Assembly: GCA_013360295.1 (NCBI GenBank)
Contig: JABWCL010000029.1
Coordinates: forward strand, 1-59,090
Direction: 5' to 3'
Length of the DNA stretch: 59,090 nt
Source: Ignavibacteriaceae bacterium
GTDB lineage: Bacteria; Bacteroidota; Ignavibacteria; Ignavibacteriales; Ignavibacteriaceae
Part shown: positions 1-59,090 of the stretch, piece by piece
How positions within the stretch are numbered: the stretch's first letter is position 1
Layout: the number at the start of each line of letters is the position of its first letter
The notes under the pieces: model-generated
Databases searched by the model: none
What the model saw: only the letters and a program-made list of their open reading frames with translations
Told to the model about the DNA's origin: nothing
Program-made: the position numbers and the translations under genes

Positions 1-509
1 TCATAAGTAATTATCTGCTCGGGAATGTGCATAAAAACAAAAGATAAATATTGTGATATAATTAACTCGGCGCTGGTTGGCGAGCGGTGTTTACATCTGT
101 CGGATTATAACTCCCGATGGTGTGCTGGTCAGGAAGATGATACTGGTTAGGTAGTTTCTGGATTACATTAGTAATGAGCCGCCTTGGGTTGGGGACGGCT
201 CAAGGGATAATTGACCTTTCCGTGAGATAAAACTTCAGAAAATCAACTGATCGAAAAAATAAATCACCTCTTACCTGATATGATTATTTCGATTCTCTAA
301 ACTTATCTCCTGATGCACTAATCTTCGGAATGTATTATTTTATTCTTAATAATTCCATAATATTTGCTATCTTAATTCAAAGTATTGGTTAAAATTTCTA
401 CTGGTCTTTTAGGGTCTGTTTGTTTAGTGTGTACTCAATATAAAAGGGCGCTTCAGATTTTCTGATGTTTGCCCGGATTTTAAATACATAAATAATTATC
501 GGAGTTCTT
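1..509. other. Intergenic region, no gene seen
   Basis: I see no convincing coding frame here. A short GC-rich inverted repeat (GAGCCG at 176-181, CGGCTC at 196-201) has no T-run after it, so it is at best a weak terminator of a gene lying to the left. The last 100 bases are AT-rich and probably hold the promoter of the gene at 510, whose ATG follows a GGAG ribosome site. Confidence 0.5.
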
Positions 510-2282
510 ATGAGAATTGTTCTACTTTTTCTTCTATTAGGTTTCTTCCTTCAAACCTCAGCTCAGGAAGTCAGGCTTGAAAAACCAGTTATTTCAGGCC
601 AGTACCTGAATACTGAATGGGGAGTTGACGGTGTAATACTTCCGAACGAACCGGCAGGAAAATTTTCCGGGGTACAGGCATCAAACGGGACAATCTATCT
701 TGCCGTTAACGACACGCTCTCTACACAAAACCTCGGGCTTGTCGTTTTTATTTCAACTGATAACGGCGCCACCTGGACTTTACATCCTTCCGGAATTTCA
801 AACCGAGGGTTGTATGAAAATGTTAAGATGATAAGGACAACACTGGATTCAATTTATTGCATTTTCCAGTGGGAGTATAATGTTTATTGCTGGAATGTAC
901 TATCCCCTGCTCCAAACCTTACTCCGGTTCTCACCGGCGGTTACAGAAGCTTTGATGCCGTGACTTCTTCAACCGGCGCCTTATATCTCTTCATAGATAT
1001 TTTAGCTACGAACCAGATCTACAGATACAGCTCTATAAACGGCGGTTATACCTGGGGCGGTTCAGGACTCATTACGTCTTCCGGAGCTAATCCTAAAGTT
1101 TCAATGTCCGGTACCGGTGACACACTACTGCTAAATTATTATGGCCCGGTTCTCACGGATACAGCTACCTCAGTCATCAGGCTTGCAAGATACCGTGAAA
1201 CAGCTCCTGGAACTCTTGCCTCGGCAGGATTTATTGACATTACAACTGATGCAACACCTAAATATGATTATGTTGCGGCGACAAATAATAGCGAGATGTG
1301 GTTTTTCTATACATCAGGCACCGTTGGATCAAGGGATATAAAAGCGCGAAGAAGCAGTAATGGCGGCGTGAGTTGGGAGCCGGTGTTTACCGTTGCAGGT
1401 TCTGAAACCCTGGACGAATACGGTATGGATATCCGTTATCACAATTATGGCGGGTATGGTTTTGACCTCGTTTACACCGCGGATTCAGCACAGGCCGGAC
1501 AGCCGACTGCGGCTACGGATAAAATACTGTTCAGCACTGTCACATACGGGGCAGTCAACTTCACAGAATTCTCTCAGATTAATGAAGTACCCGTAGCGGC
1601 CTATTCGCCACGCTATTCGAATGCTTTGGTTCCGCTTCCCGTTAACGGAGATATAGGCGTTGGGTTTGTCGGAGGCGCTGACGGAAGCAAAAAACTCTAC
1701 TGGGACCGCTGGCAGGCAGTTATTCCCGTTGAGTTAAGTTCATTTACCGTAACGGCTAATGAGAACAGCGCTCTTTTAAACTGGCAGACAGCAACCGAAA
1801 AGAACAACAAAGGTTTCTTGATTGAAAGAAAGAATAGCAGCGGTGAGTTCAGTTCCATTTCATTTATTGAAGGGAAGGGAACAACTACTGAGAAACAGAG
1901 TTATTACTTCACTGACAATAACCTCGATGCAGGCATTTATACTTACAGGCTGCGTCAGGTTGACTTTGACGGTACCGCATCAGTTTCAAGTAGTGTGGAC
2001 GTTGTGATTACAAACCCTGCTAATTTCAGCCTCGGACAGAATTATCCTAACCCATTTAATCCTTCAACATCTATTTATTATCAGTTGCCGGTTGAGAGTA
2101 AGGTTAGCATTAGAGTATTTAATCTTCTCGGAGCGGAAGTAGCTACCCTTGTAAATGAAACAAAACCGGCGGGGAGTTACAGCGTAAACTTTAACGCGTC
2201 ACACCTGCCAAGCGGAGTGTATATGTATGAAATGAGGGCAGGCTCTGTCTCATTGATTAAGAAGATGACACTGGTGAAATAA
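510..2282 (+). CDS. Secreted protein with type IX (T9SS type A) sorting domain, sialidase/BNR-like body
   Basis: A 590-residue exported protein. An N-terminal signal peptide ends near LQTSAQ. The body (about residues 30-400) has repeated Ser-Thr-Asp-Asn-Gly-Gly-x-Thr-Trp type turns (STDNGATW, SSINGGYTW, SSNGGVSW), which look like Asp-boxes of BNR/sialidase beta-propellers. A fibronectin-like stretch follows (about 400-500). The last 85 residues form a type A sorting domain with QNYPNPFNPST and a terminal KKMTLVK, the signal for export and surface attachment by the type IX system. The ATG follows a GGAG site and a strong terminator follows the gene. The propeller reading is from motif spacing only, and no enzymatic role can be assigned. 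Confidence 0.85.
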   Translation: MRIVLLFLLLGFFLQTSAQEVRLEKPVISGQYLNTEWGVDGVILPNEPAGKFSGVQASNGTIYLAVNDTLSTQNLGLVVFISTDNGATWTLHPSGISNRGLYENVKMIRTTLDSIYCIFQWEYNVYCWNVLSPAPNLTPVLTGGYRSFDAVTSSTGALYLFIDILATNQIYRYSSINGGYTWGGSGLITSSGANPKVSMSGTGDTLLLNYYGPVLTDTATSVIRLARYRETAPGTLASAGFIDITTDATPKYDYVAATNNSEMWFFYTSGTVGSRDIKARRSSNGGVSWEPVFTVAGSETLDEYGMDIRYHNYGGYGFDLVYTADSAQAGQPTAATDKILFSTVTYGAVNFTEFSQINEVPVAAYSPRYSNALVPLPVNGDIGVGFVGGADGSKKLYWDRWQAVIPVELSSFTVTANENSALLNWQTATEKNNKGFLIERKNSSGEFSSISFIEGKGTTTEKQSYYFTDNNLDAGIYTYRLRQVDFDGTASVSSSVDVVITNPANFSLGQNYPNPFNPSTSIYYQLPVESKVSIRVFNLLGAEVATLVNETKPAGSYSVNFNASHLPSGVYMYEMRAGSVSLIKKMTLVK

Positions 2283-2313
2283 TTGAAAATGGAGAATTGA
2301 GAATTGATAATTT

Positions 2314-2340
2314 AGGCGCGTGCGGGGACGCGCCTTTTTT
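2314..2340 (+). terminator. Rho-independent terminator
   Basis: Perfect 8-bp stem (AGGCGCGT at 2314-2321, ACGCGCCT at 2328-2335) with a 6-base loop followed by a T-run. It lies 31 bases after the stop of the sorted secreted protein. Confidence 0.9.
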
Positions 2341-2704
2341 ATTATGGATAGATGGAACGCAGATGAGGCGGATGATTATGGATTTGCGCAGATGGAAATA
2401 ATTGATGAATATGAATAGTTGAAATTTTAATTGCGTATTTTAAATATTGTAGGTCGGATAAAATTCCTTTCACCCGTGTCGTGCAAGTCACGATTTGTAC
2501 TACATTTTGTATGTGTGGGGAGGCGGTAAGTCTTGTGCTATATTGAGACGGGCAGGTCACGACGCGGAGTGGGTTATAACGATGAGCAGGTCACGACGCA
2601 GGGTGGGTTATAACGATGAGCAGGTCACGACCCGCACTACATTTTTTGGGGGGGGGAAGATGCTCCCCTCACCGATGTGATGAGGGGAGGGAAAGGGGAA
2701 AATA
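2341..2704. repeat. Intergenic repeat region with 34-bp tandem units
   Basis: No credible gene. Bases 2552-2585 and 2586-2619 are two near-identical 34-bp direct repeats, and a partial third copy starts at 2620. Each unit begins GCAGGTCACGAC and contains GTGGGTTATAACGATGA. A related GTCGTGCAAGTCACGA stretch lies at about 2478-2493. Bases 2346-2390 (AACGCAGATGAGGCGGAT and following) resemble a degenerate interspersed repeat that I recall from many bacterial genomes. A 9-bp hairpin (CTCCCCTCA at 2663-2671, TGAGGGGAG at 2681-2689) sits just past the serA stop without a T-tail. Confidence 0.7.
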
Positions 2705-3895
2705 TCAGATTGCTACGTGTGAAACGGAGAGGACGTTTGGGTTCTCGCGTATCAGTTTGAGGTTATCCGCAGAGACTTCAGACATAAGTTTCATTGTGCA
2801 GGTTGCTACAATGCCGCCTTCGAAAATTATGTTTTCGATTTCTTCGATATTGATGTTGGCATCCCGGATGACCGCAAGTATAGCCGCCAGCACGCCGGGG
2901 CGGTCGTAATGTTTAACAACAAGCTGGAACTTCGCGTCGGTTATCTTCGCGCGGTTTACCCAGTGAGCGATCACTCCGCTGGCAATATAGTCTTTAATTA
3001 TGCGCACAGTCTCTTCAGCTACAGCGTTTTGTGCCTGCTCTGTGGATGCGCCAATGTGATGTGTCACGTAAATGTTGGGATTATCCTGCAGGATTGATTT
3101 AACCTCACCGGATTTCGCTTCCGGTTCCCCTTTGAATACATCAAGCGCCACGCGAATATTTTTTTCTTTGATCGCCTCAAGCATATCATCTTCCACAATC
3201 AGATCTGCACGGGCAGTATTAATCAGGAATGCATTGGGCTTCATATAGCTGAACATTTTTTTATTGAACAACCCTTTTGTCTGAGGGGTTGAGGGGAGAT
3301 GAAGCGATACAACATCGCAGAGGGGGAGGAGCTGGTCCATCTCTGAAAAATCTTTGATTGCTACTCCTTCAATTCTCGAAATATCCTTACCGTAAACATT
3401 CATTCCGAATGCCTGAGCGCGTTTTGCAACTTCTTTGCCAATGTTCCCGACGCCGATAATTCCGAGTGTCTTGCCGTATAAACCTTCGGATTTGGAGTAC
3501 TCTCCTTTATTCCATTTTCCGTTTTTGAAATCATTCACATTATCCGGAATTCTGCGGTCAAGAGCTACCATCAGTCCGACGGCAAGTTCCGCAACCGCGA
3601 TGGAATTCATACCCGGGCAGTTAGCCACGTAGATACCCTTCTGGTTCGCGGCAGATATATTAATATTATTAACTCCCGCGCCGGCGCGGATGATGAGGTT
3701 CAGCTTCTCACTTTTCTGAACGGTTTCCGCGTTTACCACGGTAGAACGGACAACGAGAATGTCAACATTTTTAGCGGCTTCCGGCAGGTCATTTTCTCCG
3801 AGCTTGGGGGAATAGATGACTTCAAGCCCGAGGTCTTTCATTTGTTGGACGTACAGGTCGGGGAATTTATCCGCGACCAAAACACTGATTTTCAT
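2705..3895 (-). CDS. serA: D-3-phosphoglycerate dehydrogenase
   Basis: Catalyses NAD-dependent oxidation of 3-phosphoglycerate to 3-phosphohydroxypyruvate, the first step of serine synthesis, in the cytoplasm. The 396 residues show the D-isomer 2-hydroxyacid dehydrogenase plan. The Rossmann motif is GIIGVGNIG (about 145-153). The catalytic Arg lies in NTARAD, the Glu in FKGEPEA and the His in HHIGAST. A C-terminal ACT domain (about 325-396, KHYDRPGVLAAI) suggests allosteric control, usually by serine in this family. It lacks the extra intervening domain of longer SerA forms. It lies 26 bases downstream of hutU on the same strand. No serC or serB is in the window. Confidence 0.93.
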   Translation of the reverse strand: MKISVLVADKFPDLYVQQMKDLGLEVIYSPKLGENDLPEAAKNVDILVVRSTVVNAETVQKSEKLNLIIRAGAGVNNINISAANQKGIYVANCPGMNSIAVAELAVGLMVALDRRIPDNVNDFKNGKWNKGEYSKSEGLYGKTLGIIGVGNIGKEVAKRAQAFGMNVYGKDISRIEGVAIKDFSEMDQLLPLCDVVSLHLPSTPQTKGLFNKKMFSYMKPNAFLINTARADLIVEDDMLEAIKEKNIRVALDVFKGEPEAKSGEVKSILQDNPNIYVTHHIGASTEQAQNAVAEETVRIIKDYIASGVIAHWVNRAKITDAKFQLVVKHYDRPGVLAAILAVIRDANINIEEIENIIFEGGIVATCTMKLMSEVSADNLKLIRENPNVLSVSHVAI

Positions 3896-3921
3896 TTGAA
3901 CACCTTTATATGATTTGGTTA

Positions 3922-5583
3922 TTATTTTTTTAACATAGGAATCTTAACGCCGTGCTCAACAGCGTTATTGATCGCGCGGGGGTATCCCGCGTCTGCGTGC
4001 CGTATTATCCCCATTCCGGGGTCATACGTCAGAACTCTTTCTAATCTCTTTTCAGCTTCAGGGGTGCCGTCGGCAACTACCACCATACCGGCGTGAATGG
4101 ATTTACCGATGCCGACTCCTCCGCCGTGATGAACGGAAACCCAGCTCGCTCCGCCTATCGAGTTCAGCAGGGCATTAAGTATCGGCCAGTCGGCTATTGC
4201 GTCGCTGCCATCCGCCATCGCTTCTGTTTCTCGATATGGGGACGCGACTGAGCCGCAATCGAGGTGGTCTCTTCCGATTACAATCGGCGCGGAAACTTTT
4301 CCTTCTGCAACAAGTTTATTGAATATCTTACCCATCTTTGCCCTTTCGCCGTAACCGAGCCAGCAGATTCTGGCAGGCAGCCCCTGGAAGTGGACTTTCT
4401 TTTGGGCGTTTGTTATCCAGTTGACGAGGAGTTTATTATCGGGGAAAGCCTCCAGTACCGCGCGGTCTGTTTCGTAAAGGTCTTTCGGGTCGCCTGAGAG
4501 AACAGCCCAGCGGAACGGCCCTTTGCCGTCGCAGAAAAGGGGGCGGATGAATTCAGGAACAAACCCGGGAACATCGAACGCATTCAGTACGCCGTTCTCT
4601 TTTGCCTCGCCGCGGATATTGTTACCGTAATCAAACACTACCGCGCCTCGTTTTTGGAATTCCAGCATTGCCTTCATATGCTCCACAACTGTTGCACGCG
4701 CAAGTTTTATGTATTTATCCGGATCTGAAGCCCTCAGTTTAACGGCATCCTCAAATGACATACCCATCGGCACATATCCGTTAAGCATATCGTGGGCTGA
4801 GGTCTGGTCGGTAAGTATGTCGGGCATTACACCAAGTTTAAGAATCTCCGGTAGCAGTTCTCCGGCGTTTCCAACCAGCCCGACCGATAAAGCCTCGCCG
4901 TCATCTTTTGCTTTTTTGACCAGTGTTAGTGCCTCGTTCAGGTCTTTTGCAAGTACATCAATATATCCGGTCTGCAGGCGTTTATTAATGCGCTGAACAT
5001 CAACATCAATGCCGAGGAAAGCGGCTCCGTTCAGCGTAGCAGCGAGAGGCTGAGCCCCTCCCATCCCCCCGATACCCGCGGTAAGGAGGAATTTCCCTTT
5101 CAGCGTGCCGCCAAAATATTTATTGGCGCATTCCGCGAAAGTTTCGTAGGTGCCCTGCAGTATGCCCTGTGTGCCTATGTATATCCAGCTTCCGGCTGTC
5201 ATTTGTCCGTACATTGTCAGCCCGAGCTGCTCAAGCCTTCGGAATTCGCTCCAGTTTCCCCAGTCGGGGACGAGCATAGAATTCGAGATTATTACCCGCG
5301 GAGCATCCGTGTGTGTGCGGAAAATACCGACCGGTTTACCGGACTGAACCAGCAGAGTTTCATCGTTTTCAAGCTCTTTCAGGCTTTTGACTATCGCGTC
5401 GAATGCTGCCCAGTTCCTTGCGGCTTTACCTTTACCGCCGTAAACGATCAGTTCCGCGGGATTCTCGGCTACATCCGGATCAAGATTATTCATCAGCATC
5501 CTGAGGGCGGCTTCCTGTATCCAGCCTTTGCAGCTTAATTCACTGCCCCGGGGCGCGCGGATCGTTCTGGCTTCGGTTTGCAT
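3922..5583 (-). CDS. hutU: Urocanate hydratase
   Basis: Converts urocanate to 4-imidazolone-5-propionate, the second step of histidine degradation, with tightly bound NAD acting as an electrophile. The 553 residues match the usual length. Family stretches are clear: [11 protein letters not shown] near the N-terminus, [13 protein letters not shown] (about 170), the active-site Cys region [17 protein letters not shown], and the C-terminal [18 protein letters not shown]. The gene starts one base after the stop of the small unknown gene upstream, so the two are probably co-transcribed. No hutH, hutI or hutG is visible nearby. Confidence 0.95.
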
Positions 5584-5584
5584 A

Positions 5585-5917
5585 TCAGTCCTTAAAATTT
5601 GCGTTATAGATATTTGTGTATTGCGTAAGCAGGGATTTGTAGATCCACCTTTTAATAAAAAATCCTTTTGTACTCAGATCGCGGATGAATTTAATATTAT
5701 GCGTAAGATTGAATTTCAACCTGGTTAGTTCATCCTTCGTGAACTTGATTGTTTCCTCGCCCGCGGAGAGTTTTTCAACGATGGAATTAAACGCTCTTAT
5801 GTCAGCGGCGCTGTTATTCTGTTCAAATTGTTTTAATGCCTGCTTAGCAAAATTAAGCAGTATCTTCCGTTCATTCTTGTCAAATTCAAAATTATAATTT
5901 TTGAAGTCTTTTGCCAT
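5585..5917 (-). CDS. Small protein of unknown function between add and hutU
   Basis: A 110-residue lysine-, asparagine- and phenylalanine-rich cytoplasmic protein with no signal peptide or membrane segment. I do not recognise the family. It is mostly predicted helix, with a charged N-terminus ([18 protein letters not shown]) and a basic C-terminal half. The spacing is tight on both sides: one base to hutU and 10 bases from the add stop. This supports it being a real gene in an add-unknown-hutU-serA run. A role linked to nucleoside or histidine breakdown would be a guess from position only. Confidence 0.7.
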
Positions 5918-5927
5918 AGTTCCTTGA

Positions 5928-7013
5928 TTAGTTTAGTGATAATAGAGTTTCCCGCATTTTCTGATAGCCGGGTTTAATGATCTTATAAATGAAATCGAGC
6001 CTCTGGTGATGATGAATAAACGCCGATTTCATCGCGTTAATTGTAAGTTTTTCGATATCGTCGAGCGAGAGGTTAAAGTTCTCCGCGGCTGTCATAAATT
6101 CTTTTGTCATAGTTGTATCGCTCATCAGCCTGTCATCGGTGTTTATTGTTACCCTGAACTTTGAGCGGTAGAGCACGCCGAAAGGATGATTCTCGATTTT
6201 GTCAACCGCGCCGGTGTGTACATTGCTGAGCAGGCAGTTTTCAATGGGTATTCTTTTATCGAGGATGTACTGAGCGAGTTCACCCATTCCGGCTACATTC
6301 CCTTCGGAATCAAAGACGAGATCCTCAATAATTTTTGTGCCGTGCCCTATCCTGTGCGCTCCGCACCACTGAAGAGCCTGCCAGATGGATTCCTTTCCGA
6401 ATGCTTCTCCCGCGTGGATGGTAATATTAAAATTCTCACGCTGGATAAACTGAAATGCGGGGATATGTTTTTTCGGGGGATAACCGCCTTCTTCGCCCGC
6501 CAGGTCAAACCCCACGACACCCTTCTGTCTGAAATCCACGGCAAGTTCAGCGATCTCTTCGGTGTTTTTCATATTTCTCATTCCGCAGAGGATAAGCCCG
6601 TAGCCGGTTCCAAAGTCACGTCTTCCTCTTTCCAGTCCGTTCAGCACCGCCGAGACTACATCGGAGTGATATAAACCTTTTTGGGTATGATAAACGGGGG
6701 CGAAACGGGTTTCAACATAACAGACCCCATCATTGTACATATCTTCCATCATTTCGTATGCCACTCTTTCAAGGGCCTCACGGGTTTGCATAACGGCGCA
6801 GGTATGCTCAAAACCCCGCAGGTATTCAGGGAGGGAGCCTTTATTAGCGCCCTCGAAAAACCAGGCGCGAAGTTCGTCCGGATCATTGGTTGGTAGTTTT
6901 TTATACTTGATATCTTTGGCAAGTTCGATGATTGTTTCCGGCCTTAGTCCGCCGTCAAGGTGGTCGTGGAGGAGGACTTTAGGCACTGCGCGAATGATTT
7001 CTTCTTTTGTCAC
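5928..7013 (-). CDS. add: Adenosine deaminase
   Basis: Deaminates adenosine or deoxyadenosine to inosine in purine salvage; zinc enzyme, cytoplasmic. Family motifs are HDHLDGGLRPET at the N-terminus (zinc HxH), HAGEA, HRIGHGTKI and NTDD near the C-terminus. I place the start at the GTG at 7013 (361 residues), because the open frame running to 7205 adds a hydrophobic, non-homologous N-terminus. The GTG is preceded by a TTGAGAAA stretch that could serve as a weak ribosome site. It heads a minus-strand run with the small unknown, hutU and serA. Confidence 0.9.
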   Translation of the reverse strand: MTKEEIIRAVPKVLLHDHLDGGLRPETIIELAKDIKYKKLPTNDPDELRAWFFEGANKGSLPEYLRGFEHTCAVMQTREALERVAYEMMEDMYNDGVCYVETRFAPVYHTQKGLYHSDVVSAVLNGLERGRRDFGTGYGLILCGMRNMKNTEEIAELAVDFRQKGVVGFDLAGEEGGYPPKKHIPAFQFIQRENFNITIHAGEAFGKESIWQALQWCGAHRIGHGTKIIEDLVFDSEGNVAGMGELAQYILDKRIPIENCLLSNVHTGAVDKIENHPFGVLYRSKFRVTINTDDRLMSDTTMTKEFMTAAENFNLSLDDIEKLTINAMKSAFIHHHQRLDFIYKIIKPGYQKMRETLLSLN

Positions 7014-7510
7014 ATTTTTCTCAATAGTTTGGTACAAAATTAAGAAATAATAACTAAAAATAAGATGCAATAAGTCCGCTATGCAAAATGAATTAATGAC
7101 TTTAATTAGTATTCGAGTGGAGTCCAACGGTGGTGGTAATGTGAGTTCCCACAGAGCGGGAGAACTACTTACCTTCACGAGGTGGAATATAGAAGTACAT
7201 CGCATATACAGTTTACGGTTTTTTGGAGGAAAATGAGTTATAAAAACCGTTCACAGGTAAATAACCTATTTTACAATTTCTTAGTTTTGGAGCATTTTTT
7301 TGGTATAATTTACCTTTTGATTCGATTTCAGCTGTTTTTTTCACTTCCAGGGAGTTATTGCAGTCTAAGTTTTCCAAGCTTGTACGGGCATTCGGTTAAG
7401 TGCGGGAGGGTAAAACCCTAATATTTGGATGGCAAGGACTACTATTTTATTTGCTAAAACAGCGGCTATCTCGTAACTTTAAAGGATATTTATTTTTAAA
7501 AGGAGTATGA
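7014..7510. other. Divergent intergenic region with structured segments
   Basis: About 500 bases separate add (minus) from the TPR lipoprotein gene (plus). Bases 7134-7185 contain interleaved inverted repeats: GTAA/TTAC outer arms around AGTTC..CC / GG..GAACT inner arms. They may be a structured leader of add on the minus strand. Bases 7215-7223 (ACGGTTTTT) and 7242-7250 (AAAAACCGT) form a perfect 9-bp stem whose loop displays GGAGGA and an ATG at 7233. That ATG opens a 62-codon frame (7233-7421) rich in Phe, Leu and Ser. It looks non-coding in composition, so I do not call it a gene. Confidence 0.4.
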
Positions 7511-8677
7511 ATGAAATCCGGTGTAAAACCCTTAATTGCATTAATAACATTAGTCTTTTTATTCTCAGGTTTTCAGTGCGCCTCAACCGAGATAACCAGC
7601 GCTAAATTATACATTCAGCAGAAAAATATGGCAAAGGCTGAGGAAGTCCTGAAACGTGAAATCGAGAAAAATCCACAGAGCGCTGAAGGATTTTATCTTT
7701 TAGGTTTCATTTATGGTGAGCAGGAAAAGATATCCGATATGGTTACGATGTTTGATAAGTCGCTTGCCGTAAATAAAAAATTCGTAAAAGAGATTGACGG
7801 CCAGAAGAAATTCCACTGGGCGAACTATTTTAACCGAGGTGTAGCCTTTTTTAACCGCGCTTCAAACGCGAATACAGCCGACTCTGCAAAGCTTAATTTT
7901 GAAAAATCGGCAGCGGCTTTTAATGTAGCTGCCGTGTTAGAGCCGGATTCAGCCGATACTTATAAAAACCTCGCTTTTGTTTATATGAACCTCCAGAGGT
8001 ATGATGACGCAGTTGCTCCGCTGGAAAAGATGATCGCTCTTGACAAATCACTCGAAGCATACAGGTTCCTGGGCGAAATCTATTACACAAACGGAAGCAA
8101 CCTCAAAGACAGCTATGACCGCGGCAAGAAAGCAGAAGACAGCATCAACGCGATGATCAATTTTGAGAAGGCCATCAAAGTTGCCAGCGAAGGTAAGAAG
8201 CATTACCCGACCGACTCAGAACTCCTGGTCATTCTTTCAAATTCATATATCGCATCAAATAAGCTTGATGTGGCAATGTCCACTTTTGAAGAGGGAGTAA
8301 AGAGCGATCCGAATAATAAAGCTTACAGGTATAACTATGGCGTGGTTCTTTTAGGCGCAAATAATTTTTCTGCGGCTGAAGAGCAGTTCAAAAAAGCACT
8401 TGAAATTGATCCGGGGTACCTCAATGCAGAGTATAACCTTGCGGTTACCTATGTAAAATGGGGTGCTATCCTCCAGAAAAAAGCTGAAGATGAAGGTAAA
8501 GAGAGTCCGGAAGCCAAGGAAAAATACCAGGCGGCTGTTCCTTATTTTCAGGCATATCTTGATAAAAAACCGGATGATGCCGCTGTATGGGAGTTAGCAG
8601 GTAAAGTATATTCCGTACTTGGCAAGATCGAAGATGCTAAACAGGCTTTTGATAAAGCCGATAAACTCAGAAAGTAA
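7511..8677 (+). CDS. TPR-repeat lipoprotein
   Basis: A 388-residue exported lipoprotein: the signal peptide ends in a lipobox-like FSGFQC at about residue 24. The rest is tetratricopeptide repeats (for example AEEVLKREIEKNPQSAEGFYLLGFIY, ADTYKNLAFVYMNLQRYDDAVAPLEKMIALD and AEEQFKKALEIDPGYLNAEYNLAVTY), at least six in number. Such proteins usually scaffold envelope complexes, and the specific partner is unknown. A strong AAAAGGAG site precedes the ATG. The DUF3467 gene follows after 11 bases and is probably co-transcribed. Confidence 0.85.
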   Translation: MKSGVKPLIALITLVFLFSGFQCASTEITSAKLYIQQKNMAKAEEVLKREIEKNPQSAEGFYLLGFIYGEQEKISDMVTMFDKSLAVNKKFVKEIDGQKKFHWANYFNRGVAFFNRASNANTADSAKLNFEKSAAAFNVAAVLEPDSADTYKNLAFVYMNLQRYDDAVAPLEKMIALDKSLEAYRFLGEIYYTNGSNLKDSYDRGKKAEDSINAMINFEKAIKVASEGKKHYPTDSELLVILSNSYIASNKLDVAMSTFEEGVKSDPNNKAYRYNYGVVLLGANNFSAAEEQFKKALEIDPGYLNAEYNLAVTYVKWGAILQKKAEDEGKESPEAKEKYQAAVPYFQAYLDKKPDDAAVWELAGKVYSVLGKIEDAKQAFDKADKLRK

Positions 8678-8688
8678 GAGAAAAATTA

Positions 8689-9015
8689 ATGAGTCAGCAA
8701 AATCCTCAGCAAGAGCACCAGATCAATATTGAGATTGGTGAAAAAGAGGCGGAAGGTATTTATTCCAACTTAGCGATAATCACACACTCGCAGGCGGAGT
8801 TTGTCCTGGATTTTACGCGTATCGTTCCCGGTGTACCTAAAGCGAGGCTGCTTTCAAGGATAATTACCACCCCTCAGCACGCCAAGATGCTTCTCAGGGC
8901 GCTGAAGGACAATATAGATAAATTTGAGAGCAGGTTCGGCGACATAAAAATTGAAGGTCAGGGAGAACCCCCCTTCGGGTTTATGCCGGCTAAACCTAAC
9001 GAGAAGATCAATTAG
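8689..9015 (+). CDS. DUF3467 domain protein
   Basis: A 108-residue cytoplasmic protein matching the DUF3467 family. Recognisable features are the YSNLAIITHSQAEFVLDFTRI core, VPKARLLSRIITTPQHAKMLLRALKDNI, and a Pro-rich C-terminal tail. The function of the family is not established. It is common in Bacteroidota and relatives, where it is often a stand-alone small gene. A strong terminator lies 22 bases after the stop, ending a two-gene unit with the TPR lipoprotein. Confidence 0.88.
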   Translation: MSQQNPQQEHQINIEIGEKEAEGIYSNLAIITHSQAEFVLDFTRIVPGVPKARLLSRIITTPQHAKMLLRALKDNIDKFESRFGDIKIEGQGEPPFGFMPAKPNEKIN

Positions 9016-9037
9016 TCCGGAATGACAGATTAAATTC

Positions 9038-9079
9038 GACGGCTGTTACAGTAGAAGTGGCAGCCGTCCTTTTTTATTT
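9038..9079 (+). terminator. Rho-independent terminator
   Basis: GACGGCTG (9038-9045) pairs perfectly with CAGCCGTC (9061-9068), followed by a T-run. It ends the TPR/DUF3467 unit. Confidence 0.9.
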
Positions 9080-9242
9080 GCCGTCTGGAATAGTAAATAC
9101 CGTATTTACTCAGATGTGTTACTGAGATAAGGCTCTCTGCCTTATTTATTGCGTCGTGTCACTCTTTTAATTTTTGTGATATTCAATACTTTATTAAAAC
9201 AGTATTGATAGCTATATTCCACTTTATAATATCGTTCAATTT

Positions 9243-11348
9243 ATGGAGATAATTTTGTTCCGAATCATTCCTTATTTGTCAGGGAAGAAATATACTTTCG
9301 CTACTTTTGCACTGCTCGTTTCGGGCCTCATCTTCTTCGGAGGTTGTGAGGTGAAAGAACCATTCCTGCCGGTCTACGATGCCGACCTGGTTATACCAAT
9401 ACTCGACAGGAAAAACACACTTATGGAACTCATCAATAAAGACACTACAGTGCTAAAGAGTTCTACAGACCCGTCATCACTTGGACTGCTCTATTATGAA
9501 GATGTGAAGCCCCTCGCGCCGGTTCTGGTACAGGATAAACTGGTAATGAACCCGATAGGTGTTCACACAGCGGTGCAGACGGGAACCATATCAATAAATG
9601 ACCCTGAACCTATCCAGTCAAATATAAGCGTTGTAAAACTTGTACCGCAGGCGCAGGGAGTTGACAGTATCATTTTCCCGGCGATAAGTAATAAATCAAT
9701 CACTCAAAACCTTGACAGGATTGAACAGTTCTCTGTCGCGACTTTTGAATCCGGTACTTTCCGCCTGACTTTTACGAATAATAACGGCGTAGCTATAACG
9801 ATTAACAGTATTGATTTCAAAAACGCCTATACCAGCCAGGTCATTCCTCAGTTACAATCAAGTGTACCTCTTACAATTAATTCAGGTGCATCCGGACAAA
9901 AAGACTTTAACCTCACGGGCGCCACACTTGTTGACAGTATGATCATTGAGATGGTTGTCAGTTCCCCCGGCAGCGGTTTGTCATTTGTACAATTGCCGCC
10001 GAACGCCGGAACTTCGGTTGATGCCCGAATAATAAATTTCTCCGTTGAGGAAGTACGCGCGGTGCTGCCTCCGCAGGATCCGGTTTTTATTGATAGCACC
10101 ATCGCGCTTGATGATTCAACATTTTTACGTGAGATCGTGATCAAGGAAGGCTCGCTCGTTTTTGAAGTCAGGAATTACCTGGATGTTGGCCTCACCGCGG
10201 TATTTACTTTTAATAATCTTAAAGATCCGTCAAATAACGCTTTCACGGCGAACTTTAATCTGACGAGGAGGGGGACGACCGGTGACAGACAGACTGTATC
10301 AGTGAGTTCGCTTCACGACTACAGGATTGTCTCGCTTGTCACAGGGCAGCTTACTAATAAGCTTTCCTATTCCGTACGGCTGACGCCGAATGCTACTACC
10401 GATCCGCGAAGCCTGCGGAAAGATGACAGTATGGCAGTGAACATAGATATGACTGACCTGATACTGCAATCGCTTGACGGAAGGGTAAAGCCCACACAGC
10501 TTGATTTTCAGGCAACACCGATTCCACTTCAGCTTGGTTCGCTCTCTAATTTTAATGCTTCCACCCTGAAGTTTGATAAGTTCCTTGTGGAAATGTTTGT
10601 TAATTCAAGCAGTACTGAACAACTGAGATTTGCCGGTAAGATCCGCGGAAAGAACAGAAACACACAGGCGACGGTTAACATACCTTCAACTGTTCTAAGC
10701 GGGAATCCGGGAACAACTCAGCAGATTATACTCTCTGAAACAGAATTAATAAATTTTATTAATACCTTTGCAACAGCACCTCCTGACAGCATTATTTTTG
10801 AGTACAATGCCGTTCTTAATCCGAATTATTTAACGGGTAAGATCGAAGACTCAGACAGTATCTACGGTACCGGCCATATTTCTACTCCTTTGACTATGGG
10901 TATGGGCAACGGAAGGTTTGTTGATACAAGTGAAATTAATATGCAGGAAGCAAATAAGGAGCAGCTTGACCAGCTTCAGTCTGCTTCGATCACCCTGATT
11001 ATTGAAAATCACCTGCCGATGGCGATCAACTTCAACGCGGTATTGCTGAACGAGTTCGGGGATACAACTATGTACATACCGCCAAGATACGCGCCAAACA
11101 GTGACACGCTAAAGATAAGAGGGGGAACCGTTTCGCCTACCACAAAAAGAGTGACAGCTCCGGCAGTAGACAGTGTGACTATCTTTATGAAAGCGGATGA
11201 GTTCCTGCAGTTTTCAAGGAGCAAATCAATCAGGTCTTACATAAAGATGAATACATCTCTTCCTGCGGTTGCGCCGGTTTCATTTTACACTTCGGATTAT
11301 ATTAAGATCCGGGGCTTTGGTGCCGTTAAATACAGAGTGAAACCGTAG
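9243..11348 (+). CDS. Large lipoprotein of unknown function
   Basis: A 701-residue exported protein. After a long N-terminus (about 20 residues before the hydrophobic core) there is a lipobox-like FFGGC near residue 35, so it is probably a lipoprotein. The rest is Ser-, Thr-, Asn- and Val-rich with many beta-strand-like segments and no catalytic motif that I recognise, suggesting stacked beta domains at the cell surface. It ends just before the downstream barrel gene (gap of 15 bases to its preferred ATG). The two are probably an operon and may act as a lipoprotein/barrel pair in the outer membrane. Confidence 0.75.
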   Translation: MEIILFRIIPYLSGKKYTFATFALLVSGLIFFGGCEVKEPFLPVYDADLVIPILDRKNTLMELINKDTTVLKSSTDPSSLGLLYYEDVKPLAPVLVQDKLVMNPIGVHTAVQTGTISINDPEPIQSNISVVKLVPQAQGVDSIIFPAISNKSITQNLDRIEQFSVATFESGTFRLTFTNNNGVAITINSIDFKNAYTSQVIPQLQSSVPLTINSGASGQKDFNLTGATLVDSMIIEMVVSSPGSGLSFVQLPPNAGTSVDARIINFSVEEVRAVLPPQDPVFIDSTIALDDSTFLREIVIKEGSLVFEVRNYLDVGLTAVFTFNNLKDPSNNAFTANFNLTRRGTTGDRQTVSVSSLHDYRIVSLVTGQLTNKLSYSVRLTPNATTDPRSLRKDDSMAVNIDMTDLILQSLDGRVKPTQLDFQATPIPLQLGSLSNFNASTLKFDKFLVEMFVNSSSTEQLRFAGKIRGKNRNTQATVNIPSTVLSGNPGTTQQIILSETELINFINTFATAPPDSIIFEYNAVLNPNYLTGKIEDSDSIYGTGHISTPLTMGMGNGRFVDTSEINMQEANKEQLDQLQSASITLIIENHLPMAINFNAVLLNEFGDTTMYIPPRYAPNSDTLKIRGGTVSPTTKRVTAPAVDSVTIFMKADEFLQFSRSKSIRSYIKMNTSLPAVAPVSFYTSDYIKIRGFGAVKYRVKP

Positions 11349-11363
11349 GTGAAGGAGAAGAAA

Positions 11364-12794
11364 ATGAAAAAGTTTTTTATTGTAATCTTAGTTAATTTAC
11401 TCTTCTCCGGATTATACGCACAGGGCGGCGGCTCAACAGGCGCGGCCGATGCGTGGAGCACATCTACCGGTAAAACATATACCGTGCTGGCGAAGGGATT
11501 ATACGCGATAGGTAAAAACCCCGCGAACCTTTATCTCACCGAAGCAAAAAGGTGGGAAGTTTCAAGCCACTTCCCGCTGCCGAACGTCCATATGCGTGTG
11601 GGTACAGACTTCCTCAGTCTTAATGAATACAACTACTTCTTTGGCGGAGAGCCCGGCCCAAACGGTGAAACGCAGGGGCGCTACCTGACCGAGAGTGATA
11701 AGGAACGTCTGCTTAACGTCTTTGAAGGAGGCGGAATGATATTCGCGGACATCGCTCTCAGTAATCTGGCGGTTGCATATAAACTAAATAACAACAAGGG
11801 TGTCCTTGCATTCACAATGAATGATTATATGATGCAGAAGTTCAACATTCCCGCAGGAATGATAGACCTCTTCGTAAGCGGTAACCCGCCGAATAAAACA
11901 TACGACTTTAACGACCTAGATGTAAAGATCAGTTATCTTCGCGAGTATACATTTTCCTTTGCGAGAGATCTGAATTTTATGAAACCCAAGTTTGTTAAAA
12001 ATCTTTACGGAGGTGTCACTCTGAAATATATGCAGGGAATGGCATACGCAGGAGTTGACGAAATGAATACTAATTTCACCACTCAGCCTGACGGCATACT
12101 CACAGGTCAAAGCAGGATGAGAATTCTGACCGCATTCTCGGATAACGTAGGCGTGGAATATGATTTCGACTCCACCGCGGAGAAAAAGAATTTCACATTC
12201 TCACTTTTCCCTAAACCGGTCGGTTCGGGTTTCGGGATTGACTTTGGCCTTACCGCCGAAATTGGGGACAGATGGAAAATTGGTCTCGCATTTACCGATA
12301 TCGGATCCATGACCTGGAGTCAGAATGTAGCGGAATACATTAGTTATCACGATTTCACCATTACTGAGATCATCGATCCAATTCAGAGGGACTCGCTGGT
12401 TACATTCCTTAAAGGGGAAGGGAGATATACTTCTGCATTCACAAAACCATTACCCACAGCGTTCCGGCTGGGTGCCTCGTTTCTTGTCTGGAAAAACGAT
12501 TTTAAGTATTTTTTACTTAGTATGGACTACAACCAGGGCTTTAACAATGAGCCGAGGAACAGTACATCACCGAGAATATCAATAGGCGGTGAGTGGAATC
12601 AGACAAAATGGCTCCCTTATATGAGAGGCGGATTCTCTTTTGGAGGAGATTCTCCATTTATATGGTCGGTAGGTATAGGGTTTAATTGGGGACCGGTCGA
12701 GTTTAACCTTGCCACACCGGATTTCCATTACATATTTATACCGGGAGACGCTCAGAGGATAGCATTCGCGACGAGCGCAAGGTGGAAATTCTAA
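11364..12794 (+). CDS. Outer-membrane barrel protein, DUF5723-like
   Basis: A 476-residue exported protein with a clear signal peptide (FIVILVNLLFSGLYAQ). A Gly-rich segment and the conserved-looking KGLYAIGKNPANLYL follow; this is typical of FadL/PorV-like and DUF5723 barrels of the FCB group. The C-terminus ends in an aromatic residue (RWKF), as barrels do. I prefer the ATG at 11364, because GAAGGAG lies just upstream; an in-frame GTG at 11349 would consume that site. Transport or assembly partner is unknown. The upstream lipoprotein gene is likely co-transcribed. Confidence 0.75.
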   Translation: MKKFFIVILVNLLFSGLYAQGGGSTGAADAWSTSTGKTYTVLAKGLYAIGKNPANLYLTEAKRWEVSSHFPLPNVHMRVGTDFLSLNEYNYFFGGEPGPNGETQGRYLTESDKERLLNVFEGGGMIFADIALSNLAVAYKLNNNKGVLAFTMNDYMMQKFNIPAGMIDLFVSGNPPNKTYDFNDLDVKISYLREYTFSFARDLNFMKPKFVKNLYGGVTLKYMQGMAYAGVDEMNTNFTTQPDGILTGQSRMRILTAFSDNVGVEYDFDSTAEKKNFTFSLFPKPVGSGFGIDFGLTAEIGDRWKIGLAFTDIGSMTWSQNVAEYISYHDFTITEIIDPIQRDSLVTFLKGEGRYTSAFTKPLPTAFRLGASFLVWKNDFKYFLLSMDYNQGFNNEPRNSTSPRISIGGEWNQTKWLPYMRGGFSFGGDSPFIWSVGIGFNWGPVEFNLATPDFHYIFIPGDAQRIAFATSARWKF

Positions 12795-12805
12795 AAGGCT
12801 AAATA

Positions 12806-13888
12806 TTATTGCCTGAAACGGGCAAGATTAATTACAGAAGCCAGAAGGAATAAAAAGTTTACAAGCCAGGCAGTGAGGAACGGGTCCATCGCCCCGTTTT
12901 TACCGAACGCCTGGCTTATTTTCATTAATACAAGGTAGATGAAAGTAATAAGGATATTAATCCCCACCTGAATCGCCAATCCCCCTTTACGCTTATTAGC
13001 CGAGAAAGGCAAACCAAAAAGGACAACTACAAACGGGGTAACAGCGAATGCAAATCTTGCGTGATATTCGATCTGCGTTCTTGAAGGATCGGTGCCTGCC
13101 CTTTTCTGATTATCAATAAGTTCACGCAGTTCTTCCAGATCCATCTCTTCCGGTTTCATCTGTTTTGAGGAAAGGTCTTCCGGCTTAAAGTTCAGTCCGT
13201 TTAATTCCTGTTCCTTAAATTGAATGAGGGTTTCACTAAGTCCGTTAAACTGGCGCTGGGTGCCATTAAGAGCGACCCACTTGTTTTTAAGCGTGTCATA
13301 CTTCAGCCTTTGCGCGTCTATTCTTGCTACCAAACGGGTTATATCTTTGGGGTCGAACGTGTGGATCCCGACTCTGAGCGCCTGGAGGTTCGGTTCATCA
13401 AAATATGAGATAGCTACAATTTTTGCCTGGGAATCCTGAAAGAAAATATTACTCCCCGCAAAATTGAACCCGCGGTTAAGGTATTTCATTTCAAGGCTGA
13501 GTTTCTTTTCATTTGCTTTGGGTACAACGTAGCCGCCAAAGTAAACGGAGAAAACGCAGACGAGGACAGTAACTATAATAACAGGCAGCATAAAACGGTA
13601 GAGGCTCACTCCGGCCGCCTTAACCGCCGTCAGTTCATTCAGGTTAGACATTTTCCCGACGGTAAAAAGACTTGCAAAGAGTACGGCAACGGGCATCATT
13701 AACCGGACTATCTCAGGCATAAAGACAAAATAATACTGGAGAATAATACCGTTGGGGACATTCATATCTATAAAATCGTCGAGATTTTCCATCAAGTCTA
13801 TCACCACGAAGATCAGAGTGAAAGCGAGCAGGCCGAAGAGGATGGACTGCAGAAACTGTTTTATCAGGTACCTGTCAATTATTTTCAA
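12806..13888 (-). CDS. lptG: LptF/LptG-family permease (second of pair)
   Basis: Inner-membrane subunit of the ABC exporter that pulls lipopolysaccharide from the inner membrane and feeds it into the Lpt bridge. The 360 residues have the YjgP/YjgQ plan: three N-terminal membrane segments starting at IDRYLIKQFLQSILFGLLAFTLIFVVIDL, a periplasmic beta-jellyroll region (about 120-250), and three C-terminal segments. The start is a TTG overlapping the stop of the upstream permease gene (bases 13885-13888), so the two are translationally coupled. Assigning G rather than F is by convention here. LptB is not in the window. Confidence 0.85.
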   Translation of the reverse strand: MKIIDRYLIKQFLQSILFGLLAFTLIFVVIDLMENLDDFIDMNVPNGIILQYYFVFMPEIVRLMMPVAVLFASLFTVGKMSNLNELTAVKAAGVSLYRFMLPVIIVTVLVCVFSVYFGGYVVPKANEKKLSLEMKYLNRGFNFAGSNIFFQDSQAKIVAISYFDEPNLQALRVGIHTFDPKDITRLVARIDAQRLKYDTLKNKWVALNGTQRQFNGLSETLIQFKEQELNGLNFKPEDLSSKQMKPEEMDLEELRELIDNQKRAGTDPSRTQIEYHARFAFAVTPFVVVLFGLPFSANKRKGGLAIQVGINILITFIYLVLMKISQAFGKNGAMDPFLTAWLVNFLFLLASVINLARFRQ

Positions 13889-15255
13889 TTCTGCTCCTGC
13901 TCCTGTTCCTGCTGCTGCCAGTTTTTCGGGATGAATCTTTTCAGTGATGAGAAATCAATCGTTACACTTTCTTTTGCCGTCTTATACGTAAGGATGATTC
14001 CTACCACACCGAGGAGGATATTAGCCGACCACATTCCCATAAAGGGGGAGAGGAGGCCTCTGTCGGCAAGTTTTTCTCCGCCGATAAGGAATGCCCAGTA
14101 AACAAGGAAAAAGAAAAGGCTGACGCTGGCGGCAACACCGAACCCGCCCTTGCGGGTCATAACACCCAGGGGGCCGCCTAATAAAATAAAAACAACACAC
14201 GCGAACGGAATGGAATATTTTTTATGGATCTCAACCATATACTTATCAATTTCATTCTGCATCATCTGTTCGCGGACGACTGCGCTTACAACAGCGTTTT
14301 TATTTGCGTGGAGAGTGTTCAGAAGGTTCCTCAGCCTCATTTCCGGTGAAGCCGAATTGGGCGGAACGGGCTTTATTGTCGGGTCGCCATAAAAGATTTT
14401 CCTCACCTCGTCATCATACATTTTCGCATAAGTTTGGCGGATGGCTTCAAGGCTATCCACGCGGATCTGCATATCGGCAGTGCTAAGTTCACGGTCGCCT
14501 CGTTGGCTGCTGCCCGGTGTGCTTTGCTGAAACGAAAATTGTTCAGCGTTCATTGCGATGCGGTGATGCGTGAAGCGAAGTTTGCGGTACAGCCCGGACT
14601 GCGCGATGTCAGTCTCGTGTATCTCACCGTCGTTCAGATCCATTATAAGTTTAGTCATATCCCGCGAGAAGTAAATTTTACCATCTACCGCGGTTACCAC
14701 GTTGACCTTGTTTGCATCATTATAATCATAAATAGTAACCCCGTACAGTTTGTTTGTTTTTTGGTCAATATCCCTCACCAGGATAGCGTAATTTGTCACT
14801 TCCTGAGAGAAGACGCCGGGTTCCAGAGAAAGTGTGGGCTTCTTCTGGGAGATATCAAACATAAGGATTTTTGCGGCGTGGTTGGCGTCCGGGAGGACAT
14901 CATTATTAAAAACTATCAATCCGTAGAAAATCACCATAGAGAATAATACCGGGGGAAGAAGCATCCTGTAGAGGCTCACCCCGCTTGATTTCATTATGGT
15001 GACTTCATTATTCTGAGACATTCCGCCGAACGCCATAAGTGTGGAGATCAGCATAGCCATTGGTACAACGAGAACAACCATCCACGCGAGATTGTAGGCG
15101 ATAAGCTGTATGATAAGCATCGTATCCAACCCCTTTCCCACGAGCCGGTCGGCGGTTTTCATCAGAAATTGTAAGAGGAAAATACCCATAAGGGTTGCCG
15201 AGGCAAAGACAAAGGGGACCAGATGGTTCTTGAGTATGTACCAGGCTAAAATCAT
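13885..15255 (-). CDS. lptF: LptF/LptG-family permease (first of pair)
   Basis: The partner LPS-export permease, 456 residues from the ATG at 15255 (MILAWYILKNHLVPF). A frame extends to a TTG at 15303, but that adds a hydrophobic stretch unlike the family. Three membrane segments, a long periplasmic domain (about 110-340, larger than in the partner) and three more segments are visible. The C-terminus is an unusual Gln/Glu-rich tail (WQQQEQEQEQN). It probably heterodimerises with the overlapping downstream protein. It is divergent from the gene at 15348. Confidence 0.85.
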   Translation of the reverse strand: MILAWYILKNHLVPFVFASATLMGIFLLQFLMKTADRLVGKGLDTMLIIQLIAYNLAWMVVLVVPMAMLISTLMAFGGMSQNNEVTIMKSSGVSLYRMLLPPVLFSMVIFYGLIVFNNDVLPDANHAAKILMFDISQKKPTLSLEPGVFSQEVTNYAILVRDIDQKTNKLYGVTIYDYNDANKVNVVTAVDGKIYFSRDMTKLIMDLNDGEIHETDIAQSGLYRKLRFTHHRIAMNAEQFSFQQSTPGSSQRGDRELSTADMQIRVDSLEAIRQTYAKMYDDEVRKIFYGDPTIKPVPPNSASPEMRLRNLLNTLHANKNAVVSAVVREQMMQNEIDKYMVEIHKKYSIPFACVVFILLGGPLGVMTRKGGFGVAASVSLFFFLVYWAFLIGGEKLADRGLLSPFMGMWSANILLGVVGIILTYKTAKESVTIDFSSLKRFIPKNWQQQEQEQEQN

Positions 15256-15347
15256 TACGTAAATATAAAAATACGCGGGGAGGCATACAATTTTTAACAG
15301 CAAAAAATTAAAGCTTAATTCGTATTTTTGAATTTTGAAAATCAGAG

Positions 15348-16334
15348 ATGAAGAGAACTCTTTACATTTTCGCCCTGCTTTTACTTCCGGTTTTTGGACA
15401 GGCTAAAATCGAGGCTGAGTATTCCCGGTGGCTGAAGGATTCCCTTCAGTTTACCGACCAGACCAGCGGTATAACTTTTATTGAACGAAAGACTGACGGA
15501 AGCGCTTTCTTCCTTTTAGCTGATGATATCGGAGCGGTGTACAGCCTTACCATAGATGCAACCGAGAGTTATATGCTGCGAAAGTTCGGATTTGGTAAAG
15601 AAGCGGAAGACTTCCTCGCGAAACTTCCTAAAAAAGACTTCGAAGAGATTTCTTATGACAGACATACAGGGAACGTCTATTTGTCAATTGAAGGTAATTT
15701 TCCTGCCCCTAAAACAACTGCGGGGATTTTCAGGATCGTTTTCAGTGGGAACGATATAAATACGGGTGAGATAAGCCGTCTCGAACCGGTAAAATTTACT
15801 CCTGAGGATCTGTTTCTGAAATACCTTGAGAATAACATAAGTTATGAGGGAATATGTGTTGACGAGAATTTCTTCTACCTGGGACTCGAGGGATTCCAAA
15901 AAGGGATGTTTTTTGCTGATAGCTCGCTGATCTTTGTCGCTGATAAAAATACGAGGGAAATCAGAAAAGTCTTCAGTACTAAATCAGTAGGTGCAGGTAC
16001 AGTTTGCGGGATGTATTCTGAGGGAGGCGGAATTGTCTGGTTAATGGACAGGAACACCGCCAAATTGATAAGGGTAAAAGTAAATGACGAAAGTCTGGAA
16101 AAGCTGGCGGAGTACGAGATAACGAGCAGGATGCCCGGATACCCGGAACGCTCATACGTGATGGCGCTGGAATCGGTGACAATAGATGATAAGGGGTATA
16201 TTTATTGTGTAGATGATCCGTGGCGTACTTTTTATATTCCGGGTCAGGAAATAATAAATTCCCTGGATCCTGTGACAATTGACAATTTCAAAAAATATAT
16301 ACCCATAATATATAAATTAAGGCAAATTCAATAA
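15348..16334 (+). CDS. Secreted propeller-like protein (SdiA-regulated/esterase-like)
   Basis: A 328-residue exported protein with a signal peptide ending near VFGQA. Repeated segments such as EEISYDRHTGNVYLSIEGN, SYEGICVDENFFYLGLEG and ESVTIDDKGYIYCVDD are typical blades of the esterase-like phytase/SdiA-regulated beta-propeller superfamily. No catalytic residues can be assigned from sequence. The M20 peptidase gene follows after 15 bases, so co-transcription is likely, perhaps linking it to scavenging at the cell surface. The family call is tentative. Confidence 0.65.
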   Translation: MKRTLYIFALLLLPVFGQAKIEAEYSRWLKDSLQFTDQTSGITFIERKTDGSAFFLLADDIGAVYSLTIDATESYMLRKFGFGKEAEDFLAKLPKKDFEEISYDRHTGNVYLSIEGNFPAPKTTAGIFRIVFSGNDINTGEISRLEPVKFTPEDLFLKYLENNISYEGICVDENFFYLGLEGFQKGMFFADSSLIFVADKNTREIRKVFSTKSVGAGTVCGMYSEGGGIVWLMDRNTAKLIRVKVNDESLEKLAEYEITSRMPGYPERSYVMALESVTIDDKGYIYCVDDPWRTFYIPGQEIINSLDPVTIDNFKKYIPIIYKLRQIQ

Positions 16335-16349
16335 ACGAAAGGATAGTGT

Positions 16350-17714
16350 ATGGACGTTGTTCTGAACCATATAAAAAATAATCAGCTGCATTATATCGAG
16401 GAGTTAAAGGAGCTACTTAAAATTCCGAGTATCAGTACCCAGGAGGAAAATAAGGGGGATATGCAGCGCTGCGCTGAATATGTTGCCGCGAAACTATCGA
16501 CGGCAGGAATGGATCGTGTAGAAATTTTCCAGACTCCCGGCCATCCTATTGTTTACGGTGAATGGCTCGCAGCACCCGGCAAACCCACTATCCTTGTATA
16601 TGGCCATTATGATGTTCAGCCGGTTGATCCGATTGATCTGTGGGAGTCCCCTCCATTTGAACCGGTAATCAGGGACGGCAAGATCTTTGCAAGAGGCGCT
16701 ACCGATGATAAAGGGCAGATGTATATGCACATCAAGAGCGTTGAAGCATTGATTAAGGAAACCGGCGGCCTTCCTGTCAACGTAAAATTTCTTATCGAAG
16801 GTGAAGAGGAAATTGGAAGCCCGAGCCTTGAACCATTTATTAAAGATCATCTTGACCTGCTTAAGTGCGATGTGGTACTCATCTCAGATACCTCATTGTA
16901 CGCACCGGGTGTTCCTACTTTAACATACGGCTTACGCGGGCTCTGTTATATGGAAGTTGAATTAGTCGGCCCAAACCGCGACCTCCACTCAGGTACTTTC
17001 GGCGGCGCGGTAGCAAACCCGATCAATACTCTGGCGAAGATTATCGCGCAGCTTCACGATAAGAACGGAAAGGTAGCTGTTCCGGGATTCTATGGTGATG
17101 TTCTCCCTATAACTTCACTGGAAAAGAAAAACTTTTCAAGACTTAAATTCTCTGAAAAAGCGTATGCCAAGAATTTGGGTGTGGCAGAGCTTCAGGGAGA
17201 GAAGGGCTACTCTACGCTGGAGAGAACCTGGGCGCGGCCGACACTCGATTGCAATGGTATTTTTGGCGGATTCACCGGGCAGGGTGCCAAAACGGTTATC
17301 CCGTCAAAGGCGACTGCAAAAATCAGTATGCGTTTAGTCCCGAACCAGGACCCAAAGAAGATCGCGAAGCTATTTGAAAAACACATCAAATCAATCGCGC
17401 CGAAGAGCGTTAAGGTCAAGGTCAGCAGTCTCCACGGCGCTTATCCCGCGATTACTCCGCTTGAGCACGCTGCCACAAAAGCCGCTACAATAGCGATGGA
17501 AAAAGCTTTTGGCAAAAAAATTGTGTATATGCGCGAGGGAGGAAGCATCCCTATCGTTGCAACTTTTGATAAATTACTTAAGGCTCCATCTGTTCTGATG
17601 GGACTCGGCCTGAATACTGAAAATTTACACTCGCCTAACGAGCATTTTAACCTTACACACTTTGGATTAGGCATTCAGTCTTCCGCCCTGTTCTTCGAAG
17701 AGATGGCAAAATAA
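16350..17714 (+). CDS. M20-family dipeptidase
   Basis: A zinc-dependent exopeptidase of the M20 family (DapE/carnosinase-like), 454 residues, without a signal peptide and so cytoplasmic. The metal ligands and catalytic residues lie in VYGHYDVQPVDP, GATDDKGQ and EGEEEIGSPS. A dimerisation domain (about 190-330) contains GLRGLCYMEVELVGPNRDLHSG, and the C-terminal half carries GGSIPIV. It probably hydrolyses dipeptides. AAAGGA lies 7 bases before the ATG. A strong hairpin follows the gene. Confidence 0.9.
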   Translation: MDVVLNHIKNNQLHYIEELKELLKIPSISTQEENKGDMQRCAEYVAAKLSTAGMDRVEIFQTPGHPIVYGEWLAAPGKPTILVYGHYDVQPVDPIDLWESPPFEPVIRDGKIFARGATDDKGQMYMHIKSVEALIKETGGLPVNVKFLIEGEEEIGSPSLEPFIKDHLDLLKCDVVLISDTSLYAPGVPTLTYGLRGLCYMEVELVGPNRDLHSGTFGGAVANPINTLAKIIAQLHDKNGKVAVPGFYGDVLPITSLEKKNFSRLKFSEKAYAKNLGVAELQGEKGYSTLERTWARPTLDCNGIFGGFTGQGAKTVIPSKATAKISMRLVPNQDPKKIAKLFEKHIKSIAPKSVKVKVSSLHGAYPAITPLEHAATKAATIAMEKAFGKKIVYMREGGSIPIVATFDKLLKAPSVLMGLGLNTENLHSPNEHFNLTHFGLGIQSSALFFEEMAK

Positions 17715-17730
17715 ATATCATATTTTATGA

Positions 17731-17760
17731 GGGTTATCAGGATTCTGATAACCCTTATAT
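17731..17760 (+). terminator. Terminator-like hairpin
   Basis: A perfect 10-bp stem, GGGTTATCAG (17731-17740) and CTGATAACCC (17745-17754), with a 4-base loop GATT. The following sequence is only moderately T-rich. It ends the M20 peptidase unit. Confidence 0.75.
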
Positions 17761-17786
17761 TGACTTAGGAAAATCAACTTTATATA

Positions 17787-18695
17787 ATGAAAAAATCTAT
17801 ACCTATAGTACTATTAATGCTCGTCCTCGCTGCCGCGCTTTTGTATTATTTTTATACCAAAGGATTCTTTGGTGATACCACGAGCACCGGCACGGACGAT
17901 GCGCAGAAAGAGGTCGCGCACGATGAGTCAACTGACCTTGGCATACAGGAGTATACACTCAGAGAGAGAATAAAGATGGCGACGCAGAGGTTTCCCGGCG
18001 ACACGCTTGAACTGATGGAATTTATACTCAAGAATTATGATCCCGGGACGTATCTGCTGGATGTTGATAAAACTTTTTCAACTAATACACCAAGGTCAGC
18101 TGTTATCTACGGGAAATCGAAAGATTCATTAGACATATACGCGCTGATAGCAAGGTCAAAGAAAGAAGATGAGCGCACGGTAGAAATTAAAAACCTGATT
18201 GGTTACGACGCAAGTTTCATTGACTTTGACAGTACCGAACTCGGAACCGCGTACTTTTTCCTGAATCATTACAAATACGCCGGAGGAACATTCTCTAAGG
18301 TCTGGGAAGCTCCCGTTCCCACACACGGTGGTTTTAACATTCTGACTATGGAAACCTGGGATAAGAAAAAAATCCCTTATATCAAGATAAGGTTTTATGA
18401 TGCCGAGGATATAGGGCACGTTGATTACAATTATTTCTTTGTAGGTGGAATTGATTCAATGCCGCACCTTGTGGCGAGTTATGAAGGTATTAATGCCAGG
18501 CGGTCGCTGACGGATCTTAACAACGACAGGTATCCCGACTATTATGAATATGTCTATTTTGATACGGGCAGGGAGATTGTTGTGGCAGACTCGGTGCCTT
18601 TCGTTTTCCGTGATAGCGTATACGTAAACACACGGAATCCGAAACAGAAGAGGAAATTTTACGATTTAGATTTCGAAAAACTAAATAATAAATAA
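17787..18695 (+). CDS. Membrane-anchored protein of unknown function
   Basis: A 302-residue protein with one N-terminal membrane segment (IPIVLLMLVLAAALLYYFY) and a Thr-, Asp- and Glu-rich linker, then a periplasmic domain without a family I recognise. The soluble part has repeated Tyr/Asp-rich beta-like stretches (for example HVDYNYFFVGGID and LTDLNNDRYPDYYEYVYFD). The latter resembles a single calcium-binding FG-GAP-like loop. Its stop overlaps the ygfZ start by one base, so the two are co-translated. No function can be assigned. Confidence 0.75.
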   Translation: MKKSIPIVLLMLVLAAALLYYFYTKGFFGDTTSTGTDDAQKEVAHDESTDLGIQEYTLRERIKMATQRFPGDTLELMEFILKNYDPGTYLLDVDKTFSTNTPRSAVIYGKSKDSLDIYALIARSKKEDERTVEIKNLIGYDASFIDFDSTELGTAYFFLNHYKYAGGTFSKVWEAPVPTHGGFNILTMETWDKKKIPYIKIRFYDAEDIGHVDYNYFFVGGIDSMPHLVASYEGINARRSLTDLNNDRYPDYYEYVYFDTGREIVVADSVPFVFRDSVYVNTRNPKQKRKFYDLDFEKLNNK

Positions 18696-19753
18696 TGAGC
18701 GTGTTACAGGAGTTCTTTAAAACAGAGGGTTTTATTACTCACGGAGATAGTGCTTATCCCGCGAGATTTTATTCTGATGCCGCGACGGAATATGATATTC
18801 TGATGCACGGCGTGGGTATCCGCGATCTGAGTGACCACGCTTTACTGAAGGTCACAGGCAAGGACGCGCAGGATTTTCTTCACCGTATCTCAACGAATGA
18901 CCTAAGGTCACTGGAACAGGGTGTCGCGACAAATACGATATTCTGCAATGAGAAGGGGAGGATAATTGACCGCGTAAACGTCGTAAAAACTGAAGAGGCT
19001 ATATGGCTCTTTGGTAACAGGAATCACGATGAAAGGCTTAAGCGATGGCTGCACAAGTATATAATTATGGATGATGTTACTGTGCAGGAAGAAAAGAACC
19101 TGACGGTTATTCAGATAACCGGACCGCAGAGTGAATCCTTTATGACATATAAGTTCGGTGAAGGGATACTCTCTCTCTCAGAAGATACCTTCGGTGAATT
19201 TGAGTGGGAAGGTAAGTTTTTCCTGATAATTAAATTCGATTTACCTGATTTTGGAGCTTTTTATAAAATCACCGGGCAGGCTGACTCACTAAAGAAATTT
19301 ATCCTTGATTCGATGCAGAATAAATTTATCTATCAGGTCGGGCTTACCGGTGAAGACGCATACGAACGGCTCAGGATTGAGAGAGGGGTTATGTCCAGAG
19401 AGGAGTTAAACGACAATTTTAATCCTCACGAAGCCGGGCTCATCAAGGAAGTCAGTTTCACAAAGGGCTGCTATATCGGGCAGGAAGTGATTGCCCGGCT
19501 TGACACTTACGACAAGGTACAGAGAAGTGTGAGGAAAGTTAGTGTTGACGGAAATCTGAACGGATCAGTGCCGGTTCAGATCACGGATGAGAACGGTGAT
19601 GACGCCGGAACTATTACCTCCGGTTATTTTGTTGAATCTGAAGGAAAGACGCTGGGTATTGCATATATTCGTAAACGGTACCTCGACAGCGTCGAAAAAC
19701 TATTTATCAGAACCGGCGGAATTGAAATGCCGGTCAGGTTCAGAAACTATTAG
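18695..19753 (+). CDS. ygfZ: Tetrahydrofolate-binding iron-sulphur repair protein YgfZ/CAF17
   Basis: A GcvT-like folate-binding protein that supports maturation or repair of certain iron-sulphur enzymes. The 352 residues contain the hallmark KGCYIGQEVIAR (about 258-269), including the functionally important Cys, and an N-terminal GcvT-like fold (LLKVTGKDAQDFLHRISTND). It starts in the TAATG overlap with the upstream gene and lies 8 bases before the cobalamin adenosyltransferase gene. Confidence 0.92.
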   Translation: MSVLQEFFKTEGFITHGDSAYPARFYSDAATEYDILMHGVGIRDLSDHALLKVTGKDAQDFLHRISTNDLRSLEQGVATNTIFCNEKGRIIDRVNVVKTEEAIWLFGNRNHDERLKRWLHKYIIMDDVTVQEEKNLTVIQITGPQSESFMTYKFGEGILSLSEDTFGEFEWEGKFFLIIKFDLPDFGAFYKITGQADSLKKFILDSMQNKFIYQVGLTGEDAYERLRIERGVMSREELNDNFNPHEAGLIKEVSFTKGCYIGQEVIARLDTYDKVQRSVRKVSVDGNLNGSVPVQITDENGDDAGTITSGYFVESEGKTLGIAYIRKRYLDSVEKLFIRTGGIEMPVRFRNY

Positions 19754-19761
19754 AGAAAGAA

Positions 19762-20310
19762 TTGAAAATATATACCAAAACCGGAGACAGGGGAGAAACA
19801 TCGTTATTTGGCGGAACGAGGGTAAGTAAAAATAATCTGAGGCTTGAAGCTTATGGTACTGTGGATGAACTCAACTCCGCTCTCGGATTATGCATTTGTG
19901 CTTCCGTCGCTGAAGACGTTCAGGAACTCCTTACCGAACTGCAGAACCGCCTGTTTGACGCAGGTTCTGACCTGGCGACTCCGTCTGATTACTCCGGCTC
20001 AAAGATCAGTGTGCCACGCATAAGCGGGGAACATATAGAAAAAATAGAAAGTGCTATTGATCGTTTCGATTCATCATTACCGGCATTAACCGGTTTTATT
20101 TTACCAGGGGGAAGTGAGTCCGCAGCGCGGCTTCACCTTGCGCGCAGCATTTGCCGAAGGGCTGAACGGCACGTTGTGGCATTACAAATGGGAGAGGAGA
20201 TAAACCCTAATTTGGTTATCTTTCTTAACAGGATCTCAGATCTATTATTTGTTCTTGCCCGTTACGAAAATAAAGTATCAGGCAAAGGGGATGTTAACTG
20301 GACAAAATAA
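19762..20310 (+). CDS. pduO: ATP:cob(I)alamin adenosyltransferase, PduO type
   Basis: Makes adenosylcobalamin from cob(I)alamin and ATP. The 182 residues show the PduO-family N-terminus KIYTKTGDRGETSLFGG, the YGTVDELNSALG motif, and the RSICRRAERHV helix that holds the active-site region. The start is a TTG at 19762 with AGAGAAAG upstream. The stop ends 5 bases before the tmRNA gene. A need for adenosylcobalamin (methylmalonyl-CoA mutase or ribonucleotide reductase) is implied, but no such gene is in the window. Confidence 0.93.
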   Translation: MKIYTKTGDRGETSLFGGTRVSKNNLRLEAYGTVDELNSALGLCICASVAEDVQELLTELQNRLFDAGSDLATPSDYSGSKISVPRISGEHIEKIESAIDRFDSSLPALTGFILPGGSESAARLHLARSICRRAERHVVALQMGEEINPNLVIFLNRISDLLFVLARYENKVSGKGDVNWTK

Positions 20311-20315
20311 TTTAA

Positions 20316-20668
20316 GGGGGTGCACTGGCTTCGACGGTGTCAATACTGCTTTGAATGGCGCATCGTGTTTCCCGGAAGCACGTTAAAAAGTCGGGAAAAC
20401 AATTAACTGGCGAATCTAATTACGCCCTCGCTGCTTAATTAATAGTTAAGTAGCCGTCTGCCGGATGTTTGCCCATCGGTAACCGGACAGGCGTCGTTTA
20501 GATGGGATTGCCGAGCCCCGTACTCTTGAAGGCGAAGTGAAAACTTAAAGGGAAAGCCTGCTGACCCCTAGTCAGTTTGGTAATAGCAGGTTTAACAAAA
20601 ACTGACTACATGCGTAGAGGTTCATCGTGGATTTTCATCGGACGCGGGTTCGACTCCCGCCACCTCCA
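20316..20668 (+). ncRNA. ssrA: Transfer-messenger RNA (tmRNA)
   Basis: Rescues stalled ribosomes. The 5' end GGGGGTGCACTGGCTTCGAC pairs as a 7-bp acceptor stem with CACCTCC at 20661-20667, and the T-arm GGTTCGACTCC is intact. The tag frame starts at GGC 20409 and reads GESNYALAA then TAA (20436-20438), very like FCB-group tags. The CCA tail is not encoded. The last part of the gene is duplicated at 27952-27975, because an element has integrated at the 3' end. The copy here remains complete. Confidence 0.95.
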
Positions 20669-20669
20669 C
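20646..20669 (+). repeat. Left attachment site (attL), 24-bp core
   Basis: A 24-base sequence starting GGGTTCGACTCCCGCC at the 3' end of ssrA, identical to 27952-27975. tRNA and tmRNA 3' ends are standard targets of tyrosine recombinases. This side keeps the intact tmRNA. Confidence 0.95.
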
Positions 20670-20723
20670 AAATATTTTTACTAACTTGTTTTATTGTAAT
20701 GGTTTACGGGGATTCAAATTTAA

Positions 20724-20746
20724 TTTCGTATTTGGTTCGTATAAAA
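20724..20746 (+). repeat. Left arm-type repeat, two TTCGTAT boxes
   Basis: TTCGTAT occurs at 20725-20731 and 20736-20742, exactly 11 bases apart, followed by AAAA. The 23-base block matches the one at 27802-27824 at 20 positions. Its place 55 bases inside attL fits an integrase or excisionase arm-binding site. Confidence 0.7.
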
Positions 20747-20873
20747 CTTAAAAAAACCTGATAGTTTTTAACCGTTGCAAGTGCCTTTAGGTTCGATTAC
20801 AATTCTTGAAATCCCTCATTTTTTACTTATATTGCATACAGAAAATTTATCGTTTGCCTTGATAGTTTTCATT

Positions 20874-20908
20874 AACCCGCTAAGATCACTTCAAAGCGGG
20901 TTTTTTAT
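20874..20908 (+). terminator. Rho-independent terminator after ssrA, inside the element
   Basis: AACCCGCT (20874-20881) pairs perfectly with AGCGGGTT (20895-20902), followed by a run of T. It reads in the ssrA direction and lies inside the element. The element may thus supply a terminator to replace the native one it displaced. Confidence 0.85.
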
Positions 20909-21138
20909 TTTATTCGGTTCAAGGTGCATACTGAAATAGTATTCTTCGCTAAGGTTTCGAAACGGTGAACTTGATATTTATCAAAACCAAGTTCTTTTAT
21001 TTTTTCTTCTTTTGTATTTTCAAACGTTGCAGCGGTGCAACTTTTGAAATTATTGCTGCGCCTGTCCCCGCCTTGTACTTTCGGCATCTTTGAAAATATC
21101 TCTCCGATTCTCGCTTCGGCATAGTATGAAGGGCTGGG
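20905..21138 (-). pseudogene. Remnant of a phage-type protein with a GGDRRS motif
   Basis: A 60-codon frame (20905-21087) reads MPKVQGGDRRS, then EKIKELGFDKYQVHRFETLA. I recall this pattern from small phage and element proteins, in which a GGDR(K/R)S stretch precedes an HTH-like segment (xLGxxKxQxxRxExxA). The same frame continues upstream as YYAEARIGEIFSK before hitting a stop near 21143, so the homology starts before the only ATG. It therefore looks 5'-truncated or frameshifted. It lies at the attL-proximal end of the element. Confidence 0.45.
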
Positions 21139-21430
21139 AATTTATCAGGGTTGCATAACTCCGCCTTTGTGGTTTAGCCCGGTACCATTACCCCGAAACC
21201 TGAACAGGATTAAAATCACTTCTGGAATAGCCCAAATTCTTGATTAGGCGCGTTCTGGGGCGCGTTTATTACGATCTGGATAGTTAGTGCGGGGTTTTTA
21301 ATTTTCGCTGTTATAGGGGGGATTTTGTATTTTTTGTTTTTTTTCGAATTAGAAGATTGTGCCTAATAGAAATCATTTCTGCTTTTTTCTGTTACCCATA
21401 TTAGGCTTTTTTGCGTTTGGGTTTGAACAC
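21139..21430. other. Non-coding end of the element
   Basis: No gene seen. Two hairpins are present: GCGCG-type arms around 21248-21265, and GCCTAATA (21361-21368) with TATTAGGC (21399-21406) followed by six Ts. The second has a nested AGAAAT/TTTCT hairpin and could act as a terminator in the plus direction. Confidence 0.4.
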
Positions 21431-22015
21431 CTAAGGAACATTACCTGACACTTCAAAGTTTTTTAAGTACCGTTCAGCCGCACCCAGCTTGTTTAGTACC
21501 CGCTTATATTTGCGTGTTGGTTTTCCCTTATAGTACTTCGTAAAACTTTTCTCGGAGAATTGCCCCTGTTCGTAATCTTCAGCCTTAACAGCCGCAAACA
21601 TTTTTTCATATTTACGGTAAAGGTGCGAAACTATCTCCTTTTCATAATAAGCATTAGGCGCGGCGGTACGGTGAACAAACACGGCTTTAATAAAGTGCAA
21701 TGTTCGGCACCGTACACCTGTCGCCGGACATCTTAAATACCAGGATAAACCTTTTCCAAGATTTGACGGAACGGATTCAAGATTAATTTTGTAACTCACA
21801 GGGTGCCCCCTTATTTTGTAGCTTAGTTCCAAATACGGAACGGCTTCAGTAAGATTCGATTTCAGCCGGATCAAGTAATTTCCGTAATCGGTATTAATTC
21901 TAAAGGTGTTAAATACAATGGATTCCGGTTCAAGGAATCCCCATTGCTTCAGTTTCCTTATTGTCAAAGTGAAACAATCATCAAGGATCACGGGGAAAGT
22001 CTTTTGAAATGCCAT
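21431..22015 (-). CDS. Element protein of unknown function with CPxTGxRCRxL motif
   Basis: A 194-residue basic protein without a signal peptide or membrane segment. The centre reads LRCPATGVRCRTLHFI, then FVHRTAAPNAYYEKE, a pairing I recall from uncharacterised proteins of Gram-negative bacteria and their elements. The two Cys could help to bind a metal. The C-terminus is Lys-, Tyr- and Arg-rich (YYKGKPTRKYKRVLNKLGAAERYL), compatible with nucleic-acid binding. It is the last intact gene of the element on the minus strand, separated by 85 bases from the gene before it. Function unknown. Confidence 0.7.
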   Translation of the reverse strand: MAFQKTFPVILDDCFTLTIRKLKQWGFLEPESIVFNTFRINTDYGNYLIRLKSNLTEAVPYLELSYKIRGHPVSYKINLESVPSNLGKGLSWYLRCPATGVRCRTLHFIKAVFVHRTAAPNAYYEKEIVSHLYRKYEKMFAAVKAEDYEQGQFSEKSFTKYYKGKPTRKYKRVLNKLGAAERYLKNFEVSGNVP

Positions 22016-22100
22016 TTCATTAATTCAAAATAATAGAAAATTAGCCAAAATATTTAGAGAATCAGGTATTTATATCCGTTTATAAGAACCCGGTTCGGCT

Positions 22101-22361
22101 TCAGATTTTCCAAATATCCGCCATTAAATCGCCGTCATCATCACCCTTTTCGGCTTTGGGCAAAACATAGGGGATAATACTTTTCAGTAATTCGCACCGC
22201 TTAGCCGGATCAAGTGCCCTTAGCATCTCCGGTAGATCGTTCAGTTCCATAACAAGAATTTTTTTCAGTTTGCTTTTAATCTCTTTATGATCCATATCGT
22301 TAAGGTCTCCCAGCCCGGTGATCGGTTTGGGCGTCTTGCTTTGTGTTCTTTTTGTTTTCAT
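22101..22361 (-). CDS. Small unknown element protein
   Basis: An 86-residue protein with a basic N-terminus (KTKRTQSKTPKP), a helical middle (HKEIKSKLKKILVMELNDLPEMLRAL) and RCELLKSIIPYVLPKAE. The shape resembles the N-terminal half of small terminase-like or DUF5681-like phage proteins, but this is only a resemblance. It overlaps the upstream gene by 4 bases (ATGA), so the two are translationally coupled. Confidence 0.6.
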   Translation of the reverse strand: MKTKRTQSKTPKPITGLGDLNDMDHKEIKSKLKKILVMELNDLPEMLRALDPAKRCELLKSIIPYVLPKAEKGDDDGDLMADIWKI

Positions 22362-22705
22362 TTTTTACCTAAAATCTGATTTTTATTGTTACAAAGTATG
22401 TTCAAAGTATTCTGAAGGGGAATATACTCGGGCTGTGTGAACGAATTAAAGTAATCGCTTAGTGTTTTTATCATAAAATCGATAAAGTCATTTTTGAAGC
22501 CCGCGCTAATAAGCCTTTCCCGGATTATTTTTATTGCGTTTCCCGGTCTCAACTTCAGCGCGTTAAGGATATGAACCGATTTTATAAATTGTTTTCGTGC
22601 ATTTTCTCCGTCAATTTTGATAATCCTGCATTCAGCTTCCATTTTAACGGTATTTGCCCAGCGGTAAATAATTTCAAAGTCTAATAAATTCGCTTGATAT
22701 TCCAT
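22358..22705 (-). CDS. Small unknown element protein
   Basis: A 115-residue, mostly helical protein (LLDFEIIYRWANTVKMEAECRI, then LRPGNAIKIIRERLISAGFKNDF). I do not recognise a family. It lies 18 bases after the helicase gene and overlaps the following gene by 4 bases, so it belongs to the replication transcript. A helicase-associated role is possible from position only. Confidence 0.6.
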   Translation of the reverse strand: MEYQANLLDFEIIYRWANTVKMEAECRIIKIDGENARKQFIKSVHILNALKLRPGNAIKIIRERLISAGFKNDFIDFMIKTLSDYFNSFTQPEYIPLQNTLNILCNNKNQILGKK

Positions 22706-22723
22706 ATTAATTTCCCTTTGTTA

Positions 22724-24091
22724 CTAAAAAGGTGATTGATTGTTTTTTTTTGAGTACTCGGACATTTGCCCAAATTCATTAAGTCTAAGGCTGATATATT
22801 GATTTCCTTCAGTATGACGCGAAATATCCATTTTCAGGACAAAATCATTTTTATCGAAATTGATTTTCTCTTTTGAACCCGGCGCGCTGGGGATACTTTC
22901 AAGTCCGGTAGCAATCGGATTAATGGTAATGAATCCATAATCCACATCGCGCGCCAATGCCAATGATCCTGCAAGATTGCCAAAACTTGGGATTTTATTT
23001 CCTGTCTTTGCATTTGTGAAACCTTCGCGGTTTAATTGCGCGGTCATAATTATTACAACATTTAAATCAATAGCTGTCTGCTTAAAGAATGAAGAAATAT
23101 AATCTAACTTTGAATATGTGCTGTCAAATTTCCGGGCTGAATCAATTAAGCCTAAGTAATCAATCATAAAGATTTTTACATTTTTCCTCTGTGAATAAGC
23201 TTTAATCTTGCTTTTGATTGATACTTCTGTGAAGTCTCCTTCGCTGATGAAAATATTCCTTAAAATGTCGTTGCACTTATGTTCCGCAACATTAAATTTT
23301 GTAATCTGTTCGCCCGTAAGATTCACGGGATTTCTAAGTGTCCCGCTTGGTATGCCGGTTATGATAGAAATTATTTTGTCTTGCATTTCGCTTGTAGTCA
23401 TTTCTTTAGTAAATATCGCACCGGAAATACCCTGCATTGCAAAATCAATAATCCAATTAAGGGCAAGGGTTGTTTTCCCGCTTTTATATAGTCCGGCAAT
23501 CCCCAAATAGTTTCCCGGGCGGAAACCGCCTGTAACTTTGTTCACTCCCGGATAATCTGTTAGGAAATATTGATAAAAGTTTTCTTTGCTGTTATGTTCG
23601 TAACGTTGTCGAATTTGATCATACTGATCTAATAAGGATTTTTCTCCCTTGAATTTCGTTGCCAGCTTGTCCTTAATTTCGGTAAGTTTAGAAATTCCAT
23701 CTTCAAGAATGCTTAAGCCATCGATACTGTTTTGCGATTCAGAAAGCAGGTTTGAAAAAATTTCTTCGGCAAGAAGGGAATGAGATATTTCATATAACTT
23801 TGGAATCTCGTATCCTTCAATATCAAGGGTTTTGTCAGGCAAGTACGCGAAGGCTTCAGTAAATAGCTGATATGTTTTCGCGTCTAATTTAGCCGCTCGG
23901 AAGAGTATATCATTTTTTTCTTGATCATTCAAACCTGTAAGAAAAGAAACAAGTCCCTTATAAGCTTCAGGAAATGCGTCAATGTGCGGGGCGATAAGAT
24001 CAATTTTGTTAGGTTCTTTACAGCAAACCGATAATATTCCCAGCGCGGTTTGTTCGTGAAGATCAGTTTTAATTTTTCTGTTTACTTTCAT
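22724..24091 (-). CDS. DnaB-like replicative helicase of the element
   Basis: A 455-residue RecA-fold helicase. The N-terminal helical domain (about 1-140) is DnaB-like but divergent. The ATPase domain has Walker A GLYKSGKTT (200-208), Walker B IFMIDYLGLID (307-317) and the AQLNREG motif (351-357) typical of the DnaB family. A Cys-Cys pair near residue 23 is notable. It lies 7 bases downstream of the replication-initiation-like gene, the usual pairing of loader or initiator with helicase on phages and small elements. It suggests the element replicates autonomously after excision. Confidence 0.85.
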   Translation of the reverse strand: MKVNRKIKTDLHEQTALGILSVCCKEPNKIDLIAPHIDAFPEAYKGLVSFLTGLNDQEKNDILFRAAKLDAKTYQLFTEAFAYLPDKTLDIEGYEIPKLYEISHSLLAEEIFSNLLSESQNSIDGLSILEDGISKLTEIKDKLATKFKGEKSLLDQYDQIRQRYEHNSKENFYQYFLTDYPGVNKVTGGFRPGNYLGIAGLYKSGKTTLALNWIIDFAMQGISGAIFTKEMTTSEMQDKIISIITGIPSGTLRNPVNLTGEQITKFNVAEHKCNDILRNIFISEGDFTEVSIKSKIKAYSQRKNVKIFMIDYLGLIDSARKFDSTYSKLDYISSFFKQTAIDLNVVIIMTAQLNREGFTNAKTGNKIPSFGNLAGSLALARDVDYGFITINPIATGLESIPSAPGSKEKINFDKNDFVLKMDISRHTEGNQYISLRLNEFGQMSEYSKKNNQSPF

Positions 24092-24098
24092 TGGTTAC

Positions 24099-24917
24099 TC
24101 AATTCACAAAATTAAAATCTTCATTTACAGGGCTGGGTGATTGTGTGCCGTGGGTGATCTTCAGCGGCGGCGGCGCGGGGTTTTCATATTGTCTCATTTT
24201 CAAATAATTGGAAAAATGCTTTCTCCCCGGTCTCGAATCGCTGGTATCTTCATAATCCGTCTTGGTTGCTTTGACGTAATCCGGGATATTTTCCAGTATC
24301 ATTATTCTCTCTGTGTCGTTACATTCCTGCCAAATTTGAAAAGCCTCAAACTTATTCCCAGCTTTGAAATTATAATCCTTATACGCCTGAAGAAAATCTT
24401 TTGAATATTCATTTTTTAATTTTTTTTTCTGCTTAGTATTTGCTTTCCTTTCCTTTACTTTACTTTGTGGCGTTTCGGGAGGGGTTTCCTGTGGGGTTTT
24501 CTTGTGGGGTTTTCTCAATGGAAAACTATTTCCTAAATCTCTTTTTTCTTTGATTTCGCGGTATTTTGCGCGCTTTTCATTGATAGCATCGAAACGCAAT
24601 TTTATCACGTCCGAGGTTAGAATTTTTCCGGATTTGAAACGATTTTCGTTAAAAAGTGATAACTTCAGCGCGGTTTCCAAGATTGCTTTAAACTTGAAAG
24701 GTTTAAGTCCGGTGGCTTTGATTAACAGGTTTTCCATTACTTGATCTGAAATATCAAGTTCCCCGTTCGCGGTTTTGTAAATATGTTCAAGGGTAATGAA
24801 ATAAAAAGCGTAACCGTTATTCCCGTGGGTTGCTCTCAATGCCTGTATTTTCCAGTCATTAAAGGCGTCCGTGTCGTGGGGAAAATAGTCTAATCCGTTT
24901 TTAATTGGTCTTGCCAT
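24099..24917 (-). CDS. Replication-initiation-like protein, DUF4373/Lin1244 N-terminal domain
   Basis: A 272-residue protein whose N-terminus (GLDYFPHDTDAFNDWKIQ, then HGNNGYAFYFITLEHIY) matches the Lin1244/Lin1753-like (DUF4373) domain found in phage and element replication proteins related to DnaD-type factors. A long Lys-rich linker (about 130-170, KVKERKANTKQKKKLKNEY) precedes a DnaD-like helical C-terminal part (DYNFKAGNKFEAFQIWQ). It is immediately upstream of the DnaB-like helicase gene and probably opens or loads the origin for it. Confidence 0.8.
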   Translation of the reverse strand: MARPIKNGLDYFPHDTDAFNDWKIQALRATHGNNGYAFYFITLEHIYKTANGELDISDQVMENLLIKATGLKPFKFKAILETALKLSLFNENRFKSGKILTSDVIKLRFDAINEKRAKYREIKEKRDLGNSFPLRKPHKKTPQETPPETPQSKVKERKANTKQKKKLKNEYSKDFLQAYKDYNFKAGNKFEAFQIWQECNDTERIMILENIPDYVKATKTDYEDTSDSRPGRKHFSNYLKMRQYENPAPPPLKITHGTQSPSPVNEDFNFVN

Positions 24918-24963
24918 TACTTGCCTTAAGATAATTTTATTGAATGATTACCGGGCTGGGTAA

Positions 24964-25287
24964 CTACTTTTTACAAAGATCAATTTTCTTCAAAGATTCC
25001 ATCACTTCACGTTCCTTGAAATAAACTATCTTGCCAATTTTGTAATAAGTCAGTTTACCCTGTTTTCTCCAATGGTGTAAAGTTACCTTTGATATACCTA
25101 ACAGTTTAATAACATCTTCAATACGGATAAGGTCATCCTCTTTGGTTTGAACGGGCTGGGGGGGTATCTTTCCAATGATCTCAGAAAGTGTTTCGGGTGT
25201 GGTCTCCCTTATTACTTCGCGGATTATTTCCTTGAACTCCGATCTTGGAATCGAAGTTAATATTATGTTTGCGCTTGTAGATTCCAT
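24964..25287 (-). CDS. HTH protein (MerR/excisionase type)
   Basis: A 107-residue DNA-binding protein. Residues about 50-100 form a helix-turn-helix_17/excisionase domain: RIEDVIKLLGISKVTLHHWRKQGKLTYYKIGKIVYFKEREV. In Bacteroidota-type elements such proteins act as excisionases or as regulators of the integration module. An operator-like palindrome set lies just upstream (25367-25395). Confidence 0.85.
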   Translation of the reverse strand: MESTSANIILTSIPRSEFKEIIREVIRETTPETLSEIIGKIPPQPVQTKEDDLIRIEDVIKLLGISKVTLHHWRKQGKLTYYKIGKIVYFKEREVMESLKKIDLCKK

Positions 25288-25366
25288 TTTATATGCCTTA
25301 AAATTGTTAAATAATTCTAAGGCAAATAAAACTAATTTAAATTTCTTTTTGCGGCTTTTTGCATTG

Positions 25367-25395
25367 TGAGAATTTTCTCATTGCATTGAGAAAAT
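25367..25395. promoter_or_regulatory. Operator-like inverted repeats upstream of the HTH gene
   Basis: Three half-sites occur in alternating orientation: TGAGAA (25367-25372), TTCTCA (25375-25380) and TGAGAA (25387-25392). ATTTTCTCA (25372-25380) pairs perfectly with TGAGAAAAT (25387-25395). The position, about 80 bases before the HTH gene start, fits autoregulation. A terminator of the gene at 25413 is an alternative. Confidence 0.45.
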
Positions 25396-25412
25396 ATCTT
25401 TTTTTTCTTTCT

Positions 25413-26156
25413 TTATTTAAGTTTACACCATTTTTTATAAAGGTAATTGAATTTATTGTCTTTTGTTTGAAATGTATCTGGTAACAAGTCAGAAATCTTT
25501 TCAGCATATTCCGGGAGTTCTTTCTTGATCTTCAGAATTGCTCGCTTTACTGTTTCACTTGGGCTGGGTTCTTTGTCTCCCTCATTTTTTAATTGAGCTT
25601 CTACTCTTTTGCATTCTTCAAAAAAGGTAGAAAGGCGGCGGCTGTTCGCCCCTGTTCGATCCATATCTTTTCCCCGCGAAATATTCTTAATCATTTCCAT
25701 TTCAACTGCCTTAATAAATTCTGATAACGGTAAATCCTCTTTAACTTTTTCAAAGTTAAAAGTTTTCTGCATTGCTCCATAATAGTTTTCAACCGCGCTG
25801 AATAATGCAAATCGTAAAACTTGAATCAAGTCTTTGGTTAAGGTTATTTTCGGTTTTTCTCCCGTGCAATATTGAGAAAAAGTAAAAAAGAAAAATCTTT
25901 CAAACATTGTTTCGGGTTTGAAATCCATTCCAAAATGTTCAAAAATGGCAGTGGTAGTATTGGCATCCATAAAAACTTCCCAAAAGTCCGCATCTTTCGT
26001 AATGTAAGGCGGCTTGATCCGTGTGGATTCTGAATATATTTCAGCTTTATTTGAAACAACCTTAAGCGGTTCAGCCGGATTATTTGTTTGAATCTTCTCC
26101 GATACCTTCGCGGGGAGTCCTCTTGTTTTTCTTTTCTCGTTTGCCTTGCTTTTCAT
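25413..26156 (-). CDS. Element protein of unknown function
   Basis: A 247-residue protein with a basic N-terminus (KSKANEKRKTRGLPAKVSEK) and a Phe-rich helical core (ETMFERFFFFTFSQYCTGEKPKITLTKDLIQVLRFALFSAVENYYG). A charged C-terminus follows (ETVKRAILKIKKELPEYAEKI). No family recognised. The aromatic core is more likely a buried helix than a membrane segment. It lies between the small gene 26189-26440 and the HTH gene, in the regulatory half of the element. Confidence 0.65.
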   Translation of the reverse strand: MKSKANEKRKTRGLPAKVSEKIQTNNPAEPLKVVSNKAEIYSESTRIKPPYITKDADFWEVFMDANTTTAIFEHFGMDFKPETMFERFFFFTFSQYCTGEKPKITLTKDLIQVLRFALFSAVENYYGAMQKTFNFEKVKEDLPLSEFIKAVEMEMIKNISRGKDMDRTGANSRRLSTFFEECKRVEAQLKNEGDKEPSPSETVKRAILKIKKELPEYAEKISDLLPDTFQTKDNKFNYLYKKWCKLK

Positions 26157-26188
26157 TGTATTACTTCCTCATTTTATGATTATTTGTA

Positions 26189-26440
26189 TTATGACGTATA
26201 GCTTCTTTCCCATTGTGTCGCTTCTGGCATCGCTGAATTAAAAGCTACAACTTTTTCAACTGCTTCCTGAAGATCAAAAAAGGCGAATAATAAGCCATCT
26301 AAGATTTCATTAGTTAGCGGGTCAATGTTTGCAGCTTTCCCAGCGATACCTTGAACTGAAGCCGTCATAATTTTCATTCGTTTACTCAATTCATCTAAAT
26401 GGTCATTGAGTTCACTAATATCAGAATTTGTGTTTTTCAT
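26189..26440 (-). CDS. Small helical element protein
   Basis: An 83-residue acidic, helical protein (ISELNDHLDELSKRMKIMTASVQGIAG, then ILDGLLFAFFDLQEAVEKVV). The pattern suggests a short coiled coil. No family recognised. It lies 33 bases downstream of the integrase gene and could be a regulator or partner of it. Confidence 0.6.
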   Translation of the reverse strand: MKNTNSDISELNDHLDELSKRMKIMTASVQGIAGKAANIDPLTNEILDGLLFAFFDLQEAVEKVVAFNSAMPEATQWERSYTS

Positions 26441-26473
26441 TTTATACCTTTCGGGTTTGTTAGTGGTTATTGG

Positions 26474-27733
26474 TTATAGTTCGTTGTTATATACTTTTAG
26501 TCTCGGTTCTCTGAACCAGGCTTTTTTCATCTCACTTTTTTTAACCTTATCAGTAAGATTAATGTATTTTTTCAGCATTTTAAAATCAGTGTGCCCGGTG
26601 ATCTTCATTAACGTTTCCGGTCTCATACCTTGTTCAAGTGATAGCGTTACAAAAGTTCGGCGGGCTGTGTGTGTGCCGATATTTTCATATTTCGGCTTTG
26701 TGGTCTCAATCCGTTCCGCGCCTCTGTATCTTACTGTTTTTATCGGTTCATCGAATCCAAGAATTTTACAAAGTTCCTTTATATAAACGTTCATTTTTTG
26801 GTTTGATATGCTGGGTAAAGGTTTCCGTTCCCCTTTGTGCCTGTCAAGGATTTCAAGGGCGTAATCATTCAGGGGAATTTCTATCAGTGTTTCCGTTTTA
26901 ATGGTTCTGCAATACCAGGCATCACCCTTTATATCTTCAGCCTTGATTTGCGAAACATCGGAATAACGGGCACCTGTGAAACAGGCAAAGCAAAAAGTAT
27001 CACGGACATTGGAAAGTTTTTTATTCCCGGATAAATCCGCCCCAAACATCAATTCTAATTCTTCACGGGTTAAATGTATAATTTCTGTTTCAGCCATTGA
27101 TTTTTTACGGCGGAATCTTTTATAATCAAGTTTAGTATTTAGGTTCCTGTCAGTAGCCCAGTTTAAAAATATCTTAAAGATTCCGATAAGCTTATGGGCT
27201 GAATTATTAATTAATCCTCGATCTTCAATTAAGTACTGAAGAAATTTTTCAATGAATAAAACATCAATAGAGAAAAAACTTATCGGTTTTCGTATTTTGA
27301 TTTCAAACCTCTGTAAGTGGCTTTTTAATACTTGAAATTTCTTAATAGTTTGTGGCTTTATTTGTGTGCGCTGTGTCTGAATATAGGTATCAATGTAATC
27401 AAATAAAGATTTATCAGGCTGGGGATCGAAGTAATTTTTAACAGCGGTGATAAATTCATCGGGGGTAATGGCAGTGTTATCATTTACCATATTCCTGTAA
27501 AGTTCTGTAATATGCTTTTTTATCCCGTCAAGGCGTTCGTTCAGTTCAAAGGCTCCCGCGCTGCTTGCTTTAGCCCTCTGCGTTTTCGGGTTCCAATGCT
27601 TAGGGTTTACTCTTTCACGGGTATTAATCCGGTAAAGCTTATTCTTCACAAGGCGGGTAACGTGAAGATAAATTGGCTGGTCTTGAAGAACCGTTTTCGG
27701 TTTGGTCTCAATATAAAAATTCAGTGTAATCAT
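26474..27733 (-). CDS. Tyrosine recombinase (integrase) of the element
   Basis: Catalyses site-specific insertion at the ssrA 3' end. The 419 residues show the Bacteroidota-type order. First comes an N-terminal arm-binding domain (about 1-85, with PIYLHVTRL and NPKHWN), then a SAM-like core-binding domain (about 105-205), then the catalytic domain. The visible catalytic residues are R256 (FTGARYSD), H355 and R358 (HTARR), H381 (GHTD) and Y390 (KKYINL). All key residues are intact. The gene ends the element next to attR, with its promoter region in the 218 bases between. Confidence 0.95.
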   Translation of the reverse strand: MITLNFYIETKPKTVLQDQPIYLHVTRLVKNKLYRINTRERVNPKHWNPKTQRAKASSAGAFELNERLDGIKKHITELYRNMVNDNTAITPDEFITAVKNYFDPQPDKSLFDYIDTYIQTQRTQIKPQTIKKFQVLKSHLQRFEIKIRKPISFFSIDVLFIEKFLQYLIEDRGLINNSAHKLIGIFKIFLNWATDRNLNTKLDYKRFRRKKSMAETEIIHLTREELELMFGADLSGNKKLSNVRDTFCFACFTGARYSDVSQIKAEDIKGDAWYCRTIKTETLIEIPLNDYALEILDRHKGERKPLPSISNQKMNVYIKELCKILGFDEPIKTVRYRGAERIETTKPKYENIGTHTARRTFVTLSLEQGMRPETLMKITGHTDFKMLKKYINLTDKVKKSEMKKAWFREPRLKVYNNEL

Positions 27734-27801
27734 ATCGTTTGCCTAAAATATTTAAGGTTATAGTTCAGAAAAAAATGAACCTTCATTTCAAATATAAGAA
27801 C

Positions 27802-27824
27802 TTTCGTATAGGATTCGTATAAAA
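27802..27824 (+). repeat. Right arm-type repeat, two TTCGTAT boxes
   Basis: TTCGTAT occurs at 27803-27809 and 27814-27820, 11 bases apart and followed by AAAA. It matches the left block (20724-20746) at 20 of 23 positions and lies in the same orientation on the plus strand, between the integrase start and attR. Confidence 0.7.
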
Positions 27825-27951
27825 AAATGAAATTTATTTTAACTTACTTTAAGTTTGAAGTATTGTTTAGTGGGTGATATTATATTCTTTTATAAGGGGT
27901 TACGGGATTTCTTGGTTAAGATAGGTAAAATAAAATTTGATTAAAATCACA

Positions 27952-27975
27952 GGGTTCGACTCCCGCCACCTCCAC
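27952..27975 (+). repeat. Right attachment site (attR), 24-bp core
   Basis: Perfect copy of the 24 bases at 20646-20669 (tmRNA T-arm and acceptor end). No other tmRNA sequence is beside it, so it is the orphan side of the insertion. Confidence 0.95.
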
Positions 27976-28236
27976 TAGTTTTAATCAACTCTTTTTGAGC
28001 AAGAACAAGAATATGCTTAAACTATTAAGCGAACTTATAATGTTTTAGCATATTTTTCTATCGCTATCCCCGGAATTAAACTCTTCACAAACAAATAATT
28101 TCCATTAAATCCGTGAAATAACTCAAGCGATTTAGTTGATGCAAAAATTTATTACATTTACTGGAGTGTAATAACGCGATTTAGTAGAGTTTTTGCAGTA
28201 GTAGAGTGCTTTGTAGTTCCGGGAATAACTTTAATT

Positions 28237-28665
28237 TCAATAATTAATCTTAATATCCTTCGGGTGGCAGCTTGCGCAGTTGGACTGCTCAAGAAACTCC
28301 TTGAATGGGCGTTTTATCGGCATCTGGGTCATAACACTGTGTTTAATCAGCCTGCCAAGTAGTTCATTGTCAATATTCATAGGGATGGTGACCGCCTCAT
28401 CCGAACCCTCCTGGGTTACAACAATCAGCGGGACATTCCCGGTTTGTTCTGCCTTTTCAACTTCTTTGAGATAAATTGTGTCGCTCTGACGGACTAAACT
28501 ATCCGTTGTATAAGGGTACCAGGCGATTTTCATATTGACCGGTTTGTGGAATTTTACAGGCGCTTCGGTATCAATGACCCTTGCGGCATCTTTAACCGCG
28601 ACTTTTTTTGAGGCGGTACAGCCTGCCAGGAGAAGTAAAGCGATGATAAGAAACAAGTTTTTCAT
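28237..28665 (-). CDS. Small lipoprotein with one c-type heme motif
   Basis: 142 residues from the ATG at 28665. The frame runs on to 28824, but the internal MKNLFLIIALLLLAGC is a clear lipoprotein signal, with the lipobox LLAGC. The mature protein ends in SNCASCHPKDIKINY, a single CxxCH close to the C-terminus, so it is probably a monoheme lipoprotein in the periplasm or outer membrane. No wider family recognised. It lies on the same strand as the multiheme cluster, but 4 kb downstream and beyond other genes. Confidence 0.75.
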   Translation of the reverse strand: MKNLFLIIALLLLAGCTASKKVAVKDAARVIDTEAPVKFHKPVNMKIAWYPYTTDSLVRQSDTIYLKEVEKAEQTGNVPLIVVTQEGSDEAVTIPMNIDNELLGRLIKHSVMTQMPIKRPFKEFLEQSNCASCHPKDIKINY

Positions 28666-28810
28666 TCTAAATCCATTTGTTATATGTTCCAAAAACGCGG
28701 ATCCGTAACTGAATATGCAAAGCCGCAGGACGGTATCGCAGGAAAAAAATTTCCTGACTGTAAATGTAGGCAAAATAAAACTGAATTTCCACCAAAAGTA
28801 CTTTAAAATA

Positions 28811-28838
28811 AAAAACCCCCGCAATAATACGGGGGTTA
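28811..28838 (-). terminator. Rho-independent terminator (minus strand)
   Basis: AACCCCCG (28814-28821) pairs perfectly with CGGGGGTT (28830-28837). On the minus strand it is followed by a T-run. It lies just after the stop of the FG-GAP sorted protein. Confidence 0.88.
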
Positions 28839-28859
28839 TTAATCTCCGAGGGAGAAAAA

Positions 28860-30704
28860 TTACTTGAGGAGAGACATCTTTACTGATTTCATAAAGTTGC
28901 CAAATCTCATTTCGGCAATGTAAGTACCGCTTGCAACTTTCGAACCGCTGTTTGAAGTTCCATCCCAGGTTACTTCATAAGCGCCCTTGGCTACCATCTC
29001 ATTGTTAACCAATGTTTTTACTTTGTTGCCTAAAACGTCATAGATCGCGATTGAGATCTGTTTATCAACAGGAACGGTGAATCTTAGTGTTGTTGAAGGG
29101 TTGAACGGATTCGGGTAATTCTGTTCCAGGTTGAAATCATCCGGTGTTATCCAGCTGAGTTCTTTTTCTTCGAGTCCGGTTATAGTTGATTCAAAAACGC
29201 GTACACTTAAGACCTCAGCGTTTTTAACTTTAAAACTGTCAGTAAGAACATATACACTTGTACCTGAGTTCCAGGTATATTTTTTAACCAGCATTGAATC
29301 ATAAACGCTCTGGTAGGAGGCAGCGATTTCGATGCGTCCGTTGTTGTCCGAATCAAAGGTCCCGGTCATTTTGGAAATAAAAGGGCTTTCAGTTCCGATT
29401 GTATCAATCGTTCCGGCTGAATCATAGATAGCAATTGAATTCCACTGGTATGGAGTTCTTCCGGTATAATACAGTGTATTTGTGTAACTATTGCTATCGA
29501 GAAGGCTTCCAGTCCCTTTATACTCAACTGCCATAACGTTGAACCCGTTACCGCCGCCGAGGAGAATTTCAGTCTTTCCGTTTCCGTTAAGATCTGCCGC
29601 GCCGATGCCCCAGAATGATCCGACATCAAGGCCTGCTGCAGTCCATGCTGATGAGGAGATAATAGCAGTTTTTGTGGAGTCCCAGATATATACTGTTGAA
29701 TCCGCTGGACCGAAGTCAGACAATGCAAGAGCATAATTCATGGTTGTACCGCCATATAAGATACCAGCAATTTCATCAGAGCCGTCGCCGTCAACATCTA
29801 CAGCCTGGATACCCATATATGGAACGTGGTCACCAAGAGTATATCTGAACATTTCTTTATAAAATCCGGGGATAGTTGGGTCTGGGTATTGATAGGAGTC
29901 GGTTCCGAGAGGTTTAATTGACCACATTCCCCAGAAATTCCAGTGAATGTTCACGATCTCTTTCCTTCCGGCGCCATCAAGGTTTGCGGGTATTGAATGC
30001 CAGTGGGAGACAGAGAATGTATTGCTGTTTCCGGGGACAACCGTCGGGTCGCCGCCTTCAAGGGTCCAGCCTGCAAATCCGGGGAAAGTACCAAATACGC
30101 CTAATACATAAACACCGTGGTTACGGTTAGACATGATAAGTTCGTCCGAGCCGTCGCCGTCAAAATCATAAACCATAGCCACTTCGCGGTTGGTTCTGAA
30201 GTTACCGAGACCCTGAGCGGCAAAGTAATTATTAGCGAGTGTAAAAGCAGGAACGGTACCGTAGTCATTGTCTGCGCCAGAATGTTCGAAAACCTGCACT
30301 TCGAAATCAGCGGTTCCGGTTGAGAGCGGGAAAACAATTTCCATATTACCGTCACCGTCGAGGTCGCCGGTTCTTACCCATCTTGGGGTACTGCCGCTGG
30401 ATGTTCCAACGGGACGTGTTGGTGATGACCAGACGAGTTCAAGAGTATTTGCATTTGCAAATTCAAAAACGTGAACGCGTCCGCCGTTTGTATAATCTGT
30501 GGTAACTAATTCTTTCTTACCGTCTTTATCAAGATCGCCAGCAAACCATACTGATCTCATACCTTTATCATTCGAGTATGGGCGCACAGAATCCGCGCCG
30601 GTAAGATTTGCTAAATTGAACGCGGTTTTTACTCCAACCGGTTGACTGAGTAGCGACGCGCTCCAAACGAAAATCAGAGCGGCTGCCAGTAACATTTTTT
30701 TCAT
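28860..30704 (-). CDS. Secreted FG-GAP/VCBS repeat protein with type IX sorting domain
   Basis: A 614-residue exported protein. The signal peptide ends near SLLSQP. Repeated calcium-binding loops of the FG-GAP type (DLDKDGKKELV, DLDGDGNMEIV, DFDGDGSDELI, DVDGDGSDEIA, DLNGNGKTEIL, DSDNNGRIEIA) build an integrin-like propeller. The C-terminal 85 residues are a type A sorting domain (QNYPNPFNPSTTL, then a terminal MSLLK). It is probably surface-anchored and may bind polymers or act in adhesion. GGAG lies 6 bases before the ATG. A terminator follows. Confidence 0.9.
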   Translation of the reverse strand: MKKMLLAAALIFVWSASLLSQPVGVKTAFNLANLTGADSVRPYSNDKGMRSVWFAGDLDKDGKKELVTTDYTNGGRVHVFEFANANTLELVWSSPTRPVGTSSGSTPRWVRTGDLDGDGNMEIVFPLSTGTADFEVQVFEHSGADNDYGTVPAFTLANNYFAAQGLGNFRTNREVAMVYDFDGDGSDELIMSNRNHGVYVLGVFGTFPGFAGWTLEGGDPTVVPGNSNTFSVSHWHSIPANLDGAGRKEIVNIHWNFWGMWSIKPLGTDSYQYPDPTIPGFYKEMFRYTLGDHVPYMGIQAVDVDGDGSDEIAGILYGGTTMNYALALSDFGPADSTVYIWDSTKTAIISSSAWTAAGLDVGSFWGIGAADLNGNGKTEILLGGGNGFNVMAVEYKGTGSLLDSNSYTNTLYYTGRTPYQWNSIAIYDSAGTIDTIGTESPFISKMTGTFDSDNNGRIEIAASYQSVYDSMLVKKYTWNSGTSVYVLTDSFKVKNAEVLSVRVFESTITGLEEKELSWITPDDFNLEQNYPNPFNPSTTLRFTVPVDKQISIAIYDVLGNKVKTLVNNEMVAKGAYEVTWDGTSNSGSKVASGTYIAEMRFGNFMKSVKMSLLK

Positions 30705-30734
30705 TAGTACTCCGTATATATTGATAAGATAAAA

Positions 30735-31421
30735 TTACTCAACCTGAACCAGATATTTATCTACGTCCCGGCTGAATGGTGATTTTTGGTAATCTCTTTT
30801 AATAGTCTGAAATAATTCTTTTGCATCTTCGTTCTTGCCGATTTTGATATAGTTAATACCGGCGAAGAGCATATACTGTGGATTGAGCACAGTCTCGGGG
30901 GAAACAGAAGAAGCCTTCAGGTAATACTCAATTGATTTTTCAGTTTCATTTTTAGCCTCGTAGCAGGCCGCCATTCCCGCGAATGCGGTTGCTTTAAGGA
31001 GGTCGCTGTTTCCGCTGTAATCGTCATAAGCCTCAAGGGCTTCATCAAATTTCCCCAGGTTGTAGTAGGAATTAGCAAGATATATTTTAGCGGTTTCGCC
31101 GTTTTTCGATGAACCGTAATCCTCAACTAATTTTTTCAAACCAACAATATTCGCCGCCTGGTTACCGTCAATTGCTTCCTGAAACTGTCCGGCGTCGTAA
31201 ATTTTCATAACACGGGCAAGTTTTAAGTTAGCTTCCTCGTTGTCAATGTTATTGTAATAACTCATCAGGTAATAGCCGCCGATGACCACCGCAACAGCAA
31301 TTGCGCCGATCATAATTTGCCGCTGGTACTGATTATACATACTTACCGCCTTATAATAAAAAGTTACAAGGCGATCCTCTTTAATTTCTTTCCTTGTAAT
31401 TTTCTTTTTTTCTCTGATCAT
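30735..31421 (-). CDS. Membrane-anchored TPR protein (YfgM-like)
   Basis: A 228-residue protein: a basic cytoplasmic N-terminus (IREKKKITRKEIKEDRLV), one membrane segment (IMIGAIAVAVVIGGYYLMSYY, about 37-57) and a periplasmic TPR domain (KIYLANSYYNLGKFDEALEAYDDY, then AGMAACYEAKNETEKSIEYYLKAS). The plan resembles YfgM/TPR_21 proteins associated with the secretion machinery. It lies 30 bases upstream of the FG-GAP gene and could be co-transcribed with it. AAGG lies upstream of the ATG. Confidence 0.8.
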   Translation of the reverse strand: MIREKKKITRKEIKEDRLVTFYYKAVSMYNQYQRQIMIGAIAVAVVIGGYYLMSYYNNIDNEEANLKLARVMKIYDAGQFQEAIDGNQAANIVGLKKLVEDYGSSKNGETAKIYLANSYYNLGKFDEALEAYDDYSGNSDLLKATAFAGMAACYEAKNETEKSIEYYLKASSVSPETVLNPQYMLFAGINYIKIGKNEDAKELFQTIKRDYQKSPFSRDVDKYLVQVE

Positions 31422-31446
31422 TAAGAACCTTTCATAATTATAAAAT

Positions 31447-32514
31447 TCAATTTACTCTGATATGATTTGAAAAAATCCATGCTTTGTTATGTTTATATAC
31501 CTCAACCCTGTATACTCCCGGCTCCTGAAGTTCGAAAACAGCTTCATCTGACTTGGTAATGTCAGTGACTTCGCCGTTACGAATAAGCTTAACCGTACAT
31601 TCCGGACCTGGTATCCTGACGACGAATTGAAGGTTTTCTCTGAATTCCAGTTCACTGCCCTGTCCCCAGGTATTAAAAGCAGGATCTTTAACAAAGAAAC
31701 GGAAACCCTTCGCGTCACCGTGGTAGTAATTTGAGACGAAGCATTTTCCCTGCTTTAGTGCAGCTAATATCAGTTCTTCAGTTTTGCGGATTCCTTCAGG
31801 GGATGAAGAAATCTCAATTTTTTCATCCAATAAGATATGAGTTCTGACAGACTTGAACAAGACTTTATAAGGAAAAACCTCGACTTCAAAAAAGCCTAAA
31901 AGGTTAATCTTATGGGCGTGGGCATCGACTCCGCCGATGCCGATAACTTTCCGGCTCTGGTTCAGTTTATCCCACCTTGCGAGGGTTTCGGGCGGTGGGC
32001 CCTGGATAGTCCGGAGAGGGTGCATAAAAGCCTGGTATTTGTTTTCCTCGGTCAGGTTCTCCATCCACTCGGACATATGGTTCCAGATCTCAATACCGGT
32101 AAAGCCGGTACAGTCCCAGTCCACCCACGGGTAAGGTGGGTGCTCTTTCATCTGGTTCCGTTTTTCATCTGGATGGGCAATAAAACCGATTCCGCCCATC
32201 TCGTTTACTTTATTGATATAATCCTGGGGCGGGAGTCTGGTGGAAATAACTTTATCAATACCGAGAGCCAGGTAATGATTCCTGTTATCCTTATCATTAA
32301 TTTCACATCCGACCATAAAGTAGGTCTTATCATAAAACTTCTGATAACCTTCATCGCGGGCGCGGAGGGTGTTATGATCGGTAAGAATTATGAAATCGAG
32401 TTCGCACTCTGCAGCAATTGAGGCAATCTGATCTACTTCACCGGATCCATCCGAAAACACCGAATGCAGATGTATAACTCCAACGTATTCTATTGTCTTA
32501 GGCATAATATACAT
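31447..32514 (-). CDS. PHP-domain metal-dependent phosphoesterase-like protein
   Basis: A 355-residue cytoplasmic protein. The PHP fold is shown by HLHSVFSDGSGEVDQI near the N-terminus, LTDHNTLRARDEG, FIAHPDEKRN and GGVDAHAHKI, which together give the usual His/Asp metal ligands. The last 100 residues form a beta-rich appended domain (EFRENLQFVVRIPGPECTVKLI) seen in PHP proteins of this type. The substrate is not known. An in-frame ATG at 32505 is an alternative start. Confidence 0.85.
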   Translation of the reverse strand: MYIMPKTIEYVGVIHLHSVFSDGSGEVDQIASIAAECELDFIILTDHNTLRARDEGYQKFYDKTYFMVGCEINDKDNRNHYLALGIDKVISTRLPPQDYINKVNEMGGIGFIAHPDEKRNQMKEHPPYPWVDWDCTGFTGIEIWNHMSEWMENLTEENKYQAFMHPLRTIQGPPPETLARWDKLNQSRKVIGIGGVDAHAHKINLLGFFEVEVFPYKVLFKSVRTHILLDEKIEISSSPEGIRKTEELILAALKQGKCFVSNYYHGDAKGFRFFVKDPAFNTWGQGSELEFRENLQFVVRIPGPECTVKLIRNGEVTDITKSDEAVFELQEPGVYRVEVYKHNKAWIFSNHIRVN

Positions 32515-32660
32515 CTCAATATATTACATAAATGCCTTTTATTCAATGCCTTTTCAAAGTTATGTGATAAAAGTCGTCCTGAAGTCAGCAATCAGATTGT
32601 GCGGCTGAACGCAGACATATGCAGGCGCAGGATAACACCGTAACCTGGTTTTGAATAAAA

Positions 32661-34280
32661 CTAGAATCTCACGGTGAGATCAATGAATAACCGGTTCTGG
32701 GTTATAGCCCGGTCCGAGACTCTTTCAAAATTTAAGCCTGCACTTAATTTCCTGCTGAAGGAATAATAAGCATCGGCAGAATAAACGTGCTGCTCAAGCC
32801 GGTAATTGCTTTTAAGAAAATGATAATTGTAATATTTGTAACCGGCAGATATATCGATAAGCGCGAATAAATTTTTAACCAGGTTCAGGCCGGCGCTGTA
32901 GCCAGAGGAAAAACTATTTGTAAGCCTGGTATAGGAAACGGAGGGGCTTGCTTCCAGATAGGGGAGTGAGAAGTAATTAACGTTAACACCGAAATTCAGA
33001 TTTGGCTTTGCATCGCTCTTCTGACTGCGGAATGAATTATTAAGCCCTATCGTTAGCCCCCTGACCGGACGAATCACCAGGTTGAGCCTGATTCCGCGGC
33101 GGAGTTCATTGATAATGATACTGTCGAGGAAACTTTTATACGTTTCATAGTAGATTACGTTTCTTCTGGCGTCGTAAGAGATGCCGGCGGAAAAGAAGTG
33201 AGCAGGAGAATACCGAAGAGAAGTATTCAGGCTCGTGAGTGTGAACCCGGAGGACTCCACACCGCTTTCTTTTTTGTAAAGGTCAAACTCCGATGAAAAG
33301 AAAAAGTATAACCTGTGAGTAAAGTTTATCATATTCTGATAATAGAAAAACCTTCTGTCAATTTCGGATTTGTTCATCTGCTGAAATACACCGGCGCTTT
33401 GCTGAGTAGTTGCAATCCCAATAGTATCAGGACGGCTGACGAAGAATCCAAACTGCATAAGAGATGAATTGTAGCCGTAGTAACTGTAATCCGGACGCGA
33501 TCCCGCGACAACCCCGGCTTTAAACTGTGAAAATATTCCGGCAGCGATAACACCATCCACCGGGCCAAGGCTAGACAATTCATTGCTTTGAAATCTTCCG
33601 AGCCTTAGTTCATACTGCCCGCCGGGACTGTAAGCAAAATTGAAGTTGTAGATTTTCAGGTTCTCAAAAAACGGTTTATCCTGCTTAAAGAAAGACCTTG
33701 AGGTATATGTATAATTTGAGTAAGTCTGAAAATCGATACCGCTGTTCGCCAGGTTGTACAAATTGTACGAGAGAGTATATCGCCACCTCTGCCATCCCCT
33801 GGAGGAAATATCACCGGAATTAAAATCAGAGGAGGACTGAACAGAAAACCTGCCATTATTTTTAAGTGTGCGTCCGGAAATTGACCTGTCGCTGGGTGAA
33901 AATTCCGTCTTCTTCAAAGAGTCTTTTCCTTCAACCGGTTCTTTGGTGCGTGTTGTATCATAAACAATTAGATTATCAGTTAACGGAAACGCGAAAACCT
34001 TCATTCCGCGTGCGGGAGAGAATGATCCGATCTTTTCTCCAGCCACAGAGCGTGTCGAAATAAAACGTACCAGGATCGCCGGCACGCCGACGCCTTTGTC
34101 AACAGCGAAAATAGTATCGCCTGTCCGAATTCCCGCGGTTGAAGGAAACTCAACGTAGATATTTTGTGAGGAGAAATAAGTTATTATTCCTTCGGCAGTA
34201 CTACGGGTTACCTGCGGAAGCAGGTTGCTGAAACTCAGGACAACGAGAAATACGGAAAACCTAATGATCGATCTACCCAT
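32661..34280 (-). CDS. Outer-membrane beta-barrel, candidate porin of a cytochrome conduit
   Basis: A 539-residue exported protein. After the signal peptide comes a small beta domain (about 25-110, with VEFPSTAGIRTGDTIFAV). A Ser/Lys-rich linker follows, and then about 380 residues of alternating aromatic strands (RWRYTLSYNLYNL, YELRLGRF, HRLYFFFSSEFDLY, IRLNLVIRPVRGLTIGLNNSF) that end in a terminal Phe (LFIDLTVRF), as barrels do. Its size would suit about 18-20 strands. It starts 3 bases after the 31-heme gene stops. By analogy with known porin-cytochrome complexes, it could sheathe the multiheme protein through the outer membrane. That role is inferred from position and fold only. Confidence 0.75.
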   Translation of the reverse strand: MGRSIIRFSVFLVVLSFSNLLPQVTRSTAEGIITYFSSQNIYVEFPSTAGIRTGDTIFAVDKGVGVPAILVRFISTRSVAGEKIGSFSPARGMKVFAFPLTDNLIVYDTTRTKEPVEGKDSLKKTEFSPSDRSISGRTLKNNGRFSVQSSSDFNSGDISSRGWQRWRYTLSYNLYNLANSGIDFQTYSNYTYTSRSFFKQDKPFFENLKIYNFNFAYSPGGQYELRLGRFQSNELSSLGPVDGVIAAGIFSQFKAGVVAGSRPDYSYYGYNSSLMQFGFFVSRPDTIGIATTQQSAGVFQQMNKSEIDRRFFYYQNMINFTHRLYFFFSSEFDLYKKESGVESSGFTLTSLNTSLRYSPAHFFSAGISYDARRNVIYYETYKSFLDSIIINELRRGIRLNLVIRPVRGLTIGLNNSFRSQKSDAKPNLNFGVNVNYFSLPYLEASPSVSYTRLTNSFSSGYSAGLNLVKNLFALIDISAGYKYYNYHFLKSNYRLEQHVYSADAYYSFSRKLSAGLNFERVSDRAITQNRLFIDLTVRF

Positions 34281-34283
34281 TAT

Positions 34284-36647
34284 TTAATCAGTCATCTTTC
34301 GTGGGTGTCTGAGGCTTCTGTCCTCGCCATCGGGATGGCAGTCAAAACAAGCCGAACTAAGATACTGATAGCCGTTGACGCCTGAATGTTCGTTATCCAT
34401 ATCCGTGCGGTTATGTTCGTGACAGGTAACGCACGAAAAAACCGCAAAGTTAGCCGGATTAGTATGGCATTGCTGGCAGTCAGACCACTCATTTCTGTGT
34501 TTACCGCTGAATATCGGGAAGTATTGCTGATCGTGATTAAACGTAGAAGGTGTCCACGATGACTGTCCGTGACAATCAGTACAGTCTTCCGGGAACCTCA
34601 GACTTACGTGGTTAGGGTTTGTCGCTGAGTTATAGTCCTGAGTGTGGCAGGCATAACAGGTGTTAGGTGTATTTGTATAATTACCGTTATGACAGTTTAC
34701 ACAATTATTCCTGATGTTAAAATGCGCTCCGGCAAGGATATAGTAATTATTGTGGACCGGGAAAGATGCCGGACTCCATCCGGGATTTGTTGTATGGCAG
34801 TCGCTGCATAAGGAGGATAATCCGAGCAGGGTATGATTTGGATTTGTTGCAGCCGCAAAATCATCCTGATGGCAATCTGTGCAAACGCCTGATGCCGTGG
34901 TAACAGAACCGGAGTGACAATCCGAGCAGGCAGATAGAGCGTGCCCGCCGGAAAGCTGGAAACCCGTTGAAGCGTGATCGAACGAAGAGGGAATCCACGC
35001 GGTGGAAGAATGGCACTCACTGCAGTTCTGAGGGAGCCCTGCTGTAAGGTGATTAGGGTTAACAGCATTATTGTATGCTGAAATATGACAACTCTGGCAG
35101 GTTGCCTCTGTCCCCTGATACTGGCTGGTGTGACAGTTTGAGCAGTTAACGTTAGCATGCGCCCCGGCTAACTGAAATCCCGTAACACCATGATCATATG
35201 AAGCGGGGAGCCAGGCAGTGGTAGTGTGGCAGTCAGTACAGGCACCGGTAAATCCTGCGGCGGTATGATCCGGATTTGATGCATTATTCCGCTCATTAGT
35301 ATGGCAGGCAGCACACTCAACTGATGGAGAAGTTGAAAAGCCTGAGACGTGGCAGTCACTGCATTCTGCCGCAATATGCGCGCCTGTTAAGGGAAACTGC
35401 GAGAGGCTATGATTAAAAGCGCCGAGGGTGTTGCCGTCCGGGTGACAACTCAGGCACGCGCTGCTTTGATATATGTATCCGCTGACATCGTTGTGTTCAT
35501 CGTCCATATCCTGCTTATTGTGTTCGTGGCAATCAACACAGGAAAAAACGGAGTAGTTTGAAGCAGAAGTATGGCAATCCGAGCATTGCTGCCACTCATT
35601 ACGGTGCTTTCCGGAATAAATCGGGAAGTATAACTGGTCGTGATCGAACTGAGCAGGAGTCCAGCCGTTTGTAGTGTGGCAGGTTTCGCAAGTTAGGGGA
35701 AATCCCGCACCCTGATGGTTTGGATTCGTCGTGGCGAGGTAATTATCATTATGACAGGAGTTGCACGTAGTGGGCGTTCCCGCGTAACCAGATGAGTGAC
35801 AGTCAGCGCATACTACAGTAATATGTCCCCCTGTGAGCGGGAAGGAGGTAGTGCTATGATTAAAGTTTGCGGGCTTCCAACCGTTGATCGAATGACAGGA
35901 CGTACAGCTCGTACTGAAATTATTTGCCGTGTGATTCGGATCGGTAACTGACGCATAGTCGTTGCTATGGCACGAAAAGCAATCTTTACTCAGTCCCGTA
36001 AAATTGCCGGAGGAGTGACAAGCAAAACAGTTTGGTATTGCGTGGCCACCGGTCAATGGAAAGAATGCGTGAGCGAATTCAGACAGAGCCCACCGTGTCT
36101 GAAGCATACTGTGGCACTGTTCACAGTCTTTAGAGAAACCTGAGGCGACGTGATTCGGATTTGAAGTAGCATTAAAATCTGCCTTGTGACACTCATAACA
36201 GGAGATGCCAGGTGATTCAAAATTAAGTTCAGCTGCACCGGTATGGCACTGGATGCAATCAGCGGTCCTGTGTGCGCCGGCAAGGGGAAACCTGCCCGCC
36301 TGGTGAAGTCTGTAAATATCGGTTACAAGCCAGCTGTTTGTATTGTGGCAGGTTGCGCAGTCCGGGGATACTGATGCTTTATGCATATCATTATGGCAGG
36401 AAGAACACTCCGGTTTTGCCTTGTCAAAAACCAGCGACCCGTGACACTGAATACAATTGACATTTTTATGCTGCCCGCTGAGAGTAAAACCGGTGGAACT
36501 ATGGTCGAATTTCAGTTCCTCCGCGCTGATCTTCCAGCTCGCGGTTGTATGGCACTCCACACATTCCCTGGCAAAAGTGGTGCCGTGTGGTGATTGCGCG
36601 CAGATGTATACCTGGATTAAAATTATCAGGAGTGGCAGGTAACGCAT
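34284..36647 (-). CDS. Multiheme c-type cytochrome with 31 CxxCH motifs
   Basis: A 787-residue exported protein with 31 CxxCH heme-binding motifs by my count. The repeat unit is roughly NPNH-x4-F-x3-CxxCH-x4-W-x-PA-x-F-(D/N)H-x4-FPL-x-G-x-H-x4-CxxCH, giving spare His residues for bis-His ligation. The protein is two halves. The segment around DHDQLYFPIYSGKHRNEW up to SACLSCHPDG (about 335-402) is repeated near the C-terminus (about 705-772), with almost every residue type kept. The signal peptide (YLPLLIILIQVYICAQ) has no good lipobox. The start overlaps the 20-heme gene by 22 bases. It is expected to form a long heme wire in the periplasm or at the surface. Confidence 0.92.
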   Translation of the reverse strand: MRYLPLLIILIQVYICAQSPHGTTFARECVECHTTASWKISAEELKFDHSSTGFTLSGQHKNVNCIQCHGSLVFDKAKPECSSCHNDMHKASVSPDCATCHNTNSWLVTDIYRLHQAGRFPLAGAHRTADCIQCHTGAAELNFESPGISCYECHKADFNATSNPNHVASGFSKDCEQCHSMLQTRWALSEFAHAFFPLTGGHAIPNCFACHSSGNFTGLSKDCFSCHSNDYASVTDPNHTANNFSTSCTSCHSINGWKPANFNHSTTSFPLTGGHITVVCADCHSSGYAGTPTTCNSCHNDNYLATTNPNHQGAGFPLTCETCHTTNGWTPAQFDHDQLYFPIYSGKHRNEWQQCSDCHTSASNYSVFSCVDCHEHNKQDMDDEHNDVSGYIYQSSACLSCHPDGNTLGAFNHSLSQFPLTGAHIAAECSDCHVSGFSTSPSVECAACHTNERNNASNPDHTAAGFTGACTDCHTTTAWLPASYDHGVTGFQLAGAHANVNCSNCHTSQYQGTEATCQSCHISAYNNAVNPNHLTAGLPQNCSECHSSTAWIPSSFDHASTGFQLSGGHALSACSDCHSGSVTTASGVCTDCHQDDFAAATNPNHTLLGLSSLCSDCHTTNPGWSPASFPVHNNYYILAGAHFNIRNNCVNCHNGNYTNTPNTCYACHTQDYNSATNPNHVSLRFPEDCTDCHGQSSWTPSTFNHDQQYFPIFSGKHRNEWSDCQQCHTNPANFAVFSCVTCHEHNRTDMDNEHSGVNGYQYLSSACFDCHPDGEDRSLRHPRKMTD

Positions 36648-38203
36648 CTGATATCTTCCATTTTGTATTTAATAAATGATCCTTCCTGTGTAACAACCGA
36701 TTTGTGACATTTTGAACAATCGGCATTTTTATGGGCGCCGGTCAGCGGGAATCTTGAGTTGTCGTGATTGAACACTGCCGGTTTCCAAAATGAAAATGAA
36801 TGACACTTTTCGCAGTCAGACTTGCCCTCTGCCGCGAATTGACCGAAATGATTATCCTGATGACAATTTATACAATTTGAATTTAATGACGCAAACTGAT
36901 AGCGCACATTGTCCGGATCATTTTTATCTGTGTGGCACGCAGCACAATTAATTTCCGAGTGTCTTCCGACGAGTTTGAATCCGGTAGTGTTGTGGTCAAA
37001 TGTGACTTGCATCCACCCGTTAACACTATGGCACGATTCGCATTTTCCGTCAGGCAGGAATTTCCCTGTCAGCTCTTCTCCGTGCACATTGTTGTGGCAG
37101 TCGATGCATTCTCGCCTAAGATTTGCAAAATGAAACTCAGTACCTTTGAGATGGCAGGAGATGCACGGGACTGAAAGGTGGCTCCCCGCGAGTTTAAAAT
37201 TCAGTTTGTTGTGCGACTCGATGGTGTAACTTGAAGGTGAAAAAGATGCCGGAGTGTGGCATTCGGAACAATCTCTGGTCGTGCCCTCTTTCACGAATTG
37301 CCCCTTATGGAAATCGCTGTGGCAGTCCGTACAATAAGTATGTTTTACGGAAGAGGTCATAGAACCTTTATGGCAGGAAGAACATTCGACTTTAGTGTGA
37401 GATCCGACGAGCGGAAACTTTGTCCTGTTATGATCAAAACCGGAGAGACTTACAGATTTGAAAGAAACGGTATTATGACAGTTCGAACAGTTGAGCCCGA
37501 ATTTCCCTTCGTGAACATCATTGTGGCAGTCAGAACAAGAGGCAAATTTCGCAATACTAAAAATGAGATGACCATCGTTAGTAGTGGCAAAATTTTTATG
37601 ACAGCCAGTACATTCAACTCTGATATGCGAATCACGGAGCCTGAAAGAAGTTTTATCGTGATTAAAAAGTTTAGCCGGACTGAATCCTTCTGTTGTATGG
37701 CACGCAGCGCAATCACTGCCAAGTGTTTTGTTATGTTTATCTGAGTGACAGGTTGAACAATTACGGCTAAGCCCGAGATAAGTGCCGCCCCGGGATTTTA
37801 TTTTGCTGTCAGTAATCTTCCCTGAATTATGACAATCCTGGCATTTTACTTCAGAGTGTTTCCCGGTGAGTGGATAACCTGTTTTATTATGGTCAAAAGC
37901 ACCGGGGTCGAATTTGATCAGTTTAAAACCTAAACCGTGGTGTTCACTGTGGCAGGCAAAGCACTCCTTGTTCCGCACATCGGAGGAAGCGTGGTACCCG
38001 CGTCCGTTATTTATTAAAGTTCTGATTTCTGAATGACAATCGAGGCATTTTTGATTGGTGACCTTTTCCCCAAGCACGTGGCACTTAGTGCAATTGCTTA
38101 AGCCTTCCAGTTTGCTATGAGCCTTGGAGAGATCGCCGGGAGATATCTGAGAATAAAGCAGAGCCGGAAAAAGGAAAAGCAGAGCTGAAAGCGATCGTAA
38201 CAA
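36626..38203 (-). CDS. Multiheme c-type cytochrome with 20 CxxCH motifs
   Basis: A 525-residue exported protein with 20 CxxCH motifs by my count, from CTKCH (about residue 38) to a terminal CVTCHS. The repeat FDHNKTGYPLTGKH-x4-CQDCH is the same as in the 31-heme partner, so the two arose from one family. A signal peptide is present (SALLFLFPALLYSQ) without a lipobox. The start is a TTG at 38203, preceded by an AGG site about 9 bases upstream; no ATG is in frame upstream. It overlaps the 31-heme gene by 22 bases. It is likely the periplasmic shuttle or the inner part of the heme wire. Confidence 0.92.
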   Translation of the reverse strand: MLRSLSALLFLFPALLYSQISPGDLSKAHSKLEGLSNCTKCHVLGEKVTNQKCLDCHSEIRTLINNGRGYHASSDVRNKECFACHSEHHGLGFKLIKFDPGAFDHNKTGYPLTGKHSEVKCQDCHNSGKITDSKIKSRGGTYLGLSRNCSTCHSDKHNKTLGSDCAACHTTEGFSPAKLFNHDKTSFRLRDSHIRVECTGCHKNFATTNDGHLIFSIAKFASCSDCHNDVHEGKFGLNCSNCHNTVSFKSVSLSGFDHNRTKFPLVGSHTKVECSSCHKGSMTSSVKHTYCTDCHSDFHKGQFVKEGTTRDCSECHTPASFSPSSYTIESHNKLNFKLAGSHLSVPCISCHLKGTEFHFANLRRECIDCHNNVHGEELTGKFLPDGKCESCHSVNGWMQVTFDHNTTGFKLVGRHSEINCAACHTDKNDPDNVRYQFASLNSNCINCHQDNHFGQFAAEGKSDCEKCHSFSFWKPAVFNHDNSRFPLTGAHKNADCSKCHKSVVTQEGSFIKYKMEDIRCVTCHS

Positions 38204-38325
38204 AAATGAGTACCTGATGAAATAGTAATAGTATAAATTAATAAAAACTTTGGAATAATATAAAAAATTGTGCTTTTATTTATAAAAAGTAGCTGGTGGG
38301 AATGAGGAAGGGGAAGGCAAAATTA
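38204..38325. promoter_or_regulatory. Gap in the electron-transfer cluster, possible internal promoter
   Basis: 122 very AT-rich bases between the oxidoreductase gene and the 20-heme gene. It is the only sizeable gap in the cluster, so a second promoter for the outer (cytochrome/barrel) half is plausible. I cannot name boxes with confidence. Confidence 0.3.
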
Positions 38326-39660
38326 TCAGGAATGTTTAAGAATTGCATCTCCGAATTTCTTTGTAATTCTGATACCGGTTTTCTCAAGAAACGCATTAGG
38401 CAGTTCACCGCCTGCGAATACATATACAAGATCGTTGGGTATCTCCTTAATACCTCCTGAAGTTTCAGAGAGTATTACTTTATCCGGCAGAATTTCTTTT
38501 ACCGTTGTGTTGAGCAATATATCAACCTTGTTTTCTGACCTGGCAGATTCAATTCTTTCAAGATTCTTAGGTTTAAGCCTGGAGAAGGATTCGCCGCGAT
38601 AAGAGATGGATACATTATTACCTTCATCCGCGATCAGCATCGCGGACTCGATTGCAGAGTCTCCGCCGCCAACAACCAGAACATTTTTGTTCTTAATTAA
38701 TTCGGGTTCGAGCAGGCGGTAATAAACCTTCTCCCCCTCTTCTCCTTTTACACCGAGTTTCCGGGGAGTACCGCGCCTTCCGATTGCTATGAGTACTGAA
38801 GCAGACGTGTAGTTCCCTCCGGATGTGGTAATGTTAAAAAATTCACCTGACCGTTCGATTGATTCAACCTTTTCCCTCTCGCTGATTTTAATATTATTTT
38901 TCGAAAGCACGCTTTTCCATAGAGTCAGCAATTCGGCCTTAGAGGTTTCTCCGAGCTTAACTGTACCGTGAAGAGGGAGAGACATCGCTGAGGTCATCAC
39001 AATTTTTGCGCGAGGAAAAGAATATACTGTGCCCCCGAGCGTGTCCTGTTCAAAAGTAACAAATTTAAGCCCTAATTCTTTTGCCCTGAGTGTTGCGGAT
39101 ATACCCGCAGGACCGGCGCCGACAATAATAATATCATAAGCAGCCCCTTCAGTGCGGTTTAATTTTTTTGATAGGTAACTGACTGCCTGTTTTCCCTGCT
39201 CGACCGCGTTTTTTATTAAACCCATTCCACCAAGTTCACCGGCGATGAATATCATTGGAACGTTAGTTTCAAATTCCTGGCTTACGTGCGGCAGGTCAAC
39301 CCCGCGTTTTTCAGTCCCGATATGAAGCGAAATCGCCTGCACAGGGCAGGCGTGGAAACAAGCTCCGTGCCCCACGCAGCGGGAAGCGTTTATTGTTGAG
39401 GCTTTTCCGTTAACGAGTCCGAGTATATCTTTTTCAGGGCAGGCTTCGATACAGGCGGCAGTTCCGATACACATATCAGGGTTAACAACTGGGTGGAGTG
39501 AGACGGGTTCATATAACCCAAATTCTTTTGCTTTCTGGATTTTTTCTTCCGTCTCCCTGTTTTTTTTTGCGCCTCTTTTCAGGTAAAAGAAAAAGATAAA
39601 AAATACGGCGCCGATAACGGCACCGTATATAATTAACTCTTCAATGAACACTTCGCTCAT
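38326..39660 (-). CDS. Membrane-anchored FAD oxidoreductase with a two-motif iron-sulphur domain
   Basis: 444 residues. An N-terminal membrane segment (LIIYGAVIGAVFFIFFFYL) precedes a ferredoxin-like domain with CIGTAACIEACP (about 63-74) and CVGHGACFHACP (about 92-103). In both, the second Cys of the usual CxxCxxCxxxCP is replaced (Thr and His). I recall the same substitution in relatives, so it is probably a family trait and not damage. Then comes a thioredoxin-reductase-like flavin domain (IIIVGAGPAG for FAD, VLVVGGGDSAIE for NAD(P)H) without a CxxC active site. It could pass electrons from NAD(P)H to the membrane. It overlaps the TPR gene by 4 bases. Confidence 0.85.
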   Translation of the reverse strand: MSEVFIEELIIYGAVIGAVFFIFFFYLKRGAKKNRETEEKIQKAKEFGLYEPVSLHPVVNPDMCIGTAACIEACPEKDILGLVNGKASTINASRCVGHGACFHACPVQAISLHIGTEKRGVDLPHVSQEFETNVPMIFIAGELGGMGLIKNAVEQGKQAVSYLSKKLNRTEGAAYDIIIVGAGPAGISATLRAKELGLKFVTFEQDTLGGTVYSFPRAKIVMTSAMSLPLHGTVKLGETSKAELLTLWKSVLSKNNIKISEREKVESIERSGEFFNITTSGGNYTSASVLIAIGRRGTPRKLGVKGEEGEKVYYRLLEPELIKNKNVLVVGGGDSAIESAMLIADEGNNVSISYRGESFSRLKPKNLERIESARSENKVDILLNTTVKEILPDKVILSETSGGIKEIPNDLVYVFAGGELPNAFLEKTGIRITKKFGDAILKHS

Positions 39661-40253
39661 TTAGTACGTTCGAGCGCGTCCTTGGTCATTTCTTCCAGCT
39701 CATGGCCAGGCTTGCCGGCAAGGACTTCCTTCCAGTATGTGCGGGCTCTTAAAGTATCACCCTTTGTCGCGGCAACCGCGCCAAGGTTGAACTTTGCTTC
39801 AAGATTATTTGGGCTGACTTTCAGAATCTGTTTTGTAATATCTTCTGTCTTATCAAAATCCTGTTTGAAATAGTAAACACTTGACAGGGCGAACATCATA
39901 TCAATCCTTTTGGGGTCTTTTTTGATGATCATTTCGTAATATTTACCTGCTTCCTCGGGCTGATGTGCCTGGAAGAGAAGGTCCGCGAGCTGCCTCATTT
40001 TAAGTGTATCGGCGGGATTTGATTCGACATCTTTTTTCATCGCGTCAATACGTTCTTTGATCTCTTTCTGAACGTTTGCGGCTGACGGCGGGGTACCGTC
40101 CTTCGGCAGATTTCTGTGAATATCATCATCAGGCATCTGCGCTGTTGCGTTTGGGGAAGTGCCGTTGTTAACATCCGTAAAGAAGATTATAACTACCGCG
40201 GCGAGAACTATAATTCCCAGGTATACGTAAATAGGTGAAAACTTAAATTTCAT
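39657..40253 (-). CDS. Membrane-anchored TPR protein of the electron-transfer cluster
   Basis: 198 residues: an N-terminal membrane segment (IYVYLGIIVLAAVVIIFFTDV), a linker, then TPRs (MRQLADLLFQAHQPEEAGKYYEMII, then AKFNLGAVAATKGDTLRARTYW). The plan is like the TPR subunits of cytochrome c maturation (CcmH/CcmI, NrfG type), which present apocytochromes to the heme ligation machinery. A role in assembly of the 51 hemes encoded downstream is an attractive inference. It sits between the cytochrome b-like and oxidoreductase genes, with 9 bases to the first and a 4-base overlap with the second. Confidence 0.8.
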   Translation of the reverse strand: MKFKFSPIYVYLGIIVLAAVVIIFFTDVNNGTSPNATAQMPDDDIHRNLPKDGTPPSAANVQKEIKERIDAMKKDVESNPADTLKMRQLADLLFQAHQPEEAGKYYEMIIKKDPKRIDMMFALSSVYYFKQDFDKTEDITKQILKVSPNNLEAKFNLGAVAATKGDTLRARTYWKEVLAGKPGHELEEMTKDALERTK

Positions 40254-40262
40254 TCTTTCTCC

Positions 40263-41132
40263 TTAAAAGATCCATTTATAACCAAAAATAATTGTAACTG
40301 CTACGTGTATTAACATAATAACGAACATTGATATAGCAAAGGGTAAATGAAAGATATGCCAGTAATGAAAAAGCCTGTGCATCACTTTCAGAAAACCTAT
40401 TTTGCGGGTGAGTGAGAGTTTAGATCCAACCAGCTTAAGCAAATGTTTTTTCTCACTTGTGCCGGTGTTTGCCAGTTCAGCTCTTAATTGCTGAAGTATT
40501 GAGCCGGCTTCTCTCCCTGAAGCAAGGTAAGACTTGAATGCCTCCCCTAACGACGCTCCAGTACCCTCAACAGACCGCCGAAACGACGCGACGCGATCGA
40601 GAATGCGAGGTGAGACGATACCGGACTTAGATATTTCCTCCTGCAGAGAAACGTTAAGCTCATCAATTTCCTTCAGGCTTAGCTCATTTCCTTTTATGGA
40701 GCGGGGTATCTGCAGGTAAATGAACCTTCCGGCGAAACCGCTGAGAACAACTGCCACCATACTCCAGAAACTAATTGAAACTATACCGCCGAACTTAAAC
40801 GCAGTGTGGAAGAGGACAAACACCGGGCCGAGAGTACACATAAAGATGTGGAATTCCAGCCAGTGCTTAAGGAACCCTATATTGAACAATCCGCGTACAC
40901 GTTTGCGGATCATATAAGAACTGACTCCGATAATCATCATCAGCGTTCCAACGATTCCGAGCCCGTGCCCAATGCTTCCGCTTGGCTTAAGAGAATTATG
41001 CTGTTCGATCCAGAATCTTTCGGAGACAGGGGAGGAATAATAATTATGCCCGTTGATAATTAACAGGGAAGCGGAGATTATGCCGATCACAAAAAATGAC
41101 CCAATATAAAGCTTATGCAGGGTGTTGTTCAT
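40263..41132 (-). CDS. Membrane cytochrome b-like protein
   Basis: A 289-residue integral membrane protein with about five hydrophobic segments: near the N-terminus ([19 protein letters not shown]), around [56 protein letters not shown] and the C-terminal [19 protein letters not shown]. Histidines sit in or near the segments ([39 protein letters not shown]), a pattern like diheme cytochromes b of the b561/NarI kind. A soluble helical loop of about 90 residues interrupts it (about 145-240). It is first in the cluster and probably links quinones or the FAD/iron-sulphur protein to the periplasmic multiheme proteins. Confidence 0.75.
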
Positions 41133-41178
41133 TCAGCGGAAAAGTTGCGGGATTTATCAAACACTGGAGTTGAAAGTA

Positions 41179-41212
41179 GGGGCAATCCCTTAAAAAGCGG
41201 AGGGATTACCCC
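41179..41212. terminator. Hairpin, possible terminator
   Basis: GGGGCAATCCCT (41179-41190) pairs with AGGGATTACCCC (41201-41212) with one mismatch. It lies between the gene at 41220 and the cytochrome b-like gene. No strong T-run is present, so it is a weak or bidirectional terminator at most, but it suggests that the cluster is a separate unit. Confidence 0.5.
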
Positions 41213-41219
41213 GGGAAAA

Positions 41220-41525
41220 CTAACCGGAAGTAACTTCCGTTAAAACGTTGTATTTAGAAGTGTTATTTACTTTAAGCGATTCGATCTTGGAAATCAGCAC
41301 GCTTAACCTTTCGTTCTCAGCGTCGTCATATGCGTCATAGGCTTCGTAAGAAGAAAAGATAAATATCTCTTCGAAATTATTCGGTTTGCCTTTGATTTCA
41401 TAAACGCCGTAACTTTCGAGGCCTTCTGCGCTGATAAGAGATTTCAGCTCCGGAAGCGCAGCAAGGTAAACGTCCCGCTTGGCAGCCTCTATCTCATATT
41501 GTACCGCAAAAACAACTTTGCTCAT
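41220..41525 (-). CDS. Small ABM-like alpha/beta-barrel protein
   Basis: A 101-residue cytoplasmic protein. The order beta (KVVFAVQYEI), helix (YLAALPELKSLI), beta (SYGVYEIKGKPNNFEEIFIF), helix (YDAYDDAENERLSVLISKIESL) is that of dimeric alpha/beta-barrel proteins, such as antibiotic biosynthesis monooxygenase-like domains. No catalytic residue can be named. It lies 13 bases downstream of dapF and is probably co-transcribed. Confidence 0.65.
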   Translation of the reverse strand: MSKVVFAVQYEIEAAKRDVYLAALPELKSLISAEGLESYGVYEIKGKPNNFEEIFIFSSYEAYDAYDDAENERLSVLISKIESLKVNNTSKYNVLTEVTSG

Positions 41526-41538
41526 TATTTCTCCATTA

Positions 41539-42396
41539 TTAAATTATATTAAAAATTCCAGTAAAATTAATTTTGGCAGGTCCAGTCAGATTTATACCTG
41601 AGTAGGTTCCTGCATTGTTAGAAAACTCAACATTAAGTGTATCTCCGCCGGCTGTTTTCAGGTTGACGGGAGATTGAATCCCGTATTTTGAATTGAGGAC
41701 TAAAGCCGCGGCGATTGATCCGGTACCGCAAGCGAGGGTCTCATTTTCAACTCCTCTTTCATACGTCCGGATAAAAACATCGTTCCCGATACGACTAATA
41801 AAATTTACATTCACCCCGCCGGGGGAAAAATCACGAGAATAACGGATTTCTTTTCCTATATCGAGTACGGGGACCTTTTCCAGGTTTGTGAATCCTGAAT
41901 CTGGTTTCCCCGGGTCTTCAAGAATATTCCCGATCTCGATCACAACGTGAGGAGACCCTGTGTTCGCGTAGTGTGAAGTGATCAGTTGGCCAAATGCCTT
42001 AATCTTAAAATTCAGTTTGATCTTTTCCGGAGGTCCGGTATGAAACCCCATAAGGTTATCATTATAGTACTCACCGGAGAATTTTTTCCCCCCGACCTCA
42101 AAGTTGGTCAAATTGTTTCCGAAGTAACCCTGCTGACGCGCGAACTTAACGGCGCACCGCGCACCATTACCGCAGAGGGAGCCGGGTTTACCATCTGAAT
42201 TGTAATAGATCATTTCAAAATCAGCAGTTTGCGATGGTTGTATAACGATCATACCATCACTGCCGATTCCCCTGCGCCTGTCACAAACTGAGATAACTTC
42301 CTCGGCCGATAAAGTGTAATCACCGAGATCTCTCTTGTCAATCATTACGAAATCATTACCCGCCCCGTTCATTTTCGTAAATTTTATTTTGATCAT
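41539..42396 (-). CDS. dapF: Diaminopimelate epimerase
   Basis: Interconverts LL- and meso-diaminopimelate for lysine and peptidoglycan synthesis. The 285 residues contain the N-terminal KMNGAGNDFVMID and the two active-site Cys in LCGNGARC and ACGTG, which act as the proton-exchange pair. The length is as usual. The ABM-like gene follows. Confidence 0.95.
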   Translation of the reverse strand: MIKIKFTKMNGAGNDFVMIDKRDLGDYTLSAEEVISVCDRRRGIGSDGMIVIQPSQTADFEMIYYNSDGKPGSLCGNGARCAVKFARQQGYFGNNLTNFEVGGKKFSGEYYNDNLMGFHTGPPEKIKLNFKIKAFGQLITSHYANTGSPHVVIEIGNILEDPGKPDSGFTNLEKVPVLDIGKEIRYSRDFSPGGVNVNFISRIGNDVFIRTYERGVENETLACGTGSIAAALVLNSKYGIQSPVNLKTAGGDTLNVEFSNNAGTYSGINLTGPAKINFTGIFNII

Positions 42397-42588
42397 AACA
42401 ATGCAATTTACCGCAAATTTATTTAGATTTCAACGGAAAACTGAATACTTTAGAAAATTCTTTTATTAACTTATTAAGTATTATAGGAGCCCGGTAATAG
42501 AGCAGGGAGGCTGATTTAGGGAAAGGAAGCCGATAATTCCGGTATGGACGGGGATTTATGACCGGATTTCTACTAGTCCGGGGCCTGA

Positions 42589-43206
42589 TTAATAGGGAGG
42601 CTGTTTCTGATGTGAAGGATGATACACAAAGTAGTTTATTTTACCCAATCCGGCAACCGTTTCAGACGAGCGGTCCAGGCAAATAATTTGGGGGAATGAC
42701 ATTTCCGCACAAGCTGTTTCTGTAAGAAGAATGTACTCTTTTTCATTAATGCTGTTCTTTAGAAGCCTGTGCAGAATGATCACGTCGATCCCGGCTAATT
42801 CCCTGAAACCTTCAATTTCGACTTCCTCCGACAAACCGGAGTGAATAATGAACTTCACGGCAAGAGAATCTATTATTTCGCAGGCGTCTCCCTCACAAAG
42901 AACGGAGTTTTTAAGCTCATCAATTTTTTGCCTGAAGATATTAAAGAACGAAACCAGTTTCTCCCCAAGCCTTTCGTGAAGTTCCTTCCACTCTTCTTCA
43001 CTGCCGCGCATTGCATAGAGGAAGACCGCATCCCCTTCGATCTTGGAAATGGTAAGGTTCAGTCCGATATGCCGGATTACCGTGAGAAGTAGTTCGGATA
43101 TTATCTTATTGCTGCGGGAAAGCGATCTGCTGTTGGCGAGCATAAAGTTTGTATACCCGCTAATATCGGCAAGTATTAAAAGGGATTTTTTAAGATTATC
43201 AGTCAT
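42589..43206 (-). CDS. DUF2652 protein (cyclase-like)
   Basis: A 205-residue protein. The N-terminus (LLILADISGYTNFMLANSRSLSRSNKIISELLLTVI, then ISKIEGDAVFLYA) matches DUF2652, which shares the start of the class III nucleotide-cyclase fold (adISGYT and the GDAvF turn). Full catalytic machinery is not evident, so it is probably not an active cyclase. Function unknown. Flanked by gaps on both sides, so probably transcribed alone. Confidence 0.8.
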   Translation of the reverse strand: MTDNLKKSLLILADISGYTNFMLANSRSLSRSNKIISELLLTVIRHIGLNLTISKIEGDAVFLYAMRGSEEEWKELHERLGEKLVSFFNIFRQKIDELKNSVLCEGDACEIIDSLAVKFIIHSGLSEEVEIEGFRELAGIDVIILHRLLKNSINEKEYILLTETACAEMSFPQIICLDRSSETVAGLGKINYFVYHPSHQKQPPY

Positions 43207-43302
43207 TACGCAAATTTACGAAGTCTGAAATATAATTTAACAAAGAAAAAAGCAGTTGTTTTATCGTATGATATTCAGGGTTAACCCGATTGTAACTTAA
43301 TA

Positions 43303-44160
43303 TTATTTTTTTATCAGACGTTTCAGTACTTTTATGTTTTCCAGATCTTCGAGCTGCTCTTTTCCCTTAGGGGTTTCCAGAACCTTTGGAATCATTTTTA
43401 GTTTTGAAGAATTCATGATATTCCGGAATCCTTCAACCCCGATAAATCCTTTGCCGATGTGATCGTGGCGGTCAACACGAGTGCCAATATCCTTTTTGCT
43501 GTCATTCATATGAATACATTTCAGTTTGTCAAGCCCGACTATGGCATCAAAGTTTTTTATTGTCTGCCTGAACCCCTTTTCAGATTTTATGTCATAACCC
43601 GCTGCCCATATGTGCGCGGTGTCTATACAAACGCTGATCCGGCTTTTATCTTCAACGCGGTCAATTATTGATCTGATCTGCTCAAATGTGTGGCCGAGTG
43701 ACGTTCCTTGTCCGGCTGTCAGTTCAAGCATACTCTTTACCTTAAATCCCGGTGTTTTATCGTGGATTATATTCAGGGACTCCGCAATAAGATTTATTCC
43801 GTAATCCTCGCCGTTTCCGCCGTGCGAGCCGGGGTGAAAATTACAATGAGGGATATTCAGCTGCTCACAGCGGAATAATTCGTCAATCAGGGCTTCCCTT
43901 GACTTTTCAAGGACTTCCTTTCCAACCGCGCATAAATTTATAAGATACGCAGCGTGTGAAAGTACGAAGCGAATATTGGAGCGGGATAATTCGCCGAGAT
44001 ACTCACTGATTTCAGAGTCTGAGAGCGGACGCTGAAACCACCTGTTGTTGTTTTTTGTGAATATCTGCATAGCGGTGAAGCCAAGTTTTTCTGCAAGCCG
44101 GACTGCTGCCGCGGGTCCGCCCTGGGTAGAAGTGTGCGCGCCGAGTAACAACATCTTCAA
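43303..44160 (-). CDS. nfo: Deoxyribonuclease IV (AP endonuclease)
   Basis: Repairs abasic and oxidised sites in DNA with three zinc ions. The 285 residues have the TIM-barrel ligands: HPGSHGG, the EL in MLELTAG, CIDTAHIWAAGYD, HMNDSKKDIGTRVDRHDHIGKGFIG and LETPKG. The length is as usual. An AT-rich run of AATTAAGAATT-type repeats separates it from the next gene upstream. Confidence 0.95.
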   Translation of the reverse strand: MKMLLLGAHTSTQGGPAAAVRLAEKLGFTAMQIFTKNNNRWFQRPLSDSEISEYLGELSRSNIRFVLSHAAYLINLCAVGKEVLEKSREALIDELFRCEQLNIPHCNFHPGSHGGNGEDYGINLIAESLNIIHDKTPGFKVKSMLELTAGQGTSLGHTFEQIRSIIDRVEDKSRISVCIDTAHIWAAGYDIKSEKGFRQTIKNFDAIVGLDKLKCIHMNDSKKDIGTRVDRHDHIGKGFIGVEGFRNIMNSSKLKMIPKVLETPKGKEQLEDLENIKVLKRLIKK

Positions 44161-44216
44161 TTAAGAATTATGAATTAAGAATTCAAAATTGTAAACACAA
44201 ATTATAGCTAAAGACA

Positions 44217-45101
44217 TCAGGAAAACCTTTGTAATACTTCTCTTAAGGAAGTGAACAGATCTTTCCTGTCTATTCCGAGGGAGGAGAGTTTGGAGGAATT
44301 GAGAGATACATCGGCGACGGGGGAGAGGCCGGGGACGGAGTCCATAGTTGATGGTTCAATGAGAGAGTTGTCCGAGCCGGTCAGCTCGCATACCATTTCG
44401 CCTAATTCATAACGGGAGACACGTTCTATTCCTCCGACGTTTAATAATTCTTTCTGTAAGTTAATGGAGCATAATTCCCTGATAATTCTGGCGGCCTCAA
44501 TAACAGAGAGGGGAGTCCTATACTGATCAGTGAATAACTTAACTTTTCTCCCATTCCTGAAATTGTCGAGCATAACATCGAAGTGCATTCGGGAGTGGTT
44601 CAATCCAAGTCCGAATAAGAGAGCAAGCCGGACAATAATATAATTATCGAATGTGTTTATGACTTTATATTCACCTACCAGTTTTGTCTCACCGTAGATG
44701 GACATCGGCATAAGTTTTGCAGACTCTTTAAGATATGAGCCTCTGTCGCCTGCATAGACCTGGTCTGTTGAGATATAGATCAGTTTAATCCCTTTTTCCC
44801 TGCATTTCGCGGCAAGGAATGCTGTGACACCTACATTAAGGTCATAGATATATTTGGGAGTGAAAGGCTCGATTGAAACAGTGTTTGCCATCGCCGCGGC
44901 GTGGATAATAATATCCGGAGCATAATCATTAATAACTGATCCCAGTCTCGCCAGATCCAGTATATTGAGCCGGACTGAATTATATTCCTTGCAGTTACCG
45001 GGATTTGTATTGAACTGAGTAAGTATATCAAAATGCTTGCTTAGTTCGATATTTAAATACTGTCCGAGTATCCCGCTTCCACCAGTAATCAATACTTTCA
45101 C
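44217..45101 (-). CDS. RmlD-like NAD(P)-dependent sugar reductase
   Basis: A 294-residue short-chain dehydrogenase of the RmlD_sub_bind family (dTDP-4-dehydrorhamnose reductase-like). Visible are the N-terminal GGSGILGQYL, IIIHAAAMA, ISTDQVYAGDRG and the catalytic YGETK. It could complete deoxysugar synthesis with rmlB at 56460, but no rmlA or rmlC is in the window and the substrate is not proven. It overlaps anmK by 4 bases. Confidence 0.85.
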   Translation of the reverse strand: MKVLITGGSGILGQYLNIELSKHFDILTQFNTNPGNCKEYNSVRLNILDLARLGSVINDYAPDIIIHAAAMANTVSIEPFTPKYIYDLNVGVTAFLAAKCREKGIKLIYISTDQVYAGDRGSYLKESAKLMPMSIYGETKLVGEYKVINTFDNYIIVRLALLFGLGLNHSRMHFDVMLDNFRNGRKVKLFTDQYRTPLSVIEAARIIRELCSINLQKELLNVGGIERVSRYELGEMVCELTGSDNSLIEPSTMDSVPGLSPVADVSLNSSKLSSLGIDRKDLFTSLREVLQRFS

Positions 45102-46291
45102 GGCAGGCAGATCTTTCCGAGGATTGTTTGCTTGGAGGCTCCTGTAACAGAGGGGAGGTTTGCCGGGTTTCCTGAGAGAGTTTCATTCGCGAGGACCGCG
45201 AAGCAAATGGCCTCCTTATAGTCCGAATCTACGCCGATAGTTTTTACATTTTCGATTATGACAGAGGCCTCGAAAAGCGACCTGAGAAAAGCCAATAACG
45301 CCCTGTTCTTCGAGCCGCCGCCGCTGACGTATAGTTCGCTTATTTTAACTTTATTAAAGATAAACTCCTTATAAGAATAAAATACAGTCCAGGCAGTATA
45401 AAAAGTTACTGTAGTAATAATATCCTGAGCAGGTACGTTTTTCGAATTCTTAAGTATGAACCCGACGAACTCGTGGCTGTAGAATTCCCGTCCGGTTGAT
45501 TTAGGCGGAACACGATTAATATAGGTATCTGAGTCAATCATTTTTTGTAGCAGAGCATTATTCACTTTTCCCTTAAATGCAACCGCTCCGTTCCGGTCGA
45601 ACTTTTTATCATAAAGCCGTTGCATCAAGGCGTCTATCAGCATATTTCCCGGTCCTGTATCGAACGCGATAACTCCCGCGGGTTTGACATTTTTCTTAAG
45701 CACTGTAATATTGGCAATTCCGCCGATATTCAGCAAAGCGCGGTTTGTTTTATCTGATGAGAGTATTATATAATCAAAGTAGGGAACAAAGGGGGCGCCC
45801 TCTCCGCCGAGCGCGACATCTGCTGTTCTGAAATCACCGATTGTGGTAATACCCAGGTTTTTAGCAATAACGGCAATATCACCAATTTGCAGAGTTGAGC
45901 CTGAGCGAAAACCGTAAGCTTTTTCACGGGCGGGAAGATGATGTATGGTCTGACCGTGTGTACCTATAAGATCGATTCTTCTTAAGGGGACCCCGGTAGA
46001 TGATGATAGCTTTTTTATTGCTTCCGAATAAGCATAGGCAATGAAGAAGTTCATCCTGCATATTTCAGCGGTACTGCCGCCTCCGGGTTCTGCGAGTGAA
46101 AGTATTTTTTCTCGCATTCCTTTTGGGAAAGAGTGTTCTATACCGCCGATAAATTTCAATTCCGTGGCAGTACCGGAACCTGTAATCTTAACCAGCGCCG
46201 CGCTGATACCGTCGACTGAGGTTCCGGACATAAGCCCGGCAACGTATTTTTCTTTTTTTTGAGCTAATTTATAAAGGTTTGTTACGGACAA
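45098..46291 (-). CDS. anmK: Anhydro-N-acetylmuramic acid kinase
   Basis: Phosphorylates and opens 1,6-anhydro-MurNAc to MurNAc-6-phosphate in peptidoglycan recycling; cytoplasmic. The 397 residues show the N-terminal GLMSGTSVDGISAALV, GTHGQTIHH, NIGGIANIT, DTGPGNMLIDA and SGGGSKN, all typical of AnmK. It overlaps the RmlD-like gene and follows the barrel gene's start region by 5 bases. Confidence 0.93.
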   Translation of the reverse strand: MSVTNLYKLAQKKEKYVAGLMSGTSVDGISAALVKITGSGTATELKFIGGIEHSFPKGMREKILSLAEPGGGSTAEICRMNFFIAYAYSEAIKKLSSSTGVPLRRIDLIGTHGQTIHHLPAREKAYGFRSGSTLQIGDIAVIAKNLGITTIGDFRTADVALGGEGAPFVPYFDYIILSSDKTNRALLNIGGIANITVLKKNVKPAGVIAFDTGPGNMLIDALMQRLYDKKFDRNGAVAFKGKVNNALLQKMIDSDTYINRVPPKSTGREFYSHEFVGFILKNSKNVPAQDIITTVTFYTAWTVFYSYKEFIFNKVKISELYVSGGGSKNRALLAFLRSLFEASVIIENVKTIGVDSDYKEAICFAVLANETLSGNPANLPSVTGASKQTILGKICLP

Positions 46292-46296
46292 AATAA

Positions 46297-47139
46297 TTAA
46301 TAAAATGTGAAAGAAGTATTAACCCCCGCAATATAATAATTTATTTTGTAGCCGCTGAACCTGGTAAACTGGTAACCGAGGCTCAGATAGTAATTAGAGA
46401 AGAAATTATAATCTGCCTGAATAAATAGTTGATTCTTCTGCGTCTGAAAGAGGTTGAAAAGGGCGTATGTATCAGTATCGAAATTATAAATGCGGCTTCC
46501 TGCAAAACCTCCTGCTTTGAGATAGAGTGATTGGGATGCCTGATAATTGATTCTGCCGTAAACCGAAAAAAACTTTTTATTATCTGACGAAAGATGCATG
46601 GAAGGTTTAACAGTTATACTAAGTTCAGGAAAGAAGATATAGGTAAAGCGCAGATTGGTTTGGTGAACAGAGATCTCTTTTACCGAGTCGGTTGTCAGAA
46701 TACCCTTTGCGTTAAGGTATGTCTGGGAAAAACCCACATACATATCGTTATAAAAATAAAACCAGTCTATCCCTCCCAGGAAAGTTCTGTCAGAATAATT
46801 GAAGGATTTGTCAGGGGAATAATTAAACGTACCGGTGATATACCCAAGATCTATCTTGTAAGTAGAAGGGAAGTCATAGTATGCTAAGTGATAACCGGCA
46901 GTATATTGCGGGTAAGTCCAATCATCCTGTTCGGCAGTCAGTTTGCCAAGGTTCATTGTCCCGTAAAGAGAAGGAGTGATATTATGACTCAGATACAATG
47001 TGTAATCATCTGTCTTCTTCCCGGTACTGTAATCGCCTATGGTTTTGTACACACCCGGCGCCAGATAGAAGAATGACTGAGAACTCCCGATTCCGCTGAA
47101 TAAAATAATTAAGAGCAGTAAATATTTCACTCTTCTCAT
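46297..47139 (-). CDS. YaiO-like outer-membrane beta-barrel
   Basis: A 280-residue exported protein: the signal peptide ends near SGIGSSQ, then alternating Tyr- and Phe-rich strands (DYTLYLSHNITPSLYGTMNLGKL, YTAGYHLAYYDF, YLSLGYQFTRFSGYKINYYIAGV) end in SFTFY. It resembles the YaiO family of small barrels, though that is a tentative match. The stop/start overlap with the TPR gene (47139) implies co-translation in a three-gene cassette with the urea-transporter/M23 fusion. Confidence 0.75.
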   Translation of the reverse strand: MRRVKYLLLLIILFSGIGSSQSFFYLAPGVYKTIGDYSTGKKTDDYTLYLSHNITPSLYGTMNLGKLTAEQDDWTYPQYTAGYHLAYYDFPSTYKIDLGYITGTFNYSPDKSFNYSDRTFLGGIDWFYFYNDMYVGFSQTYLNAKGILTTDSVKEISVHQTNLRFTYIFFPELSITVKPSMHLSSDNKKFFSVYGRINYQASQSLYLKAGGFAGSRIYNFDTDTYALFNLFQTQKNQLFIQADYNFFSNYYLSLGYQFTRFSGYKINYYIAGVNTSFTFY

Positions 47140-47774
47140 TAGTTCGCCAGCTTTAGTCCAAGCATCCCCAGTGAGTCATTTTCACTGAGCATAATCACGT
47201 TGGTGAATAATTTTTTTGCCTCATTCTTCTTGCCGAGGTAATAGTATGTCCAGCCAAGTGAAAGGTTTGGCTCATATTCTCCGGGATAGCCAGCATAAGC
47301 CGTTTCAAGGTAGCCGGCAGCTTTGGCGTATTCAGCGCGGTTCAGATATATTTGTCCGAGACGGAGATTCGCATAGTAGTCATTAGGGTTTATTCTGAGA
47401 ATCTTTGAATAAGTCTGCTCAACTTTAGCCCAGTCGTTCAGGGCCGCCAGAGGGAGGGTGTAACCCATTAGAGCCTCGATGCTGTTTTTCTGCAGTTCAG
47501 TGGCTTTAGCGTAATAATTAAGTGATGTTTTATAATCTTTCAGGTTATAATAAAGCCATCCAAGCCTGAGGTTGAACAGGTAGTCGTTTTTATTGTCGTT
47601 ATAAAGTTTCATCAGGATGTCCGCTGCCGCTTTATAATCATACTTATTTCCTGCCGTTATGGATTTATTGAACGCAGTGACCTTTTCGTTACTCCTGTTA
47701 GACTTAATAGTAACCGATAGCAGTACTATTATAATCGCGATACCGCCGAGTGATAAAAATGTGAATCGTTTCAT
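47139..47774 (-). CDS. Membrane-anchored TPR protein
   Basis: 211 residues: one N-terminal membrane segment or signal (FLSLGGIAIIIVLLSVTI), then TPRs (YLFNLRLGWLYYNLKDYKTSLNYYAKAT, then YYANLRLGQIYLNRAEYAKAAGYLE and EPNLSLGWTYYYLGKKNEAKKLF), at least four in number. It lies between the fusion protein and the barrel, overlapping both by 1-4 bases. It could bridge an inner-membrane protein and an outer-membrane barrel across the periplasm. Confidence 0.8.
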   Translation of the reverse strand: MKRFTFLSLGGIAIIIVLLSVTIKSNRSNEKVTAFNKSITAGNKYDYKAAADILMKLYNDNKNDYLFNLRLGWLYYNLKDYKTSLNYYAKATELQKNSIEALMGYTLPLAALNDWAKVEQTYSKILRINPNDYYANLRLGQIYLNRAEYAKAAGYLETAYAGYPGEYEPNLSLGWTYYYLGKKNEAKKLFTNVIMLSENDSLGMLGLKLAN

Positions 47775-49918
47775 TTCGTTTCCTCATCATTAAAAATTTG
47801 TTTAGCGTTAAATTTATTTTTGTTATTTATTTCGAATTCGTAGTCTGTGATTTCCCCTTCACCTCCGATATTGATCTTTGATCGGAATTCTTCAGAAAAT
47901 ATTTTCGCGAATGATTTTCCTTCGAGCCTGATATTCCCTTCAATAATAAAATCTTCTGAGTCCTCTTCTCTCGGCGCGAAGTTAAATCTCGCGTTAACAT
48001 CGATAAGGTCGTGATATAAGAGAAAAATTTCCGGAATATAGTAAAGCGCACTCTTTGGTAATTCTGAAGGAGAGTACTTATCCTCCCAGTAAAGATCTTC
48101 GTGATAACAAAATGGTACCTGCATCGCGCTAAGATAAAAGAAATAGAGGGCAGATTCTTTATTCCCCGAGTATGCCGAGAAATAAAGCACTTTACCGGCC
48201 TGAACAAAGTAGGCGATATCACCGGAGCCGTTTTCCAGGAACAGGTTGTTATAAATATCAATTTTTACTTCCCACTCTTCAATAAACTTTTTGTCTTTGA
48301 ATTCGCACGCGAATGAAAACTTTCTTCCGTAATAGAAATCGAATGCACCTTTGAGAATTTTGTGAGTTTCAAGGTTCTGGATCCGCATTCCTTTTTCAGG
48401 GTATTCAAAAAGATGCAGTTTTAGACCTCCATCACTTTTGGAGATGAAATGAACAAACGGATGCTGGAAAGTTTTTTCTCCGAGTTTTTCTGATAACTGA
48501 AACTGAAAATGAAGGTGCGGATACGGAGAGCGCCCGCTATTACCACATTGCCCGATAATGTCTCCCTTTTTAATATAGTCTCCTTCTTTGAACTTGATCG
48601 TATCTTTTTCAAGGTGAGATAGCGCTGAATAAAGTCCTCCGTAATGATTAATTATAACCGTATTTCCCCAGTTTTTCTCAACATTTATGTCCCCGATATC
48701 GTTATCAGGGATGCCGTCAATTACTTTGGAAATCATTCCGTCCAGCGGGCTTATTACAGGAAGTTTATAACAATAATAATCTTCAAAACGGTTACCTTCA
48801 GATGAATATTCAGATTCCTTCTCATCAACTACCACAAAATCCCAGGCGTAACGCCAGTCTTTTTTATGGGTATACTCACCGTCAAAGCCCTGTGAAATGT
48901 ACCATTCTCCGAATACCGGAAGTTCCGGGTATGAAATTTTAAATTTATCGAATCTTGCGCGCCGGTTCTTATGATAGTAATAGTTTTCTTCAGGCGACTG
49001 GAGTTTGTAATACAACAGAGTTAGTTCAGTGTGATCTTTCCGGAACTTCAGACTATAAACTGTGGCAAGGACAATAAAATTAAAAGGAAGCACTATAATG
49101 GGCAAGGCCACAGAATTCATAACGTTTGCAAAAAAGCCCGTAAATATAACAACCATAAATATCGATAAGACCACAAGTAATAAATTTTTCTTTGAAGGAA
49201 TTATCAGCGCACCGCCTAAAGCCAAAGCAGTTAAAATAGAATTGAAACTGCTAATGATGATGAAGTTAGGTGACGGATCAGGTATCAGTATATTTACTGC
49301 CAGAGCATTTATTGCGAACGCAAGCAGGCTCAACTGGAATGCAATTCTCGAAAAGAGCAGAAGCGCGAGCGCGATGATGATCCCCGAAATGGCAGAAGGC
49401 TGCAGCACTATCAGTGAAAGCGCCTGTAAGTAATTAAGTATGAATCCTTCAGCAGTATTAACCGGCCCGTGATATAACGGCAGATTGGCGAAACGGATGA
49501 AGTCGTATTTACCTAGAAAAACAAAGAAGATGTAGGTTGTTATCACGAACGGGATACTTAGTCCCGGAAGGTTTAACGTTACGGCAAAAAAGTTTTCTAT
49601 CACCGCAGATATGAAGAAAGTAATTACGATGAAGATCAGCGTTAAGCCGAGCAAGTAAAATGAAGGCTCGAAGTAGAACATTACTCCGGCGCCGAATAAC
49701 ATTCCGTTGAAACCGTAGAATCCGGAACGGATCTTTTCGGAATCAAATTTCAGGAGCATTGCCAGCAGGTTGGTAATAAGGATACCAAGCAGGGATGAAA
49801 TTCCGATAAGGGGATTGACCATCACCGCAAGGAATATCAATATGCCAAACCATTTCCGGTTAGAAAAAAATATTTGGCTGTAACTTAAAAAAACTGCGTC
49901 TGTGAAAAATTTTAACAT
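47771..49918 (-). CDS. Urea-transporter domain fused to an M23 peptidase domain
   Basis: 715 residues. Residues about 1-300 form a urea-transporter (UT) domain with about ten membrane segments; recognisable stretches are GFYGFNGMLFGAG and LNLPGLSIPFVITTYIF. Residues about 340-500 form an M23 (LytM-type) domain with SPLDGMISKVIDG, GNTVIINHYGGLYSALSHLEK and the C-terminal HLHF motif. The first zinc-ligand position, usually HxxxD, reads RYAWD here, so the His is not obvious. About 200 further residues have no recognised family. The whole may import urea, or a urea-like amide, and touch the cell wall. Confidence 0.85.
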   Translation of the reverse strand: MLKFFTDAVFLSYSQIFFSNRKWFGILIFLAVMVNPLIGISSLLGILITNLLAMLLKFDSEKIRSGFYGFNGMLFGAGVMFYFEPSFYLLGLTLIFIVITFFISAVIENFFAVTLNLPGLSIPFVITTYIFFVFLGKYDFIRFANLPLYHGPVNTAEGFILNYLQALSLIVLQPSAISGIIIALALLLFSRIAFQLSLLAFAINALAVNILIPDPSPNFIIISSFNSILTALALGGALIIPSKKNLLLVVLSIFMVVIFTGFFANVMNSVALPIIVLPFNFIVLATVYSLKFRKDHTELTLLYYKLQSPEENYYYHKNRRARFDKFKISYPELPVFGEWYISQGFDGEYTHKKDWRYAWDFVVVDEKESEYSSEGNRFEDYYCYKLPVISPLDGMISKVIDGIPDNDIGDINVEKNWGNTVIINHYGGLYSALSHLEKDTIKFKEGDYIKKGDIIGQCGNSGRSPYPHLHFQFQLSEKLGEKTFQHPFVHFISKSDGGLKLHLFEYPEKGMRIQNLETHKILKGAFDFYYGRKFSFACEFKDKKFIEEWEVKIDIYNNLFLENGSGDIAYFVQAGKVLYFSAYSGNKESALYFFYLSAMQVPFCYHEDLYWEDKYSPSELPKSALYYIPEIFLLYHDLIDVNARFNFAPREEDSEDFIIEGNIRLEGKSFAKIFSEEFRSKINIGGEGEITDYEFEINNKNKFNAKQIFNDEETK

Positions 49919-49933
49919 AGTAAATTAATTTGT

Positions 49934-49954
49934 GAGACGGCTGTAAACCGTCTC
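49934..49954. terminator. Hairpin between the two cassettes
   Basis: GAGACGG (49934-49940) pairs perfectly with CCGTCTC (49948-49954), 7-base loop. The T-rich side favours the plus direction, so it is at best a weak terminator of the decarboxylase cassette on the minus strand. Confidence 0.5.
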
Positions 49955-49991
49955 TTAGATTTTTTGGACGGGTACTGGCCGTCAGTATAGT

Positions 49992-51347
49992 TTATTTTTT
50001 TTGGAACTTGGCAGGGAGATTTTCCCGCTCAATAATATATTCCAGAGTTTCTGCTTTTCTGATAAGTTCAGTACTTTTATCTTCCATCACCATTACGACG
50101 TTCGGCCGGAGAGTAATAAACTGCATCCATTGCGTCATATCATACGCGCCCACGTGTTCTATAATTAACTTATCTCCTTGTTTGAGTGATGGGAGCGTAA
50201 TACTTTCTCTGACACAATCTATATTCATACAGAGTGGCCCATATATAGCAGCTTCCTCCTGGTAGACTCCGCACTCCTGCGCCGGACTTATTTTATGTTT
50301 ATACCAAAAAGAGGTAAAAAGTATGTTGACTCCCGCGTCTATTATTAATGCGCGTTTGCCGCCCGAAAGCCGCTTATTAGCCAGCACACTTGTAATAAGA
50401 TAACCCGCGTCATCCACCAGCGCCCTGCCGGTTTCGAGAATTAAAAGCGGCAGATCCTCCGCGGAAAATGATAGCGAAAACAAGCCAGATGAAATAGCAT
50501 CGGCGAACTGTTCCAGGCTCGGGACAACCTGCTCAGCAGGAAGATACTGCCCGATAAGAGTATTATTGGAAGCGAATCCGCCGCCCATATCAATATACTG
50601 AAGAAGGTGTTTATATTCATCACGAATCGAGCGGGTAAGCAAAGCCATATTTGTCGCGGCTATCCGGTATGCTTCGGCGCTCATCATATAGGTTCCAATA
50701 TGTGTATGCAGGCCCACCAGTTTCAGGTTCTTATTTGCCATAATCCGTTTTATTGCCTGCCACGCTTCGCCGTTTTCGTAATTAAACCCAAACCTGTCCC
50801 ATTTGGGATAAACACCGACATCCATATTGATCCTAATAGCAACTTCGGCTTTCATTTGTATCTGTTCTGTGATCTCAATTATCAGATATAATTCATCAAA
50901 GTGGTCAATATGGATTTTTGATTTGTTCCTGATCGCCTTGACGAGTGCTTCACGGCTCTTGTCCGGACCGTTGAAAATAATATTGTCCCCCTTTATGCCA
51001 AGCCTTCTCGCTTTATCGTATTCAAATTCCGAAACTACTTCCGCCCACGAATTTTCCGAATGGAATACAGAGCATACTGCATCGAGGTAGTTTGTTTTGT
51101 ACGACCAGGCAAATTGTACTTTGGGGTACCTGGTTTTAAAGATCCTGTACGCATTCCTCTGATTTTCGCGAATCCTTCTTTCAGACATCACAAACAGCGG
51201 TGAGCCGAATTGTTCAACAAGGTGATTCACAGCAATACCGTCAATCTCGGTTTTAGGTGTGGTTATGGGACTCGTTCCGAATTTATTCATAAATCCGGAA
51301 TACTGTTTGTTTATTATCGGTCGTTCATATCTTTTTAATTCGCTCAT
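49992..51347 (-). CDS. PLP-dependent decarboxylase (Orn/DAP/Arg decarboxylase 2 family)
   Basis: A 451-residue cytoplasmic enzyme with the alanine-racemase-like barrel. The PLP lysine lies in WSYKTNY (about residue 82). Substrate and PLP-phosphate residues lie in GLHTHIGTY, DMGGGFAS and LETGRALV. The C-terminal beta domain carries GPLCMNIDCV in place of the more usual GPxCxSxD. It resembles diaminopimelate or carboxynorspermidine decarboxylases but is not lysA-like enough to call. It starts in a TAATG overlap with the ATP-grasp gene, so it acts with that gene and the PqqD-like gene. Confidence 0.83.
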   Translation of the reverse strand: MSELKRYERPIINKQYSGFMNKFGTSPITTPKTEIDGIAVNHLVEQFGSPLFVMSERRIRENQRNAYRIFKTRYPKVQFAWSYKTNYLDAVCSVFHSENSWAEVVSEFEYDKARRLGIKGDNIIFNGPDKSREALVKAIRNKSKIHIDHFDELYLIIEITEQIQMKAEVAIRINMDVGVYPKWDRFGFNYENGEAWQAIKRIMANKNLKLVGLHTHIGTYMMSAEAYRIAATNMALLTRSIRDEYKHLLQYIDMGGGFASNNTLIGQYLPAEQVVPSLEQFADAISSGLFSLSFSAEDLPLLILETGRALVDDAGYLITSVLANKRLSGGKRALIIDAGVNILFTSFWYKHKISPAQECGVYQEEAAIYGPLCMNIDCVRESITLPSLKQGDKLIIEHVGAYDMTQWMQFITLRPNVVMVMEDKSTELIRKAETLEYIIERENLPAKFQKK

Positions 51348-52381
51348 TATAATTCTCCGTTGACGGTAAATTTTTCAAAAACATTTATATCAGTTATCAG
51401 GTCCCAGGCGCTTCTGACGAACATTGTACCAACTTTGAAGGAAGTGTATGGTTCCACTTTTTCCTTTAGTGCAAGTTTTATCATAGCTTCAGGCATATTC
51501 TGGCCCGCGGCAGTTCCGAGGTAAACCCAGGCTGGGAACCTCGGATTAATTTCAAGTAAATAAAATTCATTAGTTGCGGCAGATTTTATAAATTCCAGTT
51601 CAAGGCCGCTCCTCCATTTCATAGCTTCGATTACCTGGTAAGAAATCTGAAGCAGGTTTTTATCATCTATTGATATTCCTGCCCAGCCTTTCCCTTTTTC
51701 CGTAATATACATTTTCCTCATCGGAACCGCACCAATCGTCCTGCCGGTACCATCTCCAAGCGCGACTACATTATATTCACTTCCTTTCAGGTGTTCCTGG
51801 ATAATGATCGGAAGTCCCCATTTCAAACTGATTTTCTTAAAGGCAGTAACAACTTCTTCGTGGTTATTTGCAATGTAGGCGTCATAAAAAATACCTTTTA
51901 CAACCACGGGGTATTGAAAATCTTTGGAAGCGGAATTCAGATCCTGAAATGAACTGACCAGAATATTTTTGGGTACCTTTATTTTATTTTTTGTACAGAA
52001 GTCAAAAAGTTTATCCTTCGACCTCATATTAAATTGTTCCAGCGTGGGAAGGAACATTTTTATCCCGAGCTCGTTCAGCTTCGGCTCCAGTTTGATAAAC
52101 CCGGGAATTTCCGAATCCAGGTTTGGAATAATAAAATCAAGTTTTTCTTTTGAATGAATTCCTTTCAGTCTTTCATAAAGATTCTCTAATCCGCTGGAAG
52201 GATAGGGGATCAGGTATGATTTTGACGCAATGTCTTTCATATATACACCCGGCTCGAGTGTATCGTATATCAGCCCAATGATATCCGCATTCAAGGACTC
52301 TGATTCCTTAAGGCTGCGGGCAACCGGAACACCGGGGCCCGGATTATCTGTGGCGTTCAGCCCTGTCAGTCCTATTTTCAT
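51347..52381 (-). CDS. ATP-grasp ligase-like protein
   Basis: 344 residues. The N-terminal domain begins GLNATDNPGPGVPVARSLKES, which I recall from carbamoyl-phosphate-synthase-like ATP-grasp proteins. The ATP-grasp core shows VVVKGIFYDAYIA (lysine of the ATP site), IIQEHLKGSEYNVVALGDG and LLEINPRFPAW (Mg ligands). It probably joins a carboxylate to an amine or thiol using ATP. It overlaps both neighbours (4 bases with the PqqD-like gene, 1 base with the decarboxylase), so the three make one unit. The substrate is unknown. Confidence 0.83.
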   Translation of the reverse strand: MKIGLTGLNATDNPGPGVPVARSLKESESLNADIIGLIYDTLEPGVYMKDIASKSYLIPYPSSGLENLYERLKGIHSKEKLDFIIPNLDSEIPGFIKLEPKLNELGIKMFLPTLEQFNMRSKDKLFDFCTKNKIKVPKNILVSSFQDLNSASKDFQYPVVVKGIFYDAYIANNHEEVVTAFKKISLKWGLPIIIQEHLKGSEYNVVALGDGTGRTIGAVPMRKMYITEKGKGWAGISIDDKNLLQISYQVIEAMKWRSGLELEFIKSAATNEFYLLEINPRFPAWVYLGTAAGQNMPEAMIKLALKEKVEPYTSFKVGTMFVRSAWDLITDINVFEKFTVNGEL

Positions 52382-52632
52382 AATTCACTTAGAAGGGAAT
52401 AGTTCTTTAATTGACCAAGAAAATCATCCAGGTCTTTCCTGCAGGTCGAAGCATCGCAGTCATATTTTTCACAGATGGATGATACAACCTCATCTTCAGT
52501 TAATCCGGTCTGAAGCAGTTTAAATATATCTCTTCCAATCTCATTTAAAGTGAATGTTTCGCCGGTCGAGGGCATGAACAGAAATCCGGTATCGCTGACA
52601 GCAAGATTTGCCGGGATCATATATTTACTCAT
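52378..52632 (-). CDS. PqqD-like protein (RiPP recognition element fold)
   Basis: 84 residues from the ATG at 52632, preceded by GGAG at 6 bases; an ATG at 52644 is also in frame but overlaps that site. The sequence (LAVSDTGFLFMPSTGETFTLNEIGRDIFKLLQTGLTEDEVVSSICEKYDC, then LDDFLGQLKNYSLL) has the winged-helix PqqD pattern. In RiPP pathways this fold holds the leader peptide for the modifying enzymes. Here it is coupled to an ATP-grasp and a decarboxylase, with no precursor gene that I can see nearby. Confidence 0.85.
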   Translation of the reverse strand: MSKYMIPANLAVSDTGFLFMPSTGETFTLNEIGRDIFKLLQTGLTEDEVVSSICEKYDCDASTCRKDLDDFLGQLKNYSLLSEL

Positions 52633-52775
52633 AGGGGTCTCCATTTTTTGACGTTATGCGAGTGCAAAAACCGTGCCGGAATTATGGCCGATTTTTCCGT
52701 CATTTTTATGTCTTTTCGTTTTCTAATTGCGTGATTTATCATTTTAATTGCGTGAAACACCGCTTTTCATTTGAA

Positions 52776-53615
52776 TTATTTGAGCATAACCATTTTGCGG
52801 CTCTCACTGCTGTTGCTGCCGCTAAGGTTATAAAAGTAAACTCCGCTCGGACATCTTGCCCCGCTCTGGGCTTTTCCATCCCACTCCAACTGATGAGAAC
52901 CCGGTTCCAGGTTTCCGGAAAAAAGGGTTTTGATAAGGCTGCCACGCACGTCAAAAATTTCAATTCTGACGTTATCAGGGCTTTTCAATTCAAATGAGAT
53001 AGTTGTTGACGGATTGAAGGGGTTTGGAAAATTCTGTTTAAGGCTGAAAGAGCCCACCGGGCTTCCGTTGTCATTGATCCCGGAAATGCCCGTATTATAA
53101 ACTTCAAAAGTATAAGTCGTGAAGGAGGGGTAAACGAATTTTGTCACCAGGCACTCAAGGTTGCCGTCAGCATCCATATCCCATAAAATAGGATAAGAAT
53201 AATAGTAAGCATCATTTTTTTCAAATAACGTGTTTCCGGTGGTGATATCAAATATTTTGAATGACTGGCGGTAATTAGTGGTCGTTCCGGCCCAACTCAG
53301 GACGTAGAATTCGACAATGTTGTCTCCGGTCAGGTCAACTTCCAGGGAGTAAATCTGTCTGTCCGCAAGTTTCTCACCCGCAGTGAAGTTGTAGGTATAC
53401 TGAGGTGTGTAGTTCAGCCCATCGGACATAATCTGGATCTTATTTGAATCAATTGCGTATAACCGGCTTTTCCACTTATCTCCGACTTTTTCGAAATCAA
53501 GCCAGGCAGCATAGGTTGCGTAAGGAATAGAGGGTGAATTCCATTTGGAAGTAAAATTCTGAGCCATTACTGACCCTTGAAAAAAAAGAACGGATAGGAT
53601 TATCAGAAGTCGCAT
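52776..53615 (-). CDS. Small secreted protein with type IX sorting domain
   Basis: 279 residues: the signal peptide ends near GSVMAQ. A 170-residue beta-rich body contains DMDADGNLECLV, a single FG-GAP-like loop. The type A sorting domain follows (QNFPNPFNPSTTI, then a terminal KMVMLK). Probably exported to the surface by the type IX system. Function unknown. It lies 144 bases upstream of the PqqD-like gene on the same strand, and divergent from kdsC. Confidence 0.85.
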   Translation of the reverse strand: MRLLIILSVLFFQGSVMAQNFTSKWNSPSIPYATYAAWLDFEKVGDKWKSRLYAIDSNKIQIMSDGLNYTPQYTYNFTAGEKLADRQIYSLEVDLTGDNIVEFYVLSWAGTTTNYRQSFKIFDITTGNTLFEKNDAYYYSYPILWDMDADGNLECLVTKFVYPSFTTYTFEVYNTGISGINDNGSPVGSFSLKQNFPNPFNPSTTISFELKSPDNVRIEIFDVRGSLIKTLFSGNLEPGSHQLEWDGKAQSGARCPSGVYFYNLSGSNSSESRKMVMLK

Positions 53616-53730
53616 TTTTGTCCTTGGATATTAAAATTTAGTAAATAAAAATAAGTTATTTTGTTATTATCTTACACTATATATTTCACAAATATTGTGC
53701 CAGAAAATAAAAACTTACCAAGTATTAGAG

Positions 53731-54237
53731 ATGAACAAAGCTAAAATAGGTTTAAAGCTCCGGAAGAAAATCAGAAATATCCGGATTGTGCTTACCGATG
53801 TGGACGGAGTTCTCACGGACGGGGGAATGATCTATGATGAGGACGGGCTAAAGCTCAAGAGATTTAATGTAAAGGATGGGATGGGAAGCGTGTTGCTGAG
53901 GCAGGCTGGTTTTCGGGTCGGACTTATCTCAACGGATGTCTCAACCATTGCTAAAACGCGAGGGGAGAGGCTGAAATTTGATTTTATAGAAATAGGTTCA
54001 ATGGATAAAGTACAGAGCCTGGTTGAAATCTGCGCTATGACCGGAGTGGAATTTAAAAACTGCGCGTTTATCGGGGATGATGTCAATGACCTCGAGATAC
54101 TGAAAGCGGTTGGATTCAGCGCTGCCCCGGCTGATGCTGTTCCGGAAATAAAGGAAGTAGTGGACTACATTTGTGAGAAAAAAGGTGGGGAGGGAGCCTA
54201 CCGTGAATTTGCTGACTTAATCAGAAAAAACCAATAA
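53731..54237 (+). CDS. kdsC: 3-deoxy-D-manno-octulosonate 8-phosphate phosphatase (HAD IIIA)
   Basis: Removes phosphate from KDO-8-phosphate for lipopolysaccharide core synthesis. 168 residues from the ATG at 53731 (the frame extends to a TTG at 53695 with no homology). HAD motifs: I LTDVDGVLTDGG, II LISTD, III around the lysine in MDKVQSL, and IV FIGDDVNDLEIL. All catalytic Asp are present. The transglutaminase-like gene follows after 13 bases. Confidence 0.92.
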   Translation: MNKAKIGLKLRKKIRNIRIVLTDVDGVLTDGGMIYDEDGLKLKRFNVKDGMGSVLLRQAGFRVGLISTDVSTIAKTRGERLKFDFIEIGSMDKVQSLVEICAMTGVEFKNCAFIGDDVNDLEILKAVGFSAAPADAVPEIKEVVDYICEKKGGEGAYREFADLIRKNQ

Positions 54238-54250
54238 CAGGTTGGATTGT

Positions 54251-55687
54251 ATGTACAGAACAATATTCTATTTTATTTTACTTTTCTCATTCTCCCTTTT
54301 CGCTCAGAAGCATTACCCTGATTTATACTCTCTTGTACACATTGGTGACTTTAAAACAGTAGATAAGCAGGTAAATGATCTTCTGACTGCCGGAGTTTCC
54401 GAATCGCAGCAGTATGAATTATACTTTCTAAGAGACCTGATGCGCAGAATAAAGATCGATTTTAAACGAAAAAAAGAAGATATACTTCCCGTTCTTTCCA
54501 AGTACTATCCATCAGTTTCCGATCAGCAGATCGCGTTATGGGAGCAGCTTAAAGATCTGGAATATAAAATGATCGACGGTGAAAAGTTTTATTTTAACCA
54601 TGCGGCGAGGAATCTGTTCAGAGTAAATCCGGACGCAAAAAAGGTTAAAGAGAAAACGGATGGGATTGCCTCTGACGAACTTGATGAATTCCTGAAATTG
54701 AATATACCTGCAGTTTTCAGGGACGGGAGGACGGCCGGGGAGAAGTACGTACACCCGGTTAAGATGGAGATTACATATAAAGTTAGTGTGAAAAAGGGGA
54801 TGGTTCCCGATGGTGAAACTATTCGCTGCTGGCTTCCTGTTCCCAGAGCAGCGGAAAAACGGCACAGGGAATTTGAACTTCTATCGGTGAATGATGATAA
54901 TTATGTGGTTTCACCACCCGATGTTCTGCACTCTACTATTTATATGGAGAAGAAAGCTAACCAGGATACTACTACCGATTTTGAAATCAGCTACAGGTTT
55001 ACTTCATACTCTGAACTCAGCGGAATTTCTTTTGAGAAGGCGATTGACAATAAATATGATAACCTTAAAGCGATGCTTCCTTATCTCGGCGAAAGGCCTC
55101 CGCATACTGTTTTTACGGATGAAGTTAAAAAACTTTCAGAAGTAATTGTTGGTAAGGAAACAGATCCTGTATATAAAGCAAAGAAAATTTATGACTGGAT
55201 ATGTGACAGTATCCCCTGGGCCAGCGCGAGAGAGTACTCAACTATTCCCAATATTAGCGGATATGCCCTTGAAAATATGCACGGTGACTGCGGCATACAG
55301 ACTCTGCTGTTTATGACCCTTTGCCGCTATAACGGAATCCCCGCGAGATGGCAGAGCGGATGGATGCTTCACCCGGGCAGCGTAAATCTGCATGACTGGT
55401 GCCAGGTAAATCTCCCCGGATACGGCTGGGTACCGGTGGATCAGTCCTTCGGGAGGCAGTCTTTTGAACGTGAGAAGGAGCGTTATTTCTTTTTGGGGAA
55501 TACGGATTCATATCATATGGTTGTAAATGATGATTACTCCTCGGACTTCTTTCCCGCGAAGACCTACCCGAGAAGTGAAACGATTGACTTTCAGCGGGGT
55601 GAAGTAGAGTGGAGGGGCGGAAATCTGTACTTTGACCAGTGGAATTATTCGATGGATGTTAAATATATTAATGAAGATGAAAAATAA
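54251..55687 (+). CDS. Exported transglutaminase-like protein
   Basis: 478 residues from the ATG at 54251 (the longer TTG form overlaps its own AGG site). Signal peptide FYFILLFSFSLFAQ. The N-terminal 170 residues are helical with no known family. The C-terminal transglutaminase-like domain carries a Cys-His-Asp triad in MHGDCGIQTLLFMTLCRYNGIPARW and HDWCQVNLPGYGWVPVDQS. Such periplasmic proteins act as proteases or protein cross-linkers, and the substrate is unknown. Confidence 0.85.
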   Translation: MYRTIFYFILLFSFSLFAQKHYPDLYSLVHIGDFKTVDKQVNDLLTAGVSESQQYELYFLRDLMRRIKIDFKRKKEDILPVLSKYYPSVSDQQIALWEQLKDLEYKMIDGEKFYFNHAARNLFRVNPDAKKVKEKTDGIASDELDEFLKLNIPAVFRDGRTAGEKYVHPVKMEITYKVSVKKGMVPDGETIRCWLPVPRAAEKRHREFELLSVNDDNYVVSPPDVLHSTIYMEKKANQDTTTDFEISYRFTSYSELSGISFEKAIDNKYDNLKAMLPYLGERPPHTVFTDEVKKLSEVIVGKETDPVYKAKKIYDWICDSIPWASAREYSTIPNISGYALENMHGDCGIQTLLFMTLCRYNGIPARWQSGWMLHPGSVNLHDWCQVNLPGYGWVPVDQSFGRQSFEREKERYFFLGNTDSYHMVVNDDYSSDFFPAKTYPRSETIDFQRGEVEWRGGNLYFDQWNYSMDVKYINEDEK

Positions 55688-55705
55688 ATTTTAGTGAGGT
55701 AAACG

Positions 55706-56446
55706 ATGAAAAACATTTTTGCTTTGTTTTGCGCATTTCTTATCAGTACAAATTTATTCGCACAGGATGAAAAACCACGGACATTTTTTGATGCACCTTT
55801 CGGAGGAGGAGGCGGATTTGTTCCTGCGTGGTTCATACCGAATGTTGATGATATTAATACAAAACTTGTTGGTTTTGGGACTGAGGAACTGTCAACTTCC
55901 GGTTTCTTCGCCTCAGGCGGCGCGGGATTCGCTTATATTGGCGTGATCCCCAATCTGCGAATAGGCGGTATCGGGATGAGCGGAACAATGAAAGCCACAG
56001 GAATTAAAGACGGCACCGAAAGAGAGATCATTTATTCGAATTCGTTCGGCGGATTCACTGCTGAATATACTTTGCCGTTTATTAAATCGTTTGGAGTATC
56101 AATAGGCGCGATACTCGGAGGCGGTGAGTTATCGCTGATGGTTTCCCGCAATAAGGGGAGTTATCAGTGGAATGAGATCTGGACTGAGATCTCTGACACA
56201 TCTCTCCACGCGTCAAGTTTTACGAGGAGCTTCAGGCAGGACTATTTTACCATCGCCCCAACATTGAATATTGATATACCTCTTTACCGATTTCTCGCTG
56301 TAAGGATTGGCGCCGGCTACGCCTTTGCTTTTGGAAGCGACTGGAAAGTGGACAATGAAAAGGAAATTTTTAATGTTCCTGATTCTTTTAACGGCAATAA
56401 CCTGTTCATTCAGGCAGGTGTAATGTTCGGTTTCTTTGCATATTGA
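55706..56446 (+). CDS. Outer-membrane beta-barrel-like protein
   Basis: 246 residues: the signal peptide ends near TNLFAQ. Gly- and Phe-rich strands follow (GFFASGGAGFAYIGVI, FGVSIGAILGGGELSLMV, YFTIAPTLNIDIPLY) and the C-terminus is FGFFAY, so it is likely a barrel. It has no specific family that I recognise. It lies between the transglutaminase-like and rmlB genes with gaps of 18 and 13 bases, so it is probably in their transcript. Confidence 0.7.
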   Translation: MKNIFALFCAFLISTNLFAQDEKPRTFFDAPFGGGGGFVPAWFIPNVDDINTKLVGFGTEELSTSGFFASGGAGFAYIGVIPNLRIGGIGMSGTMKATGIKDGTEREIIYSNSFGGFTAEYTLPFIKSFGVSIGAILGGGELSLMVSRNKGSYQWNEIWTEISDTSLHASSFTRSFRQDYFTIAPTLNIDIPLYRFLAVRIGAGYAFAFGSDWKVDNEKEIFNVPDSFNGNNLFIQAGVMFGFFAY

Positions 56447-56459
56447 TAACGGAGAAAAG

Positions 56460-57482
56460 TTGAAAAGCATTTTAGTTACCGGCGGCGCCGGATTTATCGG
56501 AAGTAATTACATTAATTATTTCCTGAATAAAAGAGATGATTATTTCATCGTTAACCTTGACAAACTCACTTACGCAGGTAACCTGGAAAACCTTAAACCG
56601 GTTGAGAATAAAAAAAATTACGTCTTTGTTAAAGGAGACATCTGTAACAGGGAACTTGTAGAATACATCTTTGAGCGATACAATATTAAATATGTGATCA
56701 ATTTCGCAGCGGAGTCTCACGTTGACCGCAGCATTCTTGGTTCTGCAATCTTTTATCAGACAAATGTGATAGGAACTAATGTTCTCCTTGAGACTGCCAG
56801 AAGGTACGAAGTGGAAAGATTCCTGCAGGTCTCTACGGATGAAGTCTACGGCAGCCTCGGGGCAACCGGACTTTTTACCGAGCAGACACCCCTATCACCA
56901 AACAGCCCATACTCTTCAAGCAAAGCCGGCGCTGATATGATGGTACAGGCTTTTTATCATACCTATGGAATGCCGGTTGTAACGACCCGCTGTTCGAATA
57001 ATTACGGGCCGCTTCAGTTCCCAGAAAAGTTAATTCCTCTTATGATCATCAATGCACTTAATAATAAAAAACTTCCTGTATATGGTGACGGAATGAATGT
57101 GCGGGACTGGATATACGTGATTGACCACAATATCGGGATTGATCTGGTTTTTAATGACGGTAAAATTGGCGAGGTCTACAATCTCGGTGCAAGTAATGAG
57201 ATGCCAAATATCGAAATCGTTAAACTGATACTGAGTCATCTTGGTAAAGGCGAGGAACTTATTGAGTATGTTAAAGACCGTCCGGGGCACGACAGAAGGT
57301 ACGCGATTGATTCATCCAAGATACAGAAGGAACTCGGCTGGAAGCCGCAGTATACGTTTGATGACGCGATCGCGAATACAGTTGAATGGTATTTATCAAA
57401 TAAGGAATGGTGGGGAAGGATAATCTCAGGAGAATATCAGAAATATTATTCGGACCAGTACAGCACCAGAATCAAAGGTTAA
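56460..57482 (+). CDS. rmlB: dTDP-glucose 4,6-dehydratase
   Basis: Makes dTDP-4-dehydro-6-deoxyglucose, the entry step to dTDP-rhamnose and other deoxysugars. 340 residues from the TTG at 56460, which follows GGAG. Motifs: NAD-binding GGAGFIGSNY, FAAESHVDRS, the STDEVYGSLG acid pair and the catalytic SPYSSSKAGAD. The length is as usual. It is followed after 7 bases by the polysaccharide export gene, suggesting a surface-polysaccharide locus that continues to the right. Confidence 0.95.
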   Translation: MKSILVTGGAGFIGSNYINYFLNKRDDYFIVNLDKLTYAGNLENLKPVENKKNYVFVKGDICNRELVEYIFERYNIKYVINFAAESHVDRSILGSAIFYQTNVIGTNVLLETARRYEVERFLQVSTDEVYGSLGATGLFTEQTPLSPNSPYSSSKAGADMMVQAFYHTYGMPVVTTRCSNNYGPLQFPEKLIPLMIINALNNKKLPVYGDGMNVRDWIYVIDHNIGIDLVFNDGKIGEVYNLGASNEMPNIEIVKLILSHLGKGEELIEYVKDRPGHDRRYAIDSSKIQKELGWKPQYTFDDAIANTVEWYLSNKEWWGRIISGEYQKYYSDQYSTRIKG

Positions 57483-57489
57483 CATTAAT

Positions 57490-58941
57490 ATGGTTAATAA
57501 GTTCTTTATCTACTTCACTTTATTATTATTCATCCTGCTTTGTGTTAACACCTCTGCCCAGCAGCAGACTGAGAAGCAAATGTATTCAGCGGCCGCTGCC
57601 CTGAGCGTGACAATAGGCGGTGATTTCATCGTTACCGGTACTTTTCCCGCAATGGTTAATGAAAGAGTCGACCAGTTTGTTACGCGGATCAGCGTTGAAG
57701 CGATGAGAGCCGACGCGATGCGCCCTCTTACTGCCTCCGAAATGAAGGGGAATAAAGTGAAAGAAAATAAATTCGCGCTGAGAAATATTACATTAAAAAG
57801 ATCAGACGGAAGTAAACTGATACTTGATTTACAGCGGTTCAGAATGGATGGCGACTTTAAGAACAACCCCTACATGAAAAATGATGATGTATTGATTTTT
57901 CCCGTGCTCGACCTTGAGAGGGATAACTTCTCAATTGACGGCGCGGTGAATAAACCGGGGAGGTATCAGTTTGTTGAAGGGGATAATCTTCAGGACGCGA
58001 TCTATTATTCCGGCGGTATGAGCAGAGCATTTGAAAACGTAACTCAGTCTGAGATTTACAGGCTGTCATCAGACGGAACGAAACTTGACAAAATTGTGGT
58101 TGATGTTAATTCTGATTTCCCTCTTAAGAGAGGTGACAGAATACGTGTCGGGACCGAAGTCTCTTACCGGAAGGATTATAAAATATTGGTGCTGGGAGAA
58201 GTCAGGTTCCCGGGTTATGTTCCGGTTTCCAGAACTTCGTCAAACCTTGCCGACGTTATTAAGACCGCCGGTGGTTTGACGGAAAAAGCTGACCCGTCCA
58301 ATACAAAGATATTCCGTTCGAGTTCTTTGCCTCCTGATTACTTTAAGAAGTTATATGGCTCTGATTATGAAGATGATAAACCGGTGGACGAAACCGCTGA
58401 TGAATTTTTTAACTACCTCCTCGAGGTTGACAGGCTTGAAATGAACCGGATGTCGGGATTAACTGAAGTTGATACCGCATATTTCTTCGCGGAAACCAGG
58501 TTAAAGAATCTTATAGATTATGACAGAGTGAACCTTTCAGGATATGAGGCTTCGGACTCAGATGCCAGGCAGCGTGAACTGAAACTGGGAGATATTATTT
58601 TTGTCGGACAGAAAGAAACATCGGTGTATGTTTTCGGGCAGGTTCGTTACCCCGGGAACTATAAACACGCCGCTGGGAAGGATTATAATTATTATATCAG
58701 CACATCCGGCGGGCTAGGGGAATATGCTATTGATGATGAGATATGGCTCATTAAAAATGTAACCAGAGAGTGGGTGAACCTTGCTGAAAAAAGCGCAGTG
58801 ATTGAACCGGGTGATGTAATATTTGTGCAGAGAGAGCCTGTTTATTCGTACAACTGGTATGTTGGAATGGTGGCAGGTTATTTCGGAATAGCGGGCAGCA
58901 TCGCAACCGTGATACTGTTGTTGGTTCAGTTCGGTAAATAA
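57490..58941 (+). CDS. Polysaccharide export protein with SLBB domains
   Basis: 483 residues: signal peptide (FFIYFTLLLFILLCVNTSAQ), then a Poly_export-like N-terminal segment. Several SLBB-type beta-grasp repeats follow (INGAV-like FSIDGAVNKPGRYQFVEGDNLQDAIYYSGG, LGEVRFPGYVPV and FGQVRYPGNYKHAAGKDYNYYISTSGG). A C-terminal membrane segment completes it (GMVAGYFGIAGSIATVILLLV). It is a Wza/OPX-like component for polysaccharide export, but longer than typical and with a C-terminal anchor. It follows rmlB, as expected for a capsule or exopolysaccharide locus. Confidence 0.85.
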   Translation: MVNKFFIYFTLLLFILLCVNTSAQQQTEKQMYSAAAALSVTIGGDFIVTGTFPAMVNERVDQFVTRISVEAMRADAMRPLTASEMKGNKVKENKFALRNITLKRSDGSKLILDLQRFRMDGDFKNNPYMKNDDVLIFPVLDLERDNFSIDGAVNKPGRYQFVEGDNLQDAIYYSGGMSRAFENVTQSEIYRLSSDGTKLDKIVVDVNSDFPLKRGDRIRVGTEVSYRKDYKILVLGEVRFPGYVPVSRTSSNLADVIKTAGGLTEKADPSNTKIFRSSSLPPDYFKKLYGSDYEDDKPVDETADEFFNYLLEVDRLEMNRMSGLTEVDTAYFFAETRLKNLIDYDRVNLSGYEASDSDARQRELKLGDIIFVGQKETSVYVFGQVRYPGNYKHAAGKDYNYYISTSGGLGEYAIDDEIWLIKNVTREWVNLAEKSAVIEPGDVIFVQREPVYSYNWYVGMVAGYFGIAGSIATVILLLVQFGK

Positions 58942-59090
58942 CAGTTAATAATTAATTAAGAATTAAAAATTATGAATTAAGAATTAGTCCCAAGGTGGCT
59001 GTCGCATAAGCATAATAAATAAAATATGAGAAATGGTGGTTGTACCCGCATGAATACAGGAGGAAAAGCGGAATAAAAGCATTATATTTG
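58942..59090. other. AT-rich intergenic tail
   Basis: The first 45 bases are AATTAAGAATTA-type short repeats, like those at 44161-44185. No gene starts before the window edge. Confidence 0.5.

What the first reader, a model, noticed from the sequence alone, without database searches (positions are those of the whole stretch)
32661..41132. Compact trans-envelope electron-export cluster with 51 heme motifs
Six minus-strand genes run in order from inner to outer membrane: cytochrome b-like protein, anchored TPR, membrane-anchored FAD/iron-sulphur oxidoreductase, 20-CxxCH protein, 31-CxxCH protein and beta-barrel. Overlaps of 4 and 22 bases and gaps of 3 and 9 bases (one internal gap of 122) make it a near-continuous unit. 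This is what a full NAD(P)H- or quinol-to-surface route would need. Porin-cytochrome complexes are established in iron-reducing bacteria, but this gene set (FAD/Fe-S input, TPR, two related repeat cytochromes, small barrel) does not match Mtr, Pio or Omb/Oma as I know them. Related clusters may already be described in Ignavibacteria, which I cannot check.
Basis: partly seen in the sequence, partly recalled or inferred. Interest (0 to 1): 0.85.

Follow-up and report, generated by a model that had tools for sequence, protein, structure and literature searches.

The report
NAD(P)H-linked porin-cytochrome wire of Bacteroidota
A conserved set of genes in Ignavibacteria and other Bacteroidota appears to build an electron wire from a flavin enzyme inside the cell, through both membranes, to very long heme proteins at the surface; it resembles a known but untested porin-cytochrome type, with an added enzyme that may tell where the electrons come from.

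Summary
The six genes are real and as described: 20 + 31 CxxCH motifs, every overlap and gap as stated. The b-cytochrome, FAD/Fe-S, 20-heme and barrel genes occur in the same 28 of 59 related genomes; elsewhere only fragments were found. The core recurs across Bacteroidota, including on a plasmid of the cultured type strain Emticicia oligotrophica DSM 17448.

The b-cytochrome carries the published motifs of the PCC3 inner-membrane protein.

What the passages on PCC3 that I read do not mention is a FAD/Fe-S partner. Here it is as constant as the b-cytochrome, lacks disulfide-reductase cysteines, and has an invariant His where a ferredoxin Cys is expected. Distant relatives of the b-cytochrome sit beside NAD(P)H reductases of other families. 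That favours NAD(P)H over quinol input.

The 20-heme protein is nearly fixed (20 or 23); its partner has 13 to 64 hemes, mostly in three-heme steps. This fits a fixed envelope span plus a free outer wire. Verdict: new variant of a known kind. Electron source, direction and surface exposure are inferred.

The parts
40263..41132 (-). Five-helix b-type cytochrome (PCC3-type inner membrane protein, IMP): probable bis-heme b electron carrier across the inner membrane
   Evidence: Invariant H95/H109 and H262/H276 (13 residues between) in 16 relatives; two WX3HX13H in 79 of 80 and SGXXG in 80 of 80 relatives; DUF4405 matched by 10 of 16 family members, not by the window protein.
39657..40253 (-). Membrane-anchored TPR protein, probable cytochrome assembly factor (optional part)
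   Evidence: TPR_2 E 9.7e-8; PF23914 TPR_CcmH_CycH E 4.8e-7, below its cut-off. A relative near 15 of 44 five-gene loci.
38326..39660 (-). N-terminally anchored FAD/NAD(P)-type oxidoreductase with a variant two-cluster ferredoxin domain: probable cytosolic electron input
   Evidence: Pyr_redox_3 E 2.4e-43, Fer4_10 E 1.8e-9. Second Cys of motif 1 is S 53, T 18, C 3, G 3, V 1 and of motif 2 His in 78 of 78. No CxxC in the last 300 residues in 74 of 74.
36626..38203 (-). 20-heme c-type cytochrome with near-constant heme number (20 or 23): probable periplasm-spanning wire
   Evidence: 20 CxxCH. 52 of 64 ORFs that do not touch a contig end have 20 hemes, 9 have 23, and three have 19, 10 and 8. Fewest changes on the FAD tree: 2 in 63 rows.
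34284..36647 (-). 31-heme c-type cytochrome, one heme plus ten triheme units; variable-length partner, probable outer wire
   Evidence: 31 CxxCH, 10 units. Relatives carry 13 to 64 hemes. Fewest changes on the FAD tree: 29 in 43 rows.
32661..34280 (-). 22-strand outer-membrane beta-barrel with a small N-terminal beta domain: probable porin sheath
   Evidence: AlphaFold2 pLDDT 77.2, 22 strands over residues 140-538 by my count. VIA-align Z 19.7, rmsd 4.6 over 340 residues to the TonB receptor Fiu; Foldseek best match FimD usher, E 6.3e-11.

Best explanation
The locus encodes a PCC3-like trans-envelope electron conduit with its own cytosolic input enzyme. Proposed path: NAD(P)H -> FAD of the anchored flavoprotein -> its two unusual Fe-S centres -> two b hemes of the five-helix inner-membrane cytochrome -> the 20-heme wire, which spans the periplasm and enters the 22-strand barrel -> the long triheme-repeat cytochrome, which carries electrons outward from the outer membrane. 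The TPR protein probably helps cytochrome assembly. Shown here: gene content, co-inheritance, motifs, barrel fold of the model, near-fixed versus variable heme number. Inferred: cofactor occupancy, contacts between the parts, membrane sidedness, surface exposure, NAD(P)H as donor, outward direction. Electrons taken straight from NAD(P)H across the inner membrane move charge outward as in NOX enzymes (recalled), so I expect redox balancing or reduction of extracellular metals or humics rather than proton pumping at this step.
For: Same 28 of 59 genomes carry all four tested genes; in 80 named loci FAD is found in 75 of 77, c20 in 59 of 63, c31 in 47 of 50 and barrel in 35 of 38 with enough sequence downstream. 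PCC3 IMP motifs in 79-80 of 80 against the description in PMC5566968. Large porin-like barrel model. The flavoprotein has no disulfide-reductase CxxC, and its six Cys in the window protein are those of the Fe-S motifs. Five distant IMP relatives on plasmids of Alteromonas, Methylophaga, Variovorax, Spirosoma and Sphingobium stand directly beside a flavoprotein with NAD(P)-binding domains and a 7- or 10-heme protein; in the Alteromonas and Spirosoma ones a hydrophobic stretch lies before the reductase domain. A ccsA-like cytochrome maturation gene lies near the cluster in Emticicia and in 6 of 80 loci. One cytochrome nearly fixed, one variable.
Against: No experiment. NAD(P)H binding rests on domain family and a YRx5RxK-like motif in 67 of 74. 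Both cytochromes show plain signal peptides by eye and no lipobox or T9SS tail, so no sorting signal supports surface exposure of c31. The authors of PCC3 proposed a quinone-active IMP and electron uptake. Homology of barrel and IMP to PCC3 proteins themselves could not be tested. The b-cytochrome model (pLDDT 72) gave no useful fold match. Distant IMP relatives were read in only 6 of 19 plasmid records, chosen by me. The genome also has CbcL-like and ImcH-like genes that could serve quinol.
Confidence: 0.58

Rival explanations
1. A PCC3 in the published sense: the b-cytochrome exchanges electrons with the quinone pool, and the FAD/Fe-S protein is a side entry or quinone-linked. The conduit exports quinol electrons.
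For: He et al. suggest a quinone-active cytb from the HX13H pairs (PMC5566968, passages). The spacing also fits cytochrome bc1-type cytb (same passage).
Against: The FAD gene is as constant as the b-cytochrome (28 of 59 genomes; 75 of 77 loci) and the best conserved of the four aligned (mean column identity 72% against 63, 59 and 48%). The organism also has separate CbcL-like and ImcH-like genes.
Confidence: 0.22
2. Electron uptake: the same parts run inward, taking electrons from Fe(II), minerals or partners to the flavoprotein or quinone pool.
For: PCC3 was proposed for iron oxidizers.
Against: Carriers here include Cytophagia, Saprospiria and Bacteroidales, generally organotrophs (recalled); NAD(P) reduction by Fe(II) is uphill (recalled).
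Confidence: 0.1
3. Periplasmic electron store: the cytochromes are charge capacitors or serve periplasmic reductions, and the barrel is an unrelated transporter; the barrel fold is nearest to TonB receptors.
For: Both cytochromes have plain signal peptides by eye and no lipobox or T9SS tail that I could see. VIA-align ranks TonB receptors first.
Against: The barrel is in the same 28 of 59 genomes as the cytochromes, with only short remnants in three others, follows c31 in 42 of 44 five-gene loci in order on one strand, and the model has no plug domain.
Confidence: 0.08

Closest known systems
PCC3 (He et al. 2017, PMC5566968, passages; Gallionellaceae survey PMC10734462, passages)
   Same: Porin, one near-constant large cytochrome (median 21; 21/24/27 in Gallionellaceae), one highly variable cytochrome (10-35 in Gallionellaceae, up to 85), ~300-aa five-helix inner membrane protein with two WX3HX13H and SGXXG.
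   Different: Found there in Alpha-, Beta- and Gammaproteobacteria; here Bacteroidota. No flavoprotein is mentioned in the passages read ('FAD' 0 times in the main text; supplements not read). Heme numbers here 20/23 and 13-64. Sequence homology untested.
Burkholderiales 24- and 49-heme cytochromes with an OmbB-like porin (PMC7399161, section 18 read)
   Same: Small large-cytochrome stable, larger one varying by insertion or deletion of CxxCH domains, porin next to them.
   Different: No flavoprotein or b-cytochrome mentioned in that section; porin called OmbB-like there, which could not be compared here.
NOX / ferric reductase / MsrQ / DUF4405 cytochromes
   Same: Flavoprotein feeding a bis-heme b membrane protein through paired His ligands (works like); DUF4405 shown to bind heme b (PMC11334425, passages).
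   Different: No PF01794 match at E<=10 in 16 members. The acceptor here is a multiheme c-type wire.
Triheme-repeat cytochromes such as TIGR04257 and PDB 3ov0 (I recall 3ov0 as Geobacter GSU1996)
   Same: Chains of c7-like triheme units.
   Different: Matches are below the TIGR04257 cut-off (21.5 and 27.3 bits against 40); here 4 to 21 units and tied to a porin cluster.
YpdA / thioredoxin-reductase family
   Same: FAD/NAD(P) two-domain fold.
   Different: 161.9 bits against a cut-off of 339.9; no CxxC; anchored ferredoxin domain added.

Membership tests
PCC3 | Inner membrane protein of about 300 aa, five helices, two WX3HX13H on helices 3 and 5, SGXXG on helix 4 | tested here: met
   289 aa; five hydrophobic regions; motifs in 79 and 80 of 80 relatives.
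PCC3 | Porin gene in the same cluster | tested here: met
   22-strand barrel model, gene next to c31. Published PCC3 porins mostly have more predicted strands, up to 42.
PCC3 | Periplasmic cytochrome with a large, near-constant heme number (published 21-27) | tested here: met
   20 or 23 in 61 of 64 complete ORFs: close, not identical; location not testable.
PCC3 | Extracellular cytochrome with large, variable heme number | tested here: inconclusive
   Number met: 13-64. Extracellular location not testable here.
PCC3 | Sequence homology of porin, cytochromes and IMP to Sideroxydans/Leptothrix PCC3 | not testable with these tools
MtrCAB/MtoAB/PioAB | DmsE/MtrA-family decaheme cytochrome | tested here: not met
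   TIGR03508 50.3 (c20) and 45.1 bits (c31) against 192.2; 20 and 31 hemes. A c20 profile does match 6r2q_A, which I recall as MtrA, at E 1.4e-4.
MtrCAB/MtoAB/PioAB | OmcA/MtrC-family outer cytochrome | tested here: not met
   TIGR03507 only for c20, 11.1 bits against 209.3. PF22113 (MtrC/MtrF domain) does match c31 at 55.1 and c20 at 39.2 bits, over its cut-off of 30.
OmbB-OmaB-OmcB | OmbB-type porin | not testable with these tools
   No OmbB sequence or model in the libraries used; the barrel matches no Pfam or NCBIfam family.
Ferric reductase / NOX domain PF01794 | Pfam match | tested here: not met
   No match at E<=10 among 16 members. The spacing of His pairs is shared.
DUF4405 cytochromes (PF14358) | Pfam match | tested here: inconclusive
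   10 of 16 members, best E 1.2e-5; not the window protein.
YpdA bacillithiol disulfide reductase / TrxR | Family score over cut-off and redox-active Cys | tested here: not met
   161.9 against 339.9 and 95.9 against 343.45 bits; no CxxC in 74 of 74.
Canonical 2[4Fe-4S] ferredoxin domain | Two CxxCxxCxxxCP motifs (recalled) | tested here: not met
   Second Cys is His in motif 2 in 78 of 78 and Cys in motif 1 in only 3 of 78.

The most novel reading that the evidence does not exclude
A quinone-independent electron export line: NAD(P)H is oxidised by a dedicated flavoprotein with a His- and Ser/Thr-modified ferredoxin domain that hands electrons directly to a PCC3-type b-cytochrome and on to a modular outer heme wire whose length each lineage sets by gaining or losing triheme units. 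This would be a complete single-cluster NAD(P)H-to-surface route across Bacteroidota, mobile enough to sit on a plasmid.
Probability: 0.45. Interest if true: 0.8.

Novelty: new variant of a known kind. Interest (0 to 1): 0.62.

Why it matters
PCC3 has been catalogued since 2017 and was still called functionally unverified in 2025 (PMC12442390, passages); what feeds or drains it at the inner membrane is open. The Bacteroidota version carries a candidate answer in the same gene cluster. It looks common: 518 stretches of the GTDB-220 collection encode relatives of its b-cytochrome (only the best 80 were read). It also sits on a 100-kb plasmid of a cultured type strain, so deletion, heme staining and current measurement should be possible there. 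It would extend candidate extracellular electron transfer to Saprospiria, Bacteroidales and Cytophagia as well as Ignavibacteria. The near-fixed/variable cytochrome pair offers a natural length series for studying heme wires.

Tried and rejected
Mtr/Mto/Pio: rejected, far below curated cut-offs. ExtN/ExtO: below cut-offs (34.1 and 33.0 against 200 bits). The TPR protein as a necessary part of the electron path: rejected, as it is optional. 'Small barrel': rejected.

Fold of the b-cytochrome: Foldseek gave no match at E<=0.001 and VIA-align mostly unrelated helical rows with Z up to 10.0, which the tool says may mean only a common arrangement. Two cytochrome b561 rows are there at Z 6.4 and 6.2, over 93 and 102 residues; no NOX row is among the 50 shown, which excludes nothing. 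No MtrB row is among the 50 rows shown for the barrel, which also excludes nothing. A profile of the b-cytochrome found no solved relative (best E 0.37), one of the barrel none either (best E 0.57).

Viral contigs: six partial relatives of the b-cytochrome, none with the cluster.

Literature: nine answered searches (open-licence PubMed Central only). In their listings and in the passages I opened I saw no paper that describes PCC3 or this flavoprotein-cytochrome set in Bacteroidota; most listed papers were not opened, subscription papers and supplements were not searched.

Results against my reading: in 80 loci FAD was missing in 2 of 77 with room, c20 in 4 of 63, c31 in 3 of 50 and barrel in 3 of 38. 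Some such cases are split rather than lost: in G002 the FAD gene lies about 15 kb from cytb, and in G022 and G006 parts are on other contigs. The barrel in G006 is seen only from position 119, and c20 in G050 has one in-frame stop, so 'same 28 genomes' is not '28 intact sets'. 14 of 47 c31 ORFs do not fit one plus a multiple of three hemes, among them a group of 24-heme proteins. c31 units are more alike within a protein than c20 units (mean best identity 54.7 against 39.3%), so easier recombination may explain part of the length change without a functional cause. The fossil-like copies show that the set is often dispensable. Contacts between the parts were not modelled; only two structure jobs were allowed.

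Rows dropped: ORFs touching contig ends; FAD ORFs under 400 aa and loci without exactly one complete c31 (or c20 under 19 hemes), leaving 76 rows in the tree, 43 scored for c31 and 63 for c20; proteins with fewer than four units of about 55 residues or more (63 c31 and 63 c20 kept). One search counts presence by BLAST at E below 1e-8.

Full report
WHAT IS THERE. The cytochromes have 20 and 31 CxxCH motifs; shuffled versions reach 4 and 3 at most in 1000 shuffles. The window is contig 55 of a 4.46-Mb genome of 92 contigs, estimated 100% complete. Pfam sees Pyr_redox and Fer4 domains in the FAD protein, Cytochrome_C7 repeats in both cytochromes, TPRs in the TPR protein, and nothing in the barrel or the b-cytochrome-like protein.

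ONE UNIT. The b-cytochrome query matched 31 of 59 relatives: 28 with long unbroken matches, two with broken copies (G013, G005) and one with a trivial fragment (G042). FAD (E below 1e-200) and c20 (E below 1e-200) are in 28 of 59 each; the barrel profile matches 31 of 59, of which 28 are long and three short remnants (G013, G014, G028). By my comparison of the four lists the 28 are the same genomes. Two of them have a flaw: the G006 barrel is seen only from position 119, and the G050 c20 has one in-frame stop. Of 12 genera sampled more than once, five have a species with the set and one without (g2, g4, g11, g34, g37). In loci read in full the usual order is cytb-(tpr)-FAD-c20-c31-barrel. In some genomes the parts are apart (G002: FAD about 15 kb from cytb; G022 and G006: other contigs).

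WIDER DISTRIBUTION. In 395 Bacteroidota genomes, 47 match the b-cytochrome profile, 40 of them at E below 1e-70 (my count). In named GTDB-220 genomes 518 stretches encode relatives; the best 80 were kept. They include Ignavibacteria, Bacteroidales, Saprospiria, Cytophagia (two Lacihabitans isolates) and a Flavobacterium bin. Of these 80, 44 have all five core genes, 42 of them in order on one strand, and 15 of the 44 have a TPR relative. With enough sequence downstream, FAD is present in 75 of 77, c20 in 59 of 63, c31 in 47 of 50 and barrel in 35 of 38. The c20 and c31 frames overlap by 19 coding bases in 41 of 61 pairs, which suggests coupled translation. In Emticicia oligotrophica DSM 17448 the cluster lies on plasmid pEMTOL02 behind ccsA, with 23- and 40-heme cytochromes and then a GW-domain protein. 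Relatives of that ccsA are in 6 of the 80 loci.

FIXED AND VARIABLE WIRES. Of 64 c20 ORFs that do not touch a contig end, 52 have 20 hemes and 9 have 23; the other three have 19, 10 and 8. The 10 and 8 are two pieces of one broken gene in L095. Of 47 such c31 ORFs the heme numbers run from 13 to 64, and 33 of 47 equal one plus a multiple of three (two of the 47 are pieces of one gene in L089). A profile of the window's own triheme unit finds 4 units in 13-heme proteins and 21 in the 64-heme protein. On a quick FAD tree of 76 rows, c31 heme number needs at least 29 changes in 43 scored rows and c20 two in 63. Sister rows differ by whole units, for example 43 hemes in L065 and 31 in the window. 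Units within c31 are more alike than within c20, so duplication is recent and going on in c31. My inference: c20 spans a fixed distance (periplasm and outer membrane) and c31 is free to grow outward; easier recombination in c31 is a partial rival.

THE INNER-MEMBRANE PAIR. The b-cytochrome has five hydrophobic regions and invariant His pairs with 13 residues between on the third and fifth. He et al. 2017 (passages read) describe the PCC3 inner membrane protein by the same marks: about 300 aa, five helices, two WX3HX13H, SGXXG. These are present in 79 and 80 of 80 relatives. Ten of 16 family members, not the window protein itself, match DUF4405, a domain of which one member was shown to bind heme b (PMC11334425, passages). 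The FAD protein is YpdA/TrxR-like but far below those families' cut-offs, and has no CxxC in its last 300 residues in 74 of 74. Its ferredoxin domain lacks the second Cys of both motifs (canonical motif recalled): His in 78 of 78 in the second; Ser 53, Thr 18, Cys 3, Gly 3, Val 1 of 78 in the first. In tblastn against plasmids the b-cytochrome finds 19 records. I read six regions. Emticicia has this cluster. Alteromonas, Methylophaga, Variovorax and Spirosoma have an FAD/NAD/2Fe-2S enzyme of the ferredoxin-NADP-reductase kind beside the relative and a 7-heme protein; Sphingobium has a TrxR-like enzyme with cNMP and Fe-S domains and a 10-heme protein. In the Alteromonas and Spirosoma enzymes a hydrophobic stretch separates an exported-looking N-terminal part from the reductase, which would leave the reductase in the cytosol. 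These relatives are distant (21-26% identity), and the two WX3HX13H are complete only in Emticicia and Sphingobium, the others keeping the HX13H pairs. This recurrent pairing is my main reason to prefer NAD(P)H over quinol input. NAD(P)H use itself is inferred; a YRx5RxK-like motif is in 67 of 74.

THE BARREL. AlphaFold2 with 15 sequences gives pLDDT 77.2, 22 strands from residue 140 by my count and a small beta domain at 29-97, with low confidence at 102-136 and 374-392. VIA-align puts it with TonB-receptor barrels (Z 19.7, rmsd 4.6 over 340 residues, Fiu) and Foldseek with ushers. The model shows no plug domain. Whether a cytochrome fills the lumen was not modelled.

COMPARISON. PCC3 was described in Alpha-, Beta- and Gammaproteobacteria with two large cytochromes (median 21 hemes periplasmic, 34 extracellular), a porin and the membrane protein. 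In Gallionellaceae the numbers are 21/24/27 and 10-35 (PMC10734462, passages). It is called functionally unverified in PMC12442390 (passages). The words FAD, Bacteroidetes and Ignavibacteri do not occur in the 2017 main text; its supplements were not read, and it notes that some other IMP clusters include another redox protein. A similar stable/variable pair with an OmbB-like porin is reported in Burkholderiales, and OmbB- and MtrB-like complexes in Ignavibacteria (PMC7399161, section 18). I therefore call the present set a PCC3-like variant with a dedicated flavoprotein, not a PCC3 proper, because homology to PCC3 proteins could not be tested.

LIMITS. No cofactor, contact, location or direction is shown. 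The organism also carries two COX1-family oxidases and CbcL-like and ImcH-like genes (names by my reading of the domains), so other routes coexist.

Noticed in passing
L147 (NC_018749.1, Emticicia oligotrophica pEMTOL02), 10899-23483: The whole cluster with a ccsA gene in front and a GW-domain protein behind lies on a plasmid of a cultured type strain.
   Followed up: partly
L167 (own genome, contig 72), 7503-11195: A 13-heme protein with a C-terminal b561 domain (CbcL-like by my reading) next to a 6-heme NapC/NirT protein (ImcH-like): a probable separate quinol route.
   Followed up: partly
L043, about 3701-8222: Beside the main cluster of G017 lie a second 34-heme protein, a 10-heme protein and a 195-aa short relative of the b-cytochrome.
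   Followed up: no
L173, 10759-13244: G033 has a second barrel copy preceded by a 10-heme ORF, away from the main cluster.
   Followed up: no
L148, L149, L150, L152: Distant b-cytochrome relatives with an NAD(P)H-type FAD/2Fe-2S enzyme and a 7-heme protein, near copper-resistance genes (Variovorax, Spirosoma), heavy-metal and cytochrome maturation genes (Methylophaga) or hydrogenase genes (Alteromonas).
   Followed up: partly
L172, 7528-10005, and five other genomes: 828-839-aa open frames in relatives: the one read joins a YpdA-like FAD domain to a NapH-like membrane ferredoxin part, another flavin-to-membrane wiring.
   Followed up: partly
L176 and L179 (IMG/VR contigs of 328 and 327 kb), about 7940-8410: Contigs filed as viral carry a ~150-aa homologue of the first half of the b-cytochrome; in L179 a 4-heme and a 7-heme ORF lie within 4 kb. 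Not checked whether the contigs are truly viral.
   Followed up: no
L060, L061 and genomes G013, G005, G014, G028: Decayed remnants of b-cytochrome or barrel, in G013 and G005 still between the same neighbours (dapF, PHP gene): loss of the set in some lineages.
   Followed up: partly
window 41220-41525: A 101-aa protein with a sub-threshold ABM (monooxygenase-like) match just upstream is 87% identical in the same-genus genome, the highest of the genes compared there; it goes with dapF rather than with the cluster.
   Followed up: no
window 20316-20669: tmRNA gene with tag peptide GESNYALAA.
   Followed up: no
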